The notes beneath the pieces are model-generated. The model did no database searches. It had not been told where the DNA came from and worked only from the letters and a program-made list of their open reading frames with translations. 64,000 bases of DNA, from the NCBI GenBank assembly GCA_021733985.1, contig JAIPJT010000006.1:1-64000 (forward strand), in the 5' to 3' direction. Position 1 is the stretch's first letter. Each line of letters opens with the position of its first letter. Source of the DNA: Victivallales bacterium. GTDB lineage: Bacteria; Verrucomicrobiota; Lentisphaeria; Victivallales; GWF2-38-69. Positions 1 to 64,000 of this stretch are shown here, in pieces. The position numbers were made by a program, and so were the translations under genes.

Positions 1-591
1 AAATTGGTATTATGTTACCAGTTTTTATCCATAAAATACAGGCAACAACTTCAATATTTGTCTTTAAAATTTTCTTTAAAAAACAACTTTATGAGAAAAT
101 TTTAAAGACAACTCGTGCTATACCCGATATAATGAATTACAGATTTTTATGATGAACCGAAAATATTCACCACCAACTTGTGCAATTGATAAATGCCTTT
201 CTCCGCCATGATTTAGTTCGTCCATAGTATAATATTTTCTTTTATCATGGCTTTTATATTTTCTTTGTTGTGCATAAACTGATTATGAGTTTTTATGTCC
301 AGAGGTATAAAGTTGTCTCTTGAACAACATATATGTTATCGAAGGCAACATGAAATATAAAATTCCCTTAAATAACCACTTTTTTTTTATACATGTTATA
401 ATCTTGCCTTAATTTTAATTTATGGATTAAAAATCAAAAAATGAATAATTTAATAAAAGGTTAACCAATTCTTAGAATAATTGCAGGTTGTACGAGGATT
501 AATGTAACTGTCAAATTTGCAGTAGTTTAGTCTTATGTTTTGTAACTGTGTTATGCATCATTCACTTTAAAGAGGGAGGACTCGGGTCATA
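1..591. other. AT-rich intergenic region with possible decayed ORF
   Basis: No open gene is visible in the first 591 bases. On the minus strand, roughly 290 down to 120, one frame stays open for about 45 codons and ends in a stop; it reads like coding sequence (for example the stretch DELNHGGERHLSIAQVGG) but I do not recognise the family and see no start. It may be the 3' remnant of a lost gene. The last ~40 bases carry the AGAGGGAGGA ribosome binding site of the permease that follows. No RNA gene or clear promoter was identified. Confidence 0.4.
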
Positions 592-1926
592 ATGAATGCT
601 GGAATCAGTAAGATTGAGAACGCTTGTGATGAGAATGTTTATGTGGAGACTCCAGAACACTCGCATCCGGGTGTAATGACAAAGGCTACTTATAGAAGAG
701 AAACAAATAAGTTGGCTTTAACTTTTTTTGGGACTGCAATTGGTGCAGGTCTATTATATCTACCTGTCCAGGCAGGTGCGGCTGGTTTATTATTGTCGCT
801 GCTTGGAATGATTGTAATGTATCCTATTACCTATTATTGTCAGAAATATTTTGTTTCTATGATGACAAATGCGGAGAATAATTCAAGTATTGCAGATGCT
901 GTAGGAGAATTTTTAGGCGATAAGATCAAGAACTTTTTTAATATAGTTTGGATATTAATGCTTTTGGCCGGATTAATATCATATGGTACCGGTCTGGTAG
1001 CTAATCTTGCAGAATTTATAGGTAAAGCCGGAATTACAAATATTCAACTTGATGGTAATGTTTATTTTATCGTAGCTATAATTGGTACATTGACAGTTTT
1101 GGCATTATTTTCGGATAAATTTATTATCAATTTAATTCAAAGAGCAACGATTGGACTTATAATAGTTATTGCTATAATTTGTCTGTTATTTATACCATTT
1201 TGGAATATCAATAATTTATTTGCCTACCATTATACACTCCACAGTGTTATTAAAAGTTCATTTTTAATGGCGCCAATTCTTTTGTTTGCAGTTATTTATT
1301 ACTGTGCAATGCCTTCCTGCGTTTCATATGTAAAAAAAGAATATAAATTATTACCTATGAAACAGGTAGAAAAAGTTTTACATACTGCAACAATTAAGGG
1401 CTCTTTACTACTTAGCTTTTTCACTGCATTATTTGTCTTTTCATTGGGAATATCTCTTTCTCCTGAAAGTTTGAGTTATGCATTACATCATAATCTTTCA
1501 GCATTGGCTGTAATCAGTCAAAGTTTTCCCGGGACATCTGCCATATACTTAAAAATTCTAATATTCTTAGGGTATGCAATGACTATAATTGCATTAGTTA
1601 CAACATATTACGGTGTGCAGTTAGGATTAATTGAGGGACTTGTATTTAGACTCAAATTTATACATGCCTCATATAAAGTAAAAAAGAATATTGTAATAAT
1701 AACAGTAAATTTAATATATGTAATTGTTATTATTTTTAACTTCAGCGTACTAAAGATTTTAGGACTTATTGTAATACCTTCGATAGCACTTTTAGTATTT
1801 GTTATACCTACAATTATTATTTTTAAAACTCCGAAGTTAAAAAAATATCGTAAGGCAAGTTGTGTTATTGTTGGGATTGCAGGACTATTCAATATTTTCT
1901 CTTATATGCTGGGACTAATTTTTTAA
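592..1926 (+). CDS. HAAAP-family amino-acid permease
   Basis: Integral inner-membrane transporter of the hydroxy/aromatic amino acid permease family (relatives: SdaC, TdcC, Mtr, TyrP), expected to import an amino acid by ion symport. The first membrane helix carries the family-like motif FFGTAIGAGLLYLPVQAG near residue 45, and about eleven hydrophobic helices follow, in line with the usual 400-450 residues. The first ~35 residues are a polar cytoplasmic tail. AGAGGGAGGA lies upstream of the ATG. The amidohydrolase gene follows after 18 bases, so the two are probably co-transcribed and the substrate may be delivered to that enzyme. By eye the pair is more AT-rich than the cluster downstream. 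Substrate is not predictable from sequence. Confidence 0.85.
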   Translation: MNAGISKIENACDENVYVETPEHSHPGVMTKATYRRETNKLALTFFGTAIGAGLLYLPVQAGAAGLLLSLLGMIVMYPITYYCQKYFVSMMTNAENNSSIADAVGEFLGDKIKNFFNIVWILMLLAGLISYGTGLVANLAEFIGKAGITNIQLDGNVYFIVAIIGTLTVLALFSDKFIINLIQRATIGLIIVIAIICLLFIPFWNINNLFAYHYTLHSVIKSSFLMAPILLFAVIYYCAMPSCVSYVKKEYKLLPMKQVEKVLHTATIKGSLLLSFFTALFVFSLGISLSPESLSYALHHNLSALAVISQSFPGTSAIYLKILIFLGYAMTIIALVTTYYGVQLGLIEGLVFRLKFIHASYKVKKNIVIITVNLIYVIVIIFNFSVLKILGLIVIPSIALLVFVIPTIIIFKTPKLKKYRKASCVIVGIAGLFNIFSYMLGLIF

Positions 1927-1944
1927 ATATTGTAGGAGTATTAA

Positions 1945-3138
1945 ATGGAACATAAATATGAAATACCGCTTTTATATGATAGACATAATCATGTAGGCTT
2001 TTACGCTGCTCTAACAAATTGTCTAGATGTTAGACATGACAAAGATTATGATAATGTTATCAAAACAATAAAAAAGCTTCCGAATAAAATGAACCTTGTT
2101 ATGGGGTGGACATTTCTTGATTACAATAATGAAGATATTGAATCTTTGCCGCCGGTCCTAATATGTGATCAGATGTTGCATTCTTTTATCATTAATAAAA
2201 AGGGCAAAGAAATTTTAATTAAAGAGAACGCAGCTTTTGTTGAAAATGTTGATAATTCAGAATGGATTGAAAAAAAATTACCCTCAATTTTAACTTTGAT
2301 ACCTAGAATACAGGGAATTACTGAACAGGATATGGTTGAGTTTTTTTACAAATTAGAGGAAAATGGAATTTATTCAACAGACGATATGTTAGCAATCGAT
2401 AATGAGTATGTTGCTCTTGTAAAAAATGGGAAATTTGCAAATCGTTGCAGACTGTGGGCTGATCATGAAACATATAATAACTTAAGTCCAGAAAACAAGA
2501 AAAAAATTGCTGGAATAAAAATTTTCCTAGATGGTGCGCTAGGGCCAGAAACTGCAGCTACAAGAGGCTATGTTTCCGGAAAAAATGGTTTGCTTTTGTA
2601 TTCTGATGATGAGCTTCAGCAAGTCTTAACGTTTATTAGTAATGAGAGACTGCCTGTAGCAATACATTCTGTTGGAGAGCGTGGTATTGAGCAACTGTTG
2701 AATATTCTTGAAAGTAGTTCTCTTCCAATTCCATATATTAGGGTTGAACATGCAATGTTTATCACAGAAGATATTGCAAGAAGATGTAAAAAAGCTAACA
2801 TAATTCTTTCAATGCAGCCTAATTTTTCATTTGATTCATTACTTTTCAAAGGAAAATTGACAGATGAACATTTAGAACAAAATAATCCTTTTAGAATGTT
2901 AATAGATAAAGTTGGTTATGCTCCCGGAGAAGATATGTTTTTTAGCTCAGATGGCATGCCATATGGAGTTAAAGCTGCATTGGAAAGTTCACTATTTCCA
3001 CCTTTTTCAGGTCAGATATTAACTTTGGATGAAATGGTGAAAGGTTATTGCATTGAAGATAAATCAAAAGGTACAATACAATTTAATATTGAAAATAATA
3101 AGTTTTGTGATCTGATGGTTCAAATAAGTATAGGCTAA
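1945..3138 (+). CDS. Amidohydrolase family 3 (YtcJ-like) metal-dependent hydrolase
   Basis: Cytosolic TIM-barrel hydrolase. All expected metal-site motifs of the amidohydrolase superfamily are visible: HNH near the N-terminus (RHNHVGFY), the lysine that would be carbamylated in GIKIFLDGALGP, His in AIHSVGERG, His in RVEHAMF, and Asp in SSDGMPYG. At 397 residues it is shorter than typical YtcJ-like enzymes of about 520-550. It starts almost at the HxH motif, so the N-terminal beta-sandwich half and C-terminal tail are reduced. The start is supported by GGAG 8 bases before the ATG. It directly follows the permease, suggesting hydrolysis of an imported or derived amide. The natural substrate is unknown. 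Confidence 0.85.
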   Translation: MEHKYEIPLLYDRHNHVGFYAALTNCLDVRHDKDYDNVIKTIKKLPNKMNLVMGWTFLDYNNEDIESLPPVLICDQMLHSFIINKKGKEILIKENAAFVENVDNSEWIEKKLPSILTLIPRIQGITEQDMVEFFYKLEENGIYSTDDMLAIDNEYVALVKNGKFANRCRLWADHETYNNLSPENKKKIAGIKIFLDGALGPETAATRGYVSGKNGLLLYSDDELQQVLTFISNERLPVAIHSVGERGIEQLLNILESSSLPIPYIRVEHAMFITEDIARRCKKANIILSMQPNFSFDSLLFKGKLTDEHLEQNNPFRMLIDKVGYAPGEDMFFSSDGMPYGVKAALESSLFPPFSGQILTLDEMVKGYCIEDKSKGTIQFNIENNKFCDLMVQISIG

Positions 3139-3477
3139 GACTTTTACACTTAATTTAATTCTTCCCATTTTTGAAAAATATTAGATATAAAAGACGGTAG
3201 CTTAAAAAGGTTACTTGTATCCCGGATTATTTCAATATGTTTTAATTACTAATTCTCGACCTTATCATTCGATACAGGTCATACCGTATGGTGTGATGGA
3301 TAAATAAATTAAATCGGCTTTTGTATACATTTTTTGGGTTTAATCCGCCACTGCATTCTCTACAAGTTTAAATCTATATATAGGACAGATTTTATATAGA
3401 ACCTTGAATTCCTTCTGTCTATGGAATAACATAATATTAATTCGCAATCACTCTAATTTTCCCGGAGTATTAAAAAT
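3139..3477. other. Intergenic region holding a dispersed repeat end
   Basis: No gene in these 339 bases. Half of it is repeat copy A (see separate entry), which matches an IS630-type element end at 45 kb. The last bases contain CCCGGAG, the ribosome binding site of the next gene. I see no convincing terminator for the amidohydrolase. Confidence 0.6.
3161..3328 (+). repeat. Dispersed repeat copy A (solo IS630-type end)
   Basis: About 168 bases that match, in inverted orientation and at roughly 90 percent by eye, the sequence 45159-45324 beside the broken transposase. Shared blocks include CTTCCCATTTTTGAAAAATA, CTTATCATTCGATACAGGTC and GTGTGATGGATAAATAAA. No transposase sequence is attached here, so this is a solo end or a MITE-like derivative. 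Confidence 0.85.
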
Positions 3478-6400
3478 ATGAGAACAGATAAGAATAAAAT
3501 TCACACAAGTGATTTAGTTAAAATATATGGCTATGATAAAAGATTTGCCATAGACAAATATGAATTCAAGGATATATCTTACCAGGACCTTATGCGTGAA
3601 CGCATTATTAATGTCCTGTTGATATGTTCAAATTATGATGCATTTATGCTGGAGGAAGATGGACGTATCAATGAAAAAATTTTTCTGGAATACACCTCTT
3701 ACAACCTCCGTTACCCCCCTCAGTTTACACACGCCCGTTCTTCTAATAAGGCTTTTAAACTTTTAAAAGAAAAAGACTTTGACCTGGTAATAACTATGCT
3801 TAATGTCGGCAAAATTGATGCTTTTGCCATGGCAAAAGAAGTTAAATCCAGATATGCCGATATACCTATAGTCGTTCTTACACATTTTTCCCGTGAAGTA
3901 ACTTTGAAACTGGCTAATGAAGATATGAGTGCAATAGATTATATTTTCTGCTGGCTTGGTAATACCAGCCTTCTTCTGGGAATAATTAAACTTATGGAAG
4001 ATAAAATGAACGCTGATTTTGATGTTAAACAGAAAGGCGTTCAGGCTATTCTGCTTGTAGAGGATTCTGTAAGGTATTACTCCTCATATTTGCCAATAAT
4101 TTATCAGGTGATATTTGACCAATCAAGAGAACTGATGTCAGAAGGACTCAATGAACACCAAAAAACAATGCGTATGAGGGCCAGGCCTAAAATCCTCCTG
4201 GCAAAAACTTTTGAAGATGCAGTTGAACTTTATAAAAAATATAAGGATGAGCTCTTAGGGGTTATTTCCGATGTTTCTTATTGTGCCCATGGAAAAATGG
4301 ATAAACAGGCCGGCATTAAACTTGCCCGCCTTATAAGACATGACAGCGAAGATATGCCTATACTGCTCCAGTCCTCAGATAAATGGGATCAAAGTGTACT
4401 GGATAAAATAAAAGTCAGAATGGTCGATAAATATTCTAAAACACTCCTTGTTGAACTTAAACAATACATAAAAGATAATTACGGTTTTGGAGACTTTGTA
4501 TTCCGGGATCCTGAAACAGGAAAGGAATTAGACAAAGCAGAAAATCTTAATGCTATGCAGGAAAAAATGGGGCAGGTTGATATTAAATCACTGATATATC
4601 ACACTTCCCATAATCATTTTTCCCGCTGGCTGAAAGCCAGAGCACTTTTCTCGATCGCTGATCTTATAGCTCCATGGAGAAATAAAGATTTTCGCAATGA
4701 TGAAGAACACAGACAGTTTCTTATTAAAACAATAGAAAACTACCGCAGAAAAAAAGGACGCGGAATAATAGCCAGTCATATTGATGAATATGCAATATTT
4801 ACCCGGCTCGGGGAAGGCCAGCTCGGCGGTAAAGCCAGAGGCCTTGCTTTCATAGATTCCTTCATACAGAAACATAATTTAATGTTTAAATGGGAAAATG
4901 TGATGGTTGCAATTCCCAGAACTTATGTATTGGCAACAGACTTATTTGATGAATTTATGGAAGAGAATTCCTTATATGAGTATGCCCTTTCGGATGCACC
5001 GGACGAAAAAATCCTGGAACGCTTTTCTGCTTCGGAACTACCCGGACGAACAAAAAAATATGTAAAAAAGCTTTGTGAAGTTATTAAATCACCAATAGCT
5101 GTGCGTTCCTCAAGTCTTCTTGAAGACAGCTACTACCAGCCATTTGCCGGTGTATACTCCACTTTTATGATACCGAATAACCATAACAAGTTCGAAATCA
5201 GGTGTTCGCAGCTTGAACAGGCAATCAAAAGTGTCTATGCATCTGTATTTCTCAAAGAAAGCAAAGCTTATATATCTGCTACATCCAATGTAATTGACGA
5301 AGAAAAAATGGGAGTTGTTATACAGGCTATTTCAGGCGGAAAATACGGTAACAGGTTTTACCCGGCAATATCAGGTGTAGCCCGTTCTGTCAATTTCTAT
5401 CCGATTGAGCCTGAAAAAAGCAGCGACGGAATAGCCAATATTGCATTCGGATTCGGAAAAACTATCGTGGACGGTGGAATATCACTGAGATTCTGTCCAA
5501 AATATCCGAAAAAAATACTTCAGCTTTCACAGCCTGAATATGCACTCAGCGATACCCAGAAGGAATTTTATGCCCTTGATCTTGACCCTGATAAATTTCA
5601 TTCATCCCTTGATGAAACCGTAAATCTTAACAAACTCAAAGTTAGAAAAGCAGAAAAGGACAGAGCCCTAAAATTAGTAGCATCAACATTTGATTACCAT
5701 GACCAAGTATTGCGCGACGGCATGCATGAAGGCGGCAAAAAACTAATTACTTTTTCTAATGTACTGAAGTATAACTCATTTCCCCTGGCAGATATTCTGC
5801 AGAAACTTCTTCTTATCGGACAGAAGGAAATGAATATTCATGTGGAGATAGAATTTGCGGTGAATCTTGATGTCCCGCGCGGAAAACCTATATTGTTCCA
5901 TTTCCTCCAGATCAGGCCTGTCGTCGAAGCAGAAGAAAAAAATGATATAGATATTGATAATTTTACTGAAGACGAAGTAATTATATCATCCGACCTTACT
6001 CTCGGAAACGGTGTAATTGATAATGTATGCGATGTTGTCTACGTAAAACCGGAAGTTTTTGATCCTGCAAAAACCAAGCAAATAGCAGAGATAATAGATA
6101 AAATAAATTCTGAGTTTATTGCAGAAAAGAAAAATTACATACTAATAGGCCCCGGCCGCTGGGGTTCGACAGACCCATGGCTCGGAGTTCCCGTTAAATG
6201 GTCCCAGATTTCAGCTGCCAGGCTTATTATAGAATCAGGACTGAAAGGCTTTCAGATTGATCCAAGCCAGGGAACACATTTTTTCCAGAACCTTACATCT
6301 TTTAATGTAGGTTATTTCACAATAAACCCCTTTAATAATGACGGGTATTATGATGTTGAGTATCTTAACAGCAAGAAGGAAGTCTATGAAGATAACTACG

Positions 6401-6495
6401 TCCGCCATGTCCGTTTTGAAAGCCCTGCAATTATAAAAATTGATGGAAAAAAGAAAAAAGGCGTTGTTTACAAGCCTGAAAAATGTATTAAATAA
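3478..6495 (+). CDS. Receiver-like / PPDK N-terminal domain protein, copy 1
   Basis: 1005 residues. Residues ~44-175 look like a response-regulator fold, but the usual phosphoacceptor position reads DLVITML, without the Asp. A second receiver-like region lies at ~188-345 (AILLVEDSV ... LLGVISDVS, Asp retained). From ~440 to ~830 there is a PEP-synthase/PPDK-type ATP-binding domain with GQLGGKARGLAFIDS and IAVRSSSLLEDSYYQPFAGVY. A conserved tail contains GPGRWGSTDPWLG at ~890. The phosphohistidine and PEP-binding domains of true PEP synthase are absent, so it is probably not a complete dikinase. Related proteins are known as PEP/pyruvate-binding-domain proteins of unknown function. Start supported by GGAG. 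A near-identical paralogue follows 46 bases later. Confidence 0.8.
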   Translation: MRTDKNKIHTSDLVKIYGYDKRFAIDKYEFKDISYQDLMRERIINVLLICSNYDAFMLEEDGRINEKIFLEYTSYNLRYPPQFTHARSSNKAFKLLKEKDFDLVITMLNVGKIDAFAMAKEVKSRYADIPIVVLTHFSREVTLKLANEDMSAIDYIFCWLGNTSLLLGIIKLMEDKMNADFDVKQKGVQAILLVEDSVRYYSSYLPIIYQVIFDQSRELMSEGLNEHQKTMRMRARPKILLAKTFEDAVELYKKYKDELLGVISDVSYCAHGKMDKQAGIKLARLIRHDSEDMPILLQSSDKWDQSVLDKIKVRMVDKYSKTLLVELKQYIKDNYGFGDFVFRDPETGKELDKAENLNAMQEKMGQVDIKSLIYHTSHNHFSRWLKARALFSIADLIAPWRNKDFRNDEEHRQFLIKTIENYRRKKGRGIIASHIDEYAIFTRLGEGQLGGKARGLAFIDSFIQKHNLMFKWENVMVAIPRTYVLATDLFDEFMEENSLYEYALSDAPDEKILERFSASELPGRTKKYVKKLCEVIKSPIAVRSSSLLEDSYYQPFAGVYSTFMIPNNHNKFEIRCSQLEQAIKSVYASVFLKESKAYISATSNVIDEEKMGVVIQAISGGKYGNRFYPAISGVARSVNFYPIEPEKSSDGIANIAFGFGKTIVDGGISLRFCPKYPKKILQLSQPEYALSDTQKEFYALDLDPDKFHSSLDETVNLNKLKVRKAEKDRALKLVASTFDYHDQVLRDGMHEGGKKLITFSNVLKYNSFPLADILQKLLLIGQKEMNIHVEIEFAVNLDVPRGKPILFHFLQIRPVVEAEEKNDIDIDNFTEDEVIISSDLTLGNGVIDNVCDVVYVKPEVFDPAKTKQIAEIIDKINSEFIAEKKNYILIGPGRWGSTDPWLGVPVKWSQISAARLIIESGLKGFQIDPSQGTHFFQNLTSFNVGYFTINPFNNDGYYDVEYLNSKKEVYEDNYVRHVRFESPAIIKIDGKKKKGVVYKPEKCIK

Positions 6496-6541
6496 TTATT
6501 AGATGTAGCTTTACATATATTTTATTTTACTGGAGTTTTAT

Positions 6542-9500
6542 ATGACTACACAGAAAAAAGGTCGAGCTTTTAAAAATCAAAAAGAACAAAGCGGTCACAG
6601 ATTGCTTGAAACAGATAAGTATGATTTCAAAGAAGTAACTTACCAGGAACTTATGCGTAAACGCATTATTAATGTTTTACTGATATGTTCAAACCATGAT
6701 GCATTTATGCTCGAAGAAGACGGCAGAATTAATGAAAAAATATTTTTAGAATATACTTCTTATAATCTGAGATATCCACCGCGATTCACCCATGCCCGGT
6801 CTTCTGAAAAAGCTTATAAGCTACTGGAGGAAAAAGACTTTGATTTAGTAATAACAATGCTTAATATCGGTAACATTGATGCCTTTGAGATGGCCAAACA
6901 AGTTAAATCAAAACATGCTGATATACCAATAGTTGTCCTTACCCATTTTTCTCGCGAAGTATCAATAAAACTTGCTAATGAAGATATGAGCTCTATAGAT
7001 CATGTCTTCTGCTGGTTAGGGAATACAGCTTTGCTTTTAGGAATTATAAAGCTTATAGAAGATAGAATGAATGCTGATTTGGATGTTGAAATTAAAGGCA
7101 TCCCGGCAATACTTCTTGTTGAAGATTCCGTAAGATTTTATTCCTCCTACCTTCCAGCCTTTTATAAAACAATATTTGAACAGAGTCAGGAACTCGTAAG
7201 CGAAGGCCTGAATGCCCACCAGAAAAACCTGCGTATGCGTGCCAGGCCTAAAGTGCTTCTGGCCAAAACATTTGAAGACGCAGTTGAACTCTATGAAAAA
7301 TATCAGGAGGATCTTTTAGGATTAATTTCCGATAAGTCATACCCACGAGAAGGCAAAATGGATAAAGAAGCCGGAATAAGATTGGCCCGTTTAATAAGAA
7401 AAAACAATAAAAGTATACCTATTTTAATACAGACTTCCGATTCATGGGAAAAGAAAATGGAAGAAGAGTTACAAATTGATTTTGTAAATAAATTTTCTAA
7501 AACTCTTCTTGTTGAATTAAGACAGTATATCAGACAGAATTACGGATTCGGAGACTTTGTATTTATAGATCCCGTTGCAAAAAAAGTTATAGCAAGAGCC
7601 CGAAATCTAAATGAGCTTCAGGAAGTGATCGAAACAGTTGATTCAAAATCTCTTCTCTGGCACGGAGCACGTAACCATTTTTCCCACTGGCTGAAAGCCA
7701 GAGCGCTTTTTGCACTCTCTGACTTACTTGCCCCAATAAAACTTGAAGATTTTAATAATCTCGAAGAAATGAGGAATTATATGACCAACGCTATAGCAAA
7801 TTACCGAAAAACTAAAGGCCGCGGAATAATAGCCAGCCATATCGATGAATATGCAATATTTACCAGACTTGGAGAAGGCCAGCTTGGAGGTAAAGCCAGA
7901 GGTCTAGCTTTCATTGATTCACTGATAAAAAAACATAGAATGGAACACAGGTGGGAAAATGTAATAGTTTCAATACCGAGAACTTTTGTTCTGGCAACTG
8001 ATATGTTCGATGAATTTATGGAACAAAATAAACTTTATGAATATGCCCTTTCTGATGTGCCTGACGAAAATATTATAAAATGCTTTTCAAAAGCTGAACT
8101 GCCAGAGCGTATAAAAAAATATGTAGTAGACATTTGTAAGATAATAAAGACTCCAATTGCTGTTCGTTCATCAAGTCTTCTTGAAGACAGCCACTATCAG
8201 CCCTTTGCCGGAGTTTACTCCACTTTTATGATACCGAACAACCATAGTGAAGCAAAAGTCAGGCATTCCCAGCTCGAGGAGGCAATTAAAAGTGTTTATT
8301 CATCTGTATTTTTAAAGGAAAGTAAAGCATACATTTCAGCTACTTCCAATGTAATTGACGAAGAAAAAATGGGAGTAGTTATACAGTCCATTTCAGGCGG
8401 GAAATACGAGAACAGATTTTATCCTGCTATTTCCGGCGTAGCCCGTTCTATCAACTTCTATCCAATCGAACCTGAAACAAGCACCGATGGAATAGCCAAT
8501 ATAGCCTTAGGATTCGGAAAAACTATTGTAGAAGGCGGAATTTCACTGAGGTTCTGCCCTAAATATCCTAAAAAAATTCTACAGCTCTCACAGCCCGAGT
8601 ATGCTCTAAGCGATACCCAAAAGGAATTTTACGCGCTTGACCTTGACCCGGAAAAGTTCCATTCATCTCTTGATGAGTCTGTAAATCTTCTCAAGCTTAA
8701 GGTTAGAAAAGCTCAGAACGACAAAGCTCTTAAATTCGTAGCGTCAACTTTTGATTATCAGGATCATATATTGCGTGACGGCCTTCATGAAGGAGGTAAA
8801 AAACTTATCACTTTTTCAAATATACTGAAATACAATTCATTTCCACTCGCAGATATACTTCAGAAACTTCTACTCATCGGCCAGAAAGAAATGAATAACC
8901 ATGTGGAAATAGAATTCGCAGTTAACCTCGATGTTCCGGCCGGTAAGCCTAAAGTTTTTCACTTTTTACAGATAAGGCCCGTAGTAGAGGCGGATGAAAA
9001 AAACAATATAGATATTGAAAACTTTAACAAAGAAGATGTTATTGTATCGTGCGATCTTTCTCTCGGTCACGGCATAATTGAAAATATATGCGATATAGTC
9101 TATGTAAAACCGGAAGTTTTTGACCCTGCAAACACTAAACAGATAGCAGAAATAATAGATAAAATTAATTCAAAATTTATAGCAGAAAAGAAGAACTACA
9201 TACTTATAGGCCCGGGACGCTGGGGTTCGACAGATCCGTGGCTCGGCATTCCGGTTAAATGGTCCCAGATTTCTGCCGCCAGACTTATAATAGAATCCGG
9301 GCTGAAGGACTTTCAGATCGACCCAAGCCAGGGAACACATTTTTTCCAGAACCTTACCTCTTTCAATATAGGATATTTCACAATAAATCCTTTTAACAAT
9401 GACGGATATTATGATGTAGAATATCTTAACAGCATGAAAGAAGTCTATGAAGACGAATATCTCCGGCATGTCCGTTTCGACAGCCCTGCCGTGATAAAAA

Positions 9501-9550
9501 TTGACGGTAAAAAGAAAAAAGGCGTCATTTATAAACCTGGAAAAAGTTGA
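6542..9550 (+). CDS. Receiver-like / PPDK N-terminal domain protein, copy 2
   Basis: 1002 residues, same architecture as the preceding gene and by eye about four-fifths identical over most of the length. The N-terminal ~25 residues differ. The second receiver-like region again keeps an Asp (LLGLISDKS), and the nucleotide-binding segment (GQLGGKARGLAFIDS, IAVRSSSLLEDSHYQPFAG) and GPGRWGSTDPWLG tail are conserved. Greatest divergence is in the linker around residues 330-420. CTGGAG precedes the ATG and only 46 bases separate the genes, so they are probably one operon produced by tandem duplication. A hairpin at 9585-9605 may end it. Whether both copies are active, and what phosphoryl acceptor they use if any, cannot be told. 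Confidence 0.8.
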   Translation: MTTQKKGRAFKNQKEQSGHRLLETDKYDFKEVTYQELMRKRIINVLLICSNHDAFMLEEDGRINEKIFLEYTSYNLRYPPRFTHARSSEKAYKLLEEKDFDLVITMLNIGNIDAFEMAKQVKSKHADIPIVVLTHFSREVSIKLANEDMSSIDHVFCWLGNTALLLGIIKLIEDRMNADLDVEIKGIPAILLVEDSVRFYSSYLPAFYKTIFEQSQELVSEGLNAHQKNLRMRARPKVLLAKTFEDAVELYEKYQEDLLGLISDKSYPREGKMDKEAGIRLARLIRKNNKSIPILIQTSDSWEKKMEEELQIDFVNKFSKTLLVELRQYIRQNYGFGDFVFIDPVAKKVIARARNLNELQEVIETVDSKSLLWHGARNHFSHWLKARALFALSDLLAPIKLEDFNNLEEMRNYMTNAIANYRKTKGRGIIASHIDEYAIFTRLGEGQLGGKARGLAFIDSLIKKHRMEHRWENVIVSIPRTFVLATDMFDEFMEQNKLYEYALSDVPDENIIKCFSKAELPERIKKYVVDICKIIKTPIAVRSSSLLEDSHYQPFAGVYSTFMIPNNHSEAKVRHSQLEEAIKSVYSSVFLKESKAYISATSNVIDEEKMGVVIQSISGGKYENRFYPAISGVARSINFYPIEPETSTDGIANIALGFGKTIVEGGISLRFCPKYPKKILQLSQPEYALSDTQKEFYALDLDPEKFHSSLDESVNLLKLKVRKAQNDKALKFVASTFDYQDHILRDGLHEGGKKLITFSNILKYNSFPLADILQKLLLIGQKEMNNHVEIEFAVNLDVPAGKPKVFHFLQIRPVVEADEKNNIDIENFNKEDVIVSCDLSLGHGIIENICDIVYVKPEVFDPANTKQIAEIIDKINSKFIAEKKNYILIGPGRWGSTDPWLGIPVKWSQISAARLIIESGLKDFQIDPSQGTHFFQNLTSFNIGYFTINPFNNDGYYDVEYLNSMKEVYEDEYLRHVRFDSPAVIKIDGKKKKGVIYKPGKS

Positions 9551-9584
9551 TGGTTTGGGTCTCAACGTACTCGATAGGATCTAA

Positions 9585-9605
9585 CCCGTTTTTCAGAAAA
9601 ACGGG
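9585..9605 (+). terminator. Possible terminator hairpin after receiver/PPDK pair
   Basis: Perfect 9-bp stem CCCGTTTTT / AAAAACGGG with loop CAG, 35 bases after the stop codon. The tract after it (ATTATCTTT) is only moderately T-rich, so termination is plausible but not certain. It lies between convergent genes. Confidence 0.45.
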
Positions 9606-9719
9606 ATTATCTTTGATGAGTTCGCATAAGGACTTAAATTTTGCCTTCTCGCAAAAAAGCCAAAAACATCTTAAAATAACAGGTTGCATGGTATAACTAC
9701 TTTAAACAATTTATCTCTC

Positions 9720-10232
9720 TTACTCCAGTATTTTCTCACCTCTCAGAGATCTGGCAGTAGGAGTAATAGAACCCGTCTTTTTAAACATACCAACAGCAAT
9801 TATATGCACCTCGTCATGAATATGTTTATTAAAAGTAAATTCGGCTGTATCATAAGAAAAGGAAACTACTCTGATTACACTGCCGTCAAAAGTGCTTATT
9901 AAAATGTTTTTTGTTTTCGGACCTATCACCCCTTTTATTTTTATAGTCGTTTCCTTCTTTTTTCCGTTTACCCAGGCTGTACCTCTTATAATTGAATCCT
10001 CCTGATATTTGATTTCGGCTGTAGTTCCAATTCTAAACGAACTTCCTTCACTTATTTTCGGGATCCAGGAATGCTCTTTTTCAGTTTTACTGTTCTTAAA
10101 TTGTGCAAAACCTTCTATGGTCCCGGACCATACCCCTTTCAAATCTGGATAATCAACTGCATTAATGCTAAAAGAAAACAAAAAGAAAAACAGAAAAGAC
10201 AACTTCACAAAATTAAACTTTTCCCTATTCAT
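9720..10232 (-). CDS. Exported hypothetical protein
   Basis: I do not recognise the family. I place the start at the internal Met of the track ORF (MNREKFNFVKLS) because GGAGG lies 6 bases upstream of it, giving 170 residues. The start is followed by a classic signal peptide (basic N-region, hydrophobic FLFFFLFSFSINA, cleavage likely after NA). The mature part begins DYPDLKGVWSGTIEGFAQ and is rich in beta-strand-like alternation with a GxWxG opening, resembling small lipocalin-like or beta-barrel periplasmic domains. This is a fold guess only. It stands alone, convergent to the upstream pair and divergent from the Hdr cluster. Confidence 0.65.
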   Translation of the reverse strand: MNREKFNFVKLSFLFFFLFSFSINAVDYPDLKGVWSGTIEGFAQFKNSKTEKEHSWIPKISEGSSFRIGTTAEIKYQEDSIIRGTAWVNGKKKETTIKIKGVIGPKTKNILISTFDGSVIRVVSFSYDTAEFTFNKHIHDEVHIIAVGMFKKTGSITPTARSLRGEKILE

Positions 10233-10286
10233 AATAAGCCTCCATTTTATTCTTTTAATTATTAACTGCGAAACCAATATATAACA

Positions 10287-10319
10287 TTGACAGCTTTTTC
10301 TTTTTTATCTTTACTGTCA
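10287..10319 (+). promoter_or_regulatory. Possible promoter/operator of the Hdr-Met cluster
   Basis: A consensus -35 hexamer TTGACA (10287-10292) overlaps the first arm of an inverted repeat TGACAG ... CTGTCA (10288-10293 and 10314-10319). The best -10 at 17-bp spacing, TTTACT, is poor, so this may be an activated or regulated promoter, or chance. It is the only promoter-like signal seen between the divergent exported protein and the long + strand cluster. Confidence 0.3.
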
Positions 10320-10465
10320 TTATAAAATATCATAAAATGAAATACAATTTTTTTTATTATTTTTTGTTAAAACTACTTGAATGTGATAGTCCGCAAACTA
10401 AGTTTCAGGATGTTATACGGATTTTTAAGTATCAGATTAATAAGAACATCCGAAAAGGCAAATTA

Positions 10466-11449
10466 ATGGGTAAGAAGATACTTATATTAGGCGGTGGGAT
10501 CAGTGGCCTCGAATGTGCGTCTCTCCTTTTTGAAAACAATGAAGTCTGGATTGTGGAAAAAGCGGATCATCTTGGTGGAATGAGTAAAGATTACTCATGC
10601 AAAGCTACTGATAAATGCAATTTCTGCGGCTGGTGTCTTACCGATAAAACTATTAGAAAAGTAAACGATAATAAAAACAAAATAAACTTTCTTTTTAATA
10701 CAGAACTGAAAAAAGTAAAAAAACTTAACGGTAGATTCTCTGTTTCCTTTTCCAACGGCAGCGTCGAAAACTTTGATAAAATTATTATAGCCTGCGGGAG
10801 TAAAGAATTTAACGCTGTAAATAAACCCCGTTTCGGTTATAACCGCTACAATAATGTGATTACCGGCTATGACCTCGAACAGGACCTCAGAAAGCATGAT
10901 TTTTCAAAAAACTCTGCTGTCGCATTTATACAGTGTGTAGGAAGCCGAGATGAATCCATTGAGGCATTATACTGCTCTAAGGTCTGCTGCAGATACGCTT
11001 TAAGAATGGCAAATTACATCTCTTATAAATATCCTGAAATCAAAATAACTGTATTTTATATGGACCTGCAACTTCAGGGAAAAGATATTGACCGGATTTA
11101 TGAAGATATAAAAGAAAACGAAAATATCAATTTCGTTAGAGGCATTCCTTCATTTATCGAAGAAACACCAGAAAAAAAACTGACAGTTCGCCTTGAAGAC
11201 ACACAGACAAATCATACTTCAAGTAGTGAATTTGATAAAATTATTCTGTCAGTCGGTTTATGTCCCAATCCGGACAATGAAAAGCTTTCCAGGATTCTCG
11301 GCATCAACCTTGATTCAAACGGTTTCATTGCTGCAGATAAAAGCAGCATGACAAATATTGAAGGAATTTATGCTATCGGCACCTCCTCCGGTCCCAACAG
11401 CATAAATCAAACATTGGAATCATCAAAAATTGTATCTGAACTGTTATGA
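10466..11449 (+). CDS. HdrA-like FAD/iron-sulfur subunit (short)
   Basis: Flavoprotein of the heterodisulfide reductase A family. I choose the start at MGKKILILGGGISG, which begins directly at the Rossmann fold; the upstream extension in the track is not HdrA-like. The product is 327 residues. After the FAD-binding motif comes a cysteine cluster CKATDKCNFCGWC (~44-56) that could hold a [4Fe-4S] cluster, then the family signature FIQCVGSRDES (~154) with CSKVCCRYA, and the closing FAD segment GIYAIGTSSGPNSI. The N-terminal and C-terminal ferredoxin domains of full HdrA are missing. The next gene overlaps by ATGA, so they are translationally coupled and probably form one functional HdrA in two chains. 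Confidence 0.85.
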   Translation: MGKKILILGGGISGLECASLLFENNEVWIVEKADHLGGMSKDYSCKATDKCNFCGWCLTDKTIRKVNDNKNKINFLFNTELKKVKKLNGRFSVSFSNGSVENFDKIIIACGSKEFNAVNKPRFGYNRYNNVITGYDLEQDLRKHDFSKNSAVAFIQCVGSRDESIEALYCSKVCCRYALRMANYISYKYPEIKITVFYMDLQLQGKDIDRIYEDIKENENINFVRGIPSFIEETPEKKLTVRLEDTQTNHTSSSEFDKIILSVGLCPNPDNEKLSRILGINLDSNGFIAADKSSMTNIEGIYAIGTSSGPNSINQTLESSKIVSELL

Positions 11450-12588
11450 TAAAGAAAATCAATAAAAAAATACTTATTACAGGTATAACACCTGAAACCC
11501 TGAAGCTGTCTTCGATTCTTGCTGAAAACGGCTTTCATATAATTCTTGCAGATAAAGAGCGGAAAAAACAACATGCAGTAAAATCTGATGATTATTCTCT
11601 TTCGAGTATTAATAATAAAAATATTAAAGTTTTGTATAATACTCAACTTACCGCACTTAACGGACAGATATGCAACTTCACAGCTTATCTTAAATCCGAT
11701 GATTCGATTGTAGAAGAACAGATCGAATCTGTTATCATCGCAACTGAAGTAACAGAAAAAGAACTGGAAAATAAAAAAGGTCTCGCTTTTTCAGAATTTA
11801 AAGAAAAAGTAAAAAAGAGCTGCAATTCTGAATGTTCCAAATTGAGTATTTCAGGTATCACTCCTGAAAAAATAGCTTTGTACATTGATAATAGTGCGCT
11901 TTCAAGACTTGTATTCAGCAGTGTAATGAAATATGCAGAGTTATGTAAGAATGATTTTGGGATTGAAGTAGCAGTTTACACCCCGGATGTCTTGACAGCT
12001 GCATCAAATTTGGAAGCTGATTACCGTTCTCTTCGTGAAAGCGGTGTAGTTTTTATAAAATATACGGACAGACCGGTTTTTTCCGACAAAGCAGATAAAA
12101 CTGTTATCAATCTAAATCATCCGGAGACTGAACTGAACAGCATCGAATACGACCTTGTAGTATCTGCTGAAAAAATGATTACATCCGAATATTCAAAAGA
12201 ACAGCTGAAACTCATGAATATTCCTAACTATAACAATATTCATTTTATGGCCTGCACTACACCCCGAAAAGGAATTTTCATCTGCGGAAACGGCAGAGAG
12301 GATATGCTGGAAAAAGAAGCACTTAATGATGCGGAAGAATGTGCTTCCTTAATCCTTTCAGATTTTGCAGACGGAACATACGAATTTGAAGAAACCTCTG
12401 TAGAAATAGAAAAAACTAAATGTACTCTGTGCCTGACCTGTGTAAGGACATGCCCGCATAAAGCTATTGAATATATTAGAGATTCAATTGATGAACGGGC
12501 TGTCAGGATTGTTGATGAAGCATGTTTCAGATGCGGACAGTGTGTCAGCGAATGCCCGACAAAAGCATTATCATTAATAGAAAATTAG
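11446..12588 (+). CDS. HdrA-like protein with C-terminal 2[4Fe-4S] ferredoxin
   Basis: 380 residues. Residues ~8-300 have a degenerate Rossmann-type flavoprotein layout (KILITGITPETLKLSSILAE replaces the glycine-rich loop, so FAD binding is doubtful). The C-terminus carries two standard [4Fe-4S] motifs, CTLCLTCVRTCPHKA (~326) and CFRCGQCVSECPTKA (~359), matching the C-terminal ferredoxin domain of HdrA. The start overlaps the previous stop (ATGA). I infer it supplies the ferredoxin-like electron-transfer domain missing from the preceding short HdrA. The divergence suggests a specialised docking or structural role next to MvhD and MetVF. No close functional match is claimed. Confidence 0.75.
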   Translation: MIKKINKKILITGITPETLKLSSILAENGFHIILADKERKKQHAVKSDDYSLSSINNKNIKVLYNTQLTALNGQICNFTAYLKSDDSIVEEQIESVIIATEVTEKELENKKGLAFSEFKEKVKKSCNSECSKLSISGITPEKIALYIDNSALSRLVFSSVMKYAELCKNDFGIEVAVYTPDVLTAASNLEADYRSLRESGVVFIKYTDRPVFSDKADKTVINLNHPETELNSIEYDLVVSAEKMITSEYSKEQLKLMNIPNYNNIHFMACTTPRKGIFICGNGREDMLEKEALNDAEECASLILSDFADGTYEFEETSVEIEKTKCTLCLTCVRTCPHKAIEYIRDSIDERAVRIVDEACFRCGQCVSECPTKALSLIEN

Positions 12589-12610
12589 ATAAAAACAGGA
12601 GAGTAAAACA

Positions 12611-12970
12611 ATGACAGCCAAAAGAAAAAATTTATTTCTTTTATGTGAAAATTCAGGATACCTTCTGTTTGAGAAAGCCGGTATTACTCCGAACAATTCA
12701 GATATTAGAGAAATACCCTGTGCAGGCAGAGTTGAAAAAAATGAGCTTTTAGATCTCCTTGAAAATGAATACAGAAAAATTATTATCGTTTCATGCTTTG
12801 AAGGGGCCTGTCATTATGTATATGGGAATAAAAGGTGCGCAAAAAAAATAGAAGCCTTAAAAAAAGATCTGACTGAATTGTCTTTAGACACAGAAATTAT
12901 AGAATTCCACAGTCTTTCAGCAAATATGCTTGAAGATTTTAGAGAAATAATCAATAAAGCAGAGTCATAA
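12611..12970 (+). CDS. Divergent MvhD-like electron-transfer protein
   Basis: 119 residues, related to the delta subunit of methyl-viologen-reducing hydrogenase (MvhD), which carries a [2Fe-2S] cluster and feeds HdrA. The core matches: IREIPCAGRVEKNELLD and VSCFEGACHYVYGN correspond to IRVPCSGRVDP and VSGCHPGDCHYLSGN in the canonical copy at 21271. The N-terminal FLCNWCSYAGAD of the canonical protein is here FLLCENSGYLLF, so one of the usual cysteines is gone. Cluster binding may be altered. It lies 22 bases after the HdrA-like gene (AGGAG upstream) and 4 bases before metV. I infer it is the adaptor between the short HdrA pair and MetVF. Confidence 0.75.
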   Translation: MTAKRKNLFLLCENSGYLLFEKAGITPNNSDIREIPCAGRVEKNELLDLLENEYRKIIIVSCFEGACHYVYGNKRCAKKIEALKKDLTELSLDTEIIEFHSLSANMLEDFREIINKAES

Positions 12971-12974
12971 AGAA

Positions 12975-13661
12975 ATGATTGTAGTAAAAAGAAAGCCAAT
13001 AAAGGAAATTTTAGAATTTGTTAAAAACTCTAAAAATATACTTATAGCCGGATGCGGTACGTGCGCAGCTGTATGCCTGGAAGGCGGCGAAAAGGAAGCC
13101 GCTGAAATAAAAGGGCTGCTTAATCTACATTTCAAAAATGAAGATAAAAATATTTCAGCTCTCTGCGACAGCGCAGTCAGGCTATGTGATCCGGAATTTG
13201 TAAAAGATATTAAGCTTAAATGTAACGTTCTCCCCGATGTTATTATTTCTTTAGGATGCGGCGCCGGTGTACAAATGGTTTCCGATATCTTTGAAAGTGT
13301 ACCTGTCTTTCCAGGTATTAATACAACTTTTCTGGGAACAAATGATGAACTGGGTGTTTTCTCCGAAAAATGTCAGGGATGCGGTGAATGCATACTGGAT
13401 AAAACAGGTGGTATCTGTCCTGTTTCAAGATGTTCTAAAAGCCTGTTAAATGGACCCTGCGGCGGTTCCTCAGATGGTAAATGTGAAGTAGACGACACCA
13501 TCGACTGCGCATGGCAGCTTATTTTTGACAGGTTAAAAACTATGAATATGCTTGACAAAATGCAGGAAATTATACCTGTAAAAGACTGGCGCACCTCGCG
13601 AGACGGCGGTGTAAGAGCAATGGTAAAGGAAGAAGCCGTTATAGATAAAAATGAAGAGTAA
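12975..13661 (+). CDS. metV: MetV-like methylene-THF reductase small subunit
   Basis: Zinc/iron-sulfur partner subunit of anaerobic 5,10-methylene-THF reductase (MetVF type), in the cytosol. 228 residues with the family pattern: an early cysteine group ILIAGCGTCAAVCLEGG, a middle region, and a cysteine-rich C-terminal half containing CQGCGECILDKTGG, CPVSRCSKSLLNGPCGG and CEVD. In known complexes (for example acetogens) MetV binds MetF and relays electrons from Hdr- or Rnf-type partners. Only 3 bases separate it from metF, and MvhD/HdrA-like genes precede it, the same companions known for the Hdr-linked MetVF of acetogens. The ATG follows the previous stop by 4 bases. Confidence 0.9.
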   Translation: MIVVKRKPIKEILEFVKNSKNILIAGCGTCAAVCLEGGEKEAAEIKGLLNLHFKNEDKNISALCDSAVRLCDPEFVKDIKLKCNVLPDVIISLGCGAGVQMVSDIFESVPVFPGINTTFLGTNDELGVFSEKCQGCGECILDKTGGICPVSRCSKSLLNGPCGGSSDGKCEVDDTIDCAWQLIFDRLKTMNMLDKMQEIIPVKDWRTSRDGGVRAMVKEEAVIDKNEE

Positions 13662-13664
13662 TTT

Positions 13665-14597
13665 ATGCACCAAGAAAGCAATCTAAAAAAAGTACTTGAT
13701 AGCGGGAAGTTTGCCGTAACCTGTGAGTTAGGGCCTCCCAAAGGCACAGATCTGGATGTTGTAAAAGAAAAAGCCTCTTTAATTAAAGGCTATGTAGATG
13801 CTGTAAACGTTACCGATAATCAAACTGCAATCGTACGTCTTTCAAGTATTGCCACCAGCCATATACTGCATGATCTGGGAATTGATCCTATAATGCAGAT
13901 GGTATGCAGAGACCGGAACAGAATAGCAATGCAGTCCGACCTTTTCGGTGCCTATTCTTTAGGTATTAAGAATCTTCTCTGTCTTTCCGGAGACCATCAG
14001 ACTTTCGGCAATCACCCCGAATCAAAAAATGTCTTTGATATTGATTCTATTCAGCAGTTAAGCATGATAAACAAAATGAAAAATGAGAAAAAAGCATACT
14101 GCGGAGAAGAGATTGAGGGTGATTTTGATATGTTCCTGGGAGGCGCTTCCAATCCTTTCGGTGATCCCTATGAGTTCAGAGTTATCAGGCTGGCTAAAAA
14201 GATTAATGCCGGTGCCAAATTCATACAGACACAGTGTATTTACGATATGGATAAATTTGAAGATTTTATGAAAATGGTCAGGGACATGGGACTCCATAAA
14301 AAAACCTATATCCTTGCAGGAGTTCTACCGCTTAAATCTTTTGGGATGGCAAAATATATGAAAAATAATGTTGCCGGTGTACAAATACCGGATGAACTTC
14401 TGAACCGAATGAAAACTGCAAAAGCAGCCGGTAAAGGAATGTCTGCAAAAGAAGGTATTAAAATCTGTGTAGAACAGATAAAAAGGCTCAGGAACATTGA
14501 AGGCGTCCACGGTGTCCATGTAATGGCTATTGAATGGGAAAAGAAAGTACCGCAGATAGTTGAAGAAGCAGGACTTCTCCCCCGCCCCGAACTGTAA
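13665..14597 (+). CDS. metF: 5,10-methylenetetrahydrofolate reductase MetF
   Basis: Catalytic FMN/FAD TIM-barrel subunit interconverting 5,10-methylene-THF and 5-methyl-THF. 310 residues, usual length for the bacterial enzyme. Family segments visible: FAVTCELGPPKGTDLD at the N-terminus (the conserved Glu of the active site), DAVNVTDNQTAIVRLSS, NLLCLSGDHQTFG, LGGASNPFGDP, KFIQTQCIYD. The C-terminal EIKICVEQIKRL-like stretch matches the end of the barrel. It follows metV by 3 bases. The neighbours (Hdr, Nuo-like, Flx, corrinoid protein) show that the electron donor or acceptor is a large flavin complex rather than free NADH, and that the enzyme could run in either direction. Confidence 0.95.
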   Translation: MHQESNLKKVLDSGKFAVTCELGPPKGTDLDVVKEKASLIKGYVDAVNVTDNQTAIVRLSSIATSHILHDLGIDPIMQMVCRDRNRIAMQSDLFGAYSLGIKNLLCLSGDHQTFGNHPESKNVFDIDSIQQLSMINKMKNEKKAYCGEEIEGDFDMFLGGASNPFGDPYEFRVIRLAKKINAGAKFIQTQCIYDMDKFEDFMKMVRDMGLHKKTYILAGVLPLKSFGMAKYMKNNVAGVQIPDELLNRMKTAKAAGKGMSAKEGIKICVEQIKRLRNIEGVHGVHVMAIEWEKKVPQIVEEAGLLPRPEL

Positions 14598-14710
14598 ATA
14601 AAATAGTTGATTAAATATTACTCATAGCTTTAAATTAAGCACGATATAAAAAAATTTAAAACCGCAGATAGCAGGTTTAATTATTTTGAAAAATTTGTCC
14701 GGAGGATATT

Positions 14711-15187
14711 ATGGCTGAAAATACAGACAAAAACAAACTTGACCCTATGTTGAAATATAAGGTCGCTGAAAAACCCGGGGGAGAAACTGTTAAGGCATGT
14801 TATTCCTGCGGAGTATGTACAGCAGCATGCCCGGTTAATGAAGTTAACGAAGATTTTAATCCCCGTAAAATGATAAGAATGATCCTTCTGGGAGATAAGG
14901 AAAACTTATTTTCCTCAGATCTTATGTGGTACTGCATGCTTTGTGAACGATGCTATGCAAACTGTCCTCAAAAAGTAAACTTTGCACATATAGCCAGGGC
15001 ATTAAGAGACATTGCTGTTGAAGAAGGTTTTGTAGACAGTGAATTCTCGGTTATTATTAAAAAAATAGAAAGCCGCGTCGGTGACCTGAGAAAAGATGCT
15101 ATTGCAGAAGTACTTAAAAACAAGAAGAATATAGAAAATATTGATATAAATAAAACATTAAAAGAATTAATAAACTCAGATGAGTAA
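14711..15187 (+). CDS. hdrC: HdrC-like iron-sulfur subunit
   Basis: Cytosolic electron-transfer subunit with two [4Fe-4S] motifs, CYSCGVCTAACPV and CMLCERCYANCPQ, spaced as in HdrC. 158 residues, normal length. The C-terminal ~40 residues are charged and helical. In classical Hdr complexes HdrC links HdrA to the catalytic HdrB. No HdrB with CCG motifs is encoded anywhere in this window, so here HdrC may pass electrons to MetVF instead (inference). Strong ribosome binding site GGAGGATATT before the ATG. It starts after a 113-base gap from metF that shows no clear terminator, and is followed after 3 bases by the HdrA-NuoE fusion. Confidence 0.9.
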   Translation: MAENTDKNKLDPMLKYKVAEKPGGETVKACYSCGVCTAACPVNEVNEDFNPRKMIRMILLGDKENLFSSDLMWYCMLCERCYANCPQKVNFAHIARALRDIAVEEGFVDSEFSVIIKKIESRVGDLRKDAIAEVLKNKKNIENIDINKTLKELINSDE

Positions 15188-15190
15188 CTT

Positions 15191-16066
15191 ATGAGTGTAA
15201 CAAAAGAAAAAAATAAAAATGGTTCTGTAGTAGTTGTAGGCGGAGGAATAGCCGGTGTTCAGCTCTCAAGCGACCTCGCCGACTCGGGTTACTATGTCTA
15301 CCTTGTGGAAAAGACACCCTCAATAGGCGGTATTATGTCACAGCTCGACAAAACTTTTCCAACCAACGACTGCTCCATGTGTATTTTAGCTCCGAAACTC
15401 GTAGGTGTAGGAAGAAATCCCAATATAGAACTTCTGACTCACTCTGAAGTAAAGGAGTTTGCCGGAAAACCCGGCAATTTCAAAGTTAAAGTTGTCAAAC
15501 ACGCAAGAAGTGTCGATCCGGACAAATGCACCGGTTGCGGTCTCTGTACCGAAAACTGTCCTATTCAGTATAAAATTCAGCCTAAAGAAGAAGCCTTGCA
15601 GATTCCGGAAATAGAAGACAGAGAGGAAATAGATAAGATTATTAACAGCTATAAAGATCTGGATTCACCTGTTGTGCAGATTCTGCTTGATATTAATGAA
15701 AAATATAAATATCTGCCTGAACCTGTACTGAAATATATTTCATACAAAATGGATATTCCCTTTTCTGAGATTTATAGAATGGTTACTTTCTACAAGGCGT
15801 TTTCACTTGAGCCTAAAGGAAAATATCACTTTAAAGTATGTATGGGTACTGCATGCCACGTCAGAGGGGCCGAAGCTGTGCTTGAAAGTATAAAACATGG
15901 AATTAAGGATACTAAAAAGGATCTGTTTTCTGTAGAAACAGTTAACTGTCTGGGTGTCTGCGCATCCGGTCCAGTAATAGTTGTGAATGAAACATATTAT
16001 GGAAATATGAATTCTAAAAACACAGCTGAATTAGTTAAGAAACTTATTGACAAAGAAAACGAGTAA
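15191..16066 (+). CDS. HdrA N-terminal half fused to NuoE-like subunit
   Basis: 291 residues made of two parts. Residues ~10-140 are the FAD-binding opening of HdrA: VVVVGGGIAGVQLSSDL, the cluster segment TFPTNDCSMCILAPKLVG (~55) and a ferredoxin motif DPDKCTGCGLCTENCPIQ (~113). At that point HdrA stops. Residues ~150-290 are a NuoE/HylA-type thioredoxin-fold [2Fe-2S] domain with CMGTACHVRGAE (~216) and VNCLGVCASGP (~251). The missing remainder of this HdrA is found in the gene at 17984, whose HdrA part begins at the matching position. The two chains must therefore assemble to make one HdrA, which would place NuoE directly against the flavin site. Confidence 0.9.
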   Translation: MSVTKEKNKNGSVVVVGGGIAGVQLSSDLADSGYYVYLVEKTPSIGGIMSQLDKTFPTNDCSMCILAPKLVGVGRNPNIELLTHSEVKEFAGKPGNFKVKVVKHARSVDPDKCTGCGLCTENCPIQYKIQPKEEALQIPEIEDREEIDKIINSYKDLDSPVVQILLDINEKYKYLPEPVLKYISYKMDIPFSEIYRMVTFYKAFSLEPKGKYHFKVCMGTACHVRGAEAVLESIKHGIKDTKKDLFSVETVNCLGVCASGPVIVVNETYYGNMNSKNTAELVKKLIDKENE

Positions 16067-16086
16067 GTTCAGTCAGGAGATATTTA

Positions 16087-17982
16087 ATGAGCGAGTTAAA
16101 ACTAAATTCAGTCATAGCCGGTAAAAAGGAGCTGGAGGAAATTTGCAACAAGTTAATCAGCAAAAATAAAAATATTAAAAAAACTGTTTCAATATGCTGC
16201 GGTACCGGCTGTATAGCCAATAACAGTCTTGAAATAGTTAATAAATTACAACAACTCCTTAAAAGCAGAAAAATAGATAATGCCGAAATTAAAATATTAA
16301 AATCCGGCTGTCCGGGTTATTGCGAACAGGGGCCACTTGTAAAAATTATGCCTGATGACATTCTCTATACCAAGGTAACTCCTGAAGATGCAGAAGAGAT
16401 TATCAATGAAACAATAATAAATAATAAAACTGTTGAAAGACTGCTTTTTAAAGAAAACGGCGATAAAACAATACAAAAGGAAAATGACATACCTTTTTAC
16501 AAAAAGCAGAACAGGATCCTGCTTGGCTTGCAAAGCAAAATAGATTATACAAGCCTTGAAGATTATATTTCAATAAACGGTTATCAGGCCGCTGCTAAAG
16601 CTTTCTCAATGAAACCTGACAATATAATCGGTGAAATAGTTGATTCAGGCCTAAGAGGAAGAGGCGGCGCGGGCTTCCCTACAGGAAGAAAATGGGAACA
16701 GGTAAAGAAGCAGGATAATACACCTAAATATATAGTCTGCAACGCCGATGAAGGTGACCCCGGTGCTTTTATGGATAGGGCAGTCCTCGAAGGGAATCCC
16801 CATCTGATCATAGAAGGCCTTATAATAGGCGGATATGCCATGGGTGCGGAAAAAGGTTATGTTTATGTCAGAGATGAATACCCACTGGCAGTAAAAAATC
16901 TTAAGAAAGCAACAGATGCGGCCAGAAAAGTTGGACTTCTCGGCAAAAACATTCTCGGTTCAGGCTTCAACTTCGATATCGTCCTGTACAGAGGCGCCGG
17001 TGCATTTGTCTGCGGCGAATCATCTGCTCTTATAAAAAGCATTATGGGTATGGCAGGAGAGCCTAAGCAGAAAATTCCACGAAATTCAGTAAAAGGTTTA
17101 TGGAATAAGCCTACTAACATTAATAATGTGGAAACATGGGCAAATGTACCAAATATTATCAATTACGGTTCATCATGGTTTGCCGAATACGGAAACAAAA
17201 GCTCAAAAGGAACTAAAATCTTTGCCCTTGTAGGAAAAATCAACAATACAGGTCTCGTCGAGGTCCCTATGGGTATAACCTTACGTGAAGTTATCAATGA
17301 TATCGGGGGCGGCATACCTGAAGGCAAAAAATTCAAAGCTGTTCAGACAGGAGGCCCGTCAGGAGGCTGCCTACCCGATGAAAAACTTGACCTCCCTATC
17401 GACTTTGACAGTTTGGATGAAGCAGGTGCAATTATGGGGTCCGGCGGTATGATCGTTATGGACGAAAATACCTGTATGGTTGATGTTGCTAAATATTTTA
17501 CAGACTTCAATCTGAATGAATCATGCGGTAAATGCACATCCTGTCGAGAAGGACTAAGCAGACTCTCTGAAATTTTAGAACGAATTATAGGGGGGAAAGG
17601 AAAAGAAGATGATCTCCTGTTAATGGAGGAACTCTCTGAATATATCATAAGCACTTCACTTTGCGGATTAGGGCAGACCGCTCCGAATCCTGTTCTTTCA
17701 ACTTTAAGATATTTTAAAGACGAATATGAAGCTCATATTAAAGAAAAACGCTGTCCCGCAAAAGTTTGCAAAAGTTTAATATCTTTCAGGATTAATCCTG
17801 ACAAGTGCATAGGCTGCGGGAAATGTGCCAAATCCTGCCCCACTAATGCTATTTCGGGTGAGAAAAAACATACCCATGTAATTGACCCTTATAAATGTGT
17901 CAAATGCGGTCGTTGTCTTCTTGAGTGTCCCGGAAAAATACAGGCAGTTGAAAAAGTAGATACATTTGCAGAGGCTAAGTAA
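16087..17982 (+). CDS. NuoF-like NADH-oxidising subunit with extra ferredoxin domains
   Basis: 631 residues. Domains in order: N-terminal thioredoxin-like [2Fe-2S] domain (~35-115; SICCGTGCIANN, SGCPGYCEQGP); the NADH/FMN domain of NuoF (GLRGRGGAGFPTGRKW ~188, NADEGDPGAFMDR ~219, GAGAFVCGESSAL); SLBB; the [4Fe-4S] site SCGKCTSCREG (~477); and two C-terminal [4Fe-4S] motifs CIGCGKCAKSCPTNAI and CVKCGRCLLECPG. This layout is that of the beta subunit of NAD-dependent bifurcating hydrogenases and formate dehydrogenases. It oxidises or reduces NAD(H) in the cytosol. It sits between the NuoE- and NuoG-like parts. CAGGAG precedes the ATG. No hydrogenase catalytic subunit is nearby. Confidence 0.93.
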   Translation: MSELKLNSVIAGKKELEEICNKLISKNKNIKKTVSICCGTGCIANNSLEIVNKLQQLLKSRKIDNAEIKILKSGCPGYCEQGPLVKIMPDDILYTKVTPEDAEEIINETIINNKTVERLLFKENGDKTIQKENDIPFYKKQNRILLGLQSKIDYTSLEDYISINGYQAAAKAFSMKPDNIIGEIVDSGLRGRGGAGFPTGRKWEQVKKQDNTPKYIVCNADEGDPGAFMDRAVLEGNPHLIIEGLIIGGYAMGAEKGYVYVRDEYPLAVKNLKKATDAARKVGLLGKNILGSGFNFDIVLYRGAGAFVCGESSALIKSIMGMAGEPKQKIPRNSVKGLWNKPTNINNVETWANVPNIINYGSSWFAEYGNKSSKGTKIFALVGKINNTGLVEVPMGITLREVINDIGGGIPEGKKFKAVQTGGPSGGCLPDEKLDLPIDFDSLDEAGAIMGSGGMIVMDENTCMVDVAKYFTDFNLNESCGKCTSCREGLSRLSEILERIIGGKGKEDDLLLMEELSEYIISTSLCGLGQTAPNPVLSTLRYFKDEYEAHIKEKRCPAKVCKSLISFRINPDKCIGCGKCAKSCPTNAISGEKKHTHVIDPYKCVKCGRCLLECPGKIQAVEKVDTFAEAK

Positions 17983-17983
17983 T

Positions 17984-20900
17984 ATGGATACAATAAAACT
18001 AACTATCAATAGCCGTGAATATAAAGCAGAAAAAGGGATGACAATCCTTGAGGTATGCAAAGAAAACAATATTTATATTCCGACACTATGCCACAGCAGT
18101 ATTCTTGAAAATTACGGAGCATGCCGGTTATGTGTTGTAGAACTTGATAATCGCGGCAGAAAGAAACTCGTAACTTCATGCACACATCCCGCATGGGACG
18201 GACTTACTGTAAATACTGACAGTGAAAGAGTATTAAAGTCAAGAAAGATGACAATTGAGCTTCTACTGTCAAGATGCCCTCAAGAAGAGAAACTTCAGGA
18301 ACTTGCAAAGTTCTATAGTGTAAAAGAAACGAGATTTATAGATAAAGACGAAAATTGTATTTTGTGCGGGCTTTGCGTCAGAATGTGTCAGGGACTTAAC
18401 ACAAATGCAATTTCGTTTATCAACAGGGGCCATGAAAGAGAAGTAAATACTCCGTATAGTACGGAAAGTGATGTCTGCCTCACCTGCGGAGCATGCGCCT
18501 CAATCTGCCCGATGTCCCATTTCAGTGAAGAGAAATTTGGAAATAACAGCGGATTAACTCCGGTACCTAAAAAGTCCCGTTATGAAGCAGGCCTTGTAAA
18601 AGAAAGTAACATTGCCGTGCCCTTTACCCAGGCGGTTCCGAATATGCCCGTTATTGACAGAGAAAACTGTATACATTTTCATAACGGCGGCTGCGGAATT
18701 TGCCAGGAAGTCTGCGAAGCTGAGGCAATAGACTATGAACAGGAAGATGAAACAGTCGATATAGAAGCCGGAGCTGTAGTAATTACCGGCGGCGGTGACG
18801 TTTTCGATCCCGATTTATTATACAAATACGGTTATACAAGATATAAGGATGTAATTACTTCGCTGGAGTTCGAAAGGATACTTTCCGCATCAGGGCCTTT
18901 CGGCGGCGAAGTTGTAAGATTATCCGACAATAAACATCCTGACAAGATCGCATTTATGCAGTGTATCGGATCAAGGGATGAAAGCAGTAAACACGGTTAC
19001 TGCTCAAGCGTCTGCTGTATGTATGCGATAAAAGAAGCCATTATAGCTAAAGAACATATGGGGAATAACGTAGAAATTACGATTTATTTCATGGATATCA
19101 GATGCTACGGTAAAGATTTTGAAAAATATTACGAGAGAGCACAAAATAAATACGGCATACGTTTCATAAGAACCAGAGCTTATGAACTTGAGGAAAAGAA
19201 TAATCAGTTATCTGTGAACTACTGCAGCCCTGACGGTACCAGACAGATTGAGAACCAAGATATGGTAGTTCTATCTGTCGGCTTTAATCCTTCATCTTCC
19301 TCCAGACAGGCAGCGGCAAAACTTAAATTGGCACACAATAAAAACGGTTTCATTAAATCACCTCTTTATGAACCGACAAAAACAACACATGAAGGTGTTT
19401 TTACATGCGGCGTTATCAACGGCCCGAAAGATATACCTGAAACGGTGGCAGAAGCCTCAGCTGTAAGCGCAAATATAAATGAATTTCTGTCTTCAGCCAG
19501 AGGTACTCTTACAAAAACAAAAGAATTTCCTGAAGAGCTGGATATATTTAATCTTGTACCGAGGATAGGTGTTTTTGTATGCCACTGCGGTATTAATATA
19601 GGATCAGTTGTGGATGTTAAAAAAGTTGCCGAACACGCAAAAACTCTCCCCAATGTGATTTATGCTGAAGATAATCAGTACACCTGCAGCCAGGATTCAC
19701 AGGAACGAATTAAAGAACTTGTTCAGGAATACAACTTGAACAGAGTAGTCGTTGCAAGCTGTTCTCCGAGGACACATGAACCCCTGTTCCAGGAAACTAT
19801 AAGAGAGGCCGGATTAAATAAATATCTGTTTGAAATGGCAAATATAAGAGACCAGTGCAGCTGGGTACATCCCAATGAACCGGAAAAAGCCACCGAGAAA
19901 TCTATTGATCTTCTCACAATGGCTGTAAATAAGGCACGTTTGCTTACACCGCTTAAGGAAAGTGAAATAGATGTACTTAAATCATCAATGATCATAGGCG
20001 GCGGCGTATCCGGTATGAATGCGGCTCTTAATCTTGCTGCACAGGATTTTGACGTTGTTCTGGTTGAGAAAGAAAACAGCCTTGGCGGTTTTGCTAAAAA
20101 TATTAAATATAACAGCTTCGGAGATGAAATAAATCCTTACCTCGAAGAACTAATAAAAAAAGTAGAAAACAACAGTAAAATTACTGTCTTTAAAAACTGC
20201 GACATTCAGCATGTTGACGGTTATATCGGAAACTATAATACAAAATTGCTTGACAGAACAAACAATACCGTCAATGAAGTAACTCACGGAACTGTGATTA
20301 TCACTGTAGGAGCCGACGAATATAAACCTAAAGAATTCCTCTACGGAAAAAATAAAAATGTTAAAACTCAGACAGAGTTTGAAGATATTATTCACAAAGA
20401 TGAGGCAGCAGTAAAAAAACTCGATAATATAGCAATGATACAGTGTGTTGGATCAAGGAATGATGAACATCCATACTGTTCAAGAGTATGCTGCCAGGAA
20501 GCAGTTAAAAACGCAATAAAAATTAAAGAGATTAGTCCTGATACCAATGTGTATGTTTTCTATCGCGATATCAGAACTTACGGCCTCCAGGAAGAGAACT
20601 ACAGAAAGGCCAGAAAACTCGGTGTAGTTTTTATTCGTTTCGAAAAAGATAATGAACCTGAAGCTTCAAGTCTGGATAACGGAAATATCGCAGTCAGTTT
20701 CCGTGAAGAACTCATAGGTAAAGAAATGGAACTTGTTGTTGATAAACTTATACTGAGTGCTGGAATAGTTGCAAATGCTAACAACCACAAACTCGCACAG
20801 CATTTCAAACTGCCTCTTAACGATGACGGTTTCTTCCTTGAAGCACATGTTAAGTTAAGGCCTGTTGATTTTGCTACGGAAGGTGTTTATCTTGCGGGTA

Positions 20901-21244
20901 CATGCCATGCTCCTAAAGATATGAATGAAAGCATTTCACAGTCTCTTGCCGCTGCAGGCAGAGCACTTACCGTTATAACAAAGGACAAACTTACAACTAA
21001 TGCAGTTATCTCCTCTATTGATGAAAATCTATGTGCAGGATGTAAAGCATGTGTTGAAGTCTGCGCCTACAAGGCTATAGACTTTGATGAAGAAAAGAAA
21101 ATCTCAAAAGTCAACGAAGCATTGTGTAAAGGATGCGGCGCCTGTGCTGCCTCATGCAGAAGCGGTGCGGCGGATCTAAAAGGATTTACAAATGAACAGA
21201 TTTTCTCCGCAATTGATTCATTGGAAACACTATTAAATGAGTAA
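17984..21244 (+). CDS. NuoG N-terminus fused to HdrA C-part and a second full HdrA
   Basis: 1086 residues from the ATG that follows the nuoF stop by 1 base (the track's earlier TTG is less likely). Order: plant-type [2Fe-2S] domain (CHSSILENYGACRLC, ~30-70); two [4Fe-4S] motifs of the NuoG/HydA N-terminus (CILCGLCVRMCQG ~124, CLTCGACASICPM ~164); then, from VPFTQAVPNMPVID (~211), the C-terminal part of HdrA with CGICQEVC, FMQCIGSRDES (~323) and GVFTCGVINGPKDIPE; then a second HdrA from VFVCHCGINIGSVVDV (~529), Rossmann IIGGGVSGMNAAL (~670), MIQCVGSRND (~817) and a 2[4Fe-4S] tail (CAGCKACVEVC, CKGCGACAASC). The second HdrA lacks the DCSMC-type cluster segment next to its flavin. The HdrA part completes the half in the gene at 15191. 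Confidence 0.9.
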   Translation: MDTIKLTINSREYKAEKGMTILEVCKENNIYIPTLCHSSILENYGACRLCVVELDNRGRKKLVTSCTHPAWDGLTVNTDSERVLKSRKMTIELLLSRCPQEEKLQELAKFYSVKETRFIDKDENCILCGLCVRMCQGLNTNAISFINRGHEREVNTPYSTESDVCLTCGACASICPMSHFSEEKFGNNSGLTPVPKKSRYEAGLVKESNIAVPFTQAVPNMPVIDRENCIHFHNGGCGICQEVCEAEAIDYEQEDETVDIEAGAVVITGGGDVFDPDLLYKYGYTRYKDVITSLEFERILSASGPFGGEVVRLSDNKHPDKIAFMQCIGSRDESSKHGYCSSVCCMYAIKEAIIAKEHMGNNVEITIYFMDIRCYGKDFEKYYERAQNKYGIRFIRTRAYELEEKNNQLSVNYCSPDGTRQIENQDMVVLSVGFNPSSSSRQAAAKLKLAHNKNGFIKSPLYEPTKTTHEGVFTCGVINGPKDIPETVAEASAVSANINEFLSSARGTLTKTKEFPEELDIFNLVPRIGVFVCHCGINIGSVVDVKKVAEHAKTLPNVIYAEDNQYTCSQDSQERIKELVQEYNLNRVVVASCSPRTHEPLFQETIREAGLNKYLFEMANIRDQCSWVHPNEPEKATEKSIDLLTMAVNKARLLTPLKESEIDVLKSSMIIGGGVSGMNAALNLAAQDFDVVLVEKENSLGGFAKNIKYNSFGDEINPYLEELIKKVENNSKITVFKNCDIQHVDGYIGNYNTKLLDRTNNTVNEVTHGTVIITVGADEYKPKEFLYGKNKNVKTQTEFEDIIHKDEAAVKKLDNIAMIQCVGSRNDEHPYCSRVCCQEAVKNAIKIKEISPDTNVYVFYRDIRTYGLQEENYRKARKLGVVFIRFEKDNEPEASSLDNGNIAVSFREELIGKEMELVVDKLILSAGIVANANNHKLAQHFKLPLNDDGFFLEAHVKLRPVDFATEGVYLAGTCHAPKDMNESISQSLAAAGRALTVITKDKLTTNAVISSIDENLCAGCKACVEVCAYKAIDFDEEKKISKVNEALCKGCGACAASCRSGAADLKGFTNEQIFSAIDSLETLLNE

Positions 21245-21270
21245 ATTATATAAAACCGAGAAGAGATAAT

Positions 21271-21690
21271 ATGGAAAATTTTGAACCTAAAATAATGACT
21301 TTTCTCTGCAACTGGTGTTCATACGCCGGTGCAGACCTTGCAGGTGTCTCAAGATTGCAGTATCCGGCAAACACAAGAGTTATTCGCGTCCCGTGTTCAG
21401 GAAGAGTTGACCCGCTGTTCATACTCAAATGCCTGCAGGACGGTTATGACGGAGTCCTTGTATCCGGCTGCCACCCGGGTGACTGCCATTACCTTTCCGG
21501 AAACTATTTTGCACGCAGAAAATTTGCTGTTCTCAAAGCATCACTTGAATTTATAGGTGTTGAATCTGAACGAGTTCATTTTTCCTGGGTATCCGCAGGT
21601 GAAGGGGAAAAGTTTTCACAGGTAATATCCAAAGTTATTGAAAGTGTAAAAAAAATCGGCCCTGCGCAAAAGCTGGTAAAAAAGCGATAA
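21271..21690 (+). CDS. flxD: MvhD/FlxD-like [2Fe-2S] subunit
   Basis: 139 residues, canonical MvhD family: FLCNWCSYAGADLAGVSRLQ, IRVPCSGRVDPLFILK and SGCHPGDCHYLSGNYFARR are all present, so the [2Fe-2S] site appears intact. In hydrogenase-Hdr and Flx-Hdr complexes this subunit passes electrons to the HdrA flavin. It follows the double HdrA gene by 26 bases with AGAAGAGAT upstream of the ATG, and precedes genes like flxC, flxB and flxA. I therefore read it as FlxD of a FlxABCD-type NADH module. The symbol is by context; mvhD would be equally fair. Confidence 0.88.
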   Translation: MENFEPKIMTFLCNWCSYAGADLAGVSRLQYPANTRVIRVPCSGRVDPLFILKCLQDGYDGVLVSGCHPGDCHYLSGNYFARRKFAVLKASLEFIGVESERVHFSWVSAGEGEKFSQVISKVIESVKKIGPAQKLVKKR

Positions 21691-21715
21691 CAATTGAAAA
21701 AAGAGAGAAAGTCCT

Positions 21716-22669
21716 GTGTCTAATTTACAAGAAAAAGTAAAAAAAATTTTTTCCGATGAAAAACTTGATTTACTTATCGGATTTGAAAAAGGTACTTTGC
21801 CATTACGTGCTGCACCTTCTTTTGTTAGAAAATCTGAAGATTTGGATAAGCTAATATTCGACATTACATGTCAGAATAACCTTGCTAAGCACCTGTTAAA
21901 TGAGATAAAACGTAACCCTGACCAAAAAATCGGAATAATAGCCAAGGGCTGTGATGCCAGAGCTATTATACATCTCATTTCTGAAAAGCAGCTGGAACGT
22001 AAAAAAATTATAATTATCGGTGTTCCCTGCTGCGGAGTAATATCACCGTTCAAATTAAAAAACGTTCTGAATGGCAGAGAAGTCACTGACTGCACTATTA
22101 ATAACGAGACAGTAATTTGTAAAGGAAAAGATTACGAAAAGGAAATTTCCCGCACTGATATTCTTTCCGGCTATTGTCTTTCATGCCAATACCCTAACGC
22201 ACCGGAATACGATTATTTTATCGGGGAACAGACTAAACCGGCCCCTCCTGAAAAACAGTTTGAGAAAGTTGACGAACTTGAGAAAATGACTCCCGACGAA
22301 AGATGGGAATATTTCAAAAAAGAATACAGTAAATGTATACGCTGTAACGCATGCAGAAATGCCTGCCCTATGTGCTTCTGTGATGAATGCTTTATTGACA
22401 GAAATAAACCGAGATGGGTAGGTAAAGGTAACGATATTAGCGACATAATGATTTACCATATTATGCGAGCTATCCATCTTGCAGGACGCTGTACATCATG
22501 CGGTGCCTGCTCCAGAGCATGTCCCATGGGAATCGATATTGAAGCCCTGAACAAGAGAGTTACCAAGGAGATAAAAGAGAGGTTCGGGTTCACTGCCGGT
22601 CTGGACTGCGAAAAAAATCCTGCTCTTGCAGATTATAAAACCGATGATAATGACGAGTTTATTATGTAA
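21716..22669 (+). CDS. flxC: FlxC-like dicluster iron-sulfur protein
   Basis: 317 residues, GTG start (AAGAGAGAAAG upstream). The N-terminal half (residues ~1-160) resembles the FrhB/coenzyme-F420-hydrogenase beta-like fold with IGIIAKGCDARAII and IIGVPCCGVISPFKLK. The C-terminal half has two [4Fe-4S] motifs, CIRCNACRNACPMCFC and CTSCGACSRACPMGID. Proteins of this layout occur as FlxC in the flavin oxidoreductase gene set that accompanies HdrABC in sulfate reducers and fermenters. Its role is electron transfer between the NADH-binding FlxA/FlxB side and HdrA. The extra CPMCFCDEC cysteines may bind a further site. A 156-base gap to the next gene contains only shadow ORFs. Confidence 0.82.
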   Translation: MSNLQEKVKKIFSDEKLDLLIGFEKGTLPLRAAPSFVRKSEDLDKLIFDITCQNNLAKHLLNEIKRNPDQKIGIIAKGCDARAIIHLISEKQLERKKIIIIGVPCCGVISPFKLKNVLNGREVTDCTINNETVICKGKDYEKEISRTDILSGYCLSCQYPNAPEYDYFIGEQTKPAPPEKQFEKVDELEKMTPDERWEYFKKEYSKCIRCNACRNACPMCFCDECFIDRNKPRWVGKGNDISDIMIYHIMRAIHLAGRCTSCGACSRACPMGIDIEALNKRVTKEIKERFGFTAGLDCEKNPALADYKTDDNDEFIM

Positions 22670-22825
22670 ATTTTATCATAATTCAGCGGATACCCTGTCA
22701 GCTCTTTTTCACGAACGGGCAGAATTCCGAAAACATGAATTAAACTGGGCTATTTTCGCTGAAAAAAATAATAATGAATACAACTGTGTTTATTTTAAAG
22801 AAAACAGCAACAAAGGTTTCTATTA

Positions 22826-23848
22826 ATGAGCAAGTACAAACTTAAAAAAAATAATATTGAAAACTTTTTAAATGAGCTGAGGGAAGAATATTCTGTATTT
22901 GCACCAATCGAATCAGATGGAACTGTGGCTTTCCAAAAGCTTGATGATGTAAAGCTTCCGGATATTTCTCTTAAAAGAACCGATAGACCTCCGAAAGAAA
23001 TATTTTTTCCGCATACTGAAGTTATTCTCTCGTTTGATGATAAAAACGCGGAATCCGGTGAGTACCGGGGCAAGCCTATAGCAGTATTCGGATTAAAATC
23101 CTGTGATTCTAAAAGTCTTCATATCCTTGATAATGTTTTTCTTGATTCAAGTTATACAGACACTTACTGGTATAAAAGACGTAGTAATTCTCTAATTTTC
23201 ACTATCGGCTGTAATAATCCCCTTCCGTCCTGTTTCTGCAACTGGTTTAAATGCGGTCCGTTTGATTCAACTCATTCGGACGTGGCAGTTACCGATATAG
23301 AGGATTCTTTCATTCTTGAACCGGTATCAGAACAGGGAACAGAATATCTTGCAAAGTCCAAATACCTTGAAAAGGCAGAGGAAAAGGATATAAAAAAAGC
23401 TGAAGCATTAAAGGAAAAAGCCGAATCAGATATGCCCCAGCCGCCTGACCTGAAAAAGCTAAAAGAAATACTTGACAATAATCAGAATGATAAACTTTGG
23501 GAAGAACTTGCTGCCAAATGCCTCGGTTGCGGTGTCTGTGCGTTCTCATGCCCAACATGCTACTGTTTTGATATTCAGGACGACAGCAGGCGCAATAAGG
23601 GTAAAAGAGTACGAATCTGGGATACCTGTCAGGAACCGCTTTTTACAAAAGAAGGTTCCGGACATAATCCCCGCCCTTCTCAGAAAGGCCGGACCTTGCA
23701 GCGTTTTATGCATAAATTAAGTTATATGATTGAAACTCAAAATAATTTCGGATGCGTTGGCTGCGGCAGGTGCGTTACCTTATGCCCTGTCAATATCGAT
23801 ATTCGTGATTTCATAAAAAAAGTTCTCCAAGTGAAAGGAGATAAATAA
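22826..23848 (+). CDS. flxB: FlxB-like iron-sulfur protein (AsrA/HydB family)
   Basis: 340 residues. N-terminal two-thirds show the AsrA-type pattern VFGLKSCDSKSLHILDNVF and FTIGCNNPLPSCFCNWF. A charged, probably helical linker occupies ~185-230. The C-terminus carries two [4Fe-4S] motifs, CLGCGVCAFSCPTCYCFD (~233) and CVGCGRCVTLCPVNID (~318). The family pairs with a FAD/NAD(P)H-binding partner (AsrB, HydG, FlxA); here that partner is the next gene, 1 base after this stop. The pair should oxidise or reduce NAD(P)H and exchange electrons with FlxC/FlxD and HdrA. Start by position and similarity to relatives. Confidence 0.87.
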   Translation: MSKYKLKKNNIENFLNELREEYSVFAPIESDGTVAFQKLDDVKLPDISLKRTDRPPKEIFFPHTEVILSFDDKNAESGEYRGKPIAVFGLKSCDSKSLHILDNVFLDSSYTDTYWYKRRSNSLIFTIGCNNPLPSCFCNWFKCGPFDSTHSDVAVTDIEDSFILEPVSEQGTEYLAKSKYLEKAEEKDIKKAEALKEKAESDMPQPPDLKKLKEILDNNQNDKLWEELAAKCLGCGVCAFSCPTCYCFDIQDDSRRNKGKRVRIWDTCQEPLFTKEGSGHNPRPSQKGRTLQRFMHKLSYMIETQNNFGCVGCGRCVTLCPVNIDIRDFIKKVLQVKGDK

Positions 23849-23849
23849 T

Positions 23850-24689
23850 ATGCAAGCCCATAATTCCTATATACCGATACCTGTAAGAGTGAAAAAAATA
23901 TATATTGAATCGGAAGATAGACTTTTAAGGACAATTGACCTTGAATTCATTAATCCGGATCAGGCTTTTGATTACAAACCCGGACAGTTCTGTCAGCTTT
24001 CTCTACTCGGCAAAGGTGAAGCTCCGTTCGGAATAGCCTCATCTCCAACTGAGAAAGGTTTTCTCCGTTTTACCGTAAACAAAATTGGCCTGGTTACTAC
24101 GGGCCTCCACATGCTTAAGGAGGGCGACGAACTGGGCATCCGCGGCCCCTTAGGTAATTATTACCCTGTAGAAGAGTTTAAAAATAAAAATGTTGTCCTT
24201 GTCGGCGGCGGGTTCGGTGTCACAACGCTCCGTTCTCTTGCTGTATATCTAAGAGATCCCGCCCATAGGGCAGATTACGGAGATATTACTTTTATCTATG
24301 GTGCCCGTAATCCCGGAGCCATGATTTACCGTAATGAGTTTGAAAAATGGGAAAATGAAGAAGATATAGATATGAATCTGACGATTGATAAACCTGTTAA
24401 AGGCTGGAATAAAAAGGTTGGATTTGTGCCCAATGTGACCAAAGAAGTAGCTCCGGGTTCAGATAATTCAGTAATAATGGTCTGCGGTCCTCCAATAATG
24501 ATAAAATTTACCCTCCCGGTACTTGCAGAACTTGGCTTTTCAAAGGATAGTATTTATACAAGTCTTGAGAGACGGATGAAATGCGGTATAGGTAAGTGCG
24601 GCAGATGCAACATCGGCTCAAAATATGTCTGCGTAGATGGTCCTGTTTTTTCATATAGGGAACTGGAAAAACTTAATTATAAATTTTAA
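23850..24689 (+). CDS. flxA: FlxA-like NAD(P)H:FAD oxidoreductase subunit
   Basis: 279 residues of the ferredoxin-NADP reductase/DHODB fold. The FAD motif is PFGIASSPTEKGFLRFTV, the nucleotide-binding loop VVLVGGGFGVTTLRSLA and the NAD-domain motif MVCGPPIMIKFT. The C-terminal [2Fe-2S] ligands are CGIGKCGRCNIGSKYVC. This matches FlxA, AsrB and the gamma subunit of sulfhydrogenases. It provides an NAD(P)H site additional to the NuoF-like protein. GAAAGGAGATAAATAAT before the ATG gives a strong ribosome binding site overlapping the flxB end. The next gene is 67 bases away and has its own strong site. Confidence 0.9.
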   Translation: MQAHNSYIPIPVRVKKIYIESEDRLLRTIDLEFINPDQAFDYKPGQFCQLSLLGKGEAPFGIASSPTEKGFLRFTVNKIGLVTTGLHMLKEGDELGIRGPLGNYYPVEEFKNKNVVLVGGGFGVTTLRSLAVYLRDPAHRADYGDITFIYGARNPGAMIYRNEFEKWENEEDIDMNLTIDKPVKGWNKKVGFVPNVTKEVAPGSDNSVIMVCGPPIMIKFTLPVLAELGFSKDSIYTSLERRMKCGIGKCGRCNIGSKYVCVDGPVFSYRELEKLNYKF

Positions 24690-24756
24690 AAATCATATTA
24701 TATCGGATTTTAAAATAAAAAAATAATAACAAATTCAATTAAAGGAGAAAGTCAGC

Positions 24757-25386
24757 ATGGCAAGAAACGAAGAACTTTTTAATGCAGTCAGCGGAGGGAA
24801 AATGGACCTCGTTCCCGAATTAGTTCAGAAAGAACTTGACGCAGGTGCAAAACCGGATGAAATTCTGCAGGACTCAATGATTGCTGCAATGAGAGAGATC
24901 GGTGAACGTTTTGAAAATGAAGAAGCTTATGTTCCAGAAATGCTTTTAGCTGCACGCGCTATGCAGGGCGGCCTGTCTGTCCTGGAACCTGCTTTGGCTG
25001 CTTCCGGCCATGAAGCCCTGGGCAAAGTAGCGATCGGTACGGTGAAAGGTGATTTGCATGACATTGGAAAAAATCTGGTTTCTACAATGCTTTCCGGAGC
25101 CGGTTACTCTGTTGAAGACCTGGGAATTAACTGTGAAGTAGACAAATTTGCGGAAGCAGCTAATAAAGGTGCTAAAGTAATTCTTTGCAGCGCACTTCTT
25201 ACAACAACTATGCCTTACATGAAAGAGGTTATAGATCATCTCAAAGAAAACAACAAAGATGTTAAAGTTATTGTAGGCGGCGCTCCTGTAAGCCAGGAAT
25301 TTGCTGATTCAATTAATGCAGACGGCTACGGTGAAGATGCTAATATGGCAGTGAAAATTGTAGATAAACTTTACAAAGCCGGCTAA
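24757..25386 (+). CDS. Corrinoid (B12-binding) methyl-carrier protein
   Basis: Small cytosolic methyl carrier of the MtaC/MtbC/MttC/MtgC type: 209 residues with an N-terminal four-helix cap (ending PEMLLAARAMQGGL) and a C-terminal Rossmann B12 domain. The base-off cobalamin motif DxHxxG is present in GTVKGDLHDIGKNLVSTML, and the later SxL...GG signature appears as SALLTTTMPYMK and VIVGGAPVS. It receives a methyl group from a substrate:corrinoid methyltransferase, or gives it to THF. The THF-side enzyme follows 78 bases downstream. The substrate-side MttB-like enzyme is not in the window. AAAGGAGAAAG upstream is a near-ideal ribosome binding site, implying high expression. Confidence 0.93.
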   Translation: MARNEELFNAVSGGKMDLVPELVQKELDAGAKPDEILQDSMIAAMREIGERFENEEAYVPEMLLAARAMQGGLSVLEPALAASGHEALGKVAIGTVKGDLHDIGKNLVSTMLSGAGYSVEDLGINCEVDKFAEAANKGAKVILCSALLTTTMPYMKEVIDHLKENNKDVKVIVGGAPVSQEFADSINADGYGEDANMAVKIVDKLYKAG

Positions 25387-25464
25387 TAAATTTGAAAACA
25401 AAATATCGAGTATTAAGGTTATTTCATCTTATTTAATCTTGAATCAAATGGGGGAGTTTTATCA

Positions 25465-26331
25465 ATGCCTATTGAAGGATTAAAGATAATTGGAGAATCA
25501 ATAAACGATTCTGTCCCGTCTACAAATAAACTTTATAAAGAAAACAACATTGAAGGCATTAAAGACTTGGCAAAACTCCAGGAGGAAAAAGGAGCAGCTT
25601 ATATTGATGTAAATGTCGGAAGCAGGACTCCTGAATTTATGGCTCAAATGGTAAAAGAAGTTCAAAGTGTAACTTCAAAGCCACTGTCCATTGATTCTCC
25701 TGATTTTAACACGGTGAAAGCCGGTCTTGAAGCCTACGACCTCGAAAAAGCAGGAGGCAAAATTCCCGTTTTGAATTCTATTTCTCCTTTAAGGACAGAA
25801 ATGTTCGACCTCCTCAAAACTTATAATTTCATTCCTATTCTAATGGTTTCTGAAAGAAACATCAATGGAAAATCCAGCCCGAATCATACTGTAGAAGCAA
25901 CTTTTGAAACAGCAAAATATATGCATGCAGAACTCAAAAAATATGCTGACCTGCCTAATGACCAGATTATTTTTGATGTTGGTATTGCACCTATTGCCAG
26001 TGATATGGAGGGGCTAACAAAGAGAACTGTAGAATCAATAAAAAGAATAAATCAGGCGCCGAAATTTAAAGGGGTTCATATGTCTCTGGGCCTTAGTAAT
26101 TTTACAGTTATGCTGCCTTCTAAATGCAAAGACGGCACTCCTGTCAAAAGTTCACTCGAAAGCGCATTTCTGACTTTAACAGTCAAAAACGGTCTTGATA
26201 TGGTCATTGGCTCTGTTAAAAGAAAATACAGGATACTTGACGACAGTCATCCTGCCATGCAGTGTCTGAATGATGTACTTCAGAAAGACGGATTTGAAAT
26301 CCTAATGAGGGTTCAGTCGTTCTACTCCTGA
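25465..26331 (+). CDS. Methyl-THF:corrinoid-protein methyltransferase (MtgA/MtvA-like)
   Basis: 288 residues with a pterin-binding TIM barrel like MtgA, MtvA and the folate domain of MetH/AcsE. Seen: IIGESINDSV at the N-terminus (in place of IGERIN), AAYIDVNVGSRTPEFM, KPLSIDSPDFN, PVLNSISPLR, IIFDVGIAPIASD and GVHMSLGLSNFTVMLP. It should move methyl groups between the neighbouring corrinoid protein and tetrahydrofolate, connecting it to MetVF. GGGGGAG precedes the ATG. A good terminator at 26346-26383 ends the transcript, so the BCCT gene probably has its own promoter. Direction (methyl oxidation or synthesis) is not decided by sequence. Confidence 0.9.
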   Translation: MPIEGLKIIGESINDSVPSTNKLYKENNIEGIKDLAKLQEEKGAAYIDVNVGSRTPEFMAQMVKEVQSVTSKPLSIDSPDFNTVKAGLEAYDLEKAGGKIPVLNSISPLRTEMFDLLKTYNFIPILMVSERNINGKSSPNHTVEATFETAKYMHAELKKYADLPNDQIIFDVGIAPIASDMEGLTKRTVESIKRINQAPKFKGVHMSLGLSNFTVMLPSKCKDGTPVKSSLESAFLTLTVKNGLDMVIGSVKRKYRILDDSHPAMQCLNDVLQKDGFEILMRVQSFYS

Positions 26332-26345
26332 CGTTATTAAGATTC

Positions 26346-26383
26346 AAGCCGGGTACTCCAGCAAGGGGTTACCCGGCTTTTTT
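26346..26383 (+). terminator. Rho-independent terminator after methyltransferase
   Basis: Stem AAGCCGGGTA / TACCCGGCTT with a 14-base loop, followed by TTTTTTATTT. It lies 15 bases after the stop at 26331 and marks the end of the Hdr-Met-corrinoid transcript. Confidence 0.9.
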
Positions 26384-26514
26384 ATTTCTAAACAATAAAA
26401 AAAAATTGAACGGTTGCATAATAGCTTCTCATACCCTAAAATTAAAAATTACAAACCTATTTTCAGAAAAAAAAGTTTCTAAATTTGAATAAACTTTAAA
26501 GGCAGGGGGTCTTT

Positions 26515-28110
26515 ATGAGTAAGCCGGCAAGTATGAATAAAAAGAAATTAAAACATATGGAGCCTACTGGCAAACATGTGTTCAGAGCCTCAATAATTCT
26601 TTTATTTCTGATGCTTTTTGTCTCGCTTTTTTTTAAAAATGCATTCTTAGAAGGCTGTAACAAAATTTTATCCGTGTTAATATGCCAGTTAGGCTGGTTT
26701 TATCTTCTGGGAGTATTCTTTCTTGTTGTGGCGGTACTTTATATCGCCTTTTCAAGATACGGTGATATTAAGCTTGGCGGAGATGACGCTAAACCCGAGT
26801 TCAGCACTTTCTCGTGGATAGCAATGATGTTTGCTGCCGGAATGGGAGTAGGCTTAGTATTCTGGGGATGCGCACAGCCTCTCAGTTTATATTATGACCC
26901 CGCACCTTATCTGAATGTACAGCCTCAAACACCGGATGCTTTCCTTTATTCAATAGTTATTTGTTATTTTCAATGGGGGATCCATCCCTGGTGTATATAT
27001 TCTATTCTCGGTATTCTTCTTGCTTATACACAGTTCAGAAAAGAAGAAAGAGGACTGATGAGCCGGACACTTCTTCCTATTTTCGGCAGAGGGATAATTA
27101 AAAGCTGGGTCGGAAAAGTTATTGATATCGCCACAGTACTTGCAACAATGACAGGACTTATAACCACTCTCGGGCTTACTACTCTACAGGTGAGTCGAGG
27201 TTTTAATTTTATGTTCGGACTTCCTTTAAATAATTATACCTATTTTTTCATTATCCTAATAATGACTGTCTGTTTCCTTACATCGGCAATTTCAGGAGTC
27301 AGCAAAGGCGTTAGAATTATATCAAACTTTAACTTAGTACTCTGTTTTTTACTCTTGTTCTGTGCTTTTATATTCGGCCCGACTACTGCTACTTTCAATA
27401 CAATAACTTCAGCTCTGGGTGAATATATTTCTCAAATAGTCCGGATGAGCCTGGCTATTAATGTGAATGAAATTAAGATGAACTCCTGGACCGCTAAATG
27501 GACAATTTTCATGTGGGCAACATGGATCACCTGGGCTCCGCTGGTTGCTACATTCCTTGCGCGGGTTTCAAGAGGAAGAACTATTAGAGAATTTATATCT
27601 GCTGTAGTTTTCGGACCGACACTCCTGACTTTAATATGGTTTGCCGCTTTTGGAGCCATGGCTTATGAAGTTGCACCGTTAATAGGTAAAGCAGCCGTAA
27701 GCGACCCGGCTTTGACACTCTTTATAGTTCTTAAACACTATCCTTTCGGTTTTATTCTCTCATTAATGTCTGTTATTCTTCTGATTACATTCTTTATAAC
27801 TTCAGCTGACTCTGCTGTTCTTGTTCTGAGTATACTGACATCACACGGCAAACTTAATCCTAATAACTCAAGAAAGTTTGTCTGGGGTATTCTTCTTTCG
27901 GGCCTATCATTCTGCGTAATCAGAGCCGGCGGCCTCCAATTAGTCAAAAATATTGCTATAATCGGGGCATTGCCGTTCCTCATTTTTCTCCTTATATCTG
28001 TATTCTCTCTGATAAGATTTCTGTCACGTGACAGGAGGATTATCAGAGACCGGTGGGTTAAAAGAATTCTTTTTGAAGATAAGAAGATCAGAGATTTCGA
28101 TAAATTATAA
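26515..28110 (+). CDS. BCCT-family betaine/carnitine/choline transporter
   Basis: Inner-membrane transporter, 531 residues, about 12 hydrophobic helices. The BCCT signature is clear: GMGVGLVFWGCAQPLSLYY and the long conserved TM8 region WATWITWAPLVATFLARVSR followed by GRTIREF. Substrates of the family are quaternary ammonium compounds. Placement after a corrinoid protein and methyltransferase suggests uptake of a methyl donor such as glycine betaine rather than osmoprotection (inference). GGCAGGGGGTC precedes the ATG. A weak promoter-like pair TTGCAT (26414) and TAAAAT (26437) lies upstream at 17-bp spacing, after the terminator. The short C-terminal tail is charged. Confidence 0.93.
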   Translation: MSKPASMNKKKLKHMEPTGKHVFRASIILLFLMLFVSLFFKNAFLEGCNKILSVLICQLGWFYLLGVFFLVVAVLYIAFSRYGDIKLGGDDAKPEFSTFSWIAMMFAAGMGVGLVFWGCAQPLSLYYDPAPYLNVQPQTPDAFLYSIVICYFQWGIHPWCIYSILGILLAYTQFRKEERGLMSRTLLPIFGRGIIKSWVGKVIDIATVLATMTGLITTLGLTTLQVSRGFNFMFGLPLNNYTYFFIILIMTVCFLTSAISGVSKGVRIISNFNLVLCFLLLFCAFIFGPTTATFNTITSALGEYISQIVRMSLAINVNEIKMNSWTAKWTIFMWATWITWAPLVATFLARVSRGRTIREFISAVVFGPTLLTLIWFAAFGAMAYEVAPLIGKAAVSDPALTLFIVLKHYPFGFILSLMSVILLITFFITSADSAVLVLSILTSHGKLNPNNSRKFVWGILLSGLSFCVIRAGGLQLVKNIAIIGALPFLIFLLISVFSLIRFLSRDRRIIRDRWVKRILFEDKKIRDFDKL

Positions 28111-28130
28111 ACACGTCAATATATTTAACT

Positions 28131-28161
28131 GGAGGAAATCTGTCATTTCACAGATTCCTCC
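28131..28161. terminator. Hairpin between convergent BCCT and TrmH genes
   Basis: GGAGGAAATCTGT pairs with ACAGATTCCTCC across a 6-base loop with one bulge. The hairpin overlaps the last codons of the minus-strand gene. No strong T-tract follows on either strand, so it may slow or protect rather than terminate. Confidence 0.4.
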
Positions 28162-28903
28162 TTACATATTCAAAAAGGACAACAGTGACTGCCTGAGCTA
28201 CGTTCAAGGACTCAAAATCTCCCGGCATAGGTATATTAAGAGCTGTAGTATTTTCAATATAATTTAGTCCGGAAGCTTCATTTCCGAAAATTATTGCACT
28301 TTTATTAAAAACGTCGGCTCCATTAAAACAGTTTATCCCGCCGGCCGGGTCCGTTCTATAAAATCTTTCGATCCCTCTATTAGCCCTTAAAGCTTCTAAG
28401 GCAATGTTTAAATCAATATATTCAATGAGATTTAATTTAAATTGTGCTCCAAGGGCAGAGCGAACAGTTTTTTCAGAAAAAGGATCCACAGTTCCTTTTG
28501 AATACCATATTTCTTTTATTCCTACAGCTGCCGCCGTACGCAATATTGTACCCAAATTCCCTGGATCACCTATCCTGTCTAGTACAATATAAAAACCTTG
28601 CTTACTGATATCATTAGAAATATCAGGTATTTTAACAATAAATAAAATTCCCTGTGAATTTACTGTATCTGTTAATTTTTCAAATTTACCTTCGGGCAGC
28701 ATATAAAAATCAACATCTTCGAACCCGTGTATGTCTGTCTTACTTTTTGCTACTCCAAATTTAATCAGAGTTCTGTTCTTCTGATATACTTCTTTGCATA
28801 CCCTTAAACCTTCGCATATACATAAACCGGTTTCGTTCCTTTTTTTTCTGCGGGAAAGAGAATTTATTAATTTTTCCTGTTTTCTGGTGAGAATCCTGTA
28901 CAT
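28148..28903 (-). CDS. TrmH/SpoU-family RNA 2'-O-methyltransferase
   Basis: 251 residues. An N-terminal substrate-binding domain (residues ~1-95; CEGLRVCKEV) precedes the SPOUT knot domain with the three family motifs: LDRIGDPGNLGTILRTAAAVG (motif 1 region), IIFGNEASGL (motif 2) and LNIPMPGDFESLNVAQAVTV (motif 3). It should methylate ribose in tRNA or rRNA using SAM. The length and L30e-like N-terminus fit the RlmB/TsnR-like group more than TrmH proper, but the target cannot be named. It ends within the hairpin shared with the BCCT gene. No good ribosome binding site is seen upstream of the ATG. Confidence 0.9.
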   Translation of the reverse strand: MYRILTRKQEKLINSLSRRKKRNETGLCICEGLRVCKEVYQKNRTLIKFGVAKSKTDIHGFEDVDFYMLPEGKFEKLTDTVNSQGILFIVKIPDISNDISKQGFYIVLDRIGDPGNLGTILRTAAAVGIKEIWYSKGTVDPFSEKTVRSALGAQFKLNLIEYIDLNIALEALRANRGIERFYRTDPAGGINCFNGADVFNKSAIIFGNEASGLNYIENTTALNIPMPGDFESLNVAQAVTVVLFEYVRRNL

Positions 28904-28995
28904 TTTCTTAACTGCCCAGCCTTCTGACTCATTGCCGTAGAATTAAGAATATTTATTAATATCCCATTGACGGGATCCATTCAAAATATTAACAA

Positions 28996-29628
28996 CTATA
29001 GATTGTCCAAAAGCCCTTTAGCAAATTTACCCCATCCTTTAACATCTTTAAAAGAAATACACAATTTAAGATATTTTTCAGCCTGTTTTTTATTATCGTC
29101 ATCGATTAATAAAGCACCGGCAGAATATGCAGCTTCCGCTCTTAAAAAACGTTGAATATTTTTATTATTGGCAATTTTCTTAAATTTCTGCAAAGCTTCA
29201 TTTTTATCTCCTTTAGCTGCTAATGCATGTCCCCGATTAACCCTGGCAATATTTGCCTTTAGTTCATCGTCTCCCTCTTTAATTTCCCTACTGTAAGTCT
29301 GAACTGCCTTTTCATATTTTCCATTTTCAAAATATCGAGCAGCCAATTCCAGTCTTGCATTGTCAGTATAAATAGAATCCGGATATTTCTTTATTACCTG
29401 TTTGAATTCGGAAATACTGTCTGCTGTTCTGAATTCCTGAAATTCTCTTAAATTGTTAGTTGCACGAGTCTCATAAAAATATAAAACAGCAGCTATCAAT
29501 ATAATTATTCCGATTGCCAGATATGTATAACGCTTCCAGTTCTTTAATACAAAATTATCAACAGCATCCAGTTCTTCAGATAACTTGTCCACAGTTTTAA
29601 AATCATTTTCTTTATTTTTCTTTGCCAT
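28996..29628 (-). CDS. Membrane-anchored TPR protein (YfgM-like)
   Basis: 210 residues: a short cytoplasmic segment, one transmembrane helix (YLAIGIIILIAAVLYFYET, ~36-54), then several tetratricopeptide-type helix pairs (for example YTDNARLELAARYFENGKYE, KANIARVNRGHALAAKGDK, RAEAAYSAGALLIDDD). This layout resembles the YfgM/DUF2133-like ancillary proteins of the Sec translocon and other periplasmic TPR scaffolds. CAGGAG precedes the ATG by 8 bases. It stands alone on the minus strand between the symporter and the RNA methyltransferase. Specific function unknown. Confidence 0.75.
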   Translation of the reverse strand: MAKKNKENDFKTVDKLSEELDAVDNFVLKNWKRYTYLAIGIIILIAAVLYFYETRATNNLREFQEFRTADSISEFKQVIKKYPDSIYTDNARLELAARYFENGKYEKAVQTYSREIKEGDDELKANIARVNRGHALAAKGDKNEALQKFKKIANNKNIQRFLRAEAAYSAGALLIDDDNKKQAEKYLKLCISFKDVKGWGKFAKGLLDNL

Positions 29629-29727
29629 ATATTTTCTCCTGTATTAATTAGCATAAGAATTTAACCTTTGTGCAAAACCGGAATTTTTCAAGGCTCAAAA
29701 TGAACAATTTCTTTTTAATGTAAAACT

Positions 29728-30954
29728 TCAGTTTTTTGCGTTATATATGTTTACATCGAATTCTTTTTCTGATTTAGCGACTATGACAGTAGCCAGACCG
29801 TCTCCCATTACATTTATACAGGACCTAGCCATATCAAGTAACCTGTCAATTCCTGCAACCAGAGCAAATCCCTCAATAGGAAGACCCGCTGATTTAAGAA
29901 CAAGGCCCAGCATGATCAGCCCTGCACCGGGAATACCGGCAGTCCCTACTGCGGCCATAATCGAAGTAAGAGTAATTGTAACATAAGTTCCTAAAGACAA
30001 CTCAATTCCATAAACATGCGCAATGAAAACAGCACATACTCCCTGGTAAATAGCAGTACCGTTCATGTTTATTGTAGCACCTAAAGGCAGGACAAAACTG
30101 GAAATGCCTTCAGAAACACCTAATTTTTCCTGAGCACAGGTCATTGAAACAGGAAGAGTTCCGCTGCTACTCGAAAGTGAAAAGGAAAGTACAATTGCAT
30201 CCAGAAAGCCTTTAAAAAATCTAACCGGGCTGAGTCTGCATACGAAGGCAAGAATACCACTATATACAACAAGTGCATGAACCAGACAGGCAATATAAAC
30301 AACTGCTACAACTTTTAGCAGAGGGAGTAAAAATGCAATTCCTTTATCTCCGATAACACAAGCCATAAGTGCCGCAACGCCATACGGGGCAAACTCCATT
30401 ACAATTGCGGTCATTTTATACATAACTTCAGCTAAACCATTCATAAAATTCTTTACAGGGTCGGCTTTTTTACCAGCAATATTTATTGAAACACCCACAA
30501 GTATTGCAAAAACAATTATAGGTATTATATCCCCGTTAGCCATAGCAGCGATCGGGTTTTTGGGAATTATATCAGCAACACCTATTGAGGCGTGTTTTAC
30601 TGTATTTATAGTACCGGCGGGTTCGCTGACAGACATTTTTACTCCCTGCCCGAGTCCTGTAAGTGAACTTATCAGAAATCCAATACATATTGCAAATATT
30701 GTCGTAATAAAATAAGTAACTATGGTTTTTAACCCAATTCGCCCCATCTTTCCTACATCATCAACACTGGTGACACCAACAATAAGTGAAGAGAAAATCA
30801 ACGGTACTATCAGCATTTTTATTGCATTGACAAATATGTCGCCGACCGATTTAAGGTAAAGTGCTTTTTCTCCAAAAATGATTCCTAAAATTAATCCAGC
30901 GAACAAACCGATCAAAATTTTCGCCCATAAAGGCACTCGCTTATAAAGCTTCAT
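29728..30954 (-). CDS. Dicarboxylate/amino acid:cation symporter (GltP/DctA family)
   Basis: I choose the start MKLYKRVPLWAKIL because AGGGGG lies just upstream of it; the track start adds ten residues that overlap this site. The product is 408 residues, standard for the DAACS family. Family features: serine-rich loop SFSLSSSSGTLPVSM (reentrant HP1), the NMNGTAIYQG motif of TM7, GIPGAGLIMLGLVL (HP2) and DRLLDMARSCINVMGDG (TM8), which holds the substrate Asp and Asn. It imports glutamate, aspartate or C4-dicarboxylates with Na+ or H+. The gene stands alone, divergent from the helicase across a ~230-base AT-rich region without a clear promoter. Confidence 0.95.
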   Translation of the reverse strand: MKLYKRVPLWAKILIGLFAGLILGIIFGEKALYLKSVGDIFVNAIKMLIVPLIFSSLIVGVTSVDDVGKMGRIGLKTIVTYFITTIFAICIGFLISSLTGLGQGVKMSVSEPAGTINTVKHASIGVADIIPKNPIAAMANGDIIPIIVFAILVGVSINIAGKKADPVKNFMNGLAEVMYKMTAIVMEFAPYGVAALMACVIGDKGIAFLLPLLKVVAVVYIACLVHALVVYSGILAFVCRLSPVRFFKGFLDAIVLSFSLSSSSGTLPVSMTCAQEKLGVSEGISSFVLPLGATINMNGTAIYQGVCAVFIAHVYGIELSLGTYVTITLTSIMAAVGTAGIPGAGLIMLGLVLKSAGLPIEGFALVAGIDRLLDMARSCINVMGDGLATVIVAKSEKEFDVNIYNAKN

Positions 30955-31188
30955 TTTACCCCCTTTTTTTAAGATGTCAGACAAAAGGGTTTATCTTCTG
31001 CATATTCCATAATTAAGGAAATTTCTGCTCTTTCCCTGTGATATTTATAAGAGAAGCTCCTCCTGTAAATTATCCAGTAAAAAAAACAGACTGGAAACAT
31101 AAAACCTTTTTTCAATTAACATCTAATGAATTAAATAAAAAACTACTTATTAATTTGATTTTTAGTTTAGTTAGAATATCTATATAAG

Positions 31189-33207
31189 ATGATTATGATT
31201 AATGAACAATATGATAAGCCTAATTCACAAAACATTCCAGAGGAAGTTAAATTTTTTTTCGGTAAAGAATCCCCTTTAAAAAACACAGAAGCTCTGGGGA
31301 ATGGAAAAAAATACGAGAACAGGCCTCAGCAGAATAAAATGGCTGAAGCAGTGGCCGAGGCATTCATTAATTCAAAAAATCATTGTATCGAAGCTCCGAC
31401 CGGGGTCGGTAAAAGCTTTGCCTATCTTATTCCAGCTATTTTTTTCGCATTGAAACAGTCAAAGCCGGTAATAATTTCCACAGAAACAATAAACCTTCAG
31501 GAACAGCTGATACTTAAGGATATTCCACTCCTGAAAAATTTGATAAATGATAAATTCATACCGGCTCTTGCCAAAGGCCGTACGAATTATCTCTGTAAAA
31601 GAAGGTTGGAAATGGCAACAGGAGAACATCAGTCTGAATATGTCCCCGATAATAATAAGTTTTCTGAAATATACAGGATCTCTGAATGGAGCAAAATTAC
31701 TGAAGACGGGTCATTATCAGCCCTCGACTTCTCTCCTTCCTTCTCCATTTGGTACAGCATCTGCTCCGAACACGGAAACTGTTTAGCCACCAGGTGCATT
31801 CATTTCAGAAAATGTTTTTACTGGAAAGCAAGAAAGCAATGGGAAAAAGCTAATATAGTTGTGGCTAACCATGCTCTGTTTCTTGCAGATCTCAAAATGA
31901 AAATGGAAGGTGACCTTGAAAACGGTATATTACCTCAGTATTCAGGCATAGTAATAGATGAAGCACATCAGCTCGAAACTAATGCCGCTAAACATTTGGG
32001 CACACGAATCACAGAATCCGGAATTAAATATTTCCTTAACAAACTTTTTAACCCTGAAACAGGAAGGGGACTTCTTCTCCGACAGGGAGAAAAAGCCATT
32101 GAACTGAGACAGCAGGTAAACACGGCATATTCGTCTACTGAAAGTTTTTTTTCCTCAATTAGAAATAAATTTATTAATTACGATGAATCACAGAAACGAA
32201 TCCATACTCCATACTTTGTAAATGATATACTGACCGGACAGCTGTCAAGTTTAGAAAAAGAATTATCCGATTACGCAAAATCTCAGGAAGATAAAAACTA
32301 TAAACAGGAACTCGAAACACAGATAATGCGTTGCAGTGAATATAAAAATGCCGTATTTAATTTACTTTCAATGGGAATAGAAGAATCCGTATACTGGATA
32401 GAAGAAAACAAAACCCGGCAAAAGCAAAGCTATTCTTTGAATTATTCTCCGCTGAATATTGCTGATATACTGAAGGAAAATCTTTTTTTAGATGAAATTC
32501 CTGTTATACTTACCAGTGCTACGCTCGCAGTGGCAAATAGACTGGATTACTATACAGGCAGAATCGGTTATTCAGGAGATTCACTGATATTGGATACTCC
32601 ATTTAACTATTCAAAACAGGCAAAAGTATATGTTACAAGAAATATTCCTGACCTTCGAGACAAACGATATCATGATATTTTAGCAGACAATATCATTAAA
32701 TTCGTAAAGCTGACTTTGGGTAAAGCTTTTGTACTGTTTACAAGCTACAGCTCAATGCTCAAGGTAAAAGAAAAAACCCGCAGTTTTTTTGAAAATAATA
32801 ATATTACACTGCTTGTTCAGGGAGAACACTTGAACCGCTCAAACATGATAAAAATTTTTAAAAAGGACCTCAATTCGGTAATATTCGGAACTACAAGTTT
32901 CTGGATGGGAGTCGATGTGCCGGGCAAAGCTTTAAGCAATGTCATAATTACCAAACTTCCCTTTTCGGTACCCACAGAACCTATCATTGAAGCCAGGATT
33001 GACAGAATAAAAGAAAACGGAGGCAATCCCTTTATGGAATATTCACTGCCCGAGGCCGTCCTGAAATTTAAACAGGGCACCGGAAGACTTATAAGAAGTG
33101 AAAATGACAGTGGAATTTTAGTAATCCTCGACAACCGCATTGTAACAAAAAGATACGGAAAAGTATTTTTAAACTCGATACCCAAATGTCCGGTTATAAT
33201 AGAATAA
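31189..33207 (+). CDS. DinG/XPD-type ATP-dependent DNA helicase
   Basis: Superfamily 2 helicase, 672 residues. Motif I is CIEAPTGVGKSFAYLIPA, motif II VIDEAHQLE; the C-terminal motifs are FGTTSFWMGVDVPG and FKQGTGRLIRSENDSG. Between motifs I and II are the cysteines YLCKRR, SICSEHGNCLATRC and FRKCFYW, consistent with the [4Fe-4S] domain of DinG/XPD relatives. It would unwind DNA 5'-3', acting on R-loops or damaged DNA. No exonuclease domain is fused. The start has no clear ribosome binding site; ATG codons at 31189 and 31195 are both possible. It stands alone. Confidence 0.92.
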   Translation: MIMINEQYDKPNSQNIPEEVKFFFGKESPLKNTEALGNGKKYENRPQQNKMAEAVAEAFINSKNHCIEAPTGVGKSFAYLIPAIFFALKQSKPVIISTETINLQEQLILKDIPLLKNLINDKFIPALAKGRTNYLCKRRLEMATGEHQSEYVPDNNKFSEIYRISEWSKITEDGSLSALDFSPSFSIWYSICSEHGNCLATRCIHFRKCFYWKARKQWEKANIVVANHALFLADLKMKMEGDLENGILPQYSGIVIDEAHQLETNAAKHLGTRITESGIKYFLNKLFNPETGRGLLLRQGEKAIELRQQVNTAYSSTESFFSSIRNKFINYDESQKRIHTPYFVNDILTGQLSSLEKELSDYAKSQEDKNYKQELETQIMRCSEYKNAVFNLLSMGIEESVYWIEENKTRQKQSYSLNYSPLNIADILKENLFLDEIPVILTSATLAVANRLDYYTGRIGYSGDSLILDTPFNYSKQAKVYVTRNIPDLRDKRYHDILADNIIKFVKLTLGKAFVLFTSYSSMLKVKEKTRSFFENNNITLLVQGEHLNRSNMIKIFKKDLNSVIFGTTSFWMGVDVPGKALSNVIITKLPFSVPTEPIIEARIDRIKENGGNPFMEYSLPEAVLKFKQGTGRLIRSENDSGILVILDNRIVTKRYGKVFLNSIPKCPVIIE

Positions 33208-33323
33208 TTTCTTCAATACTTCTAATGAAGCAAATCTCAATTCAGATGCAGTTTCCATATCATACGGCATATCGCATGAACTGAATATGTTTTCTTCTCG
33301 AGGGGGATGAATCCATAGAAAAA

Positions 33324-35513
33324 TCAGGCTTTGCCTGTCATGTACAACCAGGCTTTGTCTTTTCTGTTTCCATACGAAATATTATGGAATCCTGCTTTTT
33401 CAAAAAAACTTTTATATTCTTCTATTGAATTTATCTCCATATTTTTACTCATTTTATACATCTCTTCTGAGAAGGTTTCAAGACCTTCAAAGTTATATGC
33501 TTCATTGATCATAGCAAATGCAGAATTCTTTTTCAGCACTCTTTTTATTTCAGCCAACCCATTAATTTTATCAGGCCAAAAATAAATAGTCTCAACACCC
33601 ACGGCAAAGTCAAAATAATTGTCTTCAAAAGGAAGATTATCTACAGATGCATGATAAATCTCCAGCCTTTTATCCGACAATAGAGACTTATTATTTTCTT
33701 TTGTCAATTCCAGCATATCCGGTGAATAATCTATTCCGGAAAATTCAGCTTCAGTTAGATCAGCATTAAGCAGGCTAATAGCAGTACCTGCGCCACATCC
33801 TACATCCAGCACTCTAACATTTTCCTTCAGCTTCAATTCAGTTAGTATTTTCCTTGCAGCCCACTTTACCAAACCTGCATGAGAATCAAACATCTTATTC
33901 GCTATTTTTCTACCATCAATGCCTGCAGGCCGGGATGCCTGTTTTATAAGATAATCTCTATCGGTTTGTTTATTAATTTCATTCTTATTTAATATCTTAT
34001 CGATTGTTCTCTTTACAATAGATTCCCCGGGCTGCAAAAGATATAACTCTTCAAACATCTCATCTGCAATCTTTTCGTAATTAAGGTTAATACCGTGTCT
34101 GTTTTTCAGTATAAAATCAATGTACCTTACAGACCTGTCTATAAGCTTGCTGTTGCTTGGGTATACTGACGTCATCAGGTTACCTTCATAATATCCAAGA
34201 CGCCCCATCATAATTGTGGAAGAGGTATTAAGTAGCAGCTTCAAAATTAAATGTTCGAATAATGGCGTAAAACCATTAACATTAAATTCAGCCACGCAAC
34301 CCCTCAAAGAAAATTTTATTTTATTGTCTTTCCTGAAAATTTTATAATAATGAAACGGTTTTGCGTAACTGCTTCTTAAATTGATAAGCTCCCGGCTGAA
34401 ATTGAAACCTAAAAGCCTTTCCCTGCTTGTTTCTTCACTCCAGTTCAGTGTTCTGGGCTTACGGCCAAGGAGTTTATTCCAGGCTTCTGCAGGCTCGCCC
34501 GCATTTCTGAGCACAATATAAAACCACGACGGTCTAAAATCATTATCCAGCTGATTTTCGAAAGGTGCCAGATTAAAAGTCGGGGCTCTTTCCGTTGTAT
34601 CGGTCAATACAGTAACCCCGTAAAATTCATCAATATCGTAAAAAACATATTCTCCGTTTTTATAAATTTCAGTTTCGTTCTTAATAAAATCGATAAGAGG
34701 AGTCATATCTGTCTTGTCAAGGACTTCAGAAAAGTTCTCCAGTTCGTCTTTTATATTGTATCCCAACAGTGGTAACCCTATACCAAGCATCAGTACGGTT
34801 GTAGCCTGCATTCTGGTACTTCCGGTCAACGCCATCTGTCCAGTATACAAGCCTAAGGATTTAACTTTTTTATTATAAATAACATGATCTGTAATCCGCC
34901 CTTTCAGAGAATCATTAGTATTACAGTGTATAAACCAGGGTTTAACCGAACTTTCAGCCGCATACTCTGCGGTAGCAAGGACAAACGGTGATTCTCCGCT
35001 GGCGCTGGCAGCTATAAGTAGATCACCGTCTTTAAAACCGGCAAGTTTAAGCTGTTTGACACCATACTCCTTAAAATCCTCGAATCCCTCAATAGATTTT
35101 ATCATGGCATTGTCTCCCCCGCCGAGAAAACCTGTAACCATCCCTTTTTTTTCCGGAAAACAATAATTCCATAAAAATTCCAGCGCTACAGCCAGCCTGC
35201 CGCTAGCACCGCATCCTGAAATAATAATTTTATTCCCGGACTCCAAAACCTGTTCTATGTCGGCTTTAAGTTTTTCCAGCCCGGATACATATTCCAGCAT
35301 TCTTCTTACAGCTTTTATATCTACATTTTTTAATAAATTTACAGCCTCAGGCAATTTTTTTTTTGCGAGAACGGACAGATTAATAGTATCAGGATTGGGC
35401 TGCTCAGTCTGCAGGGGGTTATTCCTGAACTTTTTTTTCTGCTGTTGAAAAACTTTAATTCTATCAGTAATCTGGGTTTTCAAATTTTTAGTTTTTTCCA
35501 TTTTGTTTTCCAT
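33324..35513 (-). CDS. SIS-domain (MurQ/GKRP-like) protein fused to SAM methyltransferase
   Basis: 729 residues in two units. Residues ~30-500 look like a double SIS sugar-phosphate-binding protein: IIISGCGASGRLAVALEF and LLIAASASGESPFVLATAEY are the first SIS motifs, as in MurNAc-6-phosphate etherase MurQ and glucokinase regulatory protein, and RNAGEPAEAWNKLLGRKP lies in the second. Residues ~565-729 are a class I methyltransferase with motif I RVLDVGCGAGTAISLL, GIDYSPDMLELT, and a post-motif region DNYFDFAVGVETIYFWP. The reading frame is continuous. MurQ itself is ~300 residues. The fusion suggests methylation linked to a phosphosugar, but substrate and partner are unknown. A GT4/GH130 operon lies upstream on the same strand across a repeat-containing gap. 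Confidence 0.8.
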   Translation of the reverse strand: MENKMEKTKNLKTQITDRIKVFQQQKKKFRNNPLQTEQPNPDTINLSVLAKKKLPEAVNLLKNVDIKAVRRMLEYVSGLEKLKADIEQVLESGNKIIISGCGASGRLAVALEFLWNYCFPEKKGMVTGFLGGGDNAMIKSIEGFEDFKEYGVKQLKLAGFKDGDLLIAASASGESPFVLATAEYAAESSVKPWFIHCNTNDSLKGRITDHVIYNKKVKSLGLYTGQMALTGSTRMQATTVLMLGIGLPLLGYNIKDELENFSEVLDKTDMTPLIDFIKNETEIYKNGEYVFYDIDEFYGVTVLTDTTERAPTFNLAPFENQLDNDFRPSWFYIVLRNAGEPAEAWNKLLGRKPRTLNWSEETSRERLLGFNFSRELINLRSSYAKPFHYYKIFRKDNKIKFSLRGCVAEFNVNGFTPLFEHLILKLLLNTSSTIMMGRLGYYEGNLMTSVYPSNSKLIDRSVRYIDFILKNRHGINLNYEKIADEMFEELYLLQPGESIVKRTIDKILNKNEINKQTDRDYLIKQASRPAGIDGRKIANKMFDSHAGLVKWAARKILTELKLKENVRVLDVGCGAGTAISLLNADLTEAEFSGIDYSPDMLELTKENNKSLLSDKRLEIYHASVDNLPFEDNYFDFAVGVETIYFWPDKINGLAEIKRVLKKNSAFAMINEAYNFEGLETFSEEMYKMSKNMEINSIEEYKSFFEKAGFHNISYGNRKDKAWLYMTGKA

Positions 35514-35924
35514 TTTTTGTTATCTTTATAAATTATATTTTCTTTAACCTATAGCCCGCTGTAAAAAAACAAAAATATTTTATGCTATTTATAATAATAC
35601 AATCCAACACAATAAACAGGTAAACCGGCAGCGGGTTATATCTATATACAAGTGTATGCGGTTTTATGGTTATTGTCCTTAGTAACTGAACTTGGACATA
35701 TATTTTTATTTTTCGACCTTATCATTCGATACAGTCATACCGTATGGCGTGATGGATAAATAAACCAAAACGTTTCGGGTATAATATAAAGTTTCGGGGG
35801 GTTCATATTGAAGAGTTGTCTTTAGTACATCAGATAGTTGCAGAATATAAAAAATTTTCAGAAAATTGAGTAATATAACAAAAGCCAACCCCTTCCCCCC
35901 ATAAAACTCTGCAGCACTTAACAC
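35514..35924. other. Intergenic region with repeat fragment D
   Basis: 411 bases, AT-rich, without a supported gene. The 72-residue minus-strand ORF in the track (35706-35924) runs through the repeat and has no family resemblance or ribosome binding site, so I leave it out. Repeat fragment D occupies 35709-35765. Confidence 0.55.
35709..35765 (+). repeat. Dispersed repeat fragment D
   Basis: Matches the terminal ~55 bases of repeat copies A and B: CGACCTTATCATTCGATACA, then GTCATACCGTATGGCGTGAT and GGATAAATAAA. The subterminal ~100 bases of copies A and B are missing. Same orientation as copy A. Confidence 0.8.
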
Positions 35925-36863
35925 TCATACTTTACCTTCAAGAGTAAATTCAATAAGTTCACTCATGGAAACAGTAGCAACACAGATACAGGTATCGGCA
36001 GCACCGTAATATATTTTGACCCTGCCGTCATCTTCAATAATTCCACCGCAGGCAAAAATCACATTCCCTACATCTCCGATCCGCTCATAATTTTTCCTCG
36101 GCGAAAGCACCGAACTTGCCGGTCTGGCTATAACTTTAGACGGATCTTCAAGATCGAGAAGTACAGTGCCGGCGCGATAAATCGGCCCTGCAGAAGTCAT
36201 TTTCACTCCATGGTATATCTCAAGCCAGCCATGCTCTGTCTTAATAGGCGGCACAGAAGCCCCGATTCTATAACTGTCCCAGTAACCGGCTCTGGGTGAA
36301 ATAACTCTATTTGATTTCCCCCAGTCTACAAGGTTTTTAGAATATGAAACCCAGATAGAACCGATCCCCTCTCCTATGGGCCTGTCAAACCTGACATATT
36401 CACCATTAATTTTTTCAGGAAACAATAAACCGTCTTTGTTGTTTGGTTCTGATACAACAGCTATACGTTCATAGTTTACAAAATCCTCGGTTTTTGCCAA
36501 AGCAATCCTGGCACCGTATTCAGAGTAGGCGGTATAAAGCATTATATATTCACCTTCGACTTCTGTTATCCTCGGATCTTCTACTCCTCTCGCTTCATAC
36601 TTACCGAATACACCGGATTTAGCGGGAAGCATTACAGGCTTTTCATCTACCTTGAAGTTAAAACCATCTTTACTTCTGGCCAACGCAAAATAGGAATACC
36701 CCTGTAATCCCTCTACTCTTAATACGAGATAATAATCATTTCCCCTTTTAACAGGAGCACCGTTGAATACCGTATTACATCTGAAAGGAATATCGTCTAA
36801 AGAAAGAACCGGATTACCCTCATACCTATGCAACAAATCTTTTCTTGAACTGCTTATCTTCAT
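35925..36863 (-). CDS. GH130 family glycoside phosphorylase/hydrolase, copy 3
   Basis: Five-bladed beta-propeller enzyme, 312 residues. GH130 features: RYEGNPVLSLDDIPF at the N-terminus, the catalytic-region motif ARGVEDPRITEVEG, LLFPEKINGEYVRFDRP and SPRAGYWDSYRIG, with GDVGNVIFACGGIIEDDGR near the end. GH130 enzymes act on beta-mannosides, either as phosphorylases releasing mannose-1-phosphate or as beta-1,2-mannosidases. The basic residues that separate these activities cannot be assigned here with confidence. It starts 1 base after the stop of the preceding GH130, so translation is coupled. No signal peptide, hence cytosolic. Confidence 0.9.
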   Translation of the reverse strand: MKISSSRKDLLHRYEGNPVLSLDDIPFRCNTVFNGAPVKRGNDYYLVLRVEGLQGYSYFALARSKDGFNFKVDEKPVMLPAKSGVFGKYEARGVEDPRITEVEGEYIMLYTAYSEYGARIALAKTEDFVNYERIAVVSEPNNKDGLLFPEKINGEYVRFDRPIGEGIGSIWVSYSKNLVDWGKSNRVISPRAGYWDSYRIGASVPPIKTEHGWLEIYHGVKMTSAGPIYRAGTVLLDLEDPSKVIARPASSVLSPRKNYERIGDVGNVIFACGGIIEDDGRVKIYYGAADTCICVATVSMSELIEFTLEGKV

Positions 36864-36864
36864 A

Positions 36865-37791
36865 TCAGTAATCCCTTTCGCTTAAAAAACATTCATTTAT
36901 AATTCTTTTCAGTTTTACCGACCCTCTGCAGATACAACTGTTCGCACCTCCGTAATACAGTATAAGGTCGTCTCCTTCAAGAACACCGCCGCCGCAGTAA
37001 ATAATGTTATTGACATCCCCTACCCTTTCATAATACTCTCTTGGTGCCAGTATTGGAATATTGCTTCGTGTTTTTACTATTGACGGATCGTCCGCATCGA
37101 GAACCGCTGCCCCCATTCTGTAAAGCGGCCCTGCTGAAGTTTCTTTAACCCCATAGTACAGCATCAGCCAGTCACAACTGCCATTATTGAACCTGATCGG
37201 AGGCATGGCAGCCCCCAGCCTGCTAGCATCCCAGTAACCTGCCCGGGGAGACATCAAAACTTCACTGCTGCCCCAATATACCAGATCATCAGAATAAGTA
37301 ATCCATATACGCCCGCCTGAAGGCCTGTCAAGCCTTGCGTACCTCCCGTTAATTTTTTCGGGAAACAGAACTCCGGCTTTGGTGTCGGGTTCAGATATTG
37401 ACCCGTGATATACAACACTCTCAAATTTAAGTGTTTCTGCAAGACCAAGCCTGTAGCCTTTTGAATCTTTTTTTGTATAAACAACATAATATTTATTATC
37501 GAGGAAAGTAATCCTGGGATCCATGACACCAATATTAGCTGTATCAGGATCCTTCAGTTCTATAAATACATCTTCTTCAACTTTAAAGTTATAACCGTCT
37601 TCACTCACAGCTTTGTGTATGGAATGGTGCCCGGCGTGATTTTCTATATCTATAAGCAAAATATATAAACCGTTATATTTAACTGCCGCACAATTATAAA
37701 TATCGCCCGCTCCAAAACCAAGTCCTTCCAAAGTGATAATAGGATTTCTTTCATATCTGTGAACTATATCGTTCTGTTTGTTGTTTTTCAT
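36865..37791 (-). CDS. GH130 family glycoside phosphorylase/hydrolase, copy 2
   Basis: 308 residues, homologous to its two neighbours. RYERNPIITLEGLGFGAGDI opens the protein. The conserved Asp is in GVMDPRITFLDN, where the usual Glu before the Asp is Met. VLFPEKINGRYARLDRPSGG, SPRAGYWDASRLGAA and GDVNNIIYCGGGVLEGDD follow. Cytosolic. It is closest to the copy at 35925 (shared RAGYWD, SAGP.YR.G) and more distant from the copy at 37811. Its E-to-M change beside the catalytic Asp could mean altered activity (inference). It follows the first GH130 by 19 bases. Confidence 0.9.
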   Translation of the reverse strand: MKNNKQNDIVHRYERNPIITLEGLGFGAGDIYNCAAVKYNGLYILLIDIENHAGHHSIHKAVSEDGYNFKVEEDVFIELKDPDTANIGVMDPRITFLDNKYYVVYTKKDSKGYRLGLAETLKFESVVYHGSISEPDTKAGVLFPEKINGRYARLDRPSGGRIWITYSDDLVYWGSSEVLMSPRAGYWDASRLGAAMPPIRFNNGSCDWLMLYYGVKETSAGPLYRMGAAVLDADDPSIVKTRSNIPILAPREYYERVGDVNNIIYCGGGVLEGDDLILYYGGANSCICRGSVKLKRIINECFLSERDY

Positions 37792-37810
37792 ATAAATTCA
37801 GTTTTTTTTA

Positions 37811-38851
37811 TTATTTTAAAGTTTTTAAAATCTCATCAACAGTTGAAATTATAAGACAGGAACACGAATCCGAAGCCCCGTAGTATATCCATAACCTGCC
37901 ATTTTCCTCAACCATCCCGTTTGTAAAAAGAACGTTCCCGAAAAAACCGTTTATTTCATAATCGGCTTCCGGCTCAATTAAAGGTTTTTCCGGCCTCTTC
38001 AATATCTTCCATGGCTCATTCAAGTCCAAAAGCATTGCAAAAAGTGTATATCTCTGCCCATCACCTTTACAGTGGTATATACAGAGCCAGCCTTCTGAAG
38101 TTTTTAAAGGTGAACTGCCCCCACCTATTTTCATTGATTCAAATCTGTTATCTCTCGGTTTTGCCACACATTTGTGTCCACCCCAATGCAGTAAATCAGG
38201 TGATTCGGCATACCAGATAGACGGCTTTCCGAAACCGCTGTTGTTAGGCCTGTGCAATGCTGCATATTTTCCATTAACTTTCTCCGGAAAAATAGCAACA
38301 TCTTTGTTTTCAGGGTAAAAAATAACACCTAACCTTTTATGCGTTTTAAAGTCTTCTGTCACTGACAAAGCAGTACTCCAGCTGTTCTCAGAAACAATAG
38401 TATAGTTTATATAATATTTTCCATCAATATAAGTTACCCTTGCATCCTCTATTCCATACTTCTCTTGCTCATTCTGCGGATAGATAAAAGGTTTGTCGTC
38501 AACGGTAAAATTTACACCGTCCTCACTTCTGGCAATTCTGATATGACTTAAACTTGAAAGAAAGTCAATCCCCTTATACACTACACCTCTCGTATCTTTA
38601 AGTTTTACATCAGGGTCAGCTTTATCGAATTCAAGCACTTGCGGTATTCCGTCACCATTTACAAACTTATAAGCAGGCACCCTGATTTTATTTTTCACTT
38701 TCACGCATTCCTCTGCAACCCTGAGAAGAAGTAAAGTTTCATTTCCGAATTTTACCGCTGCAGGATTAAATGCTCCAACAACTTTAAAACCTTCAGCGGA
38801 AGGCTTTACATCTTCCGGCCTAACTACCGGATTTTTAGAATATCTAATCAT
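37811..38851 (-). CDS. GH130 family glycoside phosphorylase/hydrolase, copy 1
   Basis: 346 residues, the longest and most divergent of the three. SKNPVVRPEDVKPS opens it; the catalytic region is YGIEDARVTYIDGKYY (DAR instead of DPR), followed by AIFPEKVNGKYAALHRP, KIGGGSSPLKTSEGWL and FFGNVLFTNGMVEENGR. The pattern EDARV with AALHRP is seen in GH130 groups acting on mannosides other than mannosylglucose; the exact linkage is not deducible. Cytosolic, no signal peptide. It lies 93 bases after the GT4 gene and heads the GH130 trio. Confidence 0.9.
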   Translation of the reverse strand: MIRYSKNPVVRPEDVKPSAEGFKVVGAFNPAAVKFGNETLLLLRVAEECVKVKNKIRVPAYKFVNGDGIPQVLEFDKADPDVKLKDTRGVVYKGIDFLSSLSHIRIARSEDGVNFTVDDKPFIYPQNEQEKYGIEDARVTYIDGKYYINYTIVSENSWSTALSVTEDFKTHKRLGVIFYPENKDVAIFPEKVNGKYAALHRPNNSGFGKPSIWYAESPDLLHWGGHKCVAKPRDNRFESMKIGGGSSPLKTSEGWLCIYHCKGDGQRYTLFAMLLDLNEPWKILKRPEKPLIEPEADYEINGFFGNVLFTNGMVEENGRLWIYYGASDSCSCLIISTVDEILKTLK

Positions 38852-38944
38852 AAGCTTGAATTACCTTTTGTAAATTATTAGATTTTATACACAGCAGTCT
38901 ATTATTTTAGAACTTTTGTTTTCTTTTTATCAGCTATAGTGAAA

Positions 38945-40078
38945 CTAACCTAAATATACATGTCTGGAATTACAGGGAGGCTTTTCTCTAAACTCATAAT
39001 AAATATCAACTGTTTTAGCCGCGACAATATCCCATGATATTTTTTCTCTAACATATTTAAATGCATTATTAGACAAACGCTCATATAGTTTATCATCTTT
39101 CAGAATTTTTATGATCTTTTCAGCAAACTCTTTATCGCTCTCAGCGATTAACCCGGCAGAGGAATCTTTAATAATATTTTTGAATGCTTCAAGTTCGGAA
39201 ACCACAACAGGCTTACCGAAGCTCAGCGCATGAGCCATGATTCCGCTCTGGGCACCAAGAGTATAAGCAAATGGAAGTACATCCGCAGCATTTAGTATAT
39301 AATCAAATGTTCGCTGAGGAAATTTGCCGTCAAACACAATAATATTCTCCTTAACCGGGGAACTGTTTATTTTTTTAAAAAGGCTATTGCGATACTCGTT
39401 AAATTCACTAACTCTCACCTGGCTTGCAAGTACCAGATACGCATTATCAACCTCTTTGACTATTGACGGGAATATATCAATTATTCTGTGGAAACCTTTT
39501 GTCTGCCTGATATATCCAAGAAGCAATACAACTTTTTTCCCGGTTAATCCAAGCTTTTCTTTTGCATCTTTAATAGGTTCAGCTGTCCTTGCCCCATGGT
39601 ATATCTGATGTATTTTGTCTACTTCAATACCATAAAAGTCAGTTAAAATGGGTATATGGTCCTTTTCATGAACGATAAGGCTGTCAGACTGTTTGCATAC
39701 CTCCTCCAGGACTCTTCTTTTACGGTATTCAAAATCTTTTCTTACCGTATGCAGAGTAGTAACAACAGGAATATTGCATACTTTTGCCCTTATGATTAAA
39801 TCAAGCACTGCGACTCCGTCCATCTCGCCGAAGAGTCCGAATTCGTGCTGAATATGTATAATATCAGGGGCAAGCTTCTTTACTGTATCAAAAATTTTCT
39901 TGGAAAGACCGCAGTCATCTGAATTATAAGCGGGGAAAACTGTATCTCCTTTAGCTCCATACTGGCTTACAACATAAATTTCATTCTCGGTTTTCTTAAG
40001 TGCGTCAGTTAAATATTTAGAATATGTACCAATCCCGCATTCAATTGGGGGATAAGTTGAAATCATAACTATTCTCAT
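38945..40078 (-). CDS. GT4-family glycosyltransferase
   Basis: Retaining GT-B glycosyltransferase, 377 residues. I start it at MRIVMISTYPPIECGIGTYS because AGGGGGGTGTC precedes this Met; the track start lies further upstream. The N-terminal Rossmann domain has IIHIQHEFGLFGEMDG, and the C-terminal nucleotide-sugar domain has KVVLLLGYIRQTKGFHRII and ALSFGKPVVVSELEAFKNII with the conserved late Glu. Relatives transfer mannose or glucose from GDP/UDP/ADP sugars. It probably forms an operon with three GH130 genes, so synthesis and phosphorolysis of a beta-mannoside are encoded together (inference). Confidence 0.88.
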   Translation of the reverse strand: MRIVMISTYPPIECGIGTYSKYLTDALKKTENEIYVVSQYGAKGDTVFPAYNSDDCGLSKKIFDTVKKLAPDIIHIQHEFGLFGEMDGVAVLDLIIRAKVCNIPVVTTLHTVRKDFEYRKRRVLEEVCKQSDSLIVHEKDHIPILTDFYGIEVDKIHQIYHGARTAEPIKDAKEKLGLTGKKVVLLLGYIRQTKGFHRIIDIFPSIVKEVDNAYLVLASQVRVSEFNEYRNSLFKKINSSPVKENIIVFDGKFPQRTFDYILNAADVLPFAYTLGAQSGIMAHALSFGKPVVVSELEAFKNIIKDSSAGLIAESDKEFAEKIIKILKDDKLYERLSNNAFKYVREKISWDIVAAKTVDIYYEFREKPPCNSRHVYLG

Positions 40079-40374
40079 TTTTGACACCCCCCTTCTATAG
40101 GTTTTAAAGAATAGACAAATATTCAATTAAATTATAATATAAAATATAAAAATTTGAATAGTTTATTATAAAAAAATTTATTAAGTTTTCAGTTATTGGA
40201 AGAGATTACCCGATAATAAAATCGGTTTTTGCATAGTAAAGTTTAAAAATCCTTTGTTTTTTTAATGATAACAGATAAAATTAGGAACAAGCTGTATAAG
40301 TAGCACCCTTTTTTTTTGAAAAGAATTCAATATTAAAACATTATAATTATTTTATTTGATAGGATGAAGAAGAA

Positions 40375-41334
40375 ATGAAACCAACCAAACTTTTGTTGTG
40401 TCTAACTTTATTGTTAATTGCAGTTTCCGGATGCACAAACAAGCAGAGCAAAACTTCTGAAAACAAGATAATAGTATTTCATGCCGGAAGTTTAAGCGTA
40501 CCGCTTTTAAAATTGAAACAGGCTTATAAAAAGGTAAATTCTGATACAGATATTATTCTTGAAGCAGGCGGAAGCAGGGCATGCGCAAGAAAAATAACCG
40601 ATTTGAATAAAAAATGTGATCTTATGGTTTCAGCAGATTATAAAGTTATCTACAATCTGCTAATACCAAAATATGCACAATGGAATATTAAATTCGCTAC
40701 AAACGAGCTGAGTGTGGTGTATAATAAAAAATCAAGATATTCTGAAAAAATAAATACGGAAAACTGGTACAAAATTTTGAAAAAACAGGATGTAACCTGC
40801 GGGGCATCAAATCCAAATCACGACCCTTGCGGGTACAGAACCATTCTTTTACTGAAGCTTTCCAGCATTTTTTACAAAGACCCAGAACTGTATAGTGCGA
40901 TCTCTTCCAAAAAGAAAATGATAATACGCCCTAAAGAAACTGACCTGATATCTCTGCTGAACACCGGCGTTATCGATTATATGTTCATATACAAATCCGT
41001 AGCAGTCCAGCATAAAATGAAATATGTCAAACTGCCCGAACAAATTAATCTGGGGAGCCCTGAATATTCAGACTTTTACAAAAAGGCAACGATCAAGATT
41101 TCCGGTAAAACACCCGGCTCATTTATAACACAGACAGGTGCGCCGATAGTTTACGGATTGACTATCCCTGAAAATGCCCCCGACAAAAAAGCGGCGATTA
41201 AATTTCTGAATTTTATGCTGTCGGAAAAAGGTTTGAATATAATCAAAAACTGCGGACAGAAACCGATAGTCCCGTCTAAGTCTGAAACCTATTCTAAAAT
41301 TCCAAATCAATTGAAAAAATTCGCTACAAAATAG
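40375..41334 (+). CDS. wtpA: Tungstate/molybdate-binding lipoprotein (WtpA/ModA)
   Basis: Periplasmic solute-binding protein anchored as a lipoprotein: signal KLLLCLTLLLIAVSGC with lipobox VSGC (~17-20). 319 residues. The mature part has FHAGSLSVPLLKLKQAY, ILEAGGSRACARKI, DLMVSADYKVI, CGASNPNHDPCGYRT and VYGLTIPENAPDKKAAIKF, all typical of the WtpA/archaeal-type ModA group that binds oxyanions with very high affinity, often tungstate. The permease and ATPase follow on the same strand (59-base gap). The molybdopterin genes at 57.6-61.2 kb are the expected consumers of the metal. Ribosome binding site AGGATGAAGAAG is weak to moderate. Confidence 0.92.
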   Translation: MKPTKLLLCLTLLLIAVSGCTNKQSKTSENKIIVFHAGSLSVPLLKLKQAYKKVNSDTDIILEAGGSRACARKITDLNKKCDLMVSADYKVIYNLLIPKYAQWNIKFATNELSVVYNKKSRYSEKINTENWYKILKKQDVTCGASNPNHDPCGYRTILLLKLSSIFYKDPELYSAISSKKKMIIRPKETDLISLLNTGVIDYMFIYKSVAVQHKMKYVKLPEQINLGSPEYSDFYKKATIKISGKTPGSFITQTGAPIVYGLTIPENAPDKKAAIKFLNFMLSEKGLNIIKNCGQKPIVPSKSETYSKIPNQLKKFATK

Positions 41335-41393
41335 AATCGATTTTCAGGTTTATTTTCGTTTATTAATCTCGAAGAGAAAACAATTATCTATTT

Positions 41394-42200
41394 ATGTTAA
41401 GCAGAAAAAGCAGTTCATTTGAGTTAATACTTGCAGTAATAGGAGGATTAGTCCTTCTTTTTATTTTAGCTCCGCTGTTTCAAATGTTTTTCAGCAGCGA
41501 TTTTAACAGTTTATTAAAAACTGCCGGCAGCGCAGAAGTACAGAAAAGTATATGGATGACGATCTGGATATCCATTCTCGGAACTTTTCTTTTTTCTTTC
41601 TTTGCAATCCCTTTTTCCTATATGCTTGCGAGAAAAGATTTTCCTTTAAAGCGTTTAGTCTGCGGCATAATAGATATTCCTGTTGTGATACCCCACTCCG
41701 CAGCCGGGATAGCACTGCTTGGAATACTCTCTGAAGAGAGTGCATTCGGTTCTTTTTTAAATAAAATCGGTATCAGTTTTGTGGATACTGAAGCAGGTAT
41801 AATGGTTGCTATGATTTTTGTAAGTCTACCCTTTTTAATCAATTCCGCCAAGGCCGGTTTCGAATCCGTTCCGCTGAGCCTTGAAAAAACAGCTTACACT
41901 TTAGGGGCCTCTCCGGGAAAAGTTTTTTTCACAGTCAGCCTGCCAATTGCCTGGCGTTCCATACTTTCAGGTTTTGTGATGATGTGGGCAAGAGGTCTGA
42001 GTGAATTCGGAGCGGTCGTCATAATAGCCTATCACCCGACTGTCACGTCGGTACTTATTTATGAAAGATTTACAGCTTACGGTTTAAAATACGCACAGCC
42101 TGTAGCTGTAATTTTTATTATAGTCTGTTTGATTGTATTCATTCTGTTCAGACTTCTTTCTGGTAAAAATATTACAGCATATAGAGGATTTAAAAATTAA
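41394..42200 (+). CDS. wtpB: Tungstate/molybdate ABC transporter permease (WtpB/ModB)
   Basis: Inner-membrane permease, 268 residues with about six helices, starting with an N-terminal transmembrane segment (LILAVIGGLVLLFILAPLF). The EAA loop that contacts the ATPase is visible as LEKTAYTLGASPGKVFFTVS followed by LPIAW. GLSEFGAVVIIAYHPT is typical of molybdate/tungstate permeases. It lies between the binding protein and the ATPase, with 25 bases to the latter. The start has little ribosome binding site (AAGAGAAAAC). Confidence 0.93.
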   Translation: MLSRKSSSFELILAVIGGLVLLFILAPLFQMFFSSDFNSLLKTAGSAEVQKSIWMTIWISILGTFLFSFFAIPFSYMLARKDFPLKRLVCGIIDIPVVIPHSAAGIALLGILSEESAFGSFLNKIGISFVDTEAGIMVAMIFVSLPFLINSAKAGFESVPLSLEKTAYTLGASPGKVFFTVSLPIAWRSILSGFVMMWARGLSEFGAVVIIAYHPTVTSVLIYERFTAYGLKYAQPVAVIFIIVCLIVFILFRLLSGKNITAYRGFKN

Positions 42201-42225
42201 AACTGCTGCAGGAAAACAGATTAAT

Positions 42226-43326
42226 ATGGGAAAACTAAAACTTACAAATATTTCCAAGAAATTAGGAGTATTCAAACTCGAGGATATTTCTTTTTCCCTG
42301 GAAACCGGCGACTATTTTGTAATTTTAGGTAAATCTGGAAGCGGAAAATCCGTACTCCTTGAAATTATTTCCGGCCTTATAACTCCGGATAAAGGCAGAG
42401 TTTACCTTAACGAAAAAGATATTACTGCCAAAAAAATACAGAAACGCAATTTGGGGTTAGTTTTTCAGAATCATTCGCTTTTCCCACATTTATCAGTAAA
42501 AAGCAACATTCTTTATCCTCTGAGAGCCCGAAAAAAAATGAATGCAGACACCGGTAAAAAATTGGAAACTTTATGCAGAACTTTAGGTATTTTAAATCTC
42601 TTAAACCTCAAACCCGGTACACTTTCTTTAGGGGAATCACAAAGGGTGGCACTGGCCCGAACTCTGATTACTTCACCGGAATGCATTCTGCTTGATGAGC
42701 CATTATCTTCTCTGGATATACAAACAAAAGCAGAAATCAAAACTCTACTGAGAAAAATAAACAAAGATTCAGACTCTGTCAAGTCGGAACCGCAGACTGT
42801 TTTACATGTGACCCATGATTATGAAGAGGCAATATCGCTGGCAAACAAAATTGGCGTAATAGAGAACGGTTCCATCTCTCAAATTGGAACACCTGAAGAA
42901 GTATTTAGACACCCGGGCACTGAGTTCGTAGCGAATTTTGCAGGAATAAAAAACTTTTTCAGAGGCAAGGCTGCAGAAACAGAAAACGGAATCAGTGTAT
43001 TTACTCCTTATATGAATAACATTCCGGCAAATATCAGTTTTTATATATCAGGAAATTACAGAAATGAAGAAGACGGTAACCTGATTATAAAGGGAGAAAA
43101 TATTACTATTGCCAACGAGTTATACGCAACCAGCGCCAGGAATACATTTAAAGGTAAAATAACAGACATAGAAAATGTAAAATCCGGCATAGAAGTCACT
43201 GTAAAAACTAACGGACTTTTACTGTCATCCCTAATAACAAAAGAATCACTTAACAATCTGAACCTGAGTTTTGACAAAACCGTTTATATCAGCTTTAAGG
43301 CAAATGCAGCTAAATTCATAAAATAA
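42226..43326 (+). CDS. wtpC: Tungstate/molybdate ABC transporter ATPase (WtpC/ModC)
   Basis: Cytosolic ATPase, 366 residues from the ATG at MGKLKLTNIS (the track start overlaps the permease without homology). Walker A is ILGKSGSGKSVLLE, Q-loop VFQNHSLFPHLS, signature LSLGESQRVALARTL, Walker B CILLDEPLSSLD and switch His LHVTHDYEEA. The C-terminal ~100 residues form a TOBE/Mop-like regulatory region (IGTPEEVFRHPG ... NTFKGKITDIENVKSGIEVTV) expected to sense oxyanion. Gcaggaa precedes the start. After the stop comes ~125 bases without a clear terminator, then a convergent gene. Confidence 0.93.
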   Translation: MGKLKLTNISKKLGVFKLEDISFSLETGDYFVILGKSGSGKSVLLEIISGLITPDKGRVYLNEKDITAKKIQKRNLGLVFQNHSLFPHLSVKSNILYPLRARKKMNADTGKKLETLCRTLGILNLLNLKPGTLSLGESQRVALARTLITSPECILLDEPLSSLDIQTKAEIKTLLRKINKDSDSVKSEPQTVLHVTHDYEEAISLANKIGVIENGSISQIGTPEEVFRHPGTEFVANFAGIKNFFRGKAAETENGISVFTPYMNNIPANISFYISGNYRNEEDGNLIIKGENITIANELYATSARNTFKGKITDIENVKSGIEVTVKTNGLLLSSLITKESLNNLNLSFDKTVYISFKANAAKFIK

Positions 43327-43452
43327 TTTCTCTTTTGAAAAATCTATATAGAATAAATATCATAGCTGATGTTAAAGACACAGGTTTTACAAGATGATAG
43401 AAAAAAACAAAAAAATCTTTTTCACTCAATAAGTTAAATCTCATAATTAAGG

Positions 43453-44235
43453 TTATAATGCTTTCCATTCCCTCAGCTTTGACTCTATGAATTTCACTGT
43501 AGCGGAATGTGTCTTTTTTTTATTTTCAACAATTTGGGGCGGGCCAAATTCTATATAAATTTTGCGTTCTCTATGAATGCTGCCAAAATTCAGGACAAAC
43601 TTCCCATTGCTCCAGAAGTCGGTTTTTAGGGCAACCGGGATAACAGGTACTCCAGCCTTTTCCGCCAGTTTACCACCAATAGAACCAAAGCTTTCTGGAT
43701 CAAACTTACCTCTGATACCCTGAGGAAACACAATAATAGACCTCCCCGAAGCGATCAATTTTTTACCTTCCTTCATTACTTTTCTGTAATCCCTCATCGG
43801 CTCAGTCCTTGTCAGGGCAATAGGTTTGGTCGCTCTCATTATCCTGCCGAAAAATTTACCTGTAACTAAACTTTTTTTAACAACAAAACTCGCTTTTTTG
43901 TATGGCAAGATGACCATAGGAAGTATAAATGTTTCAAGCATACTCATATGGTTACACACAAACACAACAGGGCCTTCAGTCTTTCTAAGACGATCAATAC
44001 CTTTTATTTGAAATTTTCCGCCGCAATCCTCTACAAGCTTAAAAGTTTTAAGAGAGGTATTTAAATATTCTTCATCATCAAATTTTCCTATTGTTGCTCT
44101 CCTCCTTTCATATAGAAGGATAGAAAAATAGCGCAGATAAAAATAAAACCTACTATTTAAAAAAAGCTTATCTAACAATACTCTTTTACGGTTCGCGGGT
44201 GTTTCGTATGAATTTTCTTCAAGTTTCTTTTTCAT
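43453..44235 (-). CDS. PlsC-like 1-acyl-glycerol-3-phosphate acyltransferase
   Basis: Membrane-associated lysophospholipid acyltransferase, 260 residues with the start I prefer, where ATGA overlaps the nadE stop (the track start is 12 bases earlier). The catalytic motif reads NHMSMLE, i.e. HX4E in place of HX4D; this variant occurs in some family members. The substrate motif reads FPQGIRG in place of FPEGTR. VPVIPVALKTDFW matches the later family block. It should acylate lysophosphatidate in phospholipid synthesis, but the two motif changes leave the acceptor open. Translationally coupled to nadE. Confidence 0.82.
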   Translation of the reverse strand: MKKKLEENSYETPANRKRVLLDKLFLNSRFYFYLRYFSILLYERRRATIGKFDDEEYLNTSLKTFKLVEDCGGKFQIKGIDRLRKTEGPVVFVCNHMSMLETFILPMVILPYKKASFVVKKSLVTGKFFGRIMRATKPIALTRTEPMRDYRKVMKEGKKLIASGRSIIVFPQGIRGKFDPESFGSIGGKLAEKAGVPVIPVALKTDFWSNGKFVLNFGSIHRERKIYIEFGPPQIVENKKKTHSATVKFIESKLREWKAL

Positions 44236-45158
44236 TTTCGTTTCCATTCAGATAGTTTATTCATTAAATAAACAGCCTTGATCTCCTTCCCGGATATGCC
44301 GTTTATATTGACTCTCTCTGCATCGCCTGTACGGTCCATTTGGCTAAGAATCAAATCTGCTTCAAAATATGTGATATTTAATGCAAGTTCATCATTTATA
44401 CCCTTCATCATATCAGGAGAAATCTCCTGTGCAACTATTTTTTCCGGAATTTTCAGGTATTCAGCTAGCTGAATGACCTGAGTTTTATATAATCCTGATA
44501 TCGGCTGGTAAGGTAAGTTATCTATTCCCTGTTTAACAAACCATCCGAGTTTAATTTCTGAACGGTTAGCAGCCCCGAAAAGAATTGCGTTTTTTTCCTC
44601 AGCAATCTTTTCAAGATAGTTCCGTCTGTAAATATGCCTTTGTTCGAATGCTTTCGCTATAGGTTCTAAAGTAATCTTATAGATATGGCTTCTTAGCTTA
44701 TAGCAGTTTAAATCACCTGCTCCTTTTCGCAAAGAAGTTATAAATGGAGTTTCTCTAAATAAAAAAATGTATATGCGATGCAAAAAGCGGTTCAGGCCTG
44801 GAAAGTAAGAACATAACCTCATGGCAATGCTGGAATATATATTTTGTTCAGTCATCTGTGAATCAATAGATTTTATATAAAGCCTTATGCCCAGCCATAC
44901 AGCTGTAATCTCGGCGTTTTTCTTTGATACAGGGCTACTGTCCCGGTCATAGAGATAATAGGCCTCAACTGAATCCTTCCCAAACGCTTTAACGAGCAAT
45001 GCAGATAGCACGGCCGAATCTATCCCCCCGCTAAGTCCGAGTACAGCCCTTTTTGTAGACTGTTCATTCGCTTTTTTCTTTATATAACGGATTATAGAAG
45101 AAACAGTTTTCTCCTCATCAATTTTTAAAGAGGAATTAATTTTTTTTTCTGTTCCCAT
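44232..45158 (-). CDS. nadE: NAD synthase NadE
   Basis: Amidates nicotinate adenine dinucleotide to NAD+. 308 residues, ammonia-dependent type without a glutaminase domain. The ATP pyrophosphatase P-loop is AVLGLSGGIDSAVLSAL. LYDRDSSPVSKKNAEITAVW, ILFGAANRSEIKLGWFVKQG and ISPDMMKGINDELALN match the ATP/NaAD-binding and C-terminal parts. Compared with typical NadE it has a longer middle region (residues ~115-165). Repeat B / the IS630 remnant begins at the base before its ATG, so the native leader has been replaced by element sequence. Cotranscribed with the acyltransferase (ATGA overlap). Confidence 0.92.
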   Translation of the reverse strand: MGTEKKINSSLKIDEEKTVSSIIRYIKKKANEQSTKRAVLGLSGGIDSAVLSALLVKAFGKDSVEAYYLYDRDSSPVSKKNAEITAVWLGIRLYIKSIDSQMTEQNIYSSIAMRLCSYFPGLNRFLHRIYIFLFRETPFITSLRKGAGDLNCYKLRSHIYKITLEPIAKAFEQRHIYRRNYLEKIAEEKNAILFGAANRSEIKLGWFVKQGIDNLPYQPISGLYKTQVIQLAEYLKIPEKIVAQEISPDMMKGINDELALNITYFEADLILSQMDRTGDAERVNINGISGKEIKAVYLMNKLSEWKRK

Positions 45159-45324
45159 ATATACAAAAGCCGATTTAATTTATTTATCCATCACACCATA
45201 CAGTATGACCTGTATCGAATGATAAGGTCGAAAATCAGTAATAAAATATATTGAAACCATCCGGGATACAAGCAACCTTTCAAAAGTATCGTCTTTTGTA
45301 TCTAATATTTTTCAAAAATGGGAA
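45159..45324 (-). repeat. Dispersed repeat copy B (left end of the IS remnant)
   Basis: Inverted relative to copy A (3161-3328) and about 90 percent identical by eye, from TATACAAAAGCCGATTTAAT to TTTTTCAAAAATGGGAAG. This copy is attached to transposase sequence, which identifies the repeat family as IS630-type ends. Confidence 0.85.
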
Positions 45325-45364
45325 GAAATAAACTAAGCAATCAAAGAATTAGACTGCTTAAAAA

Positions 45365-45657
45365 AAGTTACATCTCAACGAGAATGACCGAAAAACGGCA
45401 GACCGCATAAAAACAGTTATACTTTTAAACAGAGATTTGAGTTATACAAAGATTTCAGAGATATTACTCCTTGACGATCAAACTATAAAAAATTATGAGA
45501 AAAGTCATTCTGAAGGAGGACTTGACCGTTGTTAACTTTTATTTATAAAGGTGGTTCAGCCAAACTTACTGCAGAACAGGAAAAGGAATTGAAAGAACAT
45601 ATTGCTAAATCATACTATAATGATTTGAAAGTTCTGAACAATTATAAACTCGCTTAA
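45365..45657 (+). pseudogene. IS630-family transposase N-terminal remnant
   Basis: Frame 1 (45365-45532) reads NENDRKTADRIKTVILLN, then SYTKISEILLLDDQTI and SEGGLD, the helix-turn-helix region of IS630-type transposases. A stop at 45533 and a one-base shift lead to a second frame with FIYKGGSAKLTAEQEKELKE, which ends at 45657. There is no intact start (a stop lies directly upstream in frame) and no DDE catalytic domain. Not functional. Confidence 0.85.
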
Positions 45658-45682
45658 ACGATTGTTTTTACGAAAATCTCGC

Positions 45683-45730
45683 CACGCTATACAGCACAAG
45701 TCATATCGAATGATGTGATGGAAAAATAAA
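45683..45730 (+). repeat. Dispersed repeat fragment E (right inverted repeat of the IS remnant)
   Basis: Contains AAGTCATATCGAATGATGTG and ATGGAAAAATAAA, a diverged version of the terminal block of copies A, B and D. It pairs as an inverted repeat with the left end at 45179. Confidence 0.75.
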
Positions 45731-45777
45731 AATCAATCGTAGTGTGTATGGCTAAAACATTAATTTACCTTTAACAA

Positions 45778-47151
45778 TCAATAATTCTGCACACCTATAG
45801 CCGCATTAAAATCTGCTCCCGCATTCGATTCGCCTATTGGAAATTCTTTATAATTAAAGTTCAGCTCCTGTATTTGTTCCGTTTTTTCGGACCCGACTTT
45901 CTTAGATGATCCATCTAAATCAATTCCGCAGGCAGCAGACAACTTAGCTTTTGCCTTCGATACGGCAGCCTCGGTTCTTATGAACCTTCTTCTTAGTGCA
46001 ACTAATGTTTGCTGTGCCTGATTTAATTTAGTAATATCTGCTTTACAGGCAATGTATTGTGATAAAACCAAATCACGTCTGTCCTCGGCTTTTATTACTG
46101 CTCTAAGCAGCTTTTCCCTAACTGAAAGCTGAGCTTTAAATTTTACATAACAGGTTTTTACTTGTTTTACAACCGAAATCCATTTCTTCATTAGCTTATG
46201 CTTTTGCATGTCTAATCCGGCACTCTGTTTTCGAATTTCAGTAAATTTACTTCCATTAACTGAAGCTTTCAAGGAAGGCTTACCGCTTCCGGAGGTTTTA
46301 TTTACAGTAGGTAAATTTTCTCCCCAGCTGCCGTAAAGATCATACTTTGCTGATTTCAAGGCCTCTTTATTGGCTTTCAGGTCAGGCCTGTTTTCAATAG
46401 CCAGGTCAAGGTAATAATTTAAGCCGTTCCTGGTTATTTCAGGCTTTTCATAACTTTTTGCTTTATTTTGTAAAGAAGAATAACCTGCCGGCAGCTGAGC
46501 GGTTGTTACACCCATTTTGGAGGCTAAATCATAACTTGACGCTTCAGCACTGCTCTCTGCTTTGACAGCCTCAGCTTTTGCAAGGTTTGCTTTTATCTTA
46601 AAATTCAGAATGTCTGCTTTGGAAGCCCTGCTGCTCTTATAATTATTTATAGACTTCACTGTAATTTGATCCTGAAAAGTCTCATTTTGTTTTTGTATCC
46701 CAGCAATATGCTTTTCTTTTTCAAACTCATTGTAGTTTGTCTTTACATCTTCACTGAGTTTCCTCCTGTAATTCTCCGCTGCAAATCCTGCTTCTTCCGA
46801 TTTTGCTTTTTCAGACAATGCATTCATTACCTCGGGCATCGAAACTTCATACCCTTTATTTATACTGTTGCCGGAAACTGCCGCTCCCGGCGAAAATCTG
46901 CTTAGAGAAGAATAATACCTAAACCGGGCAGCATCAGCCTCATCTTTACTCGCAGAATAACCCGGATTATTCTCAAGTGTTGAATTAACAGCAGCCCTTC
47001 TGTTAATATTCTTACCTCTCGAATATATTCCTTCTTCAACAGTATCGTTGTCAGAATAAACAACTTCAGGTGAAGGATTACTTCTGACACAAGACACTGT
47101 AACAAAAACAAACATTAAACATATTATATAATATCCCGAATTCTTATACAT
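45778..47151 (-). CDS. TolC-family outer-membrane efflux lipoprotein
   Basis: 457 residues. N-terminal signal YIICLMFVFVTVSC with a probable lipobox Cys at ~21 (the -3 residue is Thr, slightly off consensus). The mature part is almost entirely alpha-helical and lysine/serine/alanine-rich, with the duplicated TolC layout: ALENNP-like NSTLENNPGYSASKDEADAAR in repeat 1 and YYLDLAIENRPDLKANKEAL in repeat 2. A heptad-like coiled-coil segment ends in TLVALRRRFIRTEAAVSKAK. It would form the outer-membrane duct of a tripartite efflux or secretion pump. No membrane-fusion or RND partner is adjacent. The glycine/proline-poor beta segments are less clear than usual. Confidence 0.72.
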   Translation of the reverse strand: MYKNSGYYIICLMFVFVTVSCVRSNPSPEVVYSDNDTVEEGIYSRGKNINRRAAVNSTLENNPGYSASKDEADAARFRYYSSLSRFSPGAAVSGNSINKGYEVSMPEVMNALSEKAKSEEAGFAAENYRRKLSEDVKTNYNEFEKEKHIAGIQKQNETFQDQITVKSINNYKSSRASKADILNFKIKANLAKAEAVKAESSAEASSYDLASKMGVTTAQLPAGYSSLQNKAKSYEKPEITRNGLNYYLDLAIENRPDLKANKEALKSAKYDLYGSWGENLPTVNKTSGSGKPSLKASVNGSKFTEIRKQSAGLDMQKHKLMKKWISVVKQVKTCYVKFKAQLSVREKLLRAVIKAEDRRDLVLSQYIACKADITKLNQAQQTLVALRRRFIRTEAAVSKAKAKLSAACGIDLDGSSKKVGSEKTEQIQELNFNYKEFPIGESNAGADFNAAIGVQNY

Positions 47152-47187
47152 TTATAATCCTTTTAATATTGCGGCACTGATTGTCCT

Positions 47188-47525
47188 TTATATTGACTGT
47201 AATTCAGGGAGTTCAGAAGCCAAAGGAAAACTTTTTCTGAGTCCAGGGCGCTGAACACTTACAGATGCTGCTTTACATGCTCTCTCTGCGGCTTTGTTAT
47301 CATTAAATCCGAGTGCACTGAAACATGCATAAGCCCCGATAAAACGGTCTCCCGCTGCGGTTGTATAAAACGCTTTTATTTTCAGTCCAGAATAAGCTGT
47401 ACTGAATCGTCTGTTATGAAAAGACAGCCTTAAGAGCCGCGTGTCATCATAACTTTTTTCAGTGCACCTATTCTTGATGCTAACGCTAATTCATCAAAAT
47501 CGCAAGTTAAACATTCTCTTTTCAT
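47188..47525 (-). pseudogene. Broken PfkB/ribokinase-family sugar kinase, C-terminal part
   Basis: On the minus strand the C-terminal third of a ribokinase-like protein can be read: FYTTAAGDRFIGAYACFSAL (the DTxGAGD catalytic/anion-hole motif with the D and second G changed), then ACKAASVSVQRPGLRKS and a stop at 47188. Upstream, LKKVMMTRGS is followed by an in-frame stop, then GCLFITDDS. A further stop and shift separate the segments. The N-terminal substrate domain is not found. A decayed gene, not functional. Confidence 0.75.
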
Positions 47526-47895
47526 TTGTAATTTGTAATGCCGGAATTTAATTCGGAGGGCCTGATTTTTCTGAAAAACACATAGCAATCATTGATTATG
47601 AGTAAGCTTACTGAAATAATAACACAGTTAAAAGAAACACAAAAATCAAAACTTCAATGCGTTATTCCAGTAAATCAAAGAGACTGGTTTTAAAAGTTTG
47701 AATTATGATATTTCCCGTGGAATTCTATCATCAGGTCCAAGAGGTACAGGAAAAAATCCCGGCTTCTTACCCAGATTAAGAAGGACATTTTCTTTCCGGC
47801 TTTGCTTCATCTACTGGTTACTTTTTACACGATATTCATTATTTTGCTTCTCCTGCTATTTCGCAGGATTCATGTAATATCTACGTTTATCTATG

Positions 47896-47924
47896 TTGAT
47901 ATATATTTAATCTTCATTTATAGT
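47896..47924 (+). promoter_or_regulatory. Sigma-70-type promoter of gpmI
   Basis: TTGATA (47896-47901) and TATAGT (47919-47924) separated by exactly 17 bases, one mismatch in each hexamer from consensus. It lies about 70 bases before the gpmI start codon. Confidence 0.6.
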
Positions 47925-47991
47925 TATAAAAAAGAAATATTAATAATGCAGAGTTTATTATTCTGCGCATAAAAAGTTACAGGAGAATAAT

Positions 47992-49644
47992 ATGGATGAA
48001 AAACTGTTAATAAATGAAAGCTTTAAAGGGAGAAAAGGCCCTGTTGTATTATGTATAATGGACGGTGTAGGCTTTGGTAAATACGAAAATGGCGATGCTT
48101 TTTTAAAGGGGTATACGCCGAATCTTGATAAAATGCTTAAAACTCTACCAAATACAAAACTTAAGGCTCACGGCACTGCGGTCGGACTGCCGTCCGATTC
48201 TGATATGGGGAACAGTGAAGTCGGGCATAATGCAATAGGTGCAGGAAGAGTTTTTTCCCAGGGGGCTAAACTGGTCAATGAGGCTATTCAGTCTGAAAGA
48301 ATGTTTAAAGAAGAGACCTGGCTGAAAGCTGTGGAAAACTGTAAAAGCAATAACAGCACAATGCATTTTCTCGGTCTTTTTTCAGACGGGAATGTTCACA
48401 GTAATATATCTCACTTAAAGGCTATGATCGAAAAAGCGATAGATGAAGGGGTAAAAAAAATAAGAATTCATCTTCTTCTTGATGGACGTGATGTTCCAGA
48501 AACTTCAGCTCTTAAATATGTGGAGCCTTTTGAAGAGTACTTAAAACCACTGAGAGAAATGTGTGATATTAAGATAGCTTCAGGCGGCGGCAGGATGAAA
48601 ATTACAATGGATAGATACAGCGCCAATTGGGATATGGTAAAAATAGGATGGGATATTCATGTGCACGGCAAAGGTAGAATGTTTTCCTCCGCTAAGGAAG
48701 CTATTGAAATTCTCAGAAAGGAAACGAATGCTATAGACCAGGATTTACCGCCTTTTGTTATAAAAGATCAAAATGACGAGCCAGTAGGAGCAATGCACGA
48801 TGGCGATACTGTTGTTTTTTATAATTTCCGCGGTGACAGAGCTCTCGAAATTACAGCCGCATTTGAAGAAGATGTTTTTGATAAGTTCGATAGAACACCG
48901 AGGCCAAATGTTTTTTACGCAGGAATGATGGAATATGACGGGGACATGCATGTGCCTAAGAACTTTCTGGTAACCCCCCCCGCTATTTCCAAGACGATGG
49001 GTGAATATCTCTGCAAAACCGGTTTAAACCTAATGGCAATTAGCGAAACACAAAAATATGGACATGTTACCTATTTTTTTAATGGGAACAGGACCGGAAA
49101 ATTTGATGAGAATAAAGAAACTTATATTGAAATAACTTCAGATATTATCCCTTTTGAACAGCGCCCCTGGATGAAAGGAGCTGAAATAACTGATAAGGTT
49201 ATAGAATCAGTAGGAAGCGGTAAGTATGATTTTATCAGACTTAATTACCCGAACGGCGATATGGTAGGACATACCGGTATTTATCAGGCAGCAATAATTG
49301 CAATTGAGACAGTAGACCTATGCCTAAAGAGACTTGCTGATGCTGTAGCGAAAGCAGGCGGGGTGTTAATTATAACAGCTGATCATGGAAACTGTGATGA
49401 TATGTTCCAGCATAATAAAAAAACCGGTGAAGTCGAAATTGGAGAAAACGGTAAACCCGAGGCAAAAACAAGCCACTCCCTGAATCCTGTACCCTGTATA
49501 ATATATGATCCGGAAGGTAAAGGAGAATATAAACAGACCTTACGGGACGGGCTTGGTATCAGTTCAGTAACCGCAACTTGTATAGAACTTTTAGGATATG
49601 AAAAACCGGAGGATTATGACCCGAGTGTTCTGGAATTTAAATAA
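47992..49644 (+). CDS. gpmI: 2,3-bisphosphoglycerate-independent phosphoglycerate mutase
   Basis: Interconverts 3- and 2-phosphoglycerate in glycolysis/gluconeogenesis; cytosolic, two Mn2+ ions. 550 residues, near the usual 510-550. Seen: metal-binding VVLCIMDGVGFG, active-site Ser in SDSDMGNSEVGHNAIGAGR, HLLLDGRDVPETSA, NFRGDRALEIT, NYPNGDMVGHTGIYQAA and ITADHGNCDDM (metal His/Asp). A longer C-terminus than E. coli GpmI fits the plant-like/bacteroidal branch. ACAGGAG precedes the ATG. The following flavoprotein gene is 22 bases away, perhaps in the same transcript. Confidence 0.96.
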   Translation: MDEKLLINESFKGRKGPVVLCIMDGVGFGKYENGDAFLKGYTPNLDKMLKTLPNTKLKAHGTAVGLPSDSDMGNSEVGHNAIGAGRVFSQGAKLVNEAIQSERMFKEETWLKAVENCKSNNSTMHFLGLFSDGNVHSNISHLKAMIEKAIDEGVKKIRIHLLLDGRDVPETSALKYVEPFEEYLKPLREMCDIKIASGGGRMKITMDRYSANWDMVKIGWDIHVHGKGRMFSSAKEAIEILRKETNAIDQDLPPFVIKDQNDEPVGAMHDGDTVVFYNFRGDRALEITAAFEEDVFDKFDRTPRPNVFYAGMMEYDGDMHVPKNFLVTPPAISKTMGEYLCKTGLNLMAISETQKYGHVTYFFNGNRTGKFDENKETYIEITSDIIPFEQRPWMKGAEITDKVIESVGSGKYDFIRLNYPNGDMVGHTGIYQAAIIAIETVDLCLKRLADAVAKAGGVLIITADHGNCDDMFQHNKKTGEVEIGENGKPEAKTSHSLNPVPCIIYDPEGKGEYKQTLRDGLGISSVTATCIELLGYEKPEDYDPSVLEFK

Positions 49645-49666
49645 TTATAAAAATTAAAAAAATCTA

Positions 49667-50854
49667 TTGAAAGAAACTTCTAAAATTTATGATGTTATTG
49701 TGTTCGGTTCAGGCCCTGCAGGTACCTCAGCGGCCGGGAAACTGTCTGCAGAAGGGAATTCTGTTTTACTGATTGACCGTTACAAATTCCCCCGTGAAAA
49801 AGTTTGCGGTGATGGTTTAACAGGTGACAGTATAAGGATGCTGAAAAAATTTGGAATTTGGGATGAAGTTTCTGCAGAAGCATTCAGATCAGATAAAGTT
49901 CAGCTTTTCCCTTTCGAAAAGTATTCCTTTACACTTAACGTTCCTGTCTATACCCTGAAAAGGACTGTTTTTGATTCTATAATGAGGAAATGGGCTGCTG
50001 AATGCGGAGCAGATATCGGAGTTGCTGAATACATAGGTTGTATTTCCCGAAAAAATAACGTCAGTAAGGTTAAAGTCCGTGTTCCGGAAACTGAGGATTA
50101 TAAATTTATTAAAGGGCGGATTGTTGTGCTGGCCATAGGTTGCCAGCGAAATTTTTCTTATGCATTCAGCCGCTCTAAGAAATTGAATATGGAAACGAAA
50201 AGTATAGCTGTAAGAGGCTACTGTAAAGCCGACTGGAATATAAAGAATCCATTGATTTTTTTTGATAAAAGGTTTCCCGGCGGTTATGTATGGATTTTTC
50301 CGATGAGTGACAGTGTCTATAATGTTGGATGCGGTGCGGCCGTTAAGACTCAAAGACTGAAAAGCAAATTAAACGGATTTTTAAAGGAAAATCAATATAC
50401 TTCAATATCTGAACCCGAATGGCTATCAAAACCTAAAGGGGCTTTTATCCAGAAGGGTTTATGTAAACTTTCCTCAGCAGTGAACAATAATATTTTATTA
50501 ACCGGCGAGACTTTGGGCTCAACCTATCCTTTCACAGGAGAAGGGATAGGTAAAGCTATGGAAACAGGCTATCTTACCGCTGAATTTGTGAATGAAACAC
50601 TGAAAAAAGGAAGCATTGACGATCTGGAAGACTACCCTGAATTCTTGAAGGACAAAATAGGTAAAGCATATCTCCCTTACATTGCCGCTGAAGCGGTTTT
50701 TAAAAGAAGGTTTATAGGTCTGGCTGCATTTATACTCTTATGTTCCAGTAAAGGACTCTGCAATTATGCTGCAGATATTTTATCTGAGAGAAAAAACCCT
50801 GAAAACTCTAAGCTGATTAAACTGCTATATAAAATAATCAAACCTCTAAATTGA
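49667..50854 (+). CDS. Geranylgeranyl-reductase-like FAD oxidoreductase
   Basis: 395 residues, apparent TTG start directly after gpmI with no clear ribosome binding site. FAD-binding dinucleotide motif [20 protein letters not shown], the family loop [13 protein letters not shown], and the second FAD motif [20 protein letters not shown] (canonical DAAGxxxPxxGEGI; here the Asp is Glu). This is the pattern of geranylgeranyl reductases and related digeranylgeranyl-glycerophospholipid or menaquinone-type reductases, which saturate isoprenoid double bonds. The substrate in this organism is not evident. The last 17 bases overlap the convergent trpB. Confidence 0.85.
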
Positions 50855-52052
50855 TTCTTTCCAGGGCCTGGGATATATCTTTATCCCCTCTACCGCTTAA
50901 GTTTATTACTACAGTTTGGTCTTTAGTGAACTGTTTATGATTTTTCAGTAACCAGGCTACGGCATGACTGCTTTCAAGTGCAGGAAGTATGCCTTCTATC
51001 TTATTTAGTATTTGAAATGCTTCAAGTGCCTCGTTATCATCAGCACTGGTATATTCCACGCGTTTTAAGTCGTAGAGCAGTGAATGTTCCGGACCTACTG
51101 CAGCATAGTCAAGTCCCGCTGATATCGAATGCGTATTGCTTATCTGCCCGTTTTCGTCTTGAAGTATATATGTTTTAGTTCCCTGAAGTATTCCGAGTCT
51201 TCCTCCGGAAAATCTTGCGGCGTGTTCGCCAAGCTTTTCACCATTCCCGCCGGCCTCGACTCCTATCATTCTGACTCCAGTATCTTTTATAAAAGGATGA
51301 AACAATCCTATAGAGTTACTTCCACCCCCCACACAGGCAATCAATGCATCGGGCAGTACCTTTTCTTGTTCCAGAATCTGCTTTTTTGCTTCTTCGCCTA
51401 TAGTCTTCTGAAAGTTCCTGACAATTAACGGAAAAGGATGTGGCCCTAAAGCTGAACCGAGAATATAGTGAGAACTGCCGGATGAAGCGATCCAGTCTCT
51501 TATTGCCTCGCTGACTGCTTCTTTCAAGGTTTTTTGTCCGGCTGTGACAGGCCTGACTTCAGTACCCAGTAAGTTCATTCGAAACACATTTGTTGCCTGA
51601 CGATGTATGTCAACCTCTCCCATATATACAACACATTTAAATCCAAAACGTGCAGCAACCGTTGCTGTGGCAACACCGTGCTGTCCTGCACCTGTTTCAG
51701 CAATTATCCTTGTTTTTCCCATTCTTTTCGCCAAAAGCGCCTGCCCGAGAGCATTGTTGATCTTATGTGCCCCTGTATGACAGAGGTCTTCTCTCTTTAA
51801 ATATATTTTAGGACCGTTGAGATATTTTGTAAGGCGCTCTGCAAAATAAAGCGGAGTTGGGCGACCAACAAAATTGTTCAAATAATAATTGAATTCTTTG
51901 TGAAACTCCGGATCTTTATCCGCTTTTTTATAAGTTTCTTCAAGTTCTTCGAGTGCGGGAATTAATGTTTCCGGTACAAAGCAGCCACCATAATTTTCAA
52001 AATGTCCGCTGTTGTCAGGAAAAGAATAATCGTTGAATTTGCTGGTTTGCAT
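50838..52052 (-). CDS. trpB: Tryptophan synthase beta subunit
   Basis: PLP enzyme condensing indole and serine. I use the Met at [13 protein letters not shown] (404 residues); the track start adds an unlikely N-terminus. Family landmarks: [10 protein letters not shown]-like [12 protein letters not shown], the PLP-lysine segment [37 protein letters not shown], phosphate-binding [10 protein letters not shown], and [14 protein letters not shown]. It is the TrpB1 type that normally partners TrpA, but no trpA or other trp gene is in this window. It may work with a distant TrpA or as an indole salvage enzyme. No clear ribosome binding site upstream. Confidence 0.95.
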
Positions 52053-52184
52053 GTTACAGACTGCTTTTTTTTGTTTTATAATTAATATTAAAACTTTATG
52101 AATATACAACAGTTTTTCTGAATTGGCAAAAAAAAAATAAAACTGTATATGAAATTTCTAATAACTGTCTTATCTGATTCAAAA

Positions 52185-52295
52185 TATATACAAAAAACCG
52201 ATTTAATTTTCGAAATATAGTAACTAAAATATATTGAAAACATTCAGTATACAATTAATCTTTAAAAGTAGCGTCTTTTGTATCTAATATTTTTA
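52185..52295 (-). repeat. Dispersed repeat copy C (internally deleted)
   Basis: Same orientation as copy B. Matches at both ends, TATACAAAAAACCGATTTAA and TAGCGTCTTTTGTATCTAAT, with similar middle AAAATATATTGAAAACATTC. The ~45-base terminal block (ATTTATCCATCACACCATAC ... AAGGT in copy B) is missing between TTTAATTT and CGAAA. It is immediately upstream of the HIT gene. Confidence 0.7.
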
Positions 52296-52317
52296 ATTTG
52301 TATAAAACGGAATAATT

Positions 52318-52749
52318 ATGAAAAAGACAGATGAGAACTGTATTTTCTGCAGGATTGTACAGAAACAGGAACAGGCTGAAATTCTTTATGAGGATGATAA
52401 TGTTATGGCATTTATGGATAAAGCGCCGATTAATCCGGGACATATCCTGGTTATTCCTAAAAATCATTATGTAAGCTGTGTTTCCGTTCCTGAGAATATT
52501 GCGGGACGGATGTTTCATGTGGCTTCAAGGCTTGCTGCCGCATGTAAGAGAGCTTTTAAAAGCGACGGATACAACCTGCATTTGTCTGAGGGAGGTTGTG
52601 CGGGACAGGATATTTCACATGTTCACACCCACCTAATAACAAGGTTTTTAGATGATAATTTTTTCTGGAACTGGCGTAAACTGGATATTTCTGAAAAAGA
52701 AATAAAAAGTCTTGCCGGTCAAATAATAGATAAACTTAAAATCGAATAA
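52318..52749 (+). CDS. HIT-family nucleotide-binding protein
   Basis: Small cytosolic hydrolase or transferase of the histidine triad superfamily, 143 residues. Zinc-like N-terminal CIFCRIVQ, core APINPGHILVIPKNHYV, and the catalytic triad HVHTHLI preceded by GCAGQDISHV. Members hydrolyse nucleotide phosphoramidates or dinucleoside polyphosphates. It precedes phoH by 76 bases on the same strand. The upstream region is repeat copy C, so its promoter may derive from the element. The specific substrate is unknown. Confidence 0.92.
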   Translation: MKKTDENCIFCRIVQKQEQAEILYEDDNVMAFMDKAPINPGHILVIPKNHYVSCVSVPENIAGRMFHVASRLAAACKRAFKSDGYNLHLSEGGCAGQDISHVHTHLITRFLDDNFFWNWRKLDISEKEIKSLAGQIIDKLKIE

Positions 52750-52825
52750 CTTTTTCGTAAATTCTTTACAGAACGGTATTGATGCACTATCATTAAAAGT
52801 TAAACACAAAAAAAGGTAAAGTTTT

Positions 52826-54160
52826 ATGGCTGCAGATTCTAAAAAACTGTTTGTGCTTGATACAAATGTTATTTTACATGACAGTTCATGTATTAACGAT
52901 TTTCACGAACATGATATTGTAATTCCTATAACTGTTATAGAAGAACTGGACAAGTTTAAAAAAGGTAACGATTCACTTAATTATCATGCAAGGGAATTTT
53001 TACGCTCACTTGACGGATTAAGCGGAGATAAACTTTTTGCTGAAGGAGTCCAGAGAGGCGAAGGTAAAGGAAAAATTTGTGTTAAGTTGGAATCTGAATT
53101 TAATGAAGACCTTAAAAACAATTTTATTCAGGATATACCTGACCATCATATTCTCAACATAGCATATATTACTATGAAGGAAAATCCTGACCGGGAGGTC
53201 ATCCTTGTATCTAAAGATGTTAACTTAAGAATGAAAGCTAAGGCCGTAGGTCTGACATCTCAAGACTATCGTAAGGATAAAATTAAAAATATTTCCACTT
53301 TATATAAGGGTAAAGTGACTCTGGATAATGTTGACCTTGACGTTATTGGAAAAATGTATAAAGGCAATGGGGAAATCGATCCGGCAAAGCTTAAACTTGA
53401 ACAGGAACTGCATCCCAATGAATTTGTTATTCTCAGAAACGGAAAAAAATCGGCACTGACTGTACACGACGCCGGGATGAGAGTGCTTAGGCGTATTGAA
53501 AAAAAATCCGCATATGGAATCTCACCTAGAAATGCTGAACAGATATTTGCTCTTCATGCTTTATTGGATCCTAAAGTAAATCTTGTGAGTCTTTCAGGAA
53601 AAGCTGGTACAGGAAAAACCTTACTTACATTGGCCGCAGCTCTTGAACAGAAGAAAAACTTTCAGCAGATACTTATGGCGCGTCCTATAGTGGCCTTGAG
53701 TAATAAGGATATCGGCTTCCTCCCCGGTGACGTAAATTCAAAACTGGATCCATATATGCAGCCTTTATACGATAACCTCGGTGTAATACAGACACAGTAT
53801 CCAGAAAGACATGACGGTAAAAGCTCCAAAGTAAAAGAGATGCTTGAAGACGGTAAACTGGTAATATCTCCTTTATCCTATATCCGCGGCAGAAGTTTAG
53901 TTAATGTCTTCTTTATTATAGATGAGGCACAAAACTTGACACCCCATGAAATAAAAACAATTATAACAAGAGCCGGAGAAGGGACTAAAATTGTTTTTAC
54001 AGGCGATATTTTCCAGATAGACCATCCTTATCTTGACAGCCATTCTAACGGCCTCAGTTACCTGATTGAGAAATTACAGGGACAAAAGCTTTATTCACAT
54101 GTATTTTTAGAAAAGGGAGAAAGGTCGGAACTGGCCGAGCTCGCCAGTAATTTATTATAA
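52826..54160 (+). CDS. PhoH-family ATPase with N-terminal PIN domain
   Basis: 444 residues. N-terminal PIN nuclease domain (~5-145): LFVLDTNVILHDSSCI, then VIEELDKFKKGND and the distal acidic VSKDVNLRMKAKAVG. C-terminal PhoH P-loop domain: SGKAGTGKTLLTLAAAL (Walker A), MARPIVALSNKDIGFLPG, FFIIDEAQNLTPHEIKTII (Walker B) and FTGDIFQIDHPYLD. This PhoH2/YlaK architecture acts as an RNA helicase-RNase. AAAGG lies upstream of the ATG. Neighbours are HIT and an EF-G paralogue, in line with an RNA/translation-related group. Confidence 0.93.
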   Translation: MAADSKKLFVLDTNVILHDSSCINDFHEHDIVIPITVIEELDKFKKGNDSLNYHAREFLRSLDGLSGDKLFAEGVQRGEGKGKICVKLESEFNEDLKNNFIQDIPDHHILNIAYITMKENPDREVILVSKDVNLRMKAKAVGLTSQDYRKDKIKNISTLYKGKVTLDNVDLDVIGKMYKGNGEIDPAKLKLEQELHPNEFVILRNGKKSALTVHDAGMRVLRRIEKKSAYGISPRNAEQIFALHALLDPKVNLVSLSGKAGTGKTLLTLAAALEQKKNFQQILMARPIVALSNKDIGFLPGDVNSKLDPYMQPLYDNLGVIQTQYPERHDGKSSKVKEMLEDGKLVISPLSYIRGRSLVNVFFIIDEAQNLTPHEIKTIITRAGEGTKIVFTGDIFQIDHPYLDSHSNGLSYLIEKLQGQKLYSHVFLEKGERSELAELASNLL

Positions 54161-54286
54161 ATATAATTTATTTTTAAAAGTGGCAGATTTGCTGTATTTA
54201 CAACATACTTTGGATTTTCCGTAAAATAAGTGTTCGGATGTATAAACATATTATTATTAAGAAAAAACTGTTAAAGTATATATAAC

Positions 54287-56377
54287 ATGAAAGAAAAAAC
54301 TTTTGAAAAAGTAAATGATTTAAGTTTAATAAGAAATATAGGAATAATAGCCCATATTGATGCCGGTAAGACTACTCTTACAGAGCGTTTTCTGTATTAT
54401 TCAGGCAAAACTCACAAGATAGGAGATATAGACAATGGTAATACGGTAATGGACTATCTTGATGAAGAAAGGTCAAGAGGTATAACTATTGTTTCCGCTG
54501 CAGCTTCATTTCATTGGCAAGATAAGCTGTATCACCTTATCGATACTCCCGGACATATAGATTTTACTGCCGAGGTCGAAAGGTCTTTGCGTGTTATTTC
54601 CGGAGCTGTTGTAATTTTCAGTGCTGTTGAAGGTGTTGAAGCCCAAAGTGAAAAAGTCTGGAGACAGTCCGAAAAATATAATATATCAAAAATTGCTTTT
54701 ATTAATAAGATGGATAGGATGGGAGCTTCTTTCGATAGGGTTTATGAAGAAATAAAGAATAAATTCAACGGAATTAAGGCTGTCCCCATGCAGATTCCGG
54801 TCGGAGAAGAATCAGAGCTTTCGGGTGTCATAGATCTGTTGAATATGAAATATTTAAAGTTCGGACAGGATGACGGTTCTGAGGTTATAAGAGAAGAAAT
54901 ACCTGAAGAGTTGCCGGTAGAGCATTTAAACCGTTACAGGGATGAAATGCTGTCTACTGTTGCTGAATTTTCGGATGAAATAGCAGAACTGTACCTGGAA
55001 GAAAAGGATATACCTTTAAATTTACTAAAAAGTGAAATCAGAAGGCTTGTTGTTGGAAATAAGTTATGCCCGGTATATTCGGGCTCAGCAAGAAAAAATA
55101 TAGGAGTCCAGTCAGTTATGGATGCCGTTTCTGAATATATGCCATCTCCTCTTGATCAACCCGTGTATAAAGGGCACTCAGTTAAATCGGGTAAAGAAAA
55201 AGAAGTTAATATTAATGATAAAAACTTCTGCGGCCTTATATTTAAACTTGTTGCCAGTGAAACTGCGGACTTGCTTTATATGAGAACTTACAGCGGCACT
55301 CTTTCTGCCGGTTCTATAGTATTCAATCCAAGAACAAAAGAAAAAATAAAAATAAAACGGATTCTAAGGCTGTATTCTAAACGTGTAGAACCTATTGAAG
55401 AAGTCGGGCCGGGTGATATTGTAGGTTTAATAGGTGTAAAAAACACTACTACAGGTGATACTCTCTGTTCTGCAGGAAACCCTGTTGCCCTTGAGGGAGT
55501 CAATTTTCCGGAACCTGTAATATCTATGGCTATAGAGCCCAAATCTTCTAAGAATAAGGATAAACTTGTATCTTCACTTAACCTGTTATGCCGGGAAGAC
55601 CCTACCCTTTCACTGGATGTTCATGAAAGTACCGGTCAGAATATTCTTTCAGGTATGGGGGAGCTCCACCTTGAAATTAACTGCAACCGGCTTGAACGAG
55701 AGTTCAATCTGGATATTAAACACGGTGCACCGAGAGTGGTTTATAGAGAAACGTTAAAACAACATTCTATTGAAACAGGTATATTAACCCAGGCTATAGG
55801 CGAAACTGAATATAACGCAGAAGTTGTTATCCAATTTGAGCCGACAATGCGTTCTGATGTAGGTATTGAGGTTATAAGTAATGTAAAAAACAAATCGAAT
55901 GTACCGAATTCATGGTTGAATTCTGCTGAAGATGCACTGAATAACGGTCTCAGGACCGGCGGAAACTGGGGATACCCGCTGATTTATATAAAAGCCACAA
56001 TCTTAGAGATCAGGGGCACTGCGGATAAAACTATTGACAGTATTGTTGCGGGAGCGGTACTGAATGGAATTCAACGTGCCATTCAGAAAGGTACTAAGCT
56101 TTATGAACCTATTACCAAACTTGAAATAATGAGTCCTGAATCTACTGTAGGCGAAATTACAGGTTTCCTTCAGGCCAGAAGGGCTGTTATTCAGGATATT
56201 GAACCCCTGCCCGATATGAAAAAATTATTGTGTGAAGTGCCTCTGTCTGAAATGTTCGGCTTCAGTAAAGCTCTTCCGAAACTTTCCGGAGGCAGGGCAT
56301 CATTCAGCATGGAGCCATTTGGTTATCAGGAGATTTCCGAAGAACATTTTAATAGAATCATGGGAGTTTCCTCTTAA
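54287..56377 (+). CDS. Elongation factor G paralogue
   Basis: Ribosomal translocase/recycling GTPase, 696 residues. GTPase motifs: G1 AHIDAGKTTLTERFLYYSG, G2 ERSRGITIVSAA, G3 DTPGHIDFTAEVERSL, G4 NKMD, G5 GSA. Domains II-V follow, with SGMGELHLEIN and the domain-IV region EPTMRSDVGIEV. The switch I segment GDIDNGNTVMDYLDEERSRG has the xxxDxGxTVxDxxxxER form seen in mitochondrial-type EF-G2 rather than the MDWMEQEQ form of EF-G1. It is not in a str operon (no rpsL, rpsG or tuf nearby), so I read it as a second EF-G, possibly for recycling. The ribosome binding site is weak. Confidence 0.88.
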   Translation: MKEKTFEKVNDLSLIRNIGIIAHIDAGKTTLTERFLYYSGKTHKIGDIDNGNTVMDYLDEERSRGITIVSAAASFHWQDKLYHLIDTPGHIDFTAEVERSLRVISGAVVIFSAVEGVEAQSEKVWRQSEKYNISKIAFINKMDRMGASFDRVYEEIKNKFNGIKAVPMQIPVGEESELSGVIDLLNMKYLKFGQDDGSEVIREEIPEELPVEHLNRYRDEMLSTVAEFSDEIAELYLEEKDIPLNLLKSEIRRLVVGNKLCPVYSGSARKNIGVQSVMDAVSEYMPSPLDQPVYKGHSVKSGKEKEVNINDKNFCGLIFKLVASETADLLYMRTYSGTLSAGSIVFNPRTKEKIKIKRILRLYSKRVEPIEEVGPGDIVGLIGVKNTTTGDTLCSAGNPVALEGVNFPEPVISMAIEPKSSKNKDKLVSSLNLLCREDPTLSLDVHESTGQNILSGMGELHLEINCNRLEREFNLDIKHGAPRVVYRETLKQHSIETGILTQAIGETEYNAEVVIQFEPTMRSDVGIEVISNVKNKSNVPNSWLNSAEDALNNGLRTGGNWGYPLIYIKATILEIRGTADKTIDSIVAGAVLNGIQRAIQKGTKLYEPITKLEIMSPESTVGEITGFLQARRAVIQDIEPLPDMKKLLCEVPLSEMFGFSKALPKLSGGRASFSMEPFGYQEISEEHFNRIMGVSS

Positions 56378-56555
56378 AGGACGATAATTAGACTGTCCAC
56401 GAAAAGGTATTTCATGGCTTTGATTTTTCTTTTGTACCTGTTTTCTAAATATATTATACAGAACTGTGGGCAAATTTCTACTGAAAATTTGATAATAATT
56501 AGAAGCGTTTAAACAAAAATTCTTTTCGTATAGCTAATTATAGAGGATTTAAATT

Positions 56556-57596
56556 ATGACTAAAAAAGCAAATTCATCATATTCAAATGCAGGAGTGGAT
56601 ATAGATCTCGCACAGAAACTACTGAAAAATGTGAAATCCAGAATAGCTGAATCAAAGCGCTCTGAAGTACTTGCTCCCATAGGCGGTTTCGGAGGACTTT
56701 TTCAGATCGATTTAAGCAAATACAGGAATCCGGTAATGGTGTCGAGTATAGATGGAGTAGGCACCAAGATAATGGTTGCTATTATGATGGAAAAATTTGA
56801 CACAATCGGGTACGATATTGTGCATCACTGTATAAACGATATTGCTGTCCAGGGGGCTGAACCTGTTTATTTTATGGATTATTTTGGAACCGGTAAACTG
56901 AAATCCCCTCAGTATGAAGAAGTTCTTTCCGGAATTGCGGATGCCTGCAGGAATAATAACTGTGCTGTTCTTGGAGGGGAAACTGCAGAAATGCCGGGAA
57001 TGTACGGAGAAGATTTTGATTTAGTGGGCTGCATAACCGGTATAGCTGAAAAAGACAGGCTGATTACCGGACAAAATATAAAGAACGGCCATTATGCTAT
57101 AGGTCTTGCTTCAAATGGGCTGCATACAAATGGATACAGTTTGGCCCGTAATATTCTTTTTAACAAAGCCGGTTACAAACCTGATACTTATCTGGACGAA
57201 TTAGAGGAAACCGTGGGAGAAGCATTGCTTCACCCTCATATATGCTACTGGAATGCTGTCAGAGAACTTTTAAAAGCTGATGTTTCACTGGACGGACTGG
57301 CGCATATTACCGGTGGCGGTCTTTACGATAATGTGCCGAGGATACTCCCTGAGAATGTCTGCGTTGAGTTCGATAAAAATTCTCTACCGGTGCCGCCAAT
57401 ATTCAAGCTTATAAAAAATAAGGGCAGCGTATCAGACAGGGAACTCTATAGAGTTTTTAATATGGGAATAGGCATGGTTCTCTTTGTTCCGGCCGAGGAT
57501 AAAGAGAGAACAGTCAAAATTGCTGAAGAAAACGGCTATAGTGCGGCTATATGCGGAAAAGTCAAGCCGGGGAAACAGAATGTTGAGATTGTTTAG
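56556..57596 (+). CDS. purM: Phosphoribosylformylglycinamidine cyclo-ligase
   Basis: Fifth step of purine synthesis: ATP-dependent ring closure of FGAM to AIR. 346 residues, usual length. Seen: GVDIDLAQKLLKNVKS, APIGGFGGLFQID, VSSIDGVGTKIMVA, HHCINDIAVQGAEPVYFMDY, GGETAEMPGMYGEDFDLVG, LASNGLHTNGYSLAR and AHITGGGLYDNVPRIL, all conserved in PurM. Cytosolic. No other pur gene is adjacent. The upstream 178 bases hold no clear signal, and moeA begins 67 bases downstream. Confidence 0.96.
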   Translation: MTKKANSSYSNAGVDIDLAQKLLKNVKSRIAESKRSEVLAPIGGFGGLFQIDLSKYRNPVMVSSIDGVGTKIMVAIMMEKFDTIGYDIVHHCINDIAVQGAEPVYFMDYFGTGKLKSPQYEEVLSGIADACRNNNCAVLGGETAEMPGMYGEDFDLVGCITGIAEKDRLITGQNIKNGHYAIGLASNGLHTNGYSLARNILFNKAGYKPDTYLDELEETVGEALLHPHICYWNAVRELLKADVSLDGLAHITGGGLYDNVPRILPENVCVEFDKNSLPVPPIFKLIKNKGSVSDRELYRVFNMGIGMVLFVPAEDKERTVKIAEENGYSAAICGKVKPGKQNVEIV

Positions 57597-57663
57597 CAGA
57601 ACAGCATAAAAATACTTCAGAAAAAGCAAAAATTTAATAACAATTGGATTTAGGATTTATATT

Positions 57664-58851
57664 ATGATTACTTTTCAAGAAGCATACAACATTGTATTGA
57701 GCCACTTTAAAGAAATGGCAACAGAAACTGTAGATATAAAAGAAGTACAGGGCAGGATACTGGCCGAAGATATCTACTCAGACATCGACATGCCGCCTTT
57801 TGACAAGTCGGCAATGGACGGCTATGCATGCAAGGCCGAGGATGCACATGGTATACTTGATTTAGTAGAAACTGTACCTGCCGGGGTTGTCCCTGAAAAA
57901 AAAATATTAAAAGGACAATGCTCTAAAATTATGACCGGTGCTGTAATGCCAGAAGGGGCTGATACAGTTATCATAATCGAGGAAAGCGAAGAACACGACG
58001 GTAAAGTAAAATTTGCTCCTCGGAAAAACGGGTTCTTCTATAAGTGTAAAGATAATATCTGTTTTAGGGGGGAAGATATTAAAAACAGTGATGTTGTGTT
58101 GAGAAAAGGGACAAAGATTAAACCTGAGCATATTGCCGTTTTAGCTACTGTCGGCTGTGTTGGACCGCTTGTTTATAAACTCCCGAGAGTCGGCATAATA
58201 GCAACAGGCAGCGAACTGGTTGAACCATATGAGAAGGCGGACGGGCCAAAGATCCGAAACAGCAACAGTTACCAACTCGCGGCTCAGATTGAACGTATTC
58301 CCGCAATACCGGTTTATTACGGAATTGCTGAGGATACAGAAGAAGCAATTGGTTCAGCAATATCTAAAGCGCTGGATGAAAATGATGTTGTCCTTATTTC
58401 AGGCGGTGTTTCTATGGGTGATTTTGATTTGGTCCCGGGAATACTGGCTAAAAACGGGGTGGAACTGTTGTTTGATAAAATTGCAATAAAACCTGGGAAA
58501 CCGCTAAATTTCGGGATTTCTGATAAAGCTGTCTGTTTTGGTCTTCCTGGAAACCCAGTCTCAACATTTGTTCAGTTTGAAATTTTAGTAAAACCTTTCC
58601 TGCATAAAATGATGGGGAATGATTTTAAACCGATAATAATTTCTGCGCAGGTTGGAACAACTATAAAACGAAAAAGAACAGAAAGAGAATCGCTAATTCC
58701 TGTAACTGTTAAAAACGGAAAAGTATATCCTATTGAATATCATGGTTCAGCACATATAAATGCTATGTGTTCGTGTGAGTTCATACTGTCCATCCCAAGA
58801 GGTGTTGGGGAAATAAAAGAAAAGGACGTTGTAAATGTTAGACAGATTTAA
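57664..58851 (+). CDS. moeA: Molybdopterin molybdotransferase MoeA
   Basis: Inserts molybdate (or tungstate) into adenylated molybdopterin. 395 residues, usual length. Motifs: DMPPFDKSAMDGYACKAED, KIMTGAVMPEGADTVIIIEE, VGIIATGSELV, GGVSMGDFDLVPGIL and GLPGNPVSTFVQFEILV. The C-terminal domain IV follows. It heads a moeA-moaA-moaC-MOSC/mogA group; its 3' end overlaps moaA by 17 bases, with AAAGGACG inside moeA serving as the moaA ribosome binding site. The WtpABC transporter at 40 kb would supply metal. Confidence 0.95.
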   Translation: MITFQEAYNIVLSHFKEMATETVDIKEVQGRILAEDIYSDIDMPPFDKSAMDGYACKAEDAHGILDLVETVPAGVVPEKKILKGQCSKIMTGAVMPEGADTVIIIEESEEHDGKVKFAPRKNGFFYKCKDNICFRGEDIKNSDVVLRKGTKIKPEHIAVLATVGCVGPLVYKLPRVGIIATGSELVEPYEKADGPKIRNSNSYQLAAQIERIPAIPVYYGIAEDTEEAIGSAISKALDENDVVLISGGVSMGDFDLVPGILAKNGVELLFDKIAIKPGKPLNFGISDKAVCFGLPGNPVSTFVQFEILVKPFLHKMMGNDFKPIIISAQVGTTIKRKRTERESLIPVTVKNGKVYPIEYHGSAHINAMCSCEFILSIPRGVGEIKEKDVVNVRQI

Positions 58852-59635
58852 CAGAAACGTAAATTACTTAAGAATATCTGTTACCGACAGGTGTAACCAG
58901 AGGTGCGTGTACTGCATGCCAAAAGAAGGAGTTACTCTGTTGAAGCACGAAGATATTTTGTCTTTTGAACAAATTTTGCAGGTCGTGAAGATTGCTGTTG
59001 CCAAATTCGGAATAAATAAAGTTCGACTGACCGGGGGAGAGCCTTTAATTAAGCGCGATATCATTTCACTGGTTCTTATGATTGCGAATGTAGACGGTGT
59101 TGAAGATCTTTCCATGACAACCAACGGTGTACTTCTTAATAAATATGCTTTGCCTCTTAAAGAAGCCGGACTTGACAGACTTAATGTAAGTCTGGATTCT
59201 GTCGACAGAAATGAATATAAAACGATCACAAGATGTGATAATCTTGAAAGGGTGTTGAAAGGACTCGATAAGGCAAAAAAAATTGGATTTAGAAAAATAA
59301 AATTAAATTGTGTTATTGCAGGTGACATGGATAGAAAAAGGGGGCAGGAGGTAAAAAAATATGCGGATAAACACGGTTTCGAGCTGCGTTTTATAAGGCA
59401 GATGGATATTTCTAAAGGCGAATTCTGGCAGGTTGAAGGCGGAGACGGCGGTAACTGTAAAAAATGTAACCGTTTAAGACTGTCGAGTGACGGCAGAATA
59501 TTTCCTTGTCTCTTCAGTGATATATCTTATTCAATAAAAGAGCCGGGAATAGAAGAAGCCTTAAAAAGAGGAATATTAAATAAACCTGAGTCTGGCGAAA
59601 CTGCAGATAACAATTTCAGTTTCATAGGAGGTTAG
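58835..59635 (+). CDS. moaA: Short MoaA-like radical SAM cyclase
   Basis: First step of molybdopterin synthesis from GTP. 266 residues against about 320-340 for typical MoaA. The radical SAM motif CNQRCVYC, the SAM site KVRLTGGEPLIKRDI, MTTNGVLL and LNVSLDSVD are intact. The second cluster motif is present as NCKKCNRLRLSSDGRIFPC, and the C-terminal GG ends the protein (FSFIGG). The missing ~60 residues lie between the barrel strand LRFIRQMD and the second cluster motif, replaced by a short GEFWQVEGGDGG loop. This short form appears natural, since the reading frame is clean. Coupled to moeA. Confidence 0.9.
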   Translation: MLDRFNRNVNYLRISVTDRCNQRCVYCMPKEGVTLLKHEDILSFEQILQVVKIAVAKFGINKVRLTGGEPLIKRDIISLVLMIANVDGVEDLSMTTNGVLLNKYALPLKEAGLDRLNVSLDSVDRNEYKTITRCDNLERVLKGLDKAKKIGFRKIKLNCVIAGDMDRKRGQEVKKYADKHGFELRFIRQMDISKGEFWQVEGGDGGNCKKCNRLRLSSDGRIFPCLFSDISYSIKEPGIEEALKRGILNKPESGETADNNFSFIGG

Positions 59636-59748
59636 GTTTAACAGCAAAGACCGGGGTGGTTTTACAAGTCACGCAGAGAAAAAAAATAAAACATAGTTGC
59701 GTTCTCAGAGCGTTTTCACATCCCATATGCAGTTATAAAAGGATTATT

Positions 59749-60204
59749 ATGAACAATTTATCACATATTGACAAAAGCGATCGACCGGCAATGGTCGATG
59801 TAAGCAGAAAAAAAGAAGTACTGAGAAAAGCTTCAGCTGAAGGAGTCATCTATCTTCAGCAGGACACACTTAAACTTATTCAGAAAAATAAAATAAGAAA
59901 AGGCAATGTATTGGTTACAGCCGAATTGGCGGGAGTCTCCGGAGCTAAAAAAACTTCAGAACTTATACCGCTCTGCCATAATATATTTATAAGTAAGATT
60001 GATGTTAAAGCTGAAATAGTTGATTCAGGAGTAAAAGTAACAGGCGAAGCTGTCTGTACAGGAAAAACCGGTATTGAAATGGAAGCTCTTACAGCTGTAA
60101 ATATTGCTTTGCTAACAATTTATGATATGTGTAAGGCCGTTGATAAAAAAATGAAGATGACTGAAATAAGTCTTATCTCAAAAACTAAAGAAGAGCTCAA
60201 ATAA
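59749..60204 (+). CDS. moaC: Cyclic pyranopterin monophosphate synthase MoaC
   Basis: Converts 3',8-cH2GTP to cPMP. 151 residues from MNNLSHIDKSDRPAMVDVS (the track ORF starts 31 codons too early; AAAAGGATTATT precedes the chosen ATG). Conserved parts: PAMVDVSRKKEVLRKA, GVSGAKKTSELIPLCHNI (catalytic Lys and the LCH motif), GKTGIEMEALTAVNIALLT and DMCKAVDKKM. Cytosolic hexamer in the family. It follows moaA by 113 bases. Confidence 0.95.
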   Translation: MNNLSHIDKSDRPAMVDVSRKKEVLRKASAEGVIYLQQDTLKLIQKNKIRKGNVLVTAELAGVSGAKKTSELIPLCHNIFISKIDVKAEIVDSGVKVTGEAVCTGKTGIEMEALTAVNIALLTIYDMCKAVDKKMKMTEISLISKTKEELK

Positions 60205-60276
60205 GAGATTACCTGCGAAGCATATAGTGAAAAAACAACTTTGCGTTTTCTGCAACTTTAAAAAGAGGATATTATT

Positions 60277-61203
60277 ATGGCTAAAGTTATTTCATTAAAT
60301 ATTTCTGAAGAAAAAGGAACAATTAAAAAACCTGTAGACAAAATAATTGTTGACAGCAGGGGAATACAGGGAGATGCCCATGCCGGACAGTGGCATAGGC
60401 AGATTACTCTTTTATCAAAAGAAAGAATAGAAGAATTTTCCAGAGAAATTGGAAGAAAAGTAAACTACGGTGAATTTGCTGAAAATATAACGACTGAAGG
60501 AATAGACCTGACAAAAGCAAGAATACTTGACAGGTTTAAAATAGGAAAAGTTGAACTTGAAGTTACTCAGATAGGCAAAAAATGCCATGGTGATGCATGT
60601 GCTATTTACAGAGAGGTTGGAAAATGTGTAATGCCTAAAGAGGGGATATTCTGCAGAGTTTTACATGGGGGTAAAATTAATACCGGGGATACGTTAGAGT
60701 ATATACAGAAATCACTGCGTACAGCTGTGGTAACTATAAGTGACCGGGCCAGCAGCGGAGAATATGAAGATTTAAGCGGACCGGAAATTGAAAGAAATGT
60801 AAAAAACTTTTTTGCAGAGAAACCCTGGAGGCTGTTATTCCATAAATTAGTTATCTCTGACGACCCTGAAAACCTTAGAGAAGAGTTAAAGCTGATTGCA
60901 CAAAACGGCTTTGATGTCATTTTTACTACCGGTGGTACCGGGATAGGCCCCAGAGACAACACACCTGAAGCAGTTAACAGCCTGATTGACAAAATTATTC
61001 CCGGAATAATGGAGCATATAAGGGTTAAATACGGCTCAAAAATACCGAATGCTCTGTTGAGCAGATCGGTTGCAGGTACAATCGGCAGGTCTTTAATTTA
61101 TACCCTGCCCGGCAGTGTTAAGGCTGTAAAGGAATATACCGCTGAAATATTACCAACTCTGGAACATTCAATTTTTATGGTAAAAAACATTAATACACAT
61201 TAA
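60277..61203 (+). CDS. MOSC domain - MogA/MoaB molybdopterin adenylyltransferase fusion
   Basis: 308 residues. Residues ~1-145 form a MOSC domain (SRGIQGDAHAGQWHRQITLL, FAENITTEGIDL, GKKCHGDACAIYREVGKCVM with conserved Cys), a fold used for Mo-cofactor sulfur or substrate chemistry. Residues ~148-308 are MogA/MoaB: VVTISDRASSGEYEDLSGP, FTTGGTGIGPRDNTPEA and YTLPGSVKAVKEYT. MogA adenylates molybdopterin before metal insertion by MoeA. The fusion is known in several anaerobes. AAAGAGG precedes the ATG. Together with moeA, moaA and moaC it covers most of the pathway; moaE/moaD are not in this window. Confidence 0.92.
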   Translation: MAKVISLNISEEKGTIKKPVDKIIVDSRGIQGDAHAGQWHRQITLLSKERIEEFSREIGRKVNYGEFAENITTEGIDLTKARILDRFKIGKVELEVTQIGKKCHGDACAIYREVGKCVMPKEGIFCRVLHGGKINTGDTLEYIQKSLRTAVVTISDRASSGEYEDLSGPEIERNVKNFFAEKPWRLLFHKLVISDDPENLREELKLIAQNGFDVIFTTGGTGIGPRDNTPEAVNSLIDKIIPGIMEHIRVKYGSKIPNALLSRSVAGTIGRSLIYTLPGSVKAVKEYTAEILPTLEHSIFMVKNINTH

Positions 61204-61217
61204 ACACGAATTTTGTT

Positions 61218-61907
61218 ATGTCTATAAAAACAGTTTTTGACAACCATTCCGAAGATTATGACAGTTTAAGGCGTAATTTAATTCCGTGTTTTGATGATTT
61301 TTACAGAACAGCTATAGAAATCATCCCTTTTAATGAAAGGAAAAATATTAAGGTGCTTGACCTCGGTGCAGGCACAGGCATTATGTCGGAAATGATTGCT
61401 TTGAAATACCCGGAATCCGAAATTACTCTTATAGACCTTTCTAATAGGATGCTTAATATCGCTAAAAGAAGGCTTTCAAAATTTAATAATAGAATAAAAT
61501 ATATTGAGCAGGATTACTCTATAGGCAAAATTGAAAAAACTTATGATCTGATAATATCTTCTCTTTCTATCCACCACCTCGATAAAAACGAAAAAAAACT
61601 GCTTTACCGGAAATGCTTTAATTCTCTGACTCAGGACGGGGTATTAATTAATGCTGACCAGGTACTAGGTGAAACTGCTGAAATTGACAAAATATACCGT
61701 GATAAATGGATTCAGGATGTAAAAAATAACGGAGTATCAGAAGAAGAGCTTTCCGCGGCATTAGACAGAATGAAGGAAGATAAAATGTCAACATTGCTTT
61801 TTCAGACTACCTGCCTCAAAAATTCAGGCTTTTGCAATGTAAACTGCTGGTATAAAAATTTCAGTTTTGCAGTATTCAGCGGGCAGAAGAAGAAAAAACA
61901 AGAATGA
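61218..61907 (+). CDS. Class I SAM-dependent methyltransferase
   Basis: 229 residues, cytosolic. Motif I IKVLDLGAGTGIMSEMIA, the acidic residue binding the ribose in ITLIDLSNRMLNIAKRRL, and motif IV YDLIISSLSIHHLDKNE, followed by a C-terminal region with a charged KKKK end. The layout resembles the CmoA/ubiquinone-type small-molecule or tRNA methyltransferases. The substrate cannot be assigned. It begins 14 bases after the MOSC-MogA stop, so it is probably cotranscribed with the molybdopterin genes. Convergent with the gene at 61954. Confidence 0.85.
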   Translation: MSIKTVFDNHSEDYDSLRRNLIPCFDDFYRTAIEIIPFNERKNIKVLDLGAGTGIMSEMIALKYPESEITLIDLSNRMLNIAKRRLSKFNNRIKYIEQDYSIGKIEKTYDLIISSLSIHHLDKNEKKLLYRKCFNSLTQDGVLINADQVLGETAEIDKIYRDKWIQDVKNNGVSEEELSAALDRMKEDKMSTLLFQTTCLKNSGFCNVNCWYKNFSFAVFSGQKKKKQE

Positions 61908-61953
61908 ATTCAGCCTAAAACTTATATTTATCATTCAAGCTGTTTAATAGTTT

Positions 61954-62610
61954 TTATTTATTCGTCTTACTGTCTAATAAAGAATTAACTTCATCAAAAA
62001 TAAAATTTATATATGGTGAGTCTGTTTTTTTTACACATCTCCTATATGAATTGCCTGTTCGCTGTACTTTAAAGACTTCATGAAGCTCATCAAGCGGATC
62101 AAGTAAACGTTTATTTATATGTTTTATATAAAATAGACCGCAAATAAACGAAAAACAGGCAATAAATGCTATACCCCATGCTCCTGCAAACCCAAGTCTT
62201 CTCGCTTTTCCCTGTGCGTGAACCATAGCATCTCTGTTTATCGCAGTCAGTTTGCTAATATAAATAATTATTTTAGATATAGAATCCCTGTTACCAGATA
62301 ATGCAGATTTAGAATATTTTTTTATTTGTTTAATAACCTGACTTTCATTTTCTTCTGTTATATTTCCTTCGCATATTTTCAGGAAAGCATAAAATTTCTT
62401 TTTATTTTCAGTTGTAATATTGCTGTTATTTGATTCAGCGAGTACCATCAGCATTTTTTCACATGCCTGAATAGTATGGTCATTTTCAGACATTATTTTA
62501 GCTATTGCAGGACTCATTCTATTTAACAGAGCTATTGAGCTAAAAACTAAGATTAAATTTAAAATTACGAGAAGCCAAGTACCTAAAAGTACAGATTTTT
62601 TAACCAGCAT
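61954..62610 (-). CDS. Membrane sensor-like protein (four-helix-bundle + HAMP, no output domain)
   Basis: 218 residues. Two transmembrane helices (TWLLVILNLILVFSSIALL ~12-30 and WGIAFIACFSFICGLFYI ~145-162) flank a ~115-residue extracytoplasmic helical region, the layout of 4HB_MCP sensor domains. After the second helix a HAMP-like segment follows (KRLLDPLDELHEVFKVQ) and a short tail that ends without a kinase, cyclase or MCP signalling domain. Its ATG lies 1 base after the ktrA stop, so it is probably cotranscribed with K+ uptake genes and could sense a related signal. Function unknown. Confidence 0.65.
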   Translation of the reverse strand: MLVKKSVLLGTWLLVILNLILVFSSIALLNRMSPAIAKIMSENDHTIQACEKMLMVLAESNNSNITTENKKKFYAFLKICEGNITEENESQVIKQIKKYSKSALSGNRDSISKIIIYISKLTAINRDAMVHAQGKARRLGFAGAWGIAFIACFSFICGLFYIKHINKRLLDPLDELHEVFKVQRTGNSYRRCVKKTDSPYINFIFDEVNSLLDSKTNK

Positions 62611-62611
62611 A

Positions 62612-63271
62612 TCAATACACCTTCATTATTTTAGAAATTGCTTCTGCTCTGGAAATTACAATAAGATTATCTTCTCTCATCAAAGTTTTCTGAGGGTCAG
62701 GCAAAGTTATTTCATTAGTTTCTGTATTCCTTACAGCAATTACAGTAATTTCATATTTTTTGGGAAGTGATAAATCCAATAAGCACCGGCCTATAAATTT
62801 ATCAGGCAGGTTTATCTCTGTAATATTCAGGTCATTACCAAGGGGCATTTCGCTTGCAACTTTTGAATATACAAGTTTTGTTGAAAGTCGTCTGCCGAAT
62901 TCTTTTTCTGGATTAACCACCAAGTGTGCTCCAACAAGCTTCAGTATTCGTTCATGTATATCATTACATGATCTTGAAACTATATGTGAAACCCCAGATT
63001 GTCTCATTAGAGCAGTGCAAATTATAGAACTATCCTTTGACTCTTCACCGATTGTGCATATAGCTATATTTATTTGCTTAGAGATTATTTTAGATAATTC
63101 AAGATCGTTCGTTACATCCATTTGGACGGCTTCTATACCTAAACTGGCCGCTTTGTCGACTAACTCTTTGTTTTTATCCAATGCTAACACCTCTACTCCT
63201 TTCTGGAATAAAGACTCTGCAACAGACATACCTAATTGTCCTAATCCAATCACTAAAATTTGTTTTGGCAT
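62612..63271 (-). CDS. KtrA/TrkA-type potassium uptake regulatory protein
   Basis: 219 residues, one RCK_N domain (Rossmann LVIGLGQLGMSVAESLFQKG, with acidic LALDKN) and one RCK_C/TrkA_C domain (~140-219; ITEINLPDKFIGRCLLDLS). The single-repeat length fits KtrA rather than the double TrkA of E. coli. It forms a cytosolic ring binding ATP/ADP or NAD(H) that gates the membrane channel encoded just upstream (22 bases). Order in transcription: ktrB/trkH, ktrA, sensor-like gene. Confidence 0.92.
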   Translation of the reverse strand: MPKQILVIGLGQLGMSVAESLFQKGVEVLALDKNKELVDKAASLGIEAVQMDVTNDLELSKIISKQINIAICTIGEESKDSSIICTALMRQSGVSHIVSRSCNDIHERILKLVGAHLVVNPEKEFGRRLSTKLVYSKVASEMPLGNDLNITEINLPDKFIGRCLLDLSLPKKYEITVIAVRNTETNEITLPDPQKTLMREDNLIVISRAEAISKIMKVY

Positions 63272-63293
63272 AATTAACTATTCCTATTTTTTA

Positions 63294-64000
63294 TTATGAG
63301 ATCGTTATTTTAGCTTCAGGATAATCAGCCTTGGTTGAGATGCACGGAGTAATTAGAATCATAAAAATAGTTAGAGGACCGATTCTTCCCAGAAACATCG
63401 TAACCATAATAATTATCTTTCCAATTTCATCAAGTGCATTTGTGACACCCATTGATAACCCGACTGTTCCAAGGGCTGAGAAAGCTTCAAACACAAGATC
63501 TTTTGATGATGTAAACTGTGTCAGTTCTAAAGCTGTGATAGAACAGAATACCAGTATTATACCGGCGCAAACCACAGCAATAGCCTTATATACTGTTTTA
63601 GGCATTATTTTTCTATTTCTGATTATAATATCAGAATTGCCTCTTATAATTGAACTGATACAAAGTACAAGCATTGCCAGAGTAGTAGTTTTTATCCCTC
63701 CTGCAGTCCCGCCTGGACTTCCTCCTATAAACATAAAAATCAGCATAAAGAAATATGTAGGGGGACTAATAGAAGAAATATCAACAGAATTAAAACCGGC
63801 TGTACGCAAAGTTACTGACTGAAACCAGGCATTATTTATTTTATCCCAAAAGGAAAGACCATTTAAAGCCTCATTCCACTCAACAGTTGCTATATATATC
63901 GTCCCTGTAACAAGAAGTAATATTGTTGTTATGAGAACAATATAAGCGTGAACAGATATTTTTCTGAAAGAAATAAATTTTGGGACCAGTACACATACCC
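63294..64000 (-). CDS. KtrB/TrkH-family potassium channel subunit (partial, 5' end outside window)
   Basis: Inner-membrane K+ translocating subunit. The reading frame continues without a stop to the right edge, beyond the track's start at 63809: upstream residues FWDKINNAWFQSVTLRTAGF run directly into it, so the Met at 63809 is internal. Visible are the third P-loop/filter region SVTLRTAGFNSVDI and the fourth GGSPGGTAGGIKTTTL, then MVTMFLGRIGPLTIF near the C-terminus. The visible ~235 residues are roughly the C-terminal half of a ~440-residue protein. Downstream ktrA confirms the pair. Long antisense ORFs on the plus strand are shadows. Confidence 0.92.
   Translation of the reverse strand, partial: VCVLVPKFISFRKISVHAYIVLITTILLLVTGTIYIATVEWNEALNGLSFWDKINNAWFQSVTLRTAGFNSVDISSISPPTYFFMLIFMFIGGSPGGTAGGIKTTTLAMLVLCISSIIRGNSDIIIRNRKIMPKTVYKAIAVVCAGIILVFCSITALELTQFTSSKDLVFEAFSALGTVGLSMGVTNALDEIGKIIIMVTMFLGRIGPLTIFMILITPCISTKADYPEAKITIS

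Follow-up and report, generated by a model that had tools for sequence, protein, structure and literature searches.

On the minus strand of the stretch of Victivallales DNA analyzed here (64,000 nucleotides, called the window below), a single open reading frame at positions 33324 to 35513 runs from an ATG start through 729 codons without an internal stop. It encodes a protein of 729 amino acids in which a double-SIS half related to MurQ and GKRP is joined to a class I SAM-dependent methyltransferase. The SIS half (residues 1 to 512; 33978 to 35513) consists of a first SIS domain (SIS 1), a second SIS module carrying a DTTER motif, and a C-terminal helical segment of the MurQ type, as delimited by comparison with an unfused protein of 522 amino acids from a sister genome, by Foldseek, and by hidden Markov model (HMM) alignments. 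It is followed by a linker of residues 513 to 518 (33960 to 33977), placed from a low-confidence segment of the structural model, from a codon listing, and from the end of the unfused protein, and then by the methyltransferase half (residues 519 to 729; 33327 to 33959), whose limits come from Pfam, complete free-standing homologs, and motif coordinates. At its 3' end the gene has a terminator-like hairpin and T-run (33325 to 33337, same strand), which was found by pattern scan and is a weak feature, with 3 such sites against 1.8 expected in shuffled sequences.

Pfam searches placed GKRP_SIS_N above its cutoff at residues 86 to 184 (52.9 bits against 27) and SIS_2 above cutoff in the same N-terminal part, the two together spanning residues ~77 to 188, and placed Methyltransf_31, Methyltransf_11, and Methyltransf_25 above cutoff at residues ~563 to 708 (65.2 to 74.7 bits). 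The second SIS module was not detected by Pfam; the double-SIS reading of the N-terminal half follows from the AlphaFold model and from Foldseek matches to GKRP, a two-SIS protein. The model, built with a 46-row alignment, has a mean pLDDT of 92 and a pTM of 0.74, and residues 514 to 517 are the sole segment with a pLDDT below 50. We read this as two units that are predicted to be well folded, with an uncertain mutual orientation. In Foldseek searches against the PDB, the top matches of the SIS half were GKRP (E = 4.7e-13) and then MurQ, and the methyltransferase half matched diverse small-molecule methyltransferases. The initial annotation, made from the DNA alone, had described a continuous 729-codon frame, a double-SIS region of MurQ/GKRP kinship, and a class I methyltransferase. 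All three descriptions held: the first in the open reading frame list, the second through Pfam for SIS 1 and through AlphaFold and Foldseek for the second module, and the third through Pfam and motif I.

The phosphosugar-site motifs of SIS 1, assigned by conservation in the family, lie at 35076 to 35216 and comprise GCGASGR (residues 100 to 106), E112, GGD (132 to 134), and SIEGFED (140 to 146); within them G102, G105, R106, E112, G133, D134, E142, E145, and D146 are each conserved in 84 to 87 of the 87 informative sequences. The second SIS module carries the family signature DTTERAPTF (residues 305 to 313; 34575 to 34601), also recognized by conservation, in which D305, E308, and R309 are invariant (88 of 88 informative sequences) and T306 and T307 nearly so. 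A further conserved stretch, KLLLNTSST...PSNSKLIDR (residues 425 to 460; 34134 to 34241), matches the C-terminal segment of MurQ (4s12) and GKRP as a second HMM stretch. Across ~87 informative sequences, E112, E142, E145, D146, E174, GSTR (231 to 234), and DTTER (305 to 309) are invariant or nearly invariant, and all are kept in the window protein.

In the profile alignment, MurQ matches SIS 1 and the terminal KLxxN...SNxKLxDR segment; between these two lies the second SIS module, as in GKRP. The window protein and MurQ (1NRI, 4LZJ, 4S12) have these two regions and a conserved EG.ED motif in common, whereas MurQ is a homodimer with one SIS per chain of ~300 amino acids and the window's chain of ~510 amino acids has a second SIS module inserted. 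Over the N-terminal half, MurQ models score below their curated NCBIfam cutoffs (TIGR00274, 108.3 against 302 bits; PRK05441, 139.5 against 168 bits). We take the catalytic acid pair of Escherichia coli MurQ to be Glu83 and Glu114. The equivalent of Glu114 in the window protein is E142, kept in 86 of 87 family sequences; the column of Glu83 does not hold Glu in the HMM alignment, and the near-invariant E112 lies two residues away. GKRP (4BB9, 3W0L), the best Foldseek match, likewise has two SIS modules and the C-terminal segment in each chain, at an identity of about 14 to 18%. It is an animal regulator whose inhibition of glucokinase responds to fructose phosphates, whereas in the bacterial family the conserved acidic residues suggest catalysis.

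The closest relative of the SIS half, from the same family, is the 522-amino-acid protein of Lentisphaerae bacterium GWF2_38_69 (G002; loci L005 and L092), which is 57% identical along the whole SIS half and has all of the conserved motifs. This protein lacks a methyltransferase and is encoded in an operon with the order nagA, SIS gene, BadF-type GlcNAc kinase gene (nagK; 302 amino acids), and nagB, whereas the fused gene stands alone. Same-strand neighbors of the wider family of ~510-amino-acid proteins (n = 54) include, as raw counts, 4 GH20 hexosaminidases and 5 glcD-like FAD-linked oxidases; the FAD-linked proteins, of the 2-hydroxyacid/D-lactate dehydrogenase type, score below the cutoffs of named families. 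MurQ converts MurNAc-6P to GlcNAc-6P and D-lactate (PMC5061867), and this chemistry would explain both the amino sugar neighbors and the lactate-type neighbors. The window's own genome (G000) encodes NagA on contigs C6 and C9 and a NagB-type protein on contig C37. It contains three SIS_2 matches in all, with no other MurQ-like gene and no further match to the SIS half. AnmK is absent from this genome and from both sister genomes (G001 and G002). The sole BadF-family match in the window's genome is a frame of ~697 amino acids, unlike the 302-amino-acid kinase of the G002 operon, and no counterpart of that kinase was seen there.

We favor an etherase because of the conserved residues, the neighbors of the relatives, the presence of NagA and NagB, and the lack of another MurQ-like gene. 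Weighing against it are the scores below the MurQ cutoffs, the Glu83 column, and the absence from this genome of AnmK and of a kinase like that of the G002 operon. Our preferred reading of the SIS half is a double-SIS N-acetylmuramate-6-phosphate (MurNAc-6P) etherase, a MurQ-like lyase predicted to act in amino sugar or peptidoglycan recycling, and we infer its etherase chemistry. In the proposed mechanism, MurNAc-6P would bind in the cleft between SIS-1 and SIS-2, the conserved acidic residues would eliminate D-lactate to yield GlcNAc-6P, and GlcNAc-6P could then be converted to fructose-6-P by way of NagA and NagB, encoded elsewhere in the genome. The interpretation that we hold, with moderate confidence, is that of a real lineage-specific fusion between a double-SIS MurNAc-6P etherase and an independent methyltransferase, most likely with no catalytic coupling between them.

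It is conceivable, although unlikely, that the SIS half is instead a GKRP-like phosphosugar sensor or regulator, or a NagS-like GlcNAc-6P dehydratase, with the methyltransferase as a possible output. The two-SIS architecture shared with the regulator GKRP would suit such a role, but the strong conservation of the acidic residues across phyla suggests catalysis. The scores below the MurQ cutoffs are also compatible with it, as is the precedent of Streptomyces NagS, a MurQ-related SIS enzyme that acts on GlcNAc-6P as a dehydratase; NagS orthologs, however, have been reported from Streptomycetaceae only (PMC12680351), and the nagA, nagK, nagB, GH20, and glcD-like dehydrogenase neighbors fit a catabolic, lactate-releasing enzyme.

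Most genomes of the order, and many in the phylum, have homologs of the SIS half, which are encoded, except in the f10 fusions described below, by genes of their own (~505 to 600 amino acids). The stop codon of the SIS protein of GWF2_38_69 falls at the equivalent of residue ~512, at the start of the fusion linker. In a maximum likelihood tree of SIS proteins, the window and GWF2_38_69 proteins form a 100/100 clade nested within unfused proteins, and the fusion, currently known from one genome, is therefore derived. The initial annotation had proposed a search for the same fusion in other genomes; no second SIS-methyltransferase fusion was found among ~390 (388) genomes of the phylum, 198 genomes of the class, and 61 named loci, the last obtained with a six-row alignment after a single-sequence contig scan had given no relatives. 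No adjacent pair of SIS and methyltransferase genes was found either, the two being on different contigs in genomes where both were detected. Long open frames at methyltransferase matches in three genomes (G052, G328, and G042) were considered as fusions and rejected, since close homologs are ~207 to 216 amino acids long; the excess was taken to be stop-free upstream sequence.

An artifact, in which an assembly or sequencing error joined two neighboring genes of this draft genome, is improbable in our judgment, and the sequence itself gives no sign of one. The fusion is known from a single genome, in an assembly of 71 contigs, and the initial annotation had set two findings against a true fusion, namely, homologs consistently encoded as two genes and a frame-joining error. 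The homologs of both halves are indeed always separate genes, but such an error was not shown: no frameshift or missing base is required, and the join is in frame, within a short linker between two complete domains. The codon listing contains no ATG, GTG, or TTG between residues 494 and 540, and a separate methyltransferase would therefore lack an ordinary independent start codon ahead of its conserved N-terminal motif. Codon usage in both halves is within the range found for genes of the window, and a foreign origin was rejected on that basis. The missing start at the boundary and the ordinary, host-like codon usage argue against a chimera, and we infer that both halves are made as one chain. 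The relationships of the two halves are far beyond chance, extending over the full length of the SIS half and reaching 42% identity in the methyltransferase half. The gene fusion is probably real and lineage-specific, and it joins two known kinds of enzyme that are unfused in every relative examined.

The SAM-site motifs of the methyltransferase half are intact, including motif I (VLDVGCGAGT, residues 568 to 577), GIDYSPD (593 to 599), and ASVDNLPFED (622 to 631), and are preceded by the N-terminal motif IKQASRPAG (523 to 531). The NCBIfam methyltransferase subfamilies (UbiE, BioC, ArsM, and others) all scored far below their cutoffs. Free-standing homologs of ~205 to 230 amino acids carry a related form of the IKQASRPAG motif; the best match within the order (G009, locus L025; 210 amino acids) attains the 42% with its own N-terminal motif included. 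Unlike the fused half, these class I enzymes are encoded by separate genes with their own start codons, away from SIS genes, and their neighbors, by names read from translations, are malonate decarboxylase, signal peptidase, lpxK, and other unrelated genes. The methyltransferase half is complete, probably an independently folding enzyme carried on a short flexible linker, and it is most likely functionally independent of the etherase.

The initial annotation had proposed a methylated sugar phosphate or a modified cell wall precursor, which would imply a bifunctional enzyme in which a phosphosugar bound or produced by the SIS half, or else the released lactate, is methylated by the methyltransferase. 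We regard this as a doubtful proposition of low probability. The covalent joining of complete domains is compatible with it, but the linker is disordered in the AlphaFold model and no homologous pair is adjacent or fused elsewhere. Among the structural relatives of the methyltransferase in the PDB, which comprise many small-molecule methyltransferases, are AtmM, a D-glucose O-methyltransferase, and RebM; the gene contexts of its homologs, however, have no shared sugar pathway or evident sugar role. Apart from the fusion itself, no evidence for a methylated phosphosugar was found. That one polypeptide couples cleavage of MurNAc-6P (or a related phosphosugar) to SAM-dependent methylation of either that intermediate or the following one is very improbable, and if true it would constitute a previously undescribed methylation step in cell wall sugar salvage.

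The double-SIS protein has a second C-terminal partner within the same class. In family f10, it is joined to a DUF6259 (glycosidase-like) protein of ~620 amino acids in at least four genomes, giving chains of about 1200 to 1330 amino acids (L080, 1363 to 4974, in G264; L081, 3675 to 7433, in G235; L082, 6011 to 10009, in G155; and L083, 4261 to 7929, in G151). The C-terminal parts are 50 to 56% identical, with partial matches in further loci. The DUF6259 partner is common to several genomes, whereas the methyltransferase fusion occurs in one; the SIS protein has therefore gained C-terminal partners more than once.

Taken alone, the methyltransferase fusion is a one-genome curiosity, and the double-SIS family of MurQ/GKRP type, which spans Lentisphaerae, Verrucomicrobia, Bdellovibrionota, Acidobacteria, and Alphaproteobacteria, is the more useful result. 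Its conserved, catalytic-looking residues and its gene neighbors point to a putative MurNAc-6P etherase activity across these phyla. In the collection of papers searched, none dealt with GKRP-like double-SIS proteins of bacteria. If the activity is real, the regulator GKRP would have a catalytic counterpart in bacteria, and predatory bacteria, among other groups, would have an enzyme for muramic acid salvage. In loci L093 to L152, proteins of ~510 amino acids with the DTTER motif are common in the predatory Bdellovibrionota and also occur in other groups, in some cases next to genes for glcD-like dehydrogenases or GH20; these are possible unannotated MurNAc-6P etherases.

GH130 and GT4 genes lie upstream of the fused gene on the same strand, across a gap of 412 bp. 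This stretch (35925 to 38851, minus strand) holds GH130-like (mannoside phosphorylase) genes, three in tandem, and upstream of them a gene for a GT4 glycosyltransferase; such a row of three paralogs is unusual. The one tested against Pfam (35925 to 36863) scored 211 bits for GH130. The initial annotation had taken this operon as a clue to function; we rejected that use in view of the gap and of the GH130-like protein at 37811 to 38851, which was not found in the sister genomes G001 and G002 in a search run without a positive control. These neighbors appear unrelated to the fused gene. A DinG gene lies downstream in convergent orientation; synteny around DinG was tried and set aside, as in both sister genomes it belongs to a birA-PAP2-DinG arrangement and no gene for either half of the fusion is close to it.

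Two other regions of the window, both on the plus strand, may be mentioned. A long block at 10337 to 26331 contains genes resembling those for heterodisulfide reductase, MetF, corrinoid proteins, and a pterin-binding methyltransferase (the last identified by Pfam), suggesting a Wood-Ljungdahl-type C1 pathway in a Lentisphaerae-type genome. At 3478 to 9550, two adjacent paralogs of ~1000 amino acids have near-identical N-terminal regions (FKxxxYQxLMRxRIINVLLICSNxDAFMLEEDGRINEKIFLEYTSYNLRYPP).
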